The notes beneath the pieces are model-generated. The model did not search any database. It worked only from the letters and a program-made list of their open reading frames with translations, and was not told the origin of the DNA. Below, piece after piece: positions 1 to 43,672 of a stretch of DNA of 43,672 nucleotides. Position 1 is the stretch's first letter. Each line of letters begins with the position of its first letter. Made by a program: the position numbers and the translations under genes. The stretch lies in contig JAADGC010000069.1 of the NCBI GenBank assembly GCA_013152585.1, positions 1-43,672 on the forward strand, given 5' to 3'. The stretch is from Chloroflexota bacterium (GTDB lineage: Bacteria > Chloroflexota > Anaerolineae > J102).

Positions 1-131
1 TGGCCTCTAGAACCCGTTCAGAATGACAGTTGCAGGAAGTGTCCGTAGAGAAACACGAAAGTGGCCTTGTTCGGGCACGTACTACAAACATTGACACCCA
101 ATTTGGAATTGCTGCGGCGCCATCATTTAGC

Positions 132-160
132 TTGACAGAAGGCAGCCAGAACAGTATAAT
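132..160 (+). promoter_or_regulatory. Sigma70-type promoter for tRNA-Glu
   Basis: TTGACA (132-137), 17-nt spacer, TATAAT (155-160), about 34 nt upstream of the tRNA 5' end. Confidence 0.85.
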
Positions 161-193
161 GCTAGCCGCTGTGTCAATTTCGGTTGCGCGTAT

Positions 194-266
194 GGCCCAT
201 TCGTCTAGCGGCCCAGGATGCAGCCCTCTCAAGGCTGAGACACGGGTTCGAACCCCGTATGGGCCA
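194..266 (+). tRNA. tRNA-Glu (anticodon CTC)
   Basis: Acceptor GGCCCAT/ATGGGCC, anticodon arm CAGCC-CTCTCAA-GGCTG, T arm CGGGTTCGAACCCCG. Confidence 0.95.
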
Positions 267-271
267 TCTCA

Positions 272-300
272 CCCACCCGCACAAGGGTGGGTTTGTTTTT
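272..300 (+). terminator. Rho-independent terminator after tRNA-Glu
   Basis: CCCACCC-GCACAA-GGGTGGG followed by TTTGTTTTT. Confidence 0.9.
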
Positions 301-364
301 GCACACAAAAAAGCCGCTCTCAAGGTGCAGAGCGGCCTTCCCTATTTGCAATGGTCGGTGGGGG

Positions 365-772
365 TCAGGCGGCTTGCGAGCTCAGGCGGGGCCGGAATTT
401 GTATCCATATTGGATCAACCCCTCGTCACCATCCACACTCAATTTGCGGGTGACCATCTCCACCGGCAAGCCAATGCACACTTCCTGCGGATCGATATCA
501 GTCAATTGGGCCGTGAGCATGGGGCCTTCTTCCAGCTTGACCAGGGCCAGGCTATAAGGCGCCTGTTCCTGAAATCCGGCCGGGGCTTCGTACACGGTTG
601 TAAAACTGTATACTTCGCCTTTTCCACTCAACTCAAAGGAGGCATACGCCGGTTTGGCACATTCGGGGCAAACATCACGGGGCGGAAAGACCTTCGAACC
701 ACAATGGTAACAAATTTCGCCATGTAGACTATAGCGCTGTTGTTTGACACGCCAGTTTCGGGCAATTTGCAT
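365..772 (-). CDS. DUF35 / OB-fold zinc-ribbon acyl-CoA-associated protein
   Basis: CYHCGSKVFPPRDVCPEC rubredoxin-like zinc ribbon followed by OB-fold-like sequence (GKGEVYSFTTVYEAPAGFQEQAPY); adjacent to thiolase and HMG-CoA synthase. Confidence 0.85.
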   Translation of the reverse strand: MQIARNWRVKQQRYSLHGEICYHCGSKVFPPRDVCPECAKPAYASFELSGKGEVYSFTTVYEAPAGFQEQAPYSLALVKLEEGPMLTAQLTDIDPQEVCIGLPVEMVTRKLSVDGDEGLIQYGYKFRPRLSSQAA

Positions 773-961
773 AAATTTGAGCTCCTTTCATGGATATGAA
801 CGCTGTTCTCGGGCAGAAGTATAACGGCAAGCCGCTACCAAAAACCATCAGCCTCTGCGCTTTGGGGCGTCTGCCAGCATTTGAGAGCGAATATCGATAT
901 ATTATCTCTTTTTTGTCTATGCTATTTACATTTATGCGCCGCTGAGCACCCTACTTGTGAA

Positions 962-2143
962 TCAATCCTGCCCCACCAGAATATGGGTGATGATGGTGGC
1001 GCCGGAACCACCGATATTCTGAGTCATGCCGATGTGGGGGTGTGGAAGCTGGTTGGGGCCAGCCTCACCGCGCAGTTGCTGCACAACTTCCACGACCTGA
1101 TACAGGCCTGTGGCGCCTACTGGATGCCCGCGCGCTTTCAACCCGCCCATGGTAGTAATGGGGATTTTGCCATCCCGGGTAATGGCGCCCGATTCGCCCA
1201 GGGCAATGCCCTGGCCACGGGCGGCAAAGCCACAGGCTTCCAGTGATAAAACCGACATGATGCTAAAGGCGTCGTGCAGCTCGAACAGATCGATGTCGGC
1301 CGGGGTGAGGCCTGCCTGAGCGTATGCCTTGTGACTGCTGAGATAGGCTGCTTCTAAAAAGAGTGGCTCGCGACGATCGTGGATGGCCAGCGTGTCGGTG
1401 GCGGACGCCGAGGCGGCAATTCGCACCGTGCGCTTGTCCAGGCCGTAATCTGCTGCCCGCTCAGCCGGCACCAGCACCACGGCGGCGGCGCCGTCACAGA
1501 TGGGGGAACTATCCATGATGTTGATGGGCGGGGCCACGACGGGCGCCTTGGCGTAACGAGCATCCGAGATCGCCATAGGGAACATGGCGTTAGGGTTACC
1601 GGCGGCGTTTTGGTGGGCGTTCACCGGAAAGGGAGCAAAGGCTGCGTGGGGCACGCTATATTCGTGCATGTAGCGGCGCATGAGCATGGCATTGAGCGCC
1701 AGGAAGGTGGCGCCCTCGGCTACTTCGTATTCTTGATCCCCGGCCGTGGCCAAAGCGGCGGTGGTTTCGGCGGGCAGAGTATCGGTCATTTTCTCCACAC
1801 CGGCCACAATCACCACATCGGCCATGCCGCTGGCTACGGCCATCATGCCCACACGCAGGGCGGCTGCCCCCGAAGCACAGGCGGCTTCGATCTTGGCGGC
1901 CTCGATGCCGCGCAGCCCCACAAAATCGGCCAGCAAGGTCGCAAGGTGTTGCTGACCGGCCAGTTCGCCGGATAACATATTGCCGACAAAAAGGGCGTCG
2001 GCGGTTTCGATGCCGGCATCCTGCATGGCTGCCATAATGGCATCATGCCCGAGGTGGCGTAACGAACGATCCCATAATTCGCCGACGGGAGTCTGTCCGA
2101 TGCCAACAATTGCAACGTCTCGCATGAGGTTATTCATTGTCAC
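962..2143 (-). CDS. Thiolase (acetyl-CoA acetyltransferase family)
   Basis: Catalytic Cys region KIEAACASGAAALRVG, GGLKARGHPVGATGLYQ and C-terminal GGSGATIITHIL motifs. Confidence 0.9.
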   Translation of the reverse strand: MTMNNLMRDVAIVGIGQTPVGELWDRSLRHLGHDAIMAAMQDAGIETADALFVGNMLSGELAGQQHLATLLADFVGLRGIEAAKIEAACASGAAALRVGMMAVASGMADVVIVAGVEKMTDTLPAETTAALATAGDQEYEVAEGATFLALNAMLMRRYMHEYSVPHAAFAPFPVNAHQNAAGNPNAMFPMAISDARYAKAPVVAPPINIMDSSPICDGAAAVVLVPAERAADYGLDKRTVRIAASASATDTLAIHDRREPLFLEAAYLSSHKAYAQAGLTPADIDLFELHDAFSIMSVLSLEACGFAARGQGIALGESGAITRDGKIPITTMGGLKARGHPVGATGLYQVVEVVQQLRGEAGPNQLPHPHIGMTQNIGGSGATIITHILVGQD

Positions 2144-2187
2144 TTGAGCTATAAGGAAGGAGGAATGGGGGAGGGATGCGGCGGGCG

Positions 2188-3255
2188 TTATTTCAGACGA
2201 ATTTTGCCACGATACCGTAAATAGGTAGCGTAATCGATCACACTGCGCCGGGCAATGTAGGAGGCAGTGCTGGGGGCCAGTTGCTGCCGTTCGTGGATCA
2301 AATCGGTGACTTCGAACGACATGGCGTCGCTGCCGGCGCCGGAGCCGAAGGAGACGAGCATGATTTTATCGCCCGGCTGCGCCACATCCAGGACGGCCGT
2401 CATCCCCAGGATGGAGGCGCCGGAGTAAGTATTGCCAATGCGCCCCACCAACAGGCCGGTTTCCCACTGCTCGGGCTTGAAGCCCAGCATTTTGGCGGCA
2501 CGGGTCGGGAATTTGACATTGGGTTGGTGGAATACAACGTGCTGGTAATCACTGGCCTTGCGTGCCAATGCCTCGAGCAACATGCCACCGGCAGTGAAAA
2601 TGTGATGGAAGTAGGCAGGATCACCGGTGAAACGCATGCCGTGAGAAGGATATTCGGCACGGGGGCGTCGCCAGAAGTCGGGGGTGTCGGTCACGTACGA
2701 AAGCGAACCTTCGAAGCGGGCCAGGGCGCCCGTGGCCGGACCCATGATGTAGGCAGCGCCGCCGGCGCCGGCGGTGTATTCCAAAGCATCACCAGGACGG
2801 CCCTGGGCGGTGTCGGCGCCGATGCCCATGGCGTAATCGGCCATGCCTGCACCCACCAGGCCCACGGCGGCGATGAGTGCTTCGGTGCCGGCTTTGCAGG
2901 CGAATTCCCAATCCGCGGCCTGCACCAGCGGGGTGGCGCCGATGGCTTCGGCGACAATGGTCGATGTGGGCTTGACTGCATAGGGATGACTCTCGCTGCC
3001 GACCCAGACCGCGCGCAGATCGCTGGGGGCAATGCCGGAGCGCACGAGGGCGTTGCGCGCCGCTTCGATGGCGATGGTGGTCGTATCTTCGTCCAGACCG
3101 GGCACGGCTTTTTCCTGGATCGGCAGGCCTGCCACACCGTCCGTCCACATTTGCGAGACTTCGGTGGCGGGTAGACGATAGCGGGGGATGTAAGCACCGT
3201 AGCCGGCAATGCCGACCGGGCGCGAGGGTTTCAGGAAGGCGGGTTGGTTCATCAT
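2188..3255 (-). CDS. Hydroxymethylglutaryl-CoA synthase (archaeal-type)
   Basis: [15 protein letters not shown]-terminus, [11 protein letters not shown] active-site Cys, [17 protein letters not shown]; start taken as ATG at 3255 (MMNQPAFLK or MNQPAFLK). Confidence 0.9.
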
Positions 3256-3298
3256 GTTCGATACTAAGTTGAGAATGATTGTGTCACGGATGCAGCGA

Positions 3299-4462
3299 TT
3301 ACAAGCGACGGGCATGCAACCGCATATGGCCTTGCTGGATGCCTTCGCTCACCAGGGCCCGTAACGCCGCCAGATTCTGTGCCAGTCCGGCTGCTACCAT
3401 GATCTCGGACAGCGTGCGGGCGTCGGGCCTCTGTAGGATTTTGAGAGCCGTGCGGGCGGTGGGGTGCAGTTTGGTCAGCCCGCCCACTGTGCCCACAGCC
3501 AGGGGCATTTCCAGGCGCCCCACCAGGGCCGCGTCTTCGACATGCCAGTCGGTGAGGGCGCGATAGTGGCCCTGACGGGCCGCATAAGCATGGGCTCCGG
3601 CCTCGATCGCCCGCCAGTCCTGGCCGGTAGCCAGCGCTACGGCGTCGATGCCATTGAAGAGGCCTTTATTGTGGGTGGCGGCGCGGTATGGATCGGCGAT
3701 GGCAAAGGCATTGGCGGCGACGATGCCCGCGGCGACCTCACGGCCCTTAAAATCTTCGCTTTCGAGGGCGGTGACAGGAACCCGGCACTCAGCCCAGGCG
3801 CGGCGCTGATCGCTGAGGTTGGAGAGGATCCGCAGCAAGACCCGGCCTTCGCTGATAGCTTCCAATTCGGGCGCCAGGGTCTCGCAGGCGGTGTTGATGG
3901 CGTTGGCACCCATGGCGTCCCGAGTATCCATGAGCAGATGCACGATGAGCATGGGGCCGGCGTCGGTATCGGGCAGGGGCCGTACTTGCAGCTCGATGGG
4001 GCCGCCCCCCAACCGGCGTATGGTGGGGTGCAGATGCGCCAGTTTCGCCAGCAGCTCGTCCTGCAAGGCGCGGATGCGCAGGGCAGCGGCATGGGGATAG
4101 GGGACGTCAATCAGTTGGATTTGGCCGATCATGACGGGCTCGGTGCTGCCGGTGCGAAAGCCTCCCCCAAGGCGCACGAGGCGGGCGGCGTTGGCCATAG
4201 CCGCCACCACCGAGGGCTCTTCGATCACCAATGGCAGCAGATAGTTGCGTTCGTTGATGATGAAGTTGGGGGCGATGGCCAGGGGCAGGGTGTAGAGGCC
4301 GATGACGTTTTCGATCAGATGGTCGGCAGTGGCGATGTCCAGTCCGCCCAGCAAGGCGGCTTGTTCTTCGTCGTCTAACTCTGCCCAGGTGGCGATAAGC
4401 TGGCGTCGCTGTGTGGGGCTGAGCTGATAAAAACCACTGAGTCGGCTGGATGCTGAAGCCAT
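3299..4462 (-). CDS. mvaA: Hydroxymethylglutaryl-CoA reductase, class II
   Basis: [83 protein letters not shown]; start taken as ATG at 4462. Confidence 0.9.
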
Positions 4463-4503
4463 AATGAGGATGGAATGAGGGGTAAGCAATGACGGGTGCT
4501 GAC

Positions 4504-4530
4504 AAAAAAAGCCCCACACTGAGTGTGGGC
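4504..4530 (-). terminator. Rho-independent terminator (minus strand) between the Nuo-like trio and HMGR
   Basis: Minus strand reads GCCCACACTCAGTGTGGGGCTTTTTTT. Confidence 0.85.
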
Positions 4531-4625
4531 ATTGGGTCTATGACAATGTCAATGACAAAGAGCATTATAGCATGTTCATGCTTTCAAATGCTACCAAATT
4601 CGCCCCCCGGGGCGGCGGGCGGCGC

Positions 4626-6020
4626 CTAAAACCGGGTGAGCCAATCGGCCAGTTGCAGGGTCAGGGGCTCGAGCAGCCCGGGATGAATACTAAGCAGGAT
4701 GTTGATGGCAAAGAGGGGGACGATCAGCCACAGCAGATGGGCGGGTTCGCGGCGCAGGTGGGAATCGGTCAGGGGCTGGAAAAAAGCGCGTTGCAGGCGG
4801 ATGATAGCCAGTATCATCACCAGGACGGCTACCATCAGCCCCAGAAAGAGCTTGGGGGCGTACAACTGCGCCAGTTGCATGGTGGCAACGCGTATGGGGA
4901 ACAGGGCGCCCAAGGGCCAGCCCACAATAAAAAGGGCTCCGCCCAAAACGCTGGCGGTGGCGAGGGGAAACCGTTGGCTGGCGCCTTGCAGGCGGTGATA
5001 AGGGGGATTGGCCTGGTAGCGCTCCTGAATGGATTGCAGACCCACCGCAATCAGGCACAGGACCAGGAGCCGGGCCAGGAGCAGCCAGAGCATACTCTGT
5101 GTGCCCAATTCTCCGGTCATGCTCCACAGTAAAAAGGTGGCGCCGTAGTCCCAAAGCAGCAGATAGCCCCAGAACTGCCCCAGACGCTGGCTGCCGAATG
5201 CGAACACGGCGGCCCAGGTCATCTGGATCAGGGCCAACCAGGGCAAGAGCCGGGCGGGATCGGCATAGTCGGCCAGAGAGGGATAAGCGAGCAGGATGTG
5301 GCGCACCAGCATGTACACCGTGATCTGCCAGAGCCCCACGATCCAGGCCGCCGCAAAGGGCGGTGAATCTTCGCCCAGAGCCACGATCCAGCCATGCAGA
5401 GGCACGGGGGTCAGCAAGATGCCCACACCGATCACCAGCGCCCGCCAGGCATTGGTCCACAAACCGATGTTATCGGCGTCGGGGGTGGTCTGGTGGAAGA
5501 CCCAGGCCGCCATCAGGAAAAAGGGCAGGGCCAGGATCGGGGCCACGAGGGTGCGCAGGGCACCACGAGCACGCCGGGGCTGGGCTCCCTGCGCCGGGAA
5601 GGCGATGAGAATGGCCGCCAGCACCAGCCAAAATGGCGCCCAGAGCAAAGGCGCGCTGGCCAGGGCCAGGTACGCCGCGGCAGTGATGAGGGGGATGGCG
5701 GGGAACAGGACTCGATCGGCGCCAGCCCAGCCCCCGGCCAGCGCCATTACACTGCCCCAGGCCAATAGCAGCAACAGCGGCGTGCGCACCGGATCATCCA
5801 AGCTAAAGCGAAAGCCCAGGAGCACGGTTTCCTGGCTGGGATCGATCCATTGCCCCAGCCAGCGCACACTGTCGGCGGTCGGTGTTTGCCAGAGGCGCCA
5901 GGCCAACAGCGCCAGACCGGCGGCCACGAGCAGGCCCGGCCACAGGCGGAACCGCCGCAGCACACTGGCCAGCAGCGCCAGGGCCAGCAGCCACAGCAAG
6001 ACAGCACTGAATAGACTCAC
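4626..6020 (-). CDS. Multi-TM membrane protein, divergent NuoM/N (HyfB/F)-like antiporter-type subunit
   Basis: Very hydrophobic ORF with TPVPLHGWIVALGEDSPPFAAAWIVGL resembling the PFHxWLPDA region; GTG start at 6020 (VSLFSAVLLW) overlaps the end of the upstream gene. Confidence 0.55.
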   Translation of the reverse strand: MSLFSAVLLWLLALALLASVLRRFRLWPGLLVAAGLALLAWRLWQTPTADSVRWLGQWIDPSQETVLLGFRFSLDDPVRTPLLLLLAWGSVMALAGGWAGADRVLFPAIPLITAAAYLALASAPLLWAPFWLVLAAILIAFPAQGAQPRRARGALRTLVAPILALPFFLMAAWVFHQTTPDADNIGLWTNAWRALVIGVGILLTPVPLHGWIVALGEDSPPFAAAWIVGLWQITVYMLVRHILLAYPSLADYADPARLLPWLALIQMTWAAVFAFGSQRLGQFWGYLLLWDYGATFLLWSMTGELGTQSMLWLLLARLLVLCLIAVGLQSIQERYQANPPYHRLQGASQRFPLATASVLGGALFIVGWPLGALFPIRVATMQLAQLYAPKLFLGLMVAVLVMILAIIRLQRAFFQPLTDSHLRREPAHLLWLIVPLFAINILLSIHPGLLEPLTLQLADWLTRF

Positions 6021-6673
6021 ACGTCCTCCGGGTGCGGCCAGGTGCGGGCACCATCCACGACCATGAGATAAGAGATAGCAAAACCTAATAAAATATCGAG
6101 GCTGGCCAACAGCCCCACGGTGTCGACATCGACTTGCAGAGCGTTGATGGCGAAGCTGGCAGCCAGAATCCACAGCGACAAACTCAATCCCCAGCGCAGG
6201 GGCTGTTCGCCCAGACCCAGCCCCAACAGACCGGCCAGGGCCAAAAAGGTGCTGAGACGAGCCAGATCGGCAGGCAGATTGGGAAGGGGGATCAGAGGCC
6301 GCTGGGTGTAGACCACGGTCAGGATCAGGAGCATGAGCGCCAAACGCATGAGCGTGTCCATATCGAGTCGCCATTGGGGACGCCACCAGGGAATAGCCAA
6401 TTGGCGGCGTCGCACACTGTCGACTCGGCGAGCCGAAAGAAACCACATGATGCCCACCAACCCGCCGCTCACCCATTGCAACAAGGCCCATTCGGGCGGC
6501 AGCAAGCGCGTGAGCAGGATGCCTGCCAGCACCTTGAGCAGGGCAAAGGCGGCGATGGCCAAGCGCCAATCACTGAACACCAGCAGGGCCAGGATGAGCA
6601 AAACACTCAGGCCCACGGCGCCTTGCTGGGCCAGGGGTTGGATCAGAGTGAGAAATTCGGATAAGGGTGACAT
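6017..6673 (-). CDS. 218-aa multi-TM protein, possibly HyfE-like
   Basis: Hydrophobic throughout, size similar to HyfE-type subunits, flanked on both sides by Nuo-like proteins in overlapping or near-overlapping organisation. Confidence 0.5.
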   Translation of the reverse strand: MSPLSEFLTLIQPLAQQGAVGLSVLLILALLVFSDWRLAIAAFALLKVLAGILLTRLLPPEWALLQWVSGGLVGIMWFLSARRVDSVRRRQLAIPWWRPQWRLDMDTLMRLALMLLILTVVYTQRPLIPLPNLPADLARLSTFLALAGLLGLGLGEQPLRWGLSLSLWILAASFAINALQVDVDTVGLLASLDILLGFAISYLMVVDGARTWPHPEDV

Positions 6674-6679
6674 GAGGGA

Positions 6680-8287
6680 TCAGGATCGCAGCAGAATGGC
6701 GCCGATGAGCAGGGCCAGGAGCACCCAGCCGAACTGACCGGCACCGTCGAGCACATCAGCCAACACGCCCAAGCACAGGGAAAGCCCGTGCAGCAGGCGT
6801 TCCCCGGCCTGAGACAGCCAATCCATGCGCGCCAGGGTGGCGACGCGGGCGCGAGCTACTCCCAGCGTCGTTCCCGTACGGCGGTGCAGCCTGGCAAGGG
6901 CGCCACCCACAGCCAGCGGCAACAGCAAGGTCAGCCAATCGATGCCGGTGGCGGAATGCAGCGGTGCAAAGAAGACGGCGTCGGGGCTATCCGGGGACAG
7001 GCCCGCACCCCACACGCCTAAAGTGGAGGGGAACAGGCCCCACCACAGGATCACGGCCCCCAGGGCCGTCACCCCCCAACTAAAAAGGCGGGGCGGGGAA
7101 CGGCGGGCGGGGCTGGCGACGAGCGGCGGGCGCAGAAATGCCGCCACCAACAGACTCTGTGCCAGCAGGTAAATCATCCACAGAGGAATGCCAATCACGG
7201 AGTTGGTGAGCCGATGCCAAAAGCCCATTAAGTTGAAAGCCGGCGTCAGCGGCAGGCCGTAGAGTGTCATAAAGGCCAGCCAATGCGGCAAGCGCCAATG
7301 ATAGCGCGCTTGGGCGACAGCGGCCATACCCCACATGAGAGCACCCAGGAACAGGGTGGTCAGCGGTAGCAGGAGATTGGCAGGTGGCGCCACGGCGACC
7401 AGAGCCACCATAAAAAGCACCCAGGCGCTGCGGTTGATGAGGATGCTGCGCCAGTAGCGAGCGGGATGATCTTCTGTCCATGCCGCCAGACTGCTGCCCA
7501 ACAGGGCTACGGCCACCAGGAATAACCACGACGAAACCGAGAGTAACGGCAAGGACAGGCTCCCCAACAGATGCAGCGCTGCCAGAGCCGGAATCAAATA
7601 CAGCAGCAGTGCCGGGCCCGGGGCCGGCGTGTCGGCGCTGCGGGCAGTGAGGTGAAAGGGGGTAACGCCGAGGGCGATGCTCACCGCCCCGACCAGCAAA
7701 AGCTGGGGCAGTGGGTTCAGTTGGGTGCCGGGGATCAGTTGCCATACCAGGGCCGCGGGATCCCACAGGGCAGCCATCCACAGGAAAGTGGTAGAGAGAA
7801 TGCCGGCTGTCCAGATGTGGGTGCGGCCGGGCGCCGGCGCCACCACTCCTACCAGCAACCACATCGCCGCCCAGGCCGCCAGCAGATTCATCCACGACAA
7901 CGCCAGCACTGCCAGCAAGCCGGCCGCGGCCAGCAGCATCATCCACAAGGGTCCGGTGGCATAGCCGGTATCATGGGTGGCCCCGGACAGCAAGGGGGCG
8001 ATCAACGTCACAACGAGCACAGCCAGACCCACCATCCAGGCCCAGGCATCCAGTTGCAGCCCGAACACGATTGAAATATCCAGGGGGATGTGCCATTGCC
8101 ACAACATCGGCGCCTGTTGGGTCTGAAAGCGTAACGCCAGCCAGGCCAGCAGGCCTAGCGCCATCCACAGCCGCGGCAGCCTACGCTGCCAGCGGCACGG
8201 CAGGTGCTTCTGGCCTGCCATCAGCAGAGCAGCGCCGCCCGTCAACCAGACGACGGGGCCAAGGGGTGATGTCCACAAAACATTCAT
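6680..8287 (-). CDS. Multi-TM membrane protein, divergent NuoL/M-like antiporter-type subunit
   Basis: 535 aa, many TM segments, GVTPFHLTARSADTPAPGPALL resembles PFHxWLPDAxxGPTPVSAL; GLPLTPAFNLMGFWHRL. Confidence 0.6.
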   Translation of the reverse strand: MNVLWTSPLGPVVWLTGGAALLMAGQKHLPCRWQRRLPRLWMALGLLAWLALRFQTQQAPMLWQWHIPLDISIVFGLQLDAWAWMVGLAVLVVTLIAPLLSGATHDTGYATGPLWMMLLAAAGLLAVLALSWMNLLAAWAAMWLLVGVVAPAPGRTHIWTAGILSTTFLWMAALWDPAALVWQLIPGTQLNPLPQLLLVGAVSIALGVTPFHLTARSADTPAPGPALLLYLIPALAALHLLGSLSLPLLSVSSWLFLVAVALLGSSLAAWTEDHPARYWRSILINRSAWVLFMVALVAVAPPANLLLPLTTLFLGALMWGMAAVAQARYHWRLPHWLAFMTLYGLPLTPAFNLMGFWHRLTNSVIGIPLWMIYLLAQSLLVAAFLRPPLVASPARRSPPRLFSWGVTALGAVILWWGLFPSTLGVWGAGLSPDSPDAVFFAPLHSATGIDWLTLLLPLAVGGALARLHRRTGTTLGVARARVATLARMDWLSQAGERLLHGLSLCLGVLADVLDGAGQFGWVLLALLIGAILLRS

Positions 8288-8392
8288 ACTCAGAGGATTT
8301 TAGCACGCCTGACCGAGATGCGGGAAAGCCGGGGCAGCAGAAATGAGTGTGAACACCTGAAATACATCGAGTCAGGAAGAGGCAAAGGGGAG

Positions 8393-8428
8393 AAAAAAAC
8401 AGGGCGAGCCAGATGGTGGCTCGCCCTG
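8393..8428 (-). terminator. Rho-independent terminator (minus strand) after the YCF48-type gene
   Basis: CAGGGCGAGCC-ACCATCT-GGCTCGCCCTG followed by TTTTTTT on the minus strand. Confidence 0.85.
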
Positions 8429-8450
8429 GGGACAGGAAGGATGGGGGAGG

Positions 8451-11400
8451 TCAGGACTGTGTGATCAGCGGCATCCACAGCAAGACCGGTGTGGGCGTAG
8501 GGGTCGCCGTAGCCGTGGGCGTGGCCGTCGCCGTGGGCGTGGGAGAAGGTGTCGCCGTTGGCGTGGGTGTGAATGTGGGGGGGGGGGTGAATGTAGGCGT
8601 GGCGGTGGCCGTGGGCGTGGCGGTCGGGGTATCGGTAGGCATGGGTGGGGGTGGGCACGGTGCCGCCAGGCAGCGTGTATTCCAGACTGAGTTCCGGCAG
8701 GCGCTCGGGCTCGTTCCAATCACTGCTCACCAGTTTGTACAACTGGTTGGCCGAGGCGTCGCCGGTGATCTGCCATCCGTAGTTGGCGGCATTGCCGGTA
8801 GCAAAGTCCTGCACGTCGGCCGTGACATTCCACTCGGTAAAGTCGCCCACCGCGGCCAGAGGGACGTCGGCGCTGGAGGTGGCGGCACGGTCGCCTGCGC
8901 CCAGGGCGCCAGGTGCATCCCAGGCCTGACCGCTGGTTGCCTGCTGCCAGGTAGCCTGGCGTTCTTCCCAGGCCTGCAACATGCGGTACAAATGTGTTTG
9001 CAATGGTGCAGTCTGATCTTCGTACACGTTCAGGCGCAACGTGGCTTGCGTAATCTTGGCATCGGCCGGCAGGGCGCTGAGATCAAAACGAATGAGGCTG
9101 TTGCGAGCGCCACTGGAGTGAATCCACAAATGCCCCAGGGTGCCGTAGTTGCGGGCGGGGTTCCACTCGTCGAGCAAGGTGTCCTGCACGATGGTCTGGC
9201 CGTCGCCAGCCTTGAGCAACATCGTCAACGGTTGCAGGTCCAAAGTCCCGAAATCGGCCTGTACGCCGGTCACCGACGCTCCCTGCCAGTTGAGGTAGCG
9301 CTCGGGCTGGCCGTCGTTGTCGTCGTCATCCTGCAGGCCGAAGTTGAAGCGCAGTTGCTGATGGGCGTGCAGTTCGCCGCCGAACAGGGCGGCGGGAATG
9401 GCAATTTCCAGATCGTAGCCGGTAGCGCTGTGCTGGCCGGCGGCCACAATGCCCGTGGTCGGGCCGCCCAGGCTTTGTACCAACCCGTCAGCACTGATGC
9501 TGACGCTGAAATCATCGCTGCCGGGGCGTTGGTCGGCGCTGGGATCGAAGCTGAGCAGCACGGCGTCGCCGCTGCCGACGGCGTTATCCTGCACCGATAC
9601 GGCCAGCAGCAGGGTGTCGGACCACCAGCCCCAACGCCAGGTGGCGCTGAGATCGGCGTCATCGGCCACGGGCTGGCCCTGCACAGAATCGGCGCTGGCG
9701 GCGGTGAGGCTGACGGCAGGCTGGCCCGCCCATTCGCTCACATCCCCATCCAGCGTCCGCGGCCCTACCGACTGGGCGGGCAGGGTGGGTTGCTGGCGGT
9801 CGAACTGGAACAGGGCCAGTTCGCCGAAGGTGGCGGGGTCGGCATCGAGGCTGCTTCCCGCCCAGATGAGATCGGTGTCGACATCATTTTGCTGTGCCGC
9901 GGGGGCAGTTGCTGTGTCGCGGTCGTACAGGGCGATATTGATGCCCAGCTTGCGCAGGTGCTCGAAGTTGGCACCCACGGCCGTGGCGGGGATGCGGGCT
10001 TCGATATCGTAGCCGGTGGCATGGGTCTGCACGGCCCATTGCCAGCCGGCGGGGGCGGGCTGGCCGCCTACCAGCAAGCTGCCGTCTGCACCAAAGAGCA
10101 TGCTGACGTCGTCGGCGCCGATCAGGCCGTCTTGCAAACCGTCGATGGCCACGCCTACCTGATCGAGTTGACCGGTTTGGGTGAGAACGTCGCTATCGTC
10201 GATGTGCAGGCCAAAGTAGAGGGCGTTGTCGTCCCAGCGCACGCGTACGTCGGCGTTGAGATCGGCCAGATCGGGCGTCTCACCGCTGATCGTGTCGGCA
10301 TCGCTGGCGTTGACGCTGCGCTGGAATGTGGATGTCCACTCGCTCAGATCGCCGTCGATGCTGGTGACGCCTTGCGGGTCGGCCACAAAACGACGGTCGG
10401 GTTTGGCAAAGCGGAGAATGGTCTGACCATCACCGGCGGCATAGACCAGTGTGCGATCCCAGGCATTGACGCTCCATAAATCTCCGGCTGCGGGCACATC
10501 GAGCACCGTCCAGGTGGCGCCGTCTTCGGTGGCTGCCAGGAATCCGTCACGGCCCACGGCCCAACCGGTGCTTTCATCCACCATCTGGATGCTGTAAATA
10601 AGGCTATTCACGCCCGTAAAACGATAATCTTCCCAGGTGAAGCCACCATCCTGGCTGTGCAGGATGCCCGCCTCGACGCAGGGATAGTCGGCATCTTCGT
10701 GGTGCCAGGACCCGGGGCGATAGCAGCCTGCGTACCACACGTTGTCGAGGGCACCGTTGGCATCGACATCGTAGGCGTCGATGGCATGTAGGAACCAACC
10801 GGCGTAATCGCTGAGGGGCGGGCGATGGCCCCAGGTCTGGCCACCGTCAAGCGTATAGCGGGGGCCGGCCGAAGTTTTGAGGATGGCCACCACGCCCACG
10901 TTTTCGTTGATCATATCGAGATCGACGCCGGTGGTGCGGATGACGGGTTGCGATTCGCTCCAGAAGCGATTGTTGGTGGTGTAGAAATAGTGGTGGGTGC
11001 CGGTGGCAATGCCTTTGTTGTCGGTGGTACGATTGACATCGTACAAGAAACCGCTATAGCCGGGTGCGAATTCGCGTCGCCAGGTGGCGCCGCCGTCGAG
11101 CGTGTGCACCATCAGGCCGCCGCGGCCAACAGCCGTGCAATCATCGGGATTGTCCGGTGCGCAGTCGATGGCCATCAACCAGGAACCGAGGGTGTCGGCC
11201 GCAACTGCAATATCGGGATTGTCGCGGAACTCCTGGGCGATCTCGCGCCAGGTGTTGCCGCCATCTGTGGTTTTGAGGGCGACGACGTGATCACCCACGG
11301 CATAAGCTACCTGATCGCTGGCGGCTTTGATGCTGAAAAAGCGGGGATAATGTCCGCCGATCACGTGTTCCCATTTGTTGCCGTCACGGGTGCGCCACAT

Positions 11401-12417
11401 GAACCAACTGGGCATTTGCGTGGGCCCCGACCAGTTGCCGTCGTTTTTGGCTATCACCGAACCGGCGGCCCACACGTGCTCGTTGTCGCCGGCGCCCAGC
11501 GCCGACAGATCCCAGCCCGGACTGGCGCTGCTTAGCTTCCAGGTGACCCCACCGTCGCTGGTGTGACCCACGCGGCCGTCTGGCCCGGCCACCCAGCCTA
11601 TTTGATCCTGGCCGGGGGCGAACTCGATTTCGTCGAGGGCGACGCCGATATTGGCCAGTACTGCCCAGGTGTCGCCTGTATCGCTGCTGTGATACAGGCG
11701 GCCATCACTGCCCACGGCCCACACGTGGCTGCCGGCAAGGGCAATGTCTTGCAGTTGGGTGCTGGTGGGGATGAGGCCGGTGATGGGGGTCCAGGTGGCG
11801 CCGCCATCCGCCGTCTTCAACAAAACGCCGTTGGCGCCGGCAGCAAAGCCGTGCAATCCGTCATCGGCCGCAGCCACGGCCAGCAGGGCCGAGTTGACGC
11901 CGCTGGTCTGGGGCGCCCAGGTGGCGCCGCCATCTGTGGTCTGCCATATCTCCCCGCCATCGCCCACAACCCAACCGTTGCTGCTATTGCTGAAGGAGAC
12001 GCCCACCAGGCGATTGGCCGATCCTATGGCCTGTTGCCGCCACGAGGCGCCGCCATCTTGGGAGCCGATGACAAGCCCGGTGTCGCCCACGGCCCACATG
12101 CTGCCGCCCTGTATGGCTAAATCGTACAGGTCGGCGGTGGGAACGGGCGACTGGTAGTGCCAGGTGTCGCCGCCATTGCTGCTGTTGATGATCATGCCGC
12201 TGCTGCCCACGCCAATGATGGTCTGGGCGTCGAGGCCGACGAGGGCGTTGACGACGCCGTCGCCGCGCCACACGCGTTGCCAGGCGCCTTGCGCTGTGGT
12301 CGCTGCGGGAGCGAGGTTGGTGTCGGTGGACGGGGCACTGAGCCCGTGGCTGGCGGTGAGGGGGATGGCCAGCAGGAGGAGTGCTATGAGGAATCCAATA
12401 CGTTTGTGATAGGTCAC
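8451..12417 (-). CDS. Secreted YCF48/BNR beta-propeller protein with CBM9-like and DNRLRE-like modules; apparent frameshift before the Thr/Pro-rich C-terminus
   Basis: Signal peptide MTYHKRIGFLIALLLLAIPLTASHG; repeated GVVGDGG...TTDGGATW; CBM9-like DLSEWTS...VRWDDNALYFGLHIDD; DNRLRE-like KAGDGQTIVQDTLLDEWNPARNYGTLGHLWI. The raw ORF reads to 8290, but the TPTATPT...VLLWMPLITQS* tail lies in another frame ending at 8451. Confidence 0.8.
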
Positions 12418-12878
12418 AACTTTTCTCCGTGGTGAAGTGAATTGCAGGTGTTTTGTCTGGTTGACCCCACACCCGGCTCTCGCAAGCTCTGGTTTTCCCC
12501 TCCCCGAAATTCGGGGAACGGGTGATGCAAAATCCAGACCGGATGGAAAGAGGGACGAAGCATCGGGGGTGGGATGAAATGCACTATCCAGATCGATAAC
12601 GTGCTGGGTTTTTTACCATCGCTTACGGTGGATGGTAGTCGCAGGGCGCTAGCGTAGCAGATAAAGCGTGGGGAGAGCAAGCTTCGCTGCCTTTGTGAGA
12701 CGCTGAAACAGGCCAAAATGGGCGAATTATCCTTCCATCTTACAAAACTGTCATCTTTGGGGGCTCAATGAGGGGCTTCCCCAAAAAGTGACAAGGCGCC
12801 ATGTGGAAGTGTGGCGCGTGGTATATTGAGGTGCGATGCGTCTCGAAAGTAGCCGTAGCTACTCTAAAACCCCCAGAC

Positions 12879-14297
12879 TCAATAGGCCCCTTTTCCCTTA
12901 AGAACAACCCCAATCGTACGCCACAGGATCTGCAGATCGAGCAAGGGGGAATAATGGCTGATGTAGTAGAGATCGTCTTCGGTGTGCAGGTGCATAGGCT
13001 TGTCGCTGCGGCCGCTGATCTGCCACCAGCCGGTGATGCCGGGCGGCACGGCAAAGCGTTTGTGCTGCCAGGCTTCGTAACGGGCGACAATGAAGGGCAA
13101 TTCCGGCCGCGGGCCAACCATGCTCATTTCGCCTTTAAGCACATTGAGGAGTTGCGGGAGTTCGTCCAGGCTGGTGCGGCGAATCAAACGCCCGACCCGT
13201 GTGATGCGCGGATCGTCACGGCGCTTGTGGATGATATTGCCGTCCTCGGTTTCCTGTACCACTTGAGCTAACATTTTGTCGGCATGATCGACCATGGAGC
13301 GGAATTTGTAAACATGAAACAAGCGACCATTCTCGCCCACGCGTTCTTGTTTGAGGATGATGGGGCCGGGCGAATCGAGCTTGACGGCGATGGCCACGCT
13401 CAGCATGATCGGCCACGACAGCAACACGGTCGTCGACGCCACTATCAGATCAAAGATGCGTTTGATCAGGCGGTTGACCCCGTTGATGGCCGGGTCGCGC
13501 AAGCCGATCAGGGGAATGCCATCCCAATCTTCCATACTGGCCCGAAAGAAGGCCAGATCGAGGACATCGGGTACCACCCGTACACGCACAGGTTGTTCCT
13601 GCAACGAGATCACCAGACGGCGCAAAGGTTCGTGGGCGTGCAGGGGCAGAGCGAAGACCACTTCGTCTACATGATGGCGATCTACCATTTGTATGGTAGA
13701 CGACAAAGGTCCCAACACCGTGCCCCCCAGCAGAACCTGGCCCATTTTCTCGGGGGCGTCATCCACATAGCCCACCAAGTTCAACCCGGTCCAGGCTTCT
13801 TCCTGAATACGTTGGGCGACAGTCTGGCCCACGCGACCGGCGCCGATCACTAAAATGCGCCGCGTGCTAAGTTGGCGGGCGCCAGCCCAGCGCAACCCGA
13901 TCCGCAACACCCAACGATAGCCAATCAGGGCGCCGAGATCAACGATGAAGAAATAGATGAACATGAGCCGCGGCAAATCTCGGTATGACAGGTACAGCAC
14001 GCCTGCGAATACAAAGGCGGCGATGCTGATGGCCAGCAGCAGGATCTGCAGTTCGTCCACCGCCCGCAGGGTGTGCCGCGTATCGTATACGTTGAACAGG
14101 AAGAAAACCAGGGTCCAGATGGCAACCACTGTCACATAAAGTGCCGGCACAAAATGGATGTCCGGGGTACGAAGATTGACGCCAAAGGGTAGGAGCAGGC
14201 GAGCATGATATGCCACATAAAGGGCCAGTAATGTCAACAATAAATCACTGACGAAAGCATAAATGATGAAATTGGTATCTTCTTCGCGACGTAACAT
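12879..14297 (-). CDS. Polyprenyl glycosylphosphotransferase (exopolysaccharide sugar transferase, WcaJ/WbaP family)
   Basis: N-terminal TM helices, Rossmann-like [19 protein letters not shown]-terminal [10 protein letters not shown]...[30 protein letters not shown]...[29 protein letters not shown]. Confidence 0.93.
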
Positions 14298-14528
14298 GGC
14301 TTTCCTTCGGGGGATGTGTTTAGCTTATTGTAAGCATTAACAGCGCTGACCCCGTTTTGCGCAACGATCTTATATTATACCCAATCTGCAGGCAGAGCCA
14401 AAGAAAGCGCCAGCAATCGGGCGCGTTTCAGGAATTTGGGCGTAAGGTTGGAGGTGGCGCTGCGGCGCATCACGGATGCGACCAACACACGCCACCAAAA
14501 ACATGGGACGCACCCCCCGCCAGCTCAG

Positions 14529-14557
14529 TTGACCTTCGCACCTATGTGATGTAAAAT
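14529..14557 (+). promoter_or_regulatory. Sigma70-type promoter upstream of the histidine kinase
   Basis: TTGACC (14529-14534), 17-nt spacer, TAAAAT (14552-14557). Confidence 0.6.
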
Positions 14558-14558
14558 A

Positions 14559-16391
14559 ATGCCCGCTTTTTTCATGCTCGCCACTCCCATTACACAACTA
14601 ACGGCTTATTGGCACCAACATAGTTTGATGTTTGCATTTGATTACACCCCAGTACTGTGGTTATATTTTTTGTCAGCGGGTATAAGCTTGGCTTTTGCCT
14701 GGTATGCCAGCAGACAAACCGCCAGCACCCTGAACCGTGCGTTTACGTGGCTGATGCTGGCCGCGGGTTGGTGGGCGCTAACAAGCATGTTGGAGATCGT
14801 TAGCGCAAACGAAGAGACGCTGCTGTTTTGGATGAAATTGAAATATCTGGGGGTCATACCGGTCGCCCCGCTGTGGTTGATCATGACGATTGCTTATGTG
14901 CAGCGCCCCCAATGGCTGAAATTATGGTTCGTGCGTGCAGTGCTGGGCCTCGATCTGGTCATGATCGTTTTTGTCTTTACGAACGATGAAACGCATTGGT
15001 GGTGGTCGCAATGGCAATATGAAAGCACACCGTGGTTGCATGGAATGATTGTACAATGGGGGTGGGCATTCTGGGTGCACGTAGCGCTCGCTTATAGCAT
15101 GTTATTCATGGTCATGCTTCTCCTTTTCCGATTTTATTGGAATGTCTCTCCTTTCCACCAGCAGCAGATCAAGCTCCTGCTGATCGGGTTGGCACTCCCC
15201 CTTTCGAGCAATGCCCTGCTGCTTTCGGGCTATGTCCCCTCCGTACTAACAAGTATCGACATCACGCCGATTCCCATGGCCGCGGCGGGGGTGATTATCG
15301 GCTATGCTTTGTTCCACTACCGATTGCTTTTTGCGATTCCTATTGCCCGCGACATCGTCTTCAACCAGGTGAATGACGGTGTGATTGTGCTTGATCACAA
15401 TCAGCTTGTAATCGATGTGAATCAGGCTGCGCTCAGGTATCTCGGCATCACCAATAAACGTGTCGTGGGACAATGTATTACGGACCTGGAGATAGCCTCC
15501 GACCTACGAGACTGTCTGGCACCCGGGGCAGAGAACGACATCCGTGACTCGTCTGCATACGAAGTCGTTTCGCAGCAAAACGGGCATCCGCTTTATCTGC
15601 ACATAACGACCACCGCTATCAACGAAGCAGACACTGCTTCAGCCCACCGCCGCATGGTCACCCTGCACGATATCACCGAGCGCAAAAAATACCAGGAAAC
15701 GGTGACGCGTTATGTGCGCATGGTGGCGCATGATGTCCGCTCTCCCCTGTCTCTGGCCGTCGGCTATATAAGTCTGATGGCTGAATCACCTTTAGATGAC
15801 AAGACACTTTCGTATTTGCACATTGTCGAAAAGGCGTTGCAACGCATCGACAGGTTGACCGCAGAGTTGCTGGATCTGGAACGCCTGCGTCAGGGGGTGG
15901 GACTGTATCGCAAGTCATTTGCCCCCGAGGAAATCGCCCAACAGGCCTTTGAAGATATATTGCCCCTGGCGATAGCGAAAACACAGAAGTTTCGGCTGCA
16001 ACAATCCCCTCATCTCCCCTGTCTGTTCGGAGACCCCATGCTGATTCGGCAGGCGCTGGTCAATCTGAGCACGAATGCTATCAAATACACCCCACCCGCT
16101 GGCGACATCCTACTGCACGTGCAACAGGAAAACAACAACGTTGTGTTCAGCGTTGAAGATAATGGCCCCGGTATTGCCCTCGAGCGTCAGGCCAATTTGT
16201 TCGAGCCTTTCCAGTATGGCCGCAGGGAATCCGGCTCCGAACGAGGTAGCGGCCTGGGCTTGAGCCTGGCGAAAGCCATTGTCGAGGCGCATCAGGGCCA
16301 GGTTTTGGTGGATAGCACGCTCGGACAAGGCAGTATTTTTCGCATTGTGTTGCCGCTAGAGCCGGGTGGAGCCCAGGCCAGCCCGGTGTAA
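14559..16391 (+). CDS. Sensor histidine kinase (N-terminal 7TM domain, PAS-like, HisKA, HATPase_c)
   Basis: Seven-TM N-terminus; RYVRMVAHDVRSPLSLAVGYISLM H-box; NLSTNAIKYTP N-box; VEDNGPGI and GSGLGLSLAKAIVEAHQG G-boxes. The start is probably internal (14574 or 14628), given the promoter at 14529-14557. Confidence 0.92.
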   Translation: MPAFFMLATPITQLTAYWHQHSLMFAFDYTPVLWLYFLSAGISLAFAWYASRQTASTLNRAFTWLMLAAGWWALTSMLEIVSANEETLLFWMKLKYLGVIPVAPLWLIMTIAYVQRPQWLKLWFVRAVLGLDLVMIVFVFTNDETHWWWSQWQYESTPWLHGMIVQWGWAFWVHVALAYSMLFMVMLLLFRFYWNVSPFHQQQIKLLLIGLALPLSSNALLLSGYVPSVLTSIDITPIPMAAAGVIIGYALFHYRLLFAIPIARDIVFNQVNDGVIVLDHNQLVIDVNQAALRYLGITNKRVVGQCITDLEIASDLRDCLAPGAENDIRDSSAYEVVSQQNGHPLYLHITTTAINEADTASAHRRMVTLHDITERKKYQETVTRYVRMVAHDVRSPLSLAVGYISLMAESPLDDKTLSYLHIVEKALQRIDRLTAELLDLERLRQGVGLYRKSFAPEEIAQQAFEDILPLAIAKTQKFRLQQSPHLPCLFGDPMLIRQALVNLSTNAIKYTPPAGDILLHVQQENNNVVFSVEDNGPGIALERQANLFEPFQYGRRESGSERGSGLGLSLAKAIVEAHQGQVLVDSTLGQGSIFRIVLPLEPGGAQASPV

Positions 16392-16453
16392 ATAAGATGA
16401 GGTTTCGTGACGCTGGCCCGCCGGGGAATGAACTCTCCCGGCACCACAACTGT

Positions 16454-16469
16454 GCCCCGTGAACGGGGC
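16454..16469. repeat. Small palindrome within a repeat-like intergenic segment
   Basis: GCCCCG-TGAA-CGGGGC next to CCTGTCCTGAGCGTAGCCGAAGGG. Confidence 0.5.
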
Positions 16470-16919
16470 TTGGCAGAAAAAATCTCTCGCAAAGCCTGTC
16501 CTGAGCGTAGCCGAAGGGGCGCAAAGTTCGCAAAGAAGACAAAAAGCTGGCTCTTTTGGATTTCGTGGGCTGTGCACGACCTGCTGCATCTGCGCCAACT
16601 CGTCGAGCTGCAAGTTGGCTTATGCCACCCACATCGCTAAGCCTTTCAGGGAGGGATATGCGGGCTGAGGAGAGATGAGCCAGACGGGCGCGGGCTGCCG
16701 TCCCGGCTTCTTGCGGCTTCCAAATTGGCATCCCGCCATCCTCGCCGTCTCGAGGGACGAAATGGTCGCTTGGCGTATCTATCCCTGTGCGTTTCGCTAT
16801 TTCTGCGAATCGAATGCCGAAAAAGACACCCAAGCGCGACCATTTGTTGGCTTATCGGTTATAAACCCTTAGAATAGAGTTATTCCCATCACCCATCCAT
16901 TTCGGAGGACGACATCTAA

Positions 16920-17726
16920 ATGAGTGAAAATACACTTCAAGGCAAATGGGCGCTGATCCTGGGCGCCTCCAGTGGATTCGGCGCCGCCACAGCCCGGGCC
17001 CTGGCGCAAAAAGGAATGAACATCTTCGGTGTTCATCTGGATATGAAACAGACCCGGCCCCGCGTACAAGCCGTGATCGCCGACATCGAGGCTGCCGGAA
17101 GCCAAGCTGTCTTTTTCAATATAAACGCATCCAACGAACACAAACGCACCCGCGCCCTGGCCAAAATGAAAGAACATCTGGCTGCCAGTGCCCAACCCGC
17201 TATCTGGCTGATGATGCACTCGCTGGCGTTCGGCACCCTCAAACCCTTTATTGCCGACAATCCCGAAGACGCCATTGCGCCGACCGACATGAACATGACC
17301 GTGGAAGTCATGGCGCACTCACTTGTTTACTGGACGCAAGCACTGGTGCGGGAGAATATGTTGGGGCAGGGTAGCCGTATCTGGTCCATGACCTCCGAAG
17401 GCTCGCATCGCGTGGTGCCTGGGTATGGGGCCGTCTCCGCGGCCAAATCCTCGCTCGAATCCCATACCCGGCAACTGGCGATGGAACTGGGCCCGCGCGG
17501 GATTCTCGTCAACTGCATCCAGGCTGGTGTCACCGACACCCCGGCGCTGCGCCAGATCCCCGGCCACGAGCAGATCATCGCCGCCAGCATCCGTCGCAAT
17601 CCCGGCGGCCGTATGACCCAGCCCGAAGATGTGGCCAACACCATTGCGGCGCTGGCTGTGCCCTCCGTCAACTGGATCTCGGGCAGCATCATCTTCGTGG
17701 ATGGCGGCGAAGACGTAGCCGGCTGA
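16920..17726 (+). CDS. SDR-family enoyl-ACP reductase-like protein (FabL-like)
   Basis: GASSGFGAATARALA cofactor motif; YGAVSAAK (Y-x6-K, the spacing of enoyl reductases); RGILVNCIQAGVTDTPAL; good SD (GGAGG) upstream. Confidence 0.75.
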   Translation: MSENTLQGKWALILGASSGFGAATARALAQKGMNIFGVHLDMKQTRPRVQAVIADIEAAGSQAVFFNINASNEHKRTRALAKMKEHLAASAQPAIWLMMHSLAFGTLKPFIADNPEDAIAPTDMNMTVEVMAHSLVYWTQALVRENMLGQGSRIWSMTSEGSHRVVPGYGAVSAAKSSLESHTRQLAMELGPRGILVNCIQAGVTDTPALRQIPGHEQIIAASIRRNPGGRMTQPEDVANTIAALAVPSVNWISGSIIFVDGGEDVAG

Positions 17727-17735
17727 GCCGGCATC

Positions 17736-18548
17736 ATGAGTAAGATGTTACGCATCCTGGCACTTTTTGCTCACCCCGACGACGAACTGGGCGCCGGGGG
17801 CACCCTGGCCAAGTATGCCGAAGCCGGCGCCGACATCACCCTCGTCAGTGCCACCCGCGGCGAAGCGGCCACCATCTATTGCGATGACTGCGCCACGCCC
17901 GACACCCTCGCCGCTGTGCGCACGCAGGAACTGGAATGTTGTTGCCGCGCCCTCGGCATCGCCCATCTGCAATGGCTGGACTGGCCCGATGGTGGGGTAT
18001 CCACCATTTCCGAGGCGACAGCCGTGGCCCAGTTGGTGCCCATCATCCGCCGCATCCGCCCCCACATCCTCATCACCCATCCCGAACACGGCACCTATCC
18101 CCACCCCGATCATATTGCCGTGCATCATCGGGCGCTGGCAGCGTACCGGGCTGCGGCTGATCCCAACTACGATGCCGAGGCCGGACCGGCTTGGGCCACC
18201 CCCAAACTCTACGTGCGCGCCATACCCGAAAGTGTCTTCGATCTGATCCCCGGCTTTAGCGATTACCGCGTCCAGCTCAACGGCCAGGCCCTGTCCTTCA
18301 CTGCCGACCCGCCCGAGCACATCCAATGCACCATCGACTGCCACCACACCGTGACGAAGCGGATCAGCGGTTGGGCATGCCACCGATCACAGCACAATCC
18401 CCGCGGCACCTTCAGCACCCTCAGCGCCGATCAGCAACAGCAGATCTTCGCTGTGGAACACTTCCGTTTACTCGACCACCATCTTGGCACCGATCTGCCC
18501 CCACACACCACCCTGACCGCAGGACTAGCCGACTTTGAACCTATCTGA
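17736..18548 (+). CDS. PIG-L/LmbE family deacetylase
   Basis: ILALFAHPDDELGAGGTLAKYAEAGADITLVSATRGE and HPDHIAVHHRAL motifs. Confidence 0.92.
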   Translation: MSKMLRILALFAHPDDELGAGGTLAKYAEAGADITLVSATRGEAATIYCDDCATPDTLAAVRTQELECCCRALGIAHLQWLDWPDGGVSTISEATAVAQLVPIIRRIRPHILITHPEHGTYPHPDHIAVHHRALAAYRAAADPNYDAEAGPAWATPKLYVRAIPESVFDLIPGFSDYRVQLNGQALSFTADPPEHIQCTIDCHHTVTKRISGWACHRSQHNPRGTFSTLSADQQQQIFAVEHFRLLDHHLGTDLPPHTTLTAGLADFEPI

Positions 18549-18960
18549 TACCGATCTCAACGCCCTGAGCGCCAACATACGCCACAGCCTCACATGGTCC
18601 GCCATCTGCGAGCACTATCTCCGCCGGCGTCCCAAAAAAGACTTTCGTTCCTTGCTGGAAGAGCTACAGACCACCGAACAACTTATCGCGGCCGATCTGG
18701 CACATATCCTGCGCCAGCACAATACCCGCCCCGGTGATCTGGCGGTTTTGGGCAGCCTGCTGGCACAGGCTCGTGTACGCAAGACGGACGAAACCCGTAT
18801 GCGTTTCATCCAGCAAGGATTGGCGAATTCGCACACATGGTACTTGGCCCAAATCGAAGCCTCAGCCCCGCCGCTGCGTGATATCTGGCAAACACCGTGC
18901 GACCAACTGGCAGCCATCGAAGCCAAATTCAGTGCCATCCTGGCCCAATCCGAACAGTAG
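18535..18960 (+). CDS. Conserved-looking helical protein of unknown function (141 aa)
   Basis: Overlaps the 3' end of the PIG-L gene by 14 nt, consistent with translational coupling; continuous ORF, predicted mainly helical. Confidence 0.6.
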   Translation: MNLSDTDLNALSANIRHSLTWSAICEHYLRRRPKKDFRSLLEELQTTEQLIAADLAHILRQHNTRPGDLAVLGSLLAQARVRKTDETRMRFIQQGLANSHTWYLAQIEASAPPLRDIWQTPCDQLAAIEAKFSAILAQSEQ

Positions 18961-19033
18961 CACGCTCGGCTCTCGCAGACGGCCGGCAAACCATCCTCAT
19001 CTATCCCCTTGATCTTGCAAAGGAGCAAATCAT

Positions 19034-19888
<855 letters not shown>

Positions 19889-19891
19889 CAC

Positions 19892-20659
19892 GTGATTCAA
19901 AACACCCCGCCCCACCTCGCCGTGCAACGGGCACAACACTGGCTCCGGCAGCAACCCCAAAAAGCCCTCAGTAATTTCACATGGGTGAACAACATGACAA
20001 TAGGCGCACCTTATTGTCGTTTTGCCTATGCCGACGAGCAACACTGTCTGGCGCGCCATTTGTGGCTGCCATTCACCGCCATCTCGGTGGAAGGGCGATC
20101 ACCTGCGACGACGCTCCAGCTTGCGCGAGAACTGCTGGTCCCGGATGAGGCAGCCTACACCCTGGCGCCGCCTGGCCTGACTCGTCTCCTCACCGCCAGC
20201 ATGCACATCCTCGATATCCGCCCCGAATGGCAGATGCTCTTTCATGGTCGCCCCGACTTGCTACCATCGGGGCAAGCCCAACAATTGCATCCCTCCGACC
20301 TGCCTGCGATGCTGGCGTTAGCCGCCACTGATGAAGTCATGGTTTTTAGTCCCGAAACCTTTGCCCGCGGCAGCTTCTTTGGTGTTTACATCGATGCCGA
20401 ACTCGTGGCCATGGGCGGGGTGCAGACCAGACTTCCGGGACTGGTGGAAATAGGCTCTATTGTCACCCACCCTCGCCACCGTCGACGCGGCTATGCCAGC
20501 CAAGTCGTTTCCGCCCTGCTTCAACATCTACACGCCCAAGGTCAACAAATTTTCCTGTGCCTTTTTCAGACCAATGCACCCGCTCGTTTGCTCTATGAAA
20601 AGATCGGCTTTCAAGTGATCAACGAGCTATCCTTAATCCATTGGCGTCTTCCCAACTGA
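19892..20659 (+). CDS. GNAT family N-acetyltransferase
   Basis: GTG start; VEIGSIVTHPRHRRRGYASQVVSALLQHLHAQG acetyl-CoA binding motif. Confidence 0.85.
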   Translation: MIQNTPPHLAVQRAQHWLRQQPQKALSNFTWVNNMTIGAPYCRFAYADEQHCLARHLWLPFTAISVEGRSPATTLQLARELLVPDEAAYTLAPPGLTRLLTASMHILDIRPEWQMLFHGRPDLLPSGQAQQLHPSDLPAMLALAATDEVMVFSPETFARGSFFGVYIDAELVAMGGVQTRLPGLVEIGSIVTHPRHRRRGYASQVVSALLQHLHAQGQQIFLCLFQTNAPARLLYEKIGFQVINELSLIHWRLPN

Positions 20660-20786
20660 TTCCGACTTTTCTCATCATTCCTGATTATCTGTCAGCTTTA
20701 ATGTAAGCATCTTTACAGCAATTGACGTGCGTCCCATTTATACTTGTTTAATTTATTTGATATCCTCTGGGGAGGGGATAATAGTG

Positions 20787-20818
20787 AAAGCCCAGTAGTG
20801 CCCGCACTCCTGGGCTTT
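20787..20818 (+). terminator. Terminator-like hairpin downstream of the GNAT gene
   Basis: AAAGCCCAG-TAGTGCCCGCACTC-CTGGGCTTTT with an inner AGTG/CACT stem. Confidence 0.7.
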
Positions 20819-21028
20819 TGCTACGCTACTGGACCCTGGCGTTTTTTGTTTTTGCCCCGGATTCACACATATTTTCACGGAAAAGAAAGGAAAACATCTT
20901 CAAAATCCGTGGCTAAAAGGCTTTGCTAAACGGCAAGTGTCATTTTCGCCAGACTCCAGTACTCTAATTACGATGCTGGATGGCCGGCATGTGTGTCTTT
21001 TGACGAAACAACGGCTAGCAACCTGAAG

Positions 21029-21304
21029 CTATTGGGGCTCTTCAGCTACCACTTCATCCAGGATCACCACAATCTCATCCCCTTCATTGAGATCAAGATT
21101 TTGCCGCAAATGGGCATTGATTAAAATAAAATGGGCGCCATCGCCCGTAGGAAAGGCCGATCCCTCGTAATCGCCACCATTAATCGTCCCTTTTACCCGA
21201 ATACGTGACGGCTTGCGCAGCTCTCCACTGACAAAGCGAGGAAACACGATGCAATAATAGTTGCCGCGACGTTTGAGTGGACCGATGAAGTGGATAGCCG
21301 CCAT
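21029..21304 (-). CDS. DUF1905 domain protein
   Basis: FIGPLKRRGNYYCIVFPRFVSGELRKPSRIRVKGTINGGDYEGSAFPTGDGAHFILINAHLRQNLDLNEGDEIVVIL matches the family as I know it. Confidence 0.75.
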   Translation of the reverse strand: MAAIHFIGPLKRRGNYYCIVFPRFVSGELRKPSRIRVKGTINGGDYEGSAFPTGDGAHFILINAHLRQNLDLNEGDEIVVILDEVVAEEPQ

Positions 21305-21497
21305 GGGACGAGACTCCTTAAAGAAGCGAGCAAAGAGGGCAACGATTGTCTATAAAATGATTTTAGCGTGTATCCCTTCTACTTGCCAAAAATCAAAGAG
21401 TTGTTTTTCAGGTCGGGCCGCGAGTTACATCTGTCGGCAGCGCCGTAACGATGAGCCTGGCCACAATCTGTCGTGCAAGAAAAACTGGCTCAGCAAT

Positions 21498-22586
21498 CTA
21501 CCCCACCTTTAGCAAATCCACCGCCACTTTGGCCACGGTGGGGGGATGCAGCAACATGTTGGTATAGGTGGCGTTGGCCATAGGACAGGCACATTCTTTG
21601 TTGGCAATGCTCTGGCGCATGGCCTGCATTTCGGGGCTGAACCAAATAGGCCGGATATCGTAATCGGTTTGGCGCAGATTACCTACGGGCTCGGCGCGGA
21701 TGCAGCAGGTCCAGACATCGCCGTTGGGGGCGATCTGGGCACCGGCCCAACCGGCATAGCAATCAATCACCTGGCGACGTTCGAACAACGTGCGCTTGGC
21801 CAGTTGATAGTATTGGGTGCGAAAACCCTGGGTAAAGCGGGCAAAGCCACTGGCATGGGCTTTGTGGGCCTGCTCGCTGAGGAAGTCGGCAATGGGGGCA
21901 TACGTTTCGGGGTCGGGGGTGATGCCCCAGCCCATGGTGTCCAACTCTACGCGCTCTTCCGCCACCTCGGTGATGTAACTGTCGGGCTGCAAGAACTGCA
22001 GGCCCTCGTAAATTGCGGCGAAGCGATGGGCGTTGAAGCGGCTGACCACCGTATGCACCGAAGTCACCAGGTTGGAGTGCTTTTCTTTGAGCGCCTTGAG
22101 TCCCTGCCAGGTGGCCATGGCCTTATCCCAGTTGCCGGGCACACCCCGCATATCATCATGTTCCTCACCGACGCCGTCCAGCGACAGGTTGATGCCCACA
22201 TTGGCTCCCGCACAGTCCGCACAGATGCGGTCCACGGCCGCCAGAATCCGCTTGGTGAGCAAGCCATTGGTGGGGATAGTGATGTAGGTGGGCTGGCAAT
22301 GTCGATAGCCGGAAATCACCATGTCGTCCAGGTCCTTGCGCAAAAAGGGCTCGCCGCCGGTGAAGGTGAGATATTCCACCGAACGCCCCAGCTTGCTGAA
22401 AACCTGATCCCATTCCGCCACGCTCATGTCGTCGTTGGGCTTGCGCCACACGTCGCAGGTGCGGCATTTGCTGTTGCAGCGATAGCTGATGGAGATCACC
22501 ACCGAAAACGGCATCAGCCGCGGCCAGCCATAGCGGCGGAACGCCCAATAGGCGGGGAGTCTGGGAGCAAGTGTGAGCAGAGACAT
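21498..22586 (-). CDS. Radical SAM protein, SPASM-like C-terminus (G)
   Basis: [13 protein letters not shown] (CxxxCxxC), [15 protein letters not shown]-terminal cysteines DCYAGW...[15 protein letters not shown]...NKECACPM. Confidence 0.92.
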
Positions 22587-22594
22587 GGGAGGAT

Positions 22595-24061
22595 TTATGC
22601 GGTCCGGGCAGCGTGCTTGGCGTCGGCGGTTTGCTCGTCGTTGCCCACGAAGAAACGATAGGCATTAGCAACGGTGCCCGGCAAGTCCAGCCAGAAGCTC
22701 TTCTTCGACACTTTTTCCCACACGCGTTTGGGCCGATACAAATAGAAGCGACGGTAGGCCTGGCGCCATTTTTTCACCACCAGCTCGGGATCGTAGCTGT
22801 CATCGTCGATGGTGAAGCTGGCTTTGGCGTCATGGATGGCCAGATCACTCCATTCATCGGCAAAGACATTCCCTTCTTCCTCGATCATATCCCACATTTT
22901 GGTACCGGGGAAAGGGGCGGCCAGCATGAAGTTGGCCAGATCGGGGTCCAGCTCCAGCGCAAGCTGAATGGTTTTTTCCATGGTCTCTTCCGTATCACGA
23001 GGCATCCCAAAGATGAAAAAGCCCATTGTTTGTAGATCGGCGGCTTTGGCCCAACGGAAGGCATTGCGCACCTGATCCAGGGTCTGGCCTTTGCGGATCA
23101 CGTTGCGCAGTATCCAGGGATCGCCGCTTTCCACCCCGAAGCCGACCCGTTTGGCGCCGGCAGCTTTCATGAGATGGAACAGCTCGGCATCGGTGTGATT
23201 CACCTTCATGCCGTGGACGGTGGTCCAGGACACGGTGTTGAGCCCTTCGGCAACCAGTTGTCGGCAAATATCTTTGGCCCGCGGCAGCTTCAAATTCCAA
23301 ATATCATCCGTCACCCCAATCTCGGTCGCATGCAGACCTTCGACAAGCCACCGCCATTCGGCGATCACATTTTCCACGCTGCGCCCGCGCCAGGTGTTGC
23401 CGGTCACCGGTTTCGAGCAAAAAATGCACTGGTAGGGGCAGCCACGGCTGGTAAGAATGGTGAAGCTGCGGGCGTGGGGGTCCAGTCCGTCTGTCAGGGG
23501 TTGGAGATTGGTGTAATGATCGATCTTGAACAGATCGTGGGCCGGGAAAGGCAGGCTATCCAGGTCCTCGATGATGGGCGAAATGGGCGAAATATAAATC
23601 TCGCCGTTGTGGCGATAGTTGAGTCCGGGAATAGCGCCGTCTTCGGGCTTTTCGTCCTTTAGCAAGGCATCGGCAAACGCGACAATACCGTGTTCGGCCT
23701 CGCCCTTGAAGGTGTAATCGACATATGGATGCTCGGGGCCCAGCGATTCGGCGGGCATAATGGTGAGATGAGGGCCACCCAAAAGGGTGATGAGGCCTCG
23801 ATCCTTGGCGACTTTTGCCATTTCCCAGGCATCCTGAATCAGGGGCGTGGTGGCGGTGATGCCAATAAAGGTGTAGGGCTTAGCTTCGGCGGCGGCTTTA
23901 TCGATGTACGAAGTAACGGGCACATCTTCGATGGACGCGTCGTAGATGATGACATCGTGGCCGGCCTCACGCAAGACGGCGGCCAGATAGCCCAGGCCAA
24001 GGGGGATGTGCTTACGCGAAGACCATACTTTGGCTTCGGGACTTGCTAAGATGATTCGCAT
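22595..24061 (-). CDS. B12-binding-domain radical SAM protein (F)
   Basis: [37 protein letters not shown]...[26 protein letters not shown]; start taken as ATG at 24061. Confidence 0.93.
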
Positions 24062-24155
24062 GGGGATAGATCGGTTAGGCGCTAATTGGGTCACTTGGTA
24101 GATGGATGACTTTTGAGGGAGACGGTATTCGATGAGCAGTCGCCATCGACAAACC

Positions 24156-25565
24156 TCAGGCCAGGGCGCTGACAATGCCTTTGCGGGTGTTGCCGGGCAC
24201 GGCATAGCCAATGCCATCGCCATCGGGCACCCAATCGCGATGAGCGCATGCCTTGCGATAGCCATAATCGGTGCTGAAGCTGGCAAATGCTTTGCGAGGC
24301 CAGTCGCGCAGGGGATGCCGCATAAGGTTACGCAGGCCGCGGCTAGCAACACCGGGCCAACCATACAGTTTGCGGGCCAACCAATCGTAACCGGCAGCCA
24401 GTTGGGCCGGCGTCATTTGTGCCGGGTAGTAGGTGACGTGGGTGGTATCATACAAGGACCATGGGACATTGGGGATGAGGCGATTCTCATCGATCCACTG
24501 TTGGCGTTGGGGGGTGCCCACATACGGGGTAAGTACCGTGATGCTGACACCTTCCAGCTCACTTTCCCGAATGACATCGTAAGTGTGCTGGAATATCTCG
24601 GGCGTATCACCATCGAACCCAAACACAAACAAGCCCACAACGCCGATACCGGCAGCGTGCACGTTGTCGATAACCTGGTGATAGCGCTCGATGTTGCCGT
24701 CTGTCTTGCCGCCTAATTGACGGCGATTGTTGGGATTGGCGCTCTCGAAGCCAATGAAGAACTTGTCGAGATGCGCTTCGCGGGCCAGCTTGAGCAAATC
24801 GGGATGATCGGCCACCAACTGCTCGGCCTGACAGGTCCAGCCCTGCAAGGGGAGTTTACGCAGGGCCTTGAACAGCGACTCCATGTATTCGGGGTGCAGA
24901 CGGAAATTAAGGCCGAAATTATCATCCGTGAGAAAGAAACGTTTGATCCCGCGACGTTCAATTTCTTCCACCACCTGCTCTACGGGACGCAGTCGCATCA
25001 CCCGGCCTGAGACGCGAATGGCCGTACAAAAGTCACAACTACGGGAGCAACCCCGCGTGATCTCGAGATAGGGTGTCCAATAATTGCGCTTTTCGTCAAC
25101 CTGACGCAAGACGCGATCACTGATGGGCACGAGCTTATCGAGCGAAGCCCATTCCTCGTCCACATAACGGGGTTGAAGGGCACCACGGTCAAAATCGGCG
25201 ATCATCTGCGGCCAGGTGCGATAGGCCTCGCCCACGGCAATACTGTCGGCCCACGCCGCCACTTCGTCCGCAGCCAACGTAGCGTGGGGCCCTCCCACCA
25301 CCACCGTAGCGCCGCGGGCTTTGGCCCTTTCGGCAATCCAGCGTGCGCGTTCGATTTGCAATGTTTTTGCCGTAATGCCTACCAAATCACCGGGCCCCAT
25401 TTCGTCAAAGGGCACGGGGCGCAGGTCTTCGTCGATGATCTCGACAGGAACGGCATCGGGCACCAGCGAAGCCAGGCGCATCAGTGTATAAGGTGCCATG
25501 GTCGCCCTTCTAAGGACGGTGCCATCTCGACCGGGTTGGATTAAAGTAACGCGATGTATGCTCAT
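24156..25565 (-). CDS. B12-binding-domain radical SAM protein (E)
   Basis: [54 protein letters not shown]. Confidence 0.93.
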
Positions 25566-25650
25566 AAAATTAATCGAAAGAGAGAAAGAGAGAGGTGGTT
25601 ATTGTACAGGTCAAGTCCTGTTTGATCGATTTCTCAGCCCGTGCAGACCA

Positions 25651-25710
25651 GTAAACCAGGCCGATGGAGGCCAGCGTCGTTTGTGCTGGCCTACCGGTTG
25701 ACGGGTTTAC
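25651..25710. other. Nested inverted-repeat (potentially structured) intergenic segment inside the radical SAM cluster
   Basis: AGGCCAGC (25668-25675)/GCTGGCCT (25685-25692) inside GTAAACC (25651-25657)/GGTTTAC (25704-25710). Confidence 0.45.
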
Positions 25711-25788
25711 CGGCTTTCAAGAAAGTGAAGCGCTGTTGTCAGCTTCCACGTTGCAGTCACACCCGTAATAGCGTGACGACGATGTGGC

Positions 25789-25995
25789 TTATCCTAAATT
25801 ATGAACGTATTTTTGAAGCTGGCGCTGGTTGATTTTGATGTACTGATCGGGGATGATTTCGGCTACTTCGGCCTCGCTGAGACGCACGCGCATGATTTTC
25901 AGGGCATCTTGCGGCGACTCACCGTAGGCGAGTTTCTTCTTTCCGTTCTTGAGATCGAAAAGATACATGTAGTGAGGGTTGCTGAAGCTGCTCAT
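25789..25995 (-). CDS. 68-aa small protein embedded in the radical SAM cluster, function unknown
   Basis: MSSFSNPHYMYLFDLKNGKKKLAYGESPQDALKIMRVRLSEAEVAEIIPDQYIKINQRQLQKYVHNLG; same strand, 24-nt gap from the preceding radical SAM gene; protein-like composition. No strong SD seen. Confidence 0.65.
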   Translation of the reverse strand: MSSFSNPHYMYLFDLKNGKKKLAYGESPQDALKIMRVRLSEAEVAEIIPDQYIKINQRQLQKYVHNLG

Positions 25996-26019
25996 GGGAG
26001 TACTGGGGTGATCGTGGGC

Positions 26020-27423
26020 TCAGGCCTTAACGAGGACATCTTGATACAAACCGGAACCGTGCCGGACTGCCTGCAAACCTTTGTTGATCTCGTCGTCGTA
26101 TTTGCCGGCCAACATGTCACGATAAAATTGATAATCGACACCCTTGACTTTTTCGTCATCGGGGAAGCGATGGTAATCGTCCTTTGACATCAGGCTTTTG
26201 CCTTCGGCGATGAGTTGGTAGCCCAGGGCCGAACCGGGATAGGGGGCGTAGAACGAAATCGAGGGCATGACGCGCTTCATGCGCTTGAGCATGCGCATGG
26301 TTTTGAAAGCATCCTCGTGGGTCTCGCCCGGAATGCCCAACATGATGTTGGACCAGAAGAACGGGGGCTGCTCGCCCTTGGCCTCGAGTTCGTCGCCCAG
26401 GCGGTTGACCAGATCGATGGCGAAGGTGTTATCCTCTTCGTTGGATTCTTTGTTGAGCAGCTTCAAAATGCGGTCGCTGCCCGACTCGAAGCCGATGGAA
26501 ATGGTGCGCCAGTTGGTTTCGCGCACCAGGGCCTGGAACAAATCGGGCCATTGGCGCACGGTGTCGGCGCGACCGGCAGCCCAATAAGTCCAGCGTTTGG
26601 TCTGCCGCGGGTATTTTTCCAACCATTCTTCCAGCCAGCTCGGCTGCTGGAAAAACATAGAATCATGAATGACCACGGATCCCACACCGTATTTGCGATC
26701 CAAAAAATTCAGTTCGTCGATCACCTGATCCACAGAGCGGCGGCCCATCACTTTGATGTAGGAGCTTTCGTTGCAGAACACGCACTGCCACGGACACACG
26801 CGGCTGGTGAGTATGGTGGCCACAGGACCTGGCCCCCACCCGCATTCGAGCTCCATAGGCCAGTGCCACTTCCAGCGACGCTTCATGCGCCAGCCGCCGG
26901 CTGGTCGGGGCCAGAGTTCGCGGTCGATCATGGGCCACTCGGCCATAGATCGCGCACTTTCGCCCTGGAACAAACGTGGAAAAGCCGAGGGATCGCGCAC
27001 CAGATCGACGATTACTTTTTCGCCGGCGCCCATGCAGATCTTATCGAATTCGGGCACGGCCTCCATTTCATCGGGGGCTACGGTGGCGTGCATGCCGCCG
27101 GCGAGGATGAGGCTGTTGGGGTTGAGCTGTTTGAAGAGCTTCGCCGCCTTGAGGGCGGGTGGAAAGGTGTAGCTACGCACGTTCATCAGAAGCATGTCGT
27201 AGCCGGCAAGCTGCGGTTTCAGTTCTTCCCAGGATGTGACCGCACGCGTCGAGGCGATGTCGGTTTCGATGCCGTTTTGATGCAGAATGGTGCGTAAAAG
27301 CCCCAGGCCGTGATCCTGCCATTGTTCGTGGGGGCCGCGCGGATGCACCAGATCGCCAAGATCCCCAAGATCAAGCCACAGGATACGGGATTTAGGGGAT
27401 TTGCGTGAAAATAAGAAGGTCAT
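26020..27423 (-). CDS. B12-binding-domain radical SAM protein (D)
   Basis: LILAGGMHATVAPDEMEAVPEFDKICMGAGE, TSRVCPWQCVFCNESSYIKVMGRRSVDQVIDEL, IGFESGSDRILKLLNK. Confidence 0.92.
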   Translation of the reverse strand: MTFLFSRKSPKSRILWLDLGDLGDLVHPRGPHEQWQDHGLGLLRTILHQNGIETDIASTRAVTSWEELKPQLAGYDMLLMNVRSYTFPPALKAAKLFKQLNPNSLILAGGMHATVAPDEMEAVPEFDKICMGAGEKVIVDLVRDPSAFPRLFQGESARSMAEWPMIDRELWPRPAGGWRMKRRWKWHWPMELECGWGPGPVATILTSRVCPWQCVFCNESSYIKVMGRRSVDQVIDELNFLDRKYGVGSVVIHDSMFFQQPSWLEEWLEKYPRQTKRWTYWAAGRADTVRQWPDLFQALVRETNWRTISIGFESGSDRILKLLNKESNEEDNTFAIDLVNRLGDELEAKGEQPPFFWSNIMLGIPGETHEDAFKTMRMLKRMKRVMPSISFYAPYPGSALGYQLIAEGKSLMSKDDYHRFPDDEKVKGVDYQFYRDMLAGKYDDEINKGLQAVRHGSGLYQDVLVKA

Positions 27424-27438
27424 AATCGTTTTTCCAAC

Positions 27439-28575
27439 CTATCGACTGCTGCCATGCAGACTTTCCTCGGGCATTTCGAGTTCGATAGGGATGCCAGATT
27501 CGTGCCCGTTATCGTTGGTGCGAATCGCCTGCCCACTCAATTGCTCTTGCACCGGACGATTACCGAAACCGGCGGCCAGGGTGGGCTTCCACCAGGCCCA
27601 TTCGCTGCATGTGTTGCACGGTGAAACTTCGTGGGTGCGCTTTTGCAGGTGCTGGCGCCGTAATTCCTGCATCTTCGCACCGTTCCAGTTCTTCATCACC
27701 CGCACAACACCGTCCTCGTCGATCACGTTGCCCAGATCATAATCGAGGTTGAAGTCGCGATCACACATGGCAATGGCACCATCCCAGTAAATGTGCACGT
27801 GGTACCACAGGTTGGGACAGGCAAAGCGGGGGGGAAGCTGTTTGCTCTGTTCCAGTCGCAAAGCGCTGATCTCTTCTACCTGATCACCCCAGGAATCGAA
27901 AGGTTTGACGTGCACCAGATCGACACCGGGGACCTGGCCCCAGGTTTCGACAAAGGTGGCGGTGTCATCTTTGGTGTTTTCCATCTCGATAATCTGTAAA
28001 TTGACAAAGGTGCCGTAGCCGCCCTGATGCTTCATCTCCACAAAACGGTGGATGTTGTTGTTTGTTTTGGTAAAATCGGCATTCACGCGCACGTTTTCGT
28101 AGGTTTCGGGGCGGATACCATCCTGGCACAGATAGATGACGTTGAGCCCGGCATCGAGCAAGCGTTGAGAGCGCTCGGGCGTAAGTAGGGTGGCATTGGT
28201 GCTGATCTCGGAGCGCAAGCCTTTATCGCCACAATAGGCCACCATATCATAGATGCGCTTGTGCAGCAAAGGCTCACCCCAGATATGCAGGGTGGTGGCT
28301 TTGACATGGGGTGCCATTTCATCCACGATTTGTTTGAAGACTTCCCATTTCATAAAACCGTGCGGACGCGTGATTTCTTCGCGACCGGTGGGGCACATGA
28401 TGCAATTCAGGTTGCAGATGTTGGTGGATTCGATGTACATGCGGTCGGGTGGGGGCACATAGCGGGTTTGGCCTGTCTCGTAAGCCAACCATTTCACCGG
28501 CCCCATGACCTTGCGTCGATAGATGCGCGATTTGTTACGCAATTTTTCCTGAAAAGTAAGTGTCTGTGTTGTCAT
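27439..28575 (-). CDS. Radical SAM protein, SPASM-like C-terminus (C)
   Basis: ESTNICNLNCIMCPTGRE (CxxxCxxC), LHIWGEPLLHKRI, C-terminal FACPNLWYHVHIYWDGAIAMCDRDF...SPCNTCSEW. Confidence 0.93.
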   Translation of the reverse strand: MTTQTLTFQEKLRNKSRIYRRKVMGPVKWLAYETGQTRYVPPPDRMYIESTNICNLNCIMCPTGREEITRPHGFMKWEVFKQIVDEMAPHVKATTLHIWGEPLLHKRIYDMVAYCGDKGLRSEISTNATLLTPERSQRLLDAGLNVIYLCQDGIRPETYENVRVNADFTKTNNNIHRFVEMKHQGGYGTFVNLQIIEMENTKDDTATFVETWGQVPGVDLVHVKPFDSWGDQVEEISALRLEQSKQLPPRFACPNLWYHVHIYWDGAIAMCDRDFNLDYDLGNVIDEDGVVRVMKNWNGAKMQELRRQHLQKRTHEVSPCNTCSEWAWWKPTLAAGFGNRPVQEQLSGQAIRTNDNGHESGIPIELEMPEESLHGSSR

Positions 28576-28592
28576 TTTCGATCCTTGTCAGC

Positions 28593-30065
28593 TTAGCTCC
28601 AGGAGGTGGCGCCAAAAAAGCTGCTTTTGGTACGGCGGAAGGTGTCGAACAATCCCCATTTGACCAACGTGCTGCCAACTTTGCGAATAGGAGTGATGCG
28701 CGCCGCGTTCCATAGCAAATCGCCGGCGGTTTCGCCAAAGCTATGCCGGTACATGCGCCGTTTTTTAGCTTCTAAAAAGCGCTCGCGGGCCCTGATAGCA
28801 TATCCGCTGAGGACGCGATCATCGATGTCGGAGACGTTCATAAACGGGGCGATCTCGGCTGTGTAGCTGTTGTAGTAATAGCTCTTGGTGAAATCGGCAT
28901 TGTATTCCGTATCGGGATGTTTGCGCAATAGTTCGTTCCAAAGCTGAGTGCCGGGCATGGGCGTGGCAATCGAGAACATCGCTTCGCTGAGTTCCAGGCC
29001 GGCCGCGAATTCAATGGTGTCGGCGATGGTTTGCTCGTTATCGCCAGGAAGCCCCAGAATGAAGTAGCCCTTGCTGTGGATGCCGGCCTGTTCGGTCCAA
29101 CGCACGGCATCCTGCACCTGATCCAGGCGGATATGTTTGGCTGTGCGCTTGAGCACTTCTTCGTTGCCGCTTTCGATACCATAATGGACCTGGCGGCAGC
29201 CTGCTTTGTACATCTTGCGCAAAAGCTCGGGGTTGACGCGGTCCACGCGAGCCAAACAACGCCAGCGGATGTCCATATCGCGGGCGATGAAATGATCAAG
29301 GATTTCATCCAGCCGCCGCACATCGATGGTAAAGAGATCGTCGATGAAATAGAAGTTGTGCACGCCATAATGCTGCATCATATATTCCAGTTCGTCGGCG
29401 ATGTTTTCGGGGCTGCGCTGGCGATAGGTGCGGCCCACAATGCCCTTAAAACAAAAGGAACAGTTGTACGGACAACCACGGCTGCTCAACACTGTAAGCA
29501 TCTGCTCACCGTTGGGCGCATACAACGGATATTGTGCGAGTTCGAAGAGATGCCGGGCCGGGTAGGGTAAGGCATCGAGATCAGCGATCAGCGGACGCTC
29601 GCCGCCGTCGATCACCTGGCCTTCTTCTTTGTACCAAAGACCGGCCATGTCGCCCCAGTTGTGGGCATGATTGTCGAGAGCGCGCATAAAGTCGCGGAAA
29701 ACATCTTCGCCCTCCCCATAGATGAGAAAGTCGAAATGGGGGTTTTCGAGGGTATGTTGGGGCAATGTAGTAGCATGGGGCCCGCCGATGATGGTCGTGA
29801 CCCCCAGGGCATCTTTGAGCATGGCCGCGGCCTGCTCGACGCTGGCGTAGCTGGTGGTCATCGATGTGAAGGCTACCAGATCGGGACGATAGTCAATCAC
29901 GTTCTGAACTTCAGCCTCCAGGGTGCGCTCGGGGTGCAGGCCAAAGTCGAAGATACATGCTTCGTGGCCCTCTTGTTCGGCCACAGCAGCCAAATAACCT
30001 AAACCCAGCGAGGGATAGGCGTTTACCATTTCGTTCCATTTGGGGCCGATGAAGGCGATTTTCAT
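28593..30065 (-). CDS. B12-binding-domain radical SAM protein (B)
   Basis: [36 protein letters not shown]...IIGGPHATTLPQ; SSRGCPYNCSFCFKGIVGRTYRQRSPENI; ATG at 30065 preceded by AGGAGG. Confidence 0.95.
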   Translation of the reverse strand: MKIAFIGPKWNEMVNAYPSLGLGYLAAVAEQEGHEACIFDFGLHPERTLEAEVQNVIDYRPDLVAFTSMTTSYASVEQAAAMLKDALGVTTIIGGPHATTLPQHTLENPHFDFLIYGEGEDVFRDFMRALDNHAHNWGDMAGLWYKEEGQVIDGGERPLIADLDALPYPARHLFELAQYPLYAPNGEQMLTVLSSRGCPYNCSFCFKGIVGRTYRQRSPENIADELEYMMQHYGVHNFYFIDDLFTIDVRRLDEILDHFIARDMDIRWRCLARVDRVNPELLRKMYKAGCRQVHYGIESGNEEVLKRTAKHIRLDQVQDAVRWTEQAGIHSKGYFILGLPGDNEQTIADTIEFAAGLELSEAMFSIATPMPGTQLWNELLRKHPDTEYNADFTKSYYYNSYTAEIAPFMNVSDIDDRVLSGYAIRARERFLEAKKRRMYRHSFGETAGDLLWNAARITPIRKVGSTLVKWGLFDTFRRTKSSFFGATSWS

Positions 30066-30276
30066 ACCGTAATCCTCCTGTTGCAGTTTCGGTGCGCCGG
30101 CAGCACTGAGTTTGGCTCGGGCACGGGGCAAAGTCAGCTCAGCCTATGCTAGCACCAGCAGATGAATTCCGACTGAAAAAACATTTCAGAATCGATGACA
30201 ATTTTGTCATCCTGGTCGGACTTCGCAACGAACCGCAGTTGCTTAGGAATCGTGCAAAAATGAGTTCCCGTTTTTG

Positions 30277-30339
30277 ACCTCCGGGAGGTGGGCACCGATA
30301 GTTCGGTGCTGGCGGCACTTCTGACCACCTCTTGGAGGT
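30277..30339. repeat. Multi-hairpin palindromic element between radical SAM genes A and B
   Basis: ACCTCCGGGAGGT, then GCACCGA-TAGT-TCGGTGC, then ACCTCTTGGAGGT; similar layout at 39182-39244. Confidence 0.6.
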
Positions 30340-30356
30340 TCATTCGAGACAAACAC

Positions 30357-31859
30357 TTAGGATATCGCCTCCGCTTCGATCTTCTTGCGAAGTCCGGTTT
30401 TTTCGGCTTTAGGCACAAATGTGCGCATGGCAATACGGATGTTACGCGGCAGGTTCATCCAAAAATCGCCCGACTTCACCCGCCGCCAGATGGGGCCTGG
30501 CCGCAAATAGAATTGCCGGTACGCCTTGCGATACATCTCTTCCACCAGCTCAGCCGTCATCTCGCCCATTTCGTAACGCGCTTTTTGTTCGAAAAAGACA
30601 TAGTCCTCCCAATCATGAATCAACATGCGCCCCTGGCGCTTGACCTGCGCCCATACCTTGGTGCCGGGATAGGGCGTCATCATGCTAAAGTTGGCAATCA
30701 GCGGATCCAGCTCGATGGCGAAGTCGATGGTGTCCTGCATGGTTTCACGCGTTTCACCGGGTAGACCAATAATCATAAAGGCAATGGTTTCCAGCCCGAC
30801 CTCTTTACAAGCCTTAAAGGCGTTACGAATGGTATCGAGATCGATATTCTTGTCGATGTCTCTCAATATCTGGGAGTTGCCTGTTTCCACACCAAATGCT
30901 GTGCGTCGCAAACCTGCTTGTTTGAGCTTTTTCATCAGCTCGTAATCGGCCAGATTAGCGCGAATACCGTTGACAAAAATCCAGGGCACATGGTTGAGAT
31001 TGTTTTCGATCAGCATATCGGCCAGTGTGTGCAGGCGCTTTTTGCGGATGTTGGCGCTGTCATCCAGCACACCGATCTCCTGGGCGTCGAGGTCTTCGAC
31101 CAGATGCTTCCATTCGGCCAACACGTTTTCGGGCGTACGGCTGCGCCACTTGATGGGCATAATCGACTGCGAGCAAAAGATGCAGCGATACGGACATCCG
31201 CGGCTGGTAAGAATGCTGAAGCTCTTGGAGCCATCCACGTTGTCGGTGGCGGGCTGTAGATTGGTGTACTTGTCCATCCGAAACAGATGATAGGCTGGCC
31301 AGGGCAAGCTATCGAGATCATCGACGGCCGCTCGGCCCAGGTTGCGATGCAATGCCCCGTCCGCCGTCTTGTACGAAATGCCCAGCACATTATCCCAGAT
31401 GCCCCTGTTCGCCCCCATGAGCGCCGCTGTCGAGGTGTCTTCCTGATCACGCATGAAATCCTCGATGCGATTACAAATCTCCATCCAGGTCTCTTCGCCC
31501 TCGCCACGGACGACCAGATCGACCGCGGGTTGGCGGGCGGATTCAAAATCAAGCTCCTCACTCTCCACACTGGGATGAGGTCCCCCCAGCACGATGGGTA
31601 CATCCCAGGCTGCCTTGATCTTTTCGGCATGGCGCCAGGCCTGCTTGACCTGCGGGGTATTGGCCGTAATGCCAACCACATGGGGTTTGAACTCTCGCAT
31701 GAATTCATCGAGCGGCTGATCCTCGACGTCGGCATCATAGATACGAACCTCGTCACCACGCTGTTCTGACATGGCTGCCAGGTAGGCCAGGCCCAGGTGA
31801 GGCGTAGTACGGGTATCGATGGGGAGACGGAATCGGGGATTGATTAAAACAACACGCAT
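30357..31859 (-). CDS. B12-binding-domain radical SAM protein (A)
   Basis: MRVVLINPRFRLPIDTRTTPHLGLAYLAAMSEQRGDEV...IVLGGPHPSVESEE; TSRGCPYRCIFCSQSIMPIKWRSRTPENV; start taken as ATG at 31859. Confidence 0.95.
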   Translation of the reverse strand: MRVVLINPRFRLPIDTRTTPHLGLAYLAAMSEQRGDEVRIYDADVEDQPLDEFMREFKPHVVGITANTPQVKQAWRHAEKIKAAWDVPIVLGGPHPSVESEELDFESARQPAVDLVVRGEGEETWMEICNRIEDFMRDQEDTSTAALMGANRGIWDNVLGISYKTADGALHRNLGRAAVDDLDSLPWPAYHLFRMDKYTNLQPATDNVDGSKSFSILTSRGCPYRCIFCSQSIMPIKWRSRTPENVLAEWKHLVEDLDAQEIGVLDDSANIRKKRLHTLADMLIENNLNHVPWIFVNGIRANLADYELMKKLKQAGLRRTAFGVETGNSQILRDIDKNIDLDTIRNAFKACKEVGLETIAFMIIGLPGETRETMQDTIDFAIELDPLIANFSMMTPYPGTKVWAQVKRQGRMLIHDWEDYVFFEQKARYEMGEMTAELVEEMYRKAYRQFYLRPGPIWRRVKSGDFWMNLPRNIRIAMRTFVPKAEKTGLRKKIEAEAIS

Positions 31860-31968
31860 AGTGTGAGCACCTTTCATTTGGGATGCAGAATGAAGCTTCA
31901 CGCACGAACGGCGTGGAAAAACAGACGCCAGTGCCACCAAGGCTTCTCTGGCGTATCCAATCGGTGGG

Positions 31969-31997
31969 ATTATACGAGGATGCGGGGGAGATGTCAA
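31969..31997 (-). promoter_or_regulatory. Exact-consensus sigma70 promoter of the radical SAM cluster
   Basis: Minus strand TTGACA (31997-31992), 17-nt spacer, TATAAT (31974-31969); about 100-nt leader to the ATG at 31859. Confidence 0.85.
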
Positions 31998-32024
31998 ATT
32001 TTTATGAAACGTTTCATAAAAATT
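31997..32024. promoter_or_regulatory. Perfect 28-bp palindrome, candidate LacI/GalR-family operator
   Basis: AATTTTTATGAAACGTTTCATAAAAATT equals its own reverse complement; core TGAAACGTTTCA with central CG; abuts the -35 box. Confidence 0.65.
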
Positions 32025-33474
32025 ATCCCTTGACCACCGCTAGCGGACGCAAACGCGCGACTTTACGGGCAATGTTGGCATTATGTACCACTTCGACCAC
32101 GCTGTTCACATCTTTGTACGCCATCGGAGCTTCTTCAGCCAAGCCCCTCAGGCTGCTGGTACGCACCTCGATCCCACTTTGTTGCAAGCGCTGCTTGAGT
32201 TCCTGGCCGCGTATCTGCCGTTTGGCAGCTTTGCGGCTGAGCCGCCGACCGGCGCCGTGGCACGAAGAGCCAAAACTATGACGCATGGCGCCGGCGGTGC
32301 CGACCAGCACATACGAGGCCGTGCCCATACTCCCGGGCACCAGTACGGGCTGTCCCACGTGGGCATAGTCGGCTGGCACAGCGGGATGACCGGGCGCAAA
32401 TGCCCTCGTGGCTCCCTTACGATGCACGCAGACCTGCACCGACTGCCCCTCAATCGTATGTGTCTCCAGCTTGGCCATGTTGTGAGCAATGTCGTAGACC
32501 AGGCGTAGTTCGTAACCGCGCACATGCCCGGCCAGCACCTGCGCAAATGCCTGCCGCGCCTGATGGGTCAGCACTTGCCGATTGGCCCAGGCATAGTTGG
32601 CTGCTGCTGCCATCGCTGCCAGATAATCCTGGCCTGCGGGCGAGGCTACCGGGGCGCACACCAGTTGGCGGTCGGGCAAGGTCAGCCCGTATTTTTTCAC
32701 AGCGCCCTGGAATGCCTGCACGTAATCGGTGCAGACCTGATGCCCCAGTCCCCGCGAACCGCAATGGATTTGCAGCACGACCTGCCCCGGAAACAGACCC
32801 AAGACCTGGGCGATCGTATCATCGAATATCTCATCTACGATATCGATCTCAGCAAAATGATTCCCCGCTCCCAGCGTGCCCACCTGATCTCGACCACGTT
32901 GTTTGGCCCGCCCGCTCACCTTGTCGGCACGGGCGCTGGCCATGCGTCCCAGTTCTTCGGTGTGAGCCAGATCGGCAGGCAACGCCATGCCCTTGTCCAG
33001 AGCCCAACGCGCACCACGTGCCAGCACCTCGTCCACCTCCGCCGTAGAAAGTTTGAGGAAGCCTCCCACGCCTACGCCGCTGGGGATATGCTGATAGAGG
33101 GAAGTGGCCAATTGTGAGAGATAGGGCTGCACTTCATCTGCTTCCATCTCCGAGGCCAGCAGCCGCACACCGCAATTGATGTCAAAGCCCACCCCGCCGG
33201 GTGAGACCACACCGGTTCTGGCGTCGGTCGCCAGCACGCCACCAATGGGAAAGCCGTAGCCTTGATGGATATCAGGCATGGCCAGGGCATAGCACAGGCT
33301 ACCGGGCAAGGTGGCCGTATTGATCAGTTGTTCCAACGAGCGGTCATGCAGCGCCGCATCGATGATGCTTTCATCGGCATAGATGCGCGCCGGCACCCGC
33401 ATATCCGGGCCACACGAAGCGTCGATTTCGTAGAGATAAGCGCCGATTTGTCTGATATTTTGACGTGAAACCAT
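32023..33474 (-). CDS. rtcB: RNA-splicing ligase RtcB
   Basis: AMPDIHQGYGFPIGGV, GGVGFDINCGVRLL, GTLGAGNHFAEI, IHCGSRGLGHQV, VPGSMGTASYVLVGT, SSCHGAGRRLSRKAA. Confidence 0.97.
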   Translation of the reverse strand: MVSRQNIRQIGAYLYEIDASCGPDMRVPARIYADESIIDAALHDRSLEQLINTATLPGSLCYALAMPDIHQGYGFPIGGVLATDARTGVVSPGGVGFDINCGVRLLASEMEADEVQPYLSQLATSLYQHIPSGVGVGGFLKLSTAEVDEVLARGARWALDKGMALPADLAHTEELGRMASARADKVSGRAKQRGRDQVGTLGAGNHFAEIDIVDEIFDDTIAQVLGLFPGQVVLQIHCGSRGLGHQVCTDYVQAFQGAVKKYGLTLPDRQLVCAPVASPAGQDYLAAMAAAANYAWANRQVLTHQARQAFAQVLAGHVRGYELRLVYDIAHNMAKLETHTIEGQSVQVCVHRKGATRAFAPGHPAVPADYAHVGQPVLVPGSMGTASYVLVGTAGAMRHSFGSSCHGAGRRLSRKAAKRQIRGQELKQRLQQSGIEVRTSSLRGLAEEAPMAYKDVNSVVEVVHNANIARKVARLRPLAVVKG

Positions 33475-33609
33475 AGCGCAGCCTCCGGGTAGGTGACACA
33501 CGACGACTCTCTTATTATAGCACAGGCCGGGACGTTTTTGCGGGAGGAACACTCCGATGGGGTGTGTGTCCTCTTTTTGGAAGTGCGCCGTGCGTGCCGC
33601 ACCGGCCCT

Positions 33610-34197
33610 CTATTCGGCCCGCATCTCGTCCCAACGTGTGCGCAGCACCCGTAGCAACTGCCGCCGCCTTTCCAGATGGTACTTGGCTGTGCGATCCTGC
33701 GATTCGAACTGATTGATGAGGAGAGCCTCGGCATCATCATTGGCCAGCATATCCCGGTTCTGCCAAAAAACAGCCGCCGCCACATTTTCGTCACCTGCCT
33801 GCACAAATGCCAGCAACGCTTTGGCTATGGCTCCTTGCTTTTGTGCCTGCCGGCGCTGCTGTTTCAGAGCCACCAGGGCTTGCAAACGCCCATTCAGGGC
33901 CTGAGCATTGACGGCATCTCCCCGGCGTTCGGCATGGGCTACAGCTCTCTGAATGGCCTCGATCATGGCCTCGTCCAGCAGAAAAGGGACCTGCTCCACC
34001 AATGCTTGCAAAGCCTGCTCATCGGCCGTGGCAGCAAAACGCTGCAAGATCAGACTCACCAGCCAGCGTTCATATTGCCGGCGCAATTCGGCATCGGCTG
34101 CCAGCGCAGATTGTAGACTGGCAGCATCGACAACGCCGGCCGCCAACAGGCGTTGCTCGAGTTCTTTAGGAGGGGATGCAGCATCAAACATACACAA
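33610..34197 (-). CDS. Hypothetical Ala/Gln-rich helical protein (195 aa)
   Basis: Long continuous ORF of helical character, no family recognised; adjacent to a same-strand membrane protein gene. Confidence 0.6.
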   Translation of the reverse strand: MCMFDAASPPKELEQRLLAAGVVDAASLQSALAADAELRRQYERWLVSLILQRFAATADEQALQALVEQVPFLLDEAMIEAIQRAVAHAERRGDAVNAQALNGRLQALVALKQQRRQAQKQGAIAKALLAFVQAGDENVAAAVFWQNRDMLANDDAEALLINQFESQDRTAKYHLERRRQLLRVLRTRWDEMRAE

Positions 34198-34205
34198 AAG
34201 TCCGT

Positions 34206-36119
34206 TCAGGGAGATTGAATCGAGGCTACCGGCAGGGGATCGGCCATGCGCTGGCCCGTTGCCGGATCATAAAACCCCGCCACCAGGGTGTACCCGCCCG
34301 GCGGCAGATCCTGGGGCAAGGGAAGCTGGAAGGTGTCGAGCATGATGTCGCCCGGTCGCCACAATGATGAGGGCAAAAAGTCGCCGCCGGGGCGATGATC
34401 GTCGGCCTGCAGCACCTTTTCGCCAGCCTCGTTGTAGATTTGCATAAAGCTGTGCCACACTACGGGCGGGGTTTGCACCACCCGCCAGGTGAGCGTGACA
34501 TCGATCACGCCGCCGGGGGCGGTGTCGCCCGACCAGGCGATGGCCAACCAGCGCAAATAATCGCCGTAGGGCTGTTCAAAGCTGGTGTCGGGTACGGGGT
34601 GGGGGCGCAGTACCCGTGTGAGAGAATCGCCCAGGGCCGCGGTTTCGTACAATGCCTGCAAGCCGGGCATGGGCTTGACCGTCACCACCGGCCGCCCGCT
34701 TTGCAAGGCCAAATGCAGGGTGGTGTTGAGATCGGCCCAGTCCGGCCCTGGCGCCATCAGCGGGAAAATGCCGATAACACCAGGCGCCTGGCCTTCGACC
34801 TGCTGCAAATAAATCAGCGGCGTGATCTCATCCCGATCATTGCTGACGAGCACGGCATCGGCGGGCAGGTCGGGCGTGGTCAGCACCCGGCGCCAGAATT
34901 CGCTGGCGCTGTCATCCTGCGAACGATTAAAAACATGGCTGTAACTCCGCACCTGCCAGGCCGGCAGCAGCAGCGCCAGCAACGCCAAGGCCAGCAAGCC
35001 CGTCTGCCAGCGCCCAGCCAACACCCGGCTGAGCAATTCTATCCCATACGCCAGGCCCAAGCCCAACCATAAGGTGGCAATCAAATACGCAGGGATATAA
35101 AACGTGTAAATATCGCCGATGCCATAAAAAAGATTGAAGCCCACTATCATCACAAAACTGACCACGGTCAGCACCAGCGCCAGGATCTTTTCTTCCAAAA
35201 GCAACGCCAGCAAGCCCAGCAGGATCAGAATCAAGCCGGGCCAGCCAAAGTGCACGAGGAACAGATGCGCGGCCTGGGGAATTTGCGCCACGGCATCTCC
35301 CAGGCTGCGCAGGGCCGGGGCAAAGCCCACTCCCAGGATAAAACGCAGCACGCCCAGGGGCGACCCATCGTATAACGAAAGGTGTTGACCCGGCATCAGG
35401 GTGGGCGACAGCCAGGGGCTGGCCGGCCCCCGCCACGGCACATAGGCGTAAAGCAACAACGGCACCAAAACAAACGGCGCCAATCGCAACAAACGGCGGG
35501 GCCGCAACAAATCCGGACGCTGCCATAACAAATACAGAAAAACACCCGGCCACAGCAGAATAATCGTGAGATGATGGGTCAAGCCCAATCCCAGCCACAG
35601 GGCCAGCCCCCAGGGCAGGGCCCCACTGCGGGCCCGGCTTTGAAACCACTGACGCTGTCCCAGGGCCAGTGTCGAAGCCAGCAGACCAGCCACCAGAGCC
35701 GCATGTAGGGTATATACCTCGGCTCGCGTGGCCTCGGCCCAAAACGTGGGATTCGCCGCGAACACCAGTGTGGTGATCCCGGCCAGCCAACTGCTCCCGC
35801 GCTGCCAGCGCAAGTGCGTTGTCAACTGACCGATGATCTCCTGAGCCAGCAAATAAAACAGGGCCACAGCCACGCCTCCCCACAGGGCGCTAAAGTGATT
35901 GGCGCCTTGCGCTGGATTCAGGCGATAGGATTGCTCCCACACCCACCCCAACAGATGATACAGGGGATAGCCGGTGGGATGAGACAGGCCCAGCAACGGC
36001 AGGGTGAACTGGAATTCCCCCGCATCTCCGAATAATACGCCAGGCGCGGCCGTCGCCCGATACACCAAGAAGGCAATCAGTCCCAAAACAGAAGCAATCA
36101 AGTAACGACGCGTACGCAT
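34206..36119 (-). CDS. DUF2723 multi-TM protein (candidate glycosyl/O-mannosyltransferase-like)
   Basis: YRATAAPGVLFGDAGEFQFTLPLLGLSHPTGYPLYHLLGW is characteristic of the DUF2723 N-terminus; many TM helices, soluble C-terminal domain. Confidence 0.85.
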   Translation of the reverse strand: MRTRRYLIASVLGLIAFLVYRATAAPGVLFGDAGEFQFTLPLLGLSHPTGYPLYHLLGWVWEQSYRLNPAQGANHFSALWGGVAVALFYLLAQEIIGQLTTHLRWQRGSSWLAGITTLVFAANPTFWAEATRAEVYTLHAALVAGLLASTLALGQRQWFQSRARSGALPWGLALWLGLGLTHHLTIILLWPGVFLYLLWQRPDLLRPRRLLRLAPFVLVPLLLYAYVPWRGPASPWLSPTLMPGQHLSLYDGSPLGVLRFILGVGFAPALRSLGDAVAQIPQAAHLFLVHFGWPGLILILLGLLALLLEEKILALVLTVVSFVMIVGFNLFYGIGDIYTFYIPAYLIATLWLGLGLAYGIELLSRVLAGRWQTGLLALALLALLLPAWQVRSYSHVFNRSQDDSASEFWRRVLTTPDLPADAVLVSNDRDEITPLIYLQQVEGQAPGVIGIFPLMAPGPDWADLNTTLHLALQSGRPVVTVKPMPGLQALYETAALGDSLTRVLRPHPVPDTSFEQPYGDYLRWLAIAWSGDTAPGGVIDVTLTWRVVQTPPVVWHSFMQIYNEAGEKVLQADDHRPGGDFLPSSLWRPGDIMLDTFQLPLPQDLPPGGYTLVAGFYDPATGQRMADPLPVASIQSP

Positions 36120-36309
36120 AAGGCATCAATCGCTCCCTGGCCCTGCATGCAGCACGGGCCGTCAGAGATCGAAGAACGGCAGAGAAAACAGAAGGAATGA
36201 GAAAGGGGAGAGGGGTGGCGGCAAGAGCCTGCAACGCCAAGATGGTACCACAGGCAGGGAAAATCAGATAAAAGTGGTAGTTCTTTTGGAACTCAGGGGG
36301 ATGTTTTGA

Positions 36310-36354
36310 GTACGTGTCTTTATGCGACGCATCTGCGAGATGCGTCGCACGTAC
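36310..36354. repeat. Palindromic dispersed-repeat-like hairpin
   Basis: TGCGACGCATCT-GCG-AGATGCGTCGCA (12-bp perfect stem, 36323-36349) flanked by GTACGTG/CACGTAC. Confidence 0.75.
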
Positions 36355-36507
36355 AATAGGGGCGAATGGTGTTACATGAGGCGCTGGCAGGAGTATGCGC
36401 CCTCGGCCAGTCGTGAAAAAAATGGGGGAAGGAGGAGAAGAGCACTCCTTGCGAAAACAAGCAATAATGTTTATGATGGGAGCGTCAGTATATAATAGGA
36501 TTGCTCA

Positions 36508-36744
36508 ATGCCTACCGTCAAAAACATTCCAGGTACTTACCGTTTCTTTTTCTACAGCTTTGATTGTAATGAGCCTATACATGTGCATGTTCAGCGTGAA
36601 AAGATGACGTGCAAGTTCTGGTTAGAACCAATAGCGTTGAGTAAGAATAGCCGCTTTTCTCCACGGGAACTCAACCGTGTCCGTAGAATAATTCAAGACA
36701 ATATGGAAATAATAATCGAGGCATGGTATGAACACTGTGGTTAA
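36508..36744 (+). CDS. DUF4160 protein
   Basis: MPTVKNIPGTYRFFFYSFDCNEPIHVHVQREKMTCKFWLEP...NRVRRIIQDNMEIIIEAWYEHCG is typical of the family. Confidence 0.88.
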   Translation: MPTVKNIPGTYRFFFYSFDCNEPIHVHVQREKMTCKFWLEPIALSKNSRFSPRELNRVRRIIQDNMEIIIEAWYEHCG

Positions 36745-37012
36745 GACAGAAGTATTCATTCAAGAAATTAATGTTACTGATGATGCGATTACGGCGTATC
36801 TAACGGATGGTCGTATGATAAGCGTGCCATTAGTATGGTCATGGCGATTATCAGAAGCTACTCCTGAGCAGCGGGCAAACTATCGGCTAATTGGTAATGG
36901 CGAAGGGGTACACTGGCCTGACATCGATGAAGATATTAGTGCAGAAGGTATGCTTTATGGAATTCCTGCTCGACGACCAACTGAGGAATCTTTTCGTTCC
37001 GTGAACCGCTAG
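36728..37012 (+). CDS. DUF2442 protein
   Basis: DDAITAYLTDGRMISVPLVWSWRLSEATPEQRANYRLIGNGEGVHWPDIDEDISAEGMLYG; overlaps the DUF4160 gene by 17 nt. Confidence 0.88.
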   Translation: MNTVVKTEVFIQEINVTDDAITAYLTDGRMISVPLVWSWRLSEATPEQRANYRLIGNGEGVHWPDIDEDISAEGMLYGIPARRPTEESFRSVNR

Positions 37013-37074
37013 ATTCTTCACTCCCGTTGGTCGTTCAGAATGACATAGAGGATTTTGTTTCTTAGTAGCGCAGC

Positions 37075-37113
37075 CGAAGGGAAGCTCGTCTTCGGCGAAC
37101 GAGCTTCCCTTCG
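37075..37113. repeat. Perfect 15-bp stem hairpin, dispersed-repeat-like
   Basis: CGAAGGGAAGCTCGT-CTTCGGCGA-ACGAGCTTCCCTTCG; next to CGTTCAGAATGACA (37032-37045), also present at 15-28. Confidence 0.75.
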
Positions 37114-37234
37114 CTATCGCTCAGGGTGACACTTTACCCTCTATTTTCGGAGCAGATACGATCATAACTTGTAAAAGTGCTGTGTTGTGGAATGAGACAA
37201 TCGTAAAATGTAACTACTCAGCCATACCGCATCG

Positions 37235-38176
37235 TCATCCACGCCACCCTCTTCTTTGCAACGCCAGATAGCCGCTGACGACCACGATCACCAGTGCCGC
37301 GCCCAGCCATTGCGACGGCGCCACCAGTTGTTCGCCCAGCACCACGCCCGCCAGCAGCAAAGCCGAAACCAAACGCAGGGCGATAAAGCTGGTGATCAGC
37401 GCCGGCGTGATGCGGCTCATGGCCGTAATCTGCGACAGATTCCCGCCTACCTGGGGCAGGAGAATCACTGCCAGCACCGCCAGCCAACCCGTGCTCGACG
37501 CCCGGCCCCAGGCACTCCAGTCTTCGTGTGTGAGCACGGTGAGGATGAAAAAGGCCGTGGTCATAGCCAAACCCTGCTGAAACAAAATCATACCGCTGGT
37601 GGCGTGCCGGTGATGGCTACGGCGAATGAGATGGTAATGCACAGCAAACAACAGCAACGACACCAGGGCCACGGCGATACCCAAAACATCGCTAGCCGTG
37701 AAGCCGGCGCCAATGCTTGACCAATCTGGCACCAACATGAGCACGGCCCCGGCGGTTGCCAGTACCGCCGCCCGGTACGTAAAGGGCGGTGTCGGCTCCG
37801 CAAACACCCAGTTTCCCAACATGGCCACCGGAAACGGCGCCAGGATGCCGATCAGGCTCACCCACACAGCCTGCGTCAACGAAATCGACAGAATATTGGT
37901 GACCGAACGCGCCGCCACCACCACTGAAAACAACCACAAGACCTTTTGCTCCCGCACAACCTGCATAAATTGCTGCCGGCTGACATGTTCGCGCCAGCGC
38001 ATGATGCCAGCAGCAGTCAGCATCATCGCCATGGCCGCGATCATCACCAGGCCAAACTTGGGTACTTCGGCAATGGCACGCTTGCCAAACACCGGATAGC
38101 TGCCAATGAGAACATGGGCCAGAATTCCCAGTCCCACATAAGGCCATAGGCTCGCCTGCGCCTGCGACTTGTTCAC
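37235..38176 (-). CDS. EamA/DMT-family transporter
   Basis: About 10 TM helices, PVFGKRAIAEVPKFG...AVWVSLIGILAPFPVAMLGNWVFAEPT; GTG start at 38176 overlaps the upstream stop (GTGA). Confidence 0.82.
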   Translation of the reverse strand: MNKSQAQASLWPYVGLGILAHVLIGSYPVFGKRAIAEVPKFGLVMIAAMAMMLTAAGIMRWREHVSRQQFMQVVREQKVLWLFSVVVAARSVTNILSISLTQAVWVSLIGILAPFPVAMLGNWVFAEPTPPFTYRAAVLATAGAVLMLVPDWSSIGAGFTASDVLGIAVALVSLLLFAVHYHLIRRSHHRHATSGMILFQQGLAMTTAFFILTVLTHEDWSAWGRASSTGWLAVLAVILLPQVGGNLSQITAMSRITPALITSFIALRLVSALLLAGVVLGEQLVAPSQWLGAALVIVVVSGYLALQRRGWRG

Positions 38177-39123
38177 TCTCTTTGTAATTGCAGATAAAGG
38201 GATACGGTCAAAATCACCACCACAAAACCCAGCCACTGCCACGGAGTCTGCAGCCGCTCACCCAAAATCACCCATCCCAGCGCCAGCGCCGAGATCAGCC
38301 GCAATGCCATCATGTTCGTCACCAGCGCCGGTGAAACCCCGCTCAGAGCCGTAATCTGGATCAGGTTGCCGGCTACCTGCACCACAAAAATAACCGCCAG
38401 CACCGCCAGCCAGCCCGAGAACGATACCGTCTGCCAGGCAGACCAATCCTCGCCCGTCAGCCAAGATAACGCCACAAACACCGGCAAGGCAGCCAACCCC
38501 TGCTGGGCCATAATCATGCCGCGGCTGGCATGATGCAGATGACTGCGCCGCACCAACTGGAAATACATCGCCAGGGCCAACATCGAAACAACAGACGTGG
38601 CCAGCCCCAACAGGTCCCGCCCCGTAAAATTGGCACTCAATTGCGTCCAATCTTCCACCAGCACCAGGGCCGAACCCACGGTGCCCAGCACCAGGGCCCC
38701 GTACGTAAACCGCGGCGTGGGCTGATCGAACATCCAGGCGCCCAACAATGCCACCACAAAAGGCGCCATCAGGTTAATCAACTGCACCCACACGGCCCGC
38801 GTGAGGTCGATGGCAATGATGTTCGTCACCGAACGCAGCACAACGAACAAGGCCAACGCCCACAGCGTGTGCGTATGTGTTAGCGTGCGCACCATCTCCC
38901 GCCACGACAGACCATCACGCCGATGCGCCACCAGCAATCCGCCGCCGATGACCATCAGCCAGGCAAACACCAGCAGCGAAAACTTGGGCACCTCCTGCAC
39001 GGCGCGTTTGGCAAAGACAGGATACGCCCCCCAGATAAGATGACCAGCGATACCCAACCAAATATAGGGCCAGATGCTGGGACGAGATGGATGTGAGGGG
39101 AATGTTGCTGCCATGAAAAGCAC
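38173..39123 (-). CDS. EamA/DMT-family transporter (tandem paralogue)
   Basis: PVFAKRAVQEVPKFS...AVWVQLINLMAPFVVALLGAWMFDQPT; clear similarity to the downstream gene. Confidence 0.85.
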   Translation of the reverse strand: MLFMAATFPSHPSRPSIWPYIWLGIAGHLIWGAYPVFAKRAVQEVPKFSLLVFAWLMVIGGGLLVAHRRDGLSWREMVRTLTHTHTLWALALFVVLRSVTNIIAIDLTRAVWVQLINLMAPFVVALLGAWMFDQPTPRFTYGALVLGTVGSALVLVEDWTQLSANFTGRDLLGLATSVVSMLALAMYFQLVRRSHLHHASRGMIMAQQGLAALPVFVALSWLTGEDWSAWQTVSFSGWLAVLAVIFVVQVAGNLIQITALSGVSPALVTNMMALRLISALALGWVILGERLQTPWQWLGFVVVILTVSLYLQLQRE

Positions 39124-39181
39124 CTATAAAATCCAATGAACAAGAATGGCTCTTTTTGATTCCGTGGGGGTCGCAATTCAG

Positions 39182-39244
39182 ACCTCCGGAGGTGGCTAAA
39201 AACACTCCGCTTGGGCGAAAATGTCCTGGTCACCTTCCGGAGGT
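39182..39244. repeat. Palindromic element related to the one at 30277-30339
   Basis: ACCTCCGGAGGT (perfect 12-bp palindrome, 39182-39193) and ACCTTCCGGAGGT about 40 nt downstream. Confidence 0.6.
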
Positions 39245-39422
39245 CACTGTGAGACCCTCTGAAATGCGGTTGAACCACAAGAATCAACCTGGCAATAGTA
39301 CACCAAGTATGAAAGCACCAGGTAATTCAGACAATTAAAAATGTTCGCGGCCAAGGTCTTGTCTTTCTTCATCTCCCCCTCCGGGGTGTATACTATCGTC
39401 TAAATCCCACGCAGCTTGAACC

Positions 39423-41156
39423 ATGAACCGCCGCCTGCTTGCCTTCCCCCCACTCCTACTCCCCATTCCCATGAACACCCCACCACCAACTCCTGCCACC
39501 CGTCCCCGCGTCTGGGTCTTTGGCCTCGACGGCGTGCCCTGGACGCTCCTGCAACCATGGATTGACCAGGGTCATCTGCCCACTTTGGCCAAACTGCAGG
39601 AGCAGGGTGCCTGGGGCGGCCTGCGTTCCACCATCCAGTTTCTCACTGCCGTCGCCTGGTCCAGTTTCATCACCGGCCTCAACCCTGGCAAACATGGCGT
39701 CTTCGACTTTTCCCGCCGCATCCCCGGCACCTACGAGCAGGAACTCACCAATGCGGCCCGGCGCTCGGGCCGCAGCTTGTGGCGGATTCTATCGGATGCC
39801 GGGCGCCGTGTGGGTGTGGTCAACGTCCCCATGACCTTCCCGCCGGAACCGGTCAACGGCTTTTTGATCTCCGGCCTCGACACTCCCGGCCTCGATTCTG
39901 CCTACGCCTACCCGCCGGAACTTAAATCCGCAGTCAACGATGTTCACTTCATCGCCGTCAGCACCGTGGGCAAATCACACGCGCAATACCTGAAGGAGAC
40001 GCTGGAAGGCGTAGACAAGCGCTTCGAGTTGCTGCGCCGTACCCTGAATCGGGAAGCGTTGGATTTTTACATGTGGGTGGTGATGGAGACGGACGCCATC
40101 CAGCACTGCTCGTGGCATCTGCTTTCTGACCCCGATCAGCCCAATCATGACGCCATCCTGCAGGTGTACAAGCGCATCGACCAGCATCTGGCCGGCATCA
40201 TCGAAGAGCTGCCCCCTGACGTGACCTTGTTCGTGATGTCGGATCACGGCGCCGGCCCCATCGTCAAAACCGTCTATCTGGATCGCTGGCTGGCCCAAAA
40301 AGGCTGGCTGCGCTACAAAAAGGGCGCCGAGCTGACGCTGATGGACCGGGGCCGCCACGTGGCCCGGATTGTGGTCAAACAAACTCTGTATCTGGCGCAA
40401 CGCTTCCTGCCCGTAGCCGTCAAAGGCTTTCTCAAGCGTTTCTCGGGCGCCCACGCCGCCATCGACACCTTTATCGAAAAAGCAGATTACGACTGGGCCC
40501 ATAGCCTTGCCTATGCCACCGGCAATCTTGGCAACATCAACCTCAATATCAAGGGCCGGGATGCCCAAGGCGTGATCGAGCCGGAGGCGACCGAACAGAT
40601 GATCGCCGATATCACCGCCGCTCTGCATGAATTACGCGATCCCGACACGGGTGAAAAGATGGTCGCCGAAGTCATGCGCCGCCAAGACATCTATACCGGC
40701 GATCAAATCGAACGTGCTCCCGACCTGCTGATCCGCTGGGTCGATGACAAATATCTGGGGACCAAGGATTACGAAGGTCACCCCGACGGCCCCATTTTCG
40801 GCCACAAACAAAAATTCGGGCGGTATGGCGCCGCGTATGCCCTGGATCAGACAGGCACCCACATCATCGAAGGCATCTGTCTCATGGTCGGCCATGGGGT
40901 GCGGGCCCACGCCCGTCTGCAAGATGCCCAGCTCATCGATCTGGCCCCCACCGTCCTGCATCTGCTCGATGTGCCCATTCCGCGGGCCATGGATGGCCGG
41001 GTGCTGACCGAAGCCCTGACAGATGAATTCGCCCGAAAACCCATCCAATACGAAGAAGATGATCAGGATCTGGGCGGGGGCGCTTCCTTTGAACTCAGCG
41101 CCGAGGATGAAGAGGCTATTCGGGCCCGGTTGCAAGGCCTGGGCTACGTGGCTTGA
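39423..41156 (+). CDS. Alkaline phosphatase superfamily / type I phosphodiesterase-nucleotide pyrophosphatase-like protein
   Basis: VWVFGLDGVPWTLLQPWIDQGHLPTLAKLQEQGAWGGLRST, SFITGLNPGKHGVFDF, LFVMSDHGAGPIVKTVYLDRWLAQKGWL, DLAPTVLHLLDVPIPRAMDGRVL; start could be 39471. Confidence 0.9.
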   Translation: MNRRLLAFPPLLLPIPMNTPPPTPATRPRVWVFGLDGVPWTLLQPWIDQGHLPTLAKLQEQGAWGGLRSTIQFLTAVAWSSFITGLNPGKHGVFDFSRRIPGTYEQELTNAARRSGRSLWRILSDAGRRVGVVNVPMTFPPEPVNGFLISGLDTPGLDSAYAYPPELKSAVNDVHFIAVSTVGKSHAQYLKETLEGVDKRFELLRRTLNREALDFYMWVVMETDAIQHCSWHLLSDPDQPNHDAILQVYKRIDQHLAGIIEELPPDVTLFVMSDHGAGPIVKTVYLDRWLAQKGWLRYKKGAELTLMDRGRHVARIVVKQTLYLAQRFLPVAVKGFLKRFSGAHAAIDTFIEKADYDWAHSLAYATGNLGNINLNIKGRDAQGVIEPEATEQMIADITAALHELRDPDTGEKMVAEVMRRQDIYTGDQIERAPDLLIRWVDDKYLGTKDYEGHPDGPIFGHKQKFGRYGAAYALDQTGTHIIEGICLMVGHGVRAHARLQDAQLIDLAPTVLHLLDVPIPRAMDGRVLTEALTDEFARKPIQYEEDDQDLGGGASFELSAEDEEAIRARLQGLGYVA

Positions 41157-42166
41157 TGGGGCGGGTTATGCCCACAGATGTCCTCGATCTGACGGTGATC
41201 ATCGTCAACTGGAATGCCGGTGCCTTTTTGCCGGCCGCCTTGTGTTCGCTTTTTGCGGCGCAAGGCGACCTGAACATGGATGTGCTGCTGGTAGACAACG
41301 CTTCCACCGATGAGAGCGTGGCCTGGGTGCGGCAGCATTATCCGCAGGTGCAGATCATTGCCAACGATAGCAATCGTGGCTTTGCTGCCGCCAACAATCA
41401 AGGCATTGCCCGGGCGCGCGGGCGTATTATCCTTCTGCTCAACCCCGACACCGAACTGCCCCCCGATGCCCTACGCCACATGCTTGATTTCTTGCGGCAG
41501 CATCCCCGGGTGGGCGTGGTGGGACCGCAACTACATGGCGAACGCGGCAAAATTCAGGGCGGAGCAGCGGGTTATGATCCCTCGCCGCGCACGATCTTCC
41601 ATTATGCCACCTTTTTGTACCGGTTGTTCCCCCGCCATTTCCGCGGTTTGTGGCTGGCGCAGACGCTGTATCAGCAGGCTCAGCCCATCGAGGTCGACTG
41701 GGTGTCGGGGGCCAGTATGTTTGTGCGGGCGCAGGCCGTGGCTCGGGCAGGGATGATGGATGAACGGTATTTTATGTATTCGGAAGATGTGGAATGGTGC
41801 CGTCGCATCCGGCAGCATGGCTTTCGGGTGATGTGTTATCCGGCAGTGGCCGTCACGCATCATATCGGCGGCAGCGCCCGCCAACTGGGCGCTGATTTTC
41901 ATGCTCACAATATCGATTCGCTCGATATTGATCTGCGCCGCCGTTACGGCTTTGCCACCGTGGCGCTGATGCACTTGTTCGGCGCTTTGGGCTTTATGTT
42001 GCGCTATGGGTTATACGAATGGGAATGGCTACGTTGGCGCAATCCCGTGTTCCGGGAATTGCGTAATCTGTGGGCGGCATGTATCAAGACCAGTCTGATC
42101 CGTATGCTGCGCCCGGCTCCCCACCACCAACCAATCCCCGACCGGCAGGATGCACGTTTTGCATGA
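41156..42166 (+). CDS. Glycosyltransferase family 2 (rhamnosyltransferase-like)
   Basis: LTVIIVNWNAGAFLPAALCSLF, LLVDNASTDESV, NRGFAAANNQGIARARGRIILLLNPDTELPPDAL, ASMFVRAQAVARAGMMDERYFMYSEDVEWCRRI. Confidence 0.94.
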   Translation: MGRVMPTDVLDLTVIIVNWNAGAFLPAALCSLFAAQGDLNMDVLLVDNASTDESVAWVRQHYPQVQIIANDSNRGFAAANNQGIARARGRIILLLNPDTELPPDALRHMLDFLRQHPRVGVVGPQLHGERGKIQGGAAGYDPSPRTIFHYATFLYRLFPRHFRGLWLAQTLYQQAQPIEVDWVSGASMFVRAQAVARAGMMDERYFMYSEDVEWCRRIRQHGFRVMCYPAVAVTHHIGGSARQLGADFHAHNIDSLDIDLRRRYGFATVALMHLFGALGFMLRYGLYEWEWLRWRNPVFRELRNLWAACIKTSLIRMLRPAPHHQPIPDRQDARFA

Positions 42167-43584
42167 ACACAACCCGATCGGTAGCGCGCAACACGCTGTT
42201 TCTCAGTGCGGCCCAGGGGATTCGCATCCTGCTGGCTTTTGTGCTCATCCTCTACATCGCCAATGTGTATGGGGCGGTATGGCAGGGAAAGTTCAGTATC
42301 TTGTTGGCGTTCTTGAATATCTTTCAGGTGCTGGCATCATTTGGATTGCCGCGGCTGATTACGCGCGAGGTGGCGCGCGATTATGCCGCCAGCAACCGCT
42401 ATTTCTGGGCGGGTCTGCTGGCGCAGGGCAGTACGACGGTGATTTTTATGGTGGCCATGGTGGGCATCGTGGCGCTCATGCCCTACCCCGCGGATACGAA
42501 GACGATGCTGCGGCTGGCAGTGCTGGCGCTGCCGTTATTCACCTTCTATTCGGTGGCAGGGGCTTTGCTGCGCGCACACGAAAACATGCAGTTCCTGGTG
42601 TTCGCCGAAGTGCTGAGCTCGGTAGCGCAGTTGGCCGTGGCGGTTGTGCTGCTGGCGCATGGCGGCGGCGTGATGGCCTTGGCGGCCATTCGCATTGCCG
42701 GCATTGGCCTGGCAGCGGCCACCGTCGTAGGATCTACCATCCGTTTGGGCTACATCCGCCATCCCCAAATCGACCTGACTTTTGCCCGCACGTTGCTGCG
42801 CCGGTCCTATGAGTTTTTTGGCATGGCGGCGCTGGACGCTTTCTTGCAGCGTCTGGATGTGTTGGTACTGTCTGTGGTGGCGGGCGAGGCGGCCACAGGC
42901 ATTTATGATGCCGCATTCCAACTGGTGAAGGTGCTGATGACGCTGGTGTTGTCGTTCACCGATGCCGTATACCCGGCGATTTCACGGCTGTACGTACAGG
43001 CCAAAGATCGTTTTTCCCTGGCCACGGGCAAGGCCTTGCAATACGGCTTTGTGCTCTTGTTGCCGGTGGCAGCGGGAACCACGGTGCTGGCACCCAAGAT
43101 CATTGCTTTGTTGTATAAGCGCCCGGCCTATGGCGCCGCGGCGGATATTCTGGCGCTGCTGAGTTGGGCGCTGCTGGCTTATTTCGCCCAGATTCTGCTT
43201 ACGCGCACGCTGATGGCCGGGGATCGGCCTGGTGCAGCCATGCGCGTGGAGGCGGTAATGGTGGGTGTGGCCGTGGTGTTGCTGCCGCTTCTCAGCTCTC
43301 GGGTGGGGGGGCAGGGCACGGCCTGGGGATTGATGGGAGTGTATGGGGTGGGGGCACTGCTGGCCTGGCGCGCCAGCGCTGATTATGGGCTTCCGTTCGG
43401 ATTACGCTGTTTGGGGCGCCCGGCGTTGGCGGCGGCGATCATGGCAACCGCGCTTTTCTTTCTCCCTGGCATCTCTCTATGGCTGGCCATCCCCCTGGGG
43501 GCGTTGCTGTACGGGCTCTTTGCCCTGGGCCTGGGCGTGTTCGATAGCGGGGATATGCAGGTGTTGCGGGCGTTACGCAAATAA
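42163..43584 (+). CDS. Oligosaccharide flippase (Wzx/MATE-like polysaccharide exporter)
   Basis: ATG overlaps the GT2 stop (ATGA); SVARNTLFLSAAQGIRILLAFVLILYIANVYGAVWQGKFSILLAFLNIFQVLASFGLPRLITREVARD; many TM helices. Confidence 0.88.
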   Translation: MNTTRSVARNTLFLSAAQGIRILLAFVLILYIANVYGAVWQGKFSILLAFLNIFQVLASFGLPRLITREVARDYAASNRYFWAGLLAQGSTTVIFMVAMVGIVALMPYPADTKTMLRLAVLALPLFTFYSVAGALLRAHENMQFLVFAEVLSSVAQLAVAVVLLAHGGGVMALAAIRIAGIGLAAATVVGSTIRLGYIRHPQIDLTFARTLLRRSYEFFGMAALDAFLQRLDVLVLSVVAGEAATGIYDAAFQLVKVLMTLVLSFTDAVYPAISRLYVQAKDRFSLATGKALQYGFVLLLPVAAGTTVLAPKIIALLYKRPAYGAAADILALLSWALLAYFAQILLTRTLMAGDRPGAAMRVEAVMVGVAVVLLPLLSSRVGGQGTAWGLMGVYGVGALLAWRASADYGLPFGLRCLGRPALAAAIMATALFFLPGISLWLAIPLGALLYGLFALGLGVFDSGDMQVLRALRK

Positions 43585-43672
43585 GTCGGGTTCAGCCTTA
43601 GGTAGCGTCCAGGAATAACTTTCCTTTTTAGGGCTGACGTTGGCCGAGGTTACCCTTCACTGCGCTCGAGGG

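Follow-up and report, generated by a model that had tools for sequence, protein, structure and literature searches.

Small open reading frames located beside radical SAM enzymes are usually read as RiPP precursors. PqqA and MftA, among the closest known counterparts of the protein described here, are short proteins of conserved sequence that are constantly paired with a single radical SAM family, as described for MftA (PMC3023750); in mycofactocin, the conservation sits mainly at the C-terminus. The precursors of the NHLP clan (PF14407, Frankia_peptide, and NF038399, Os1348 family) carry a Gly-Gly and a hypervariable core (PMC2887384). Methylation is the commonest activity among cobalamin-dependent radical SAM enzymes (PMC11659888), and protein targets are possible, as shown by MgmA, a B12 radical SAM enzyme whose methylation target is a Gln in methyl-coenzyme M reductase (PMC11796369). 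No description of an obligate 68-aa partner was found for MgmA, TokK, OxsB or CysS in the MgmA paper or in the literature searched.

The window, which is the whole stretch of 43,672 nucleotides analysed here, derives from a Chloroflexota bacterium and harbours seven consecutive radical SAM genes, A to G (21498-31862, minus strand), five of them B12-binding or B12-binding-like. The B12-binding domain scored above the cut-off in A, B, D and F, and more weakly in E. Between D and E lies the gene of a 68-aa protein, hereafter the small protein. The features are as follows.

30357 to 31862, minus strand: array gene A, B12-binding radical SAM, HpnJ/BchE-like, with a distribution unlike that of the small gene
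28593 to 30065, minus strand: array gene B, B12-binding radical SAM; among NCBIfam models ApyD scores best, far under the cut-off
27439 to 28575, minus strand: array gene C, radical SAM/SPASM
26020 to 27423, minus strand: gene D, B12-binding and radical SAM, CxxxCxxC at C210/C214/C217, obligate companion of the small protein
25996 to 26019, minus strand: spacer from D to the small gene, 24 nt or 8 in-frame codons without a stop; elsewhere a 4-nt ATGA overlap
25789 to 25995, minus strand: small protein gene, ATG start, 68 aa, near-invariant N-terminal tail (1-8), then a predicted β-β-α-α-β-α domain (9-68)
24156 to 25565, minus strand: array gene E, B12-binding-like radical SAM, beginning 223 nt after the small gene
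22595 to 24061, minus strand: array gene F, paralogue of A and likewise a B12-binding radical SAM
21498 to 22586, minus strand: array gene G, radical SAM/SPASM

The small gene begins 24 nt past the TGA stop of D on the same strand, its protein (MSSFSNPHYMYLFDLKNGKKKLAYGESPQDALKIMRVRLSEAEVAEIIPDQYIKINQRQLQKYVHNLG, ending in IKINQRQLQKYVHNLG) contains no Cys, and its Shine-Dalgarno sequence is not convincing in this genome, all as described in the first-pass annotation. The gap to E, given there as 160 nt, is longer (ATG of E at 25565). Some relatives possess a Shine-Dalgarno sequence at the small gene, such as GGAGGAAGGCAGC-ATG in L064. The search of 25500-26100 for a promoter-like site found none, and an Rfam scan of 21000-36500 matched no family.

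The small ORF is a genuine gene under strongly purifying selection, far beyond chance. Differences at codon positions 1, 2 and 3 in the family were distributed as 65620:36752:133286, and the median pn/ps was 0.26 in the true frame versus 1.20 in the +1 frame. The median pairwise omega was about 0.18, with many pairs saturated at silent sites. Purifying selection at the codon level and homologues adjoining homologues of D, the two properties that the first-pass annotation had named as the ones to look for, are thus both present.

Full-length homologues of the small protein, with 59-85% identity, were found in 26 of 61 related genomes. The scan of the GTDB contig collection, made by short exact patterns that distant homologues may escape, revealed 87 relatives, of which 80 were kept; their record titles correspond to Chloroflexota lineages or unclassified bacteria. 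The family comprises at least 88 Chloroflexota loci, and the genomes compared are mostly metagenome bins. No relatives were found in viral contigs or plasmids. Scans against Pfam, NCBIfam and PHROGs gave sub-threshold matches only, and the best hit of a PDB sequence search was RpoN, not significant at E 0.22. The small protein is the founding example of an undescribed family.

Nearly all homologues are exactly 68 aa long. The exceptions, all in metagenome assemblies, are L008 and L039 (TAG), L017 and L105 (altered ends), and one of the two copies in L043. In L039 (8780-8986, identical to L008) a TAG stands in frame at codon 11 of a small gene that is otherwise intact and lies downstream of an intact D; candidate explanations are a sequencing error, a pseudogene and recoding. 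In L043 the small gene is present twice, at 7888-8118 and 10001-10204, some 2.1 kb apart. The first copy has lost its C-terminus to a sequence that resembles the end of the adjacent RraA-like protein, in what appears to be a duplication junction. Conservation extends from the first residue through the terminal LG, with 20 of the 68 alignment columns invariant in 88 sequences. Positions 1-13 are near invariant in the alignment column table, and residues 1-8 read MSSFSNPH.

Gene D encodes a B12-binding radical SAM enzyme, with both domains above the cut-off (PF02310, 34.8 bits against 32.1; PF04055, 47.9 bits against 29.5) and a CxxxCxxC motif whose residues C210, C214 and C217 are invariant. 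No NCBIfam equivalog came near its cut-off with D, and at E < 0.001 only TokK and MgmA were its relatives by sequence in the PDB. The structural model of D has the B12 radical SAM fold, and its nearest Foldseek matches were MtaB, MiaB, TokK, MgmA, OxsB, AprD4 and CysS. D shares both domains, the CxxxCxxC motif and the fold with MgmA (9ccb), TokK (7kdx), OxsB (5ul3) and CysS (9n1c), but is only remotely similar to them.

Wherever the genomes allowed a check, the small protein is obligately linked to D, and to D alone. In a phylum sample of 400 genomes, the two were present in the identical 10 genomes (Fisher 4e-20, uncorrected for phylogeny). Among the 61 relatives, 29 have D and 26 have the small protein; in the three genomes with D only (G001, G012 and G057) D is cut by the contig end, and wherever the 3′ end of D is present, so is the small gene. 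The pairing persists without linkage: at L033, L034, L036, L043, L050, L051, L068 and L104 the small gene is not beside D, which is located elsewhere in the genome, and one clade has unlinked the two genes and retained both. At L084, the small gene is directly preceded by the final codons of D, which fall at the edge of the contig. Where linked (67 pairs), the two genes are coupled in an operon, overlapping by the 4-nt ATGA in 11 pairs, lying within 10 nt in 30 and within 120 nt in 60. Only five changes in D, mostly conservative, accompany the clade-specific changes of the small protein.

In four of the 67 linked pairs, all in Caldilineaceae (L071, L074, L083 and L093), an insert of about 2 kb separates D from the small gene. 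Among the insert genes, c32 looks like a ParA-type ATPase and c33 in L074 matches HEPN_RiboL-PSP; the insert looks like a mobile element.

The first-pass annotation had presented the small ORF as a member of the radical SAM array. It does adjoin D within the array, but its obligate tie is with D only, and most pairs of D and the small gene lie outside such arrays. An obligate system spanning the whole array was rejected because the distributions of A and D differ, 10 of the 61 genomes having A but no D and 4 having D but no A. Other Chloroflexota also carry A, F and G together, in some cases accompanied by B, C and E and in others not. Elsewhere in the window, HMG-CoA synthase-like and HMG-CoA reductase-like genes (2188-4519) were recognised by eye, with a thiolase-like gene alongside (962-2143), which suggests a mevalonate pathway in this Chloroflexota genome.

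The surroundings of the pair in other genomes were counted at 56 loci having sufficient upstream sequence. Upstream of D, a gene for an A-type Fe-S carrier (PF01521) was found in 21 loci, an HTH regulator, SufR-like by reading of its sequence, in 16, a MoaA cluster gene in 12 and a DUF2203 gene in 6. A carrier, regulator or DUF2203 gene lies within 8 kb in 32 of the 56 loci, array genes A, F or G in 16, and both in 4. This context suggests, without proving it, a housekeeping role for D.

AlphaFold, run with the 88-sequence alignment, gave the small protein a mean pLDDT of 86; residues 9-68 average about 90 and residues 1-10 only 62. Residues 9-68 are confidently predicted to form a β-β-α-α-β-α domain (strands 9-15, 20-25 and 47-55; helices 28-38, 41-46 and 57-66), and the N-terminal tail is modelled with low confidence. 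Foldseek detected no significant match in the PDB (best E 0.61); among viral structures, the best match was an uncharacterised phage protein (E 0.024). D and the small protein were also modelled as a tethered chain, using the in-frame read-through ORF in which the TGA was translated as W, solely for the sake of the modelling. The mean pLDDT of this model was 73, with low confidence near the linker and the Fe-S loop, and no interface was resolved. Biological read-through of the TGA of D was rejected because spacers and frames differ in most other genomes.

The small ORF had been proposed to encode either a substrate peptide or an accessory protein. A partner or a conserved protein substrate fits the results, and a classic RiPP precursor is unsupported and disfavoured. 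Instead of the conserved leader and variable core that were to be looked for, the alignment revealed a protein conserved throughout, of fixed length and predicted to be folded; no hypervariable C-terminal core was found in the 88 sequences, and neither the window protein nor the alignment column table contains a Gly-Gly or leader cleavage motif. The NCBIfam models of PqqA and MftA did not match the small protein, and no PqqD-like RRE was detected in it by Pfam or NCBIfam sequence searches or by structure. Similar to PqqA and MftA, the small protein co-occurs obligately with one radical SAM family. It differs from them in lacking a sequence match, in its predicted folded domain conserved along the whole length, and in its partner D, which is of the B12-binding type and gave no match to a SPASM domain. 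Because it is found only together with D, we are almost certain that the small protein is either a target of D or a partner working with it, and not a classic antibiotic-type peptide precursor.

Two readings outside this frame have to be weighed. Residues 26-51 of the small protein resemble an NHLP leader, a likeness recorded here as unexplained, above the controls and far below the cut-offs, which could mark a relict or divergent NHLP-clan RiPP precursor matured by D or other array enzymes. Weak matches were obtained with PF14407 for 12 of the 88 members (best E 0.0036) and with NF038399 for 26 members (best E 0.017), and hhalign of the family against 20 class members matched by PF14407 gave a probability of 80% and a score of 28.7, whereas 60 column shuffles reached no more than 14.2 and 42 unrelated families no more than 19.2. 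Nonetheless, the likeness is local, covering 24 columns and only 22-24 residues in the matches; the best NF038399 score, with ten members scanned singly, was 14.1 bits against a cut-off of 40; the first leader helix, the Gly-Gly and the variable core of the clan are missing; and the shared motif, a helix N-cap followed by LTxEE, is short enough for convergence. Such an origin is very unlikely. An independent function, for example as a nucleic-acid-binding or Fe-S-responsive regulator merely sharing the operon of D, is also unlikely. Residues 40-68 do weakly resemble the DNA-binding domain of RpoN, in the PDB hit already mentioned, and Fe-S carrier and HTH regulator genes stand upstream of D in many genomes, but neither that hit nor any PDB structural match is significant, and co-occurrence with D holds even where the genes are unlinked.

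The more probable readings are those of a dedicated partner and of a substrate, and co-occurrence, coupling, conservation and the near-invariant, flexible-looking tail are equally compatible with both. As a substrate, the small protein would be modified by D, for example C-methylated, on a residue of the N-terminal tail or the β-hairpin, giving a modified protein or a protein-derived cofactor. We regard this as possible and not far behind the partner reading. It would parallel PqqA and MftA, both of them conserved precursors, or the B12 radical SAM enzymes that act on a protein. In its favour, the pairing with D is strict and the conservation of the small protein total, the tail is near invariant despite its low confidence in the model, the conserved mycofactocin peptide was discovered through the same type of evidence (PMC3023750), and MgmA is among the nearest solved relatives of D, together with small-molecule enzymes such as TokK. 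On the other hand, structure prediction gives the small protein a folded domain rather than a linear peptide, the PqqA and mycofactocin models do not match, and no protease, exporter or user protein visibly co-occurs. The partner reading is preferred because of this predicted fold and the lack of visible processing machinery, and we give it about an even chance of being correct. Against it stand the small number of D changes that accompany those of the small protein, and the tethered model, in which no interface was resolved. As a dedicated obligate partner, the small protein would be translated together with D, fold as a small β-β-α-α-β-α domain and bind D, and its probably flexible tail would contact the enzyme, most likely close to its active site or cobalamin domain. 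Together, the two proteins may run one conserved B12-dependent radical reaction, such as the methylation or rearrangement of a metabolite.

In contrast to the usual RiPP pattern, the small ORF encodes an undescribed, folded-looking protein of fixed length, the strict companion of an uncharacterised B12 radical SAM family. The pair spans many families of Anaerolineae, often outside radical SAM arrays and sometimes beside Fe-S carrier genes. More speculatively, and somewhat doubtfully, D and the small protein may constitute a minimal two-gene system, restricted to Chloroflexota as far as seen, in which D would modify the near-invariant tail of the folded 68-aa protein and so create a novel cofactor or protein-borne modification that serves a housekeeping role. 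D expressed without the small protein may fail, so the small protein would be the missing piece for finding the reaction of D; if it is the substrate of D, it would represent a new protein modification.
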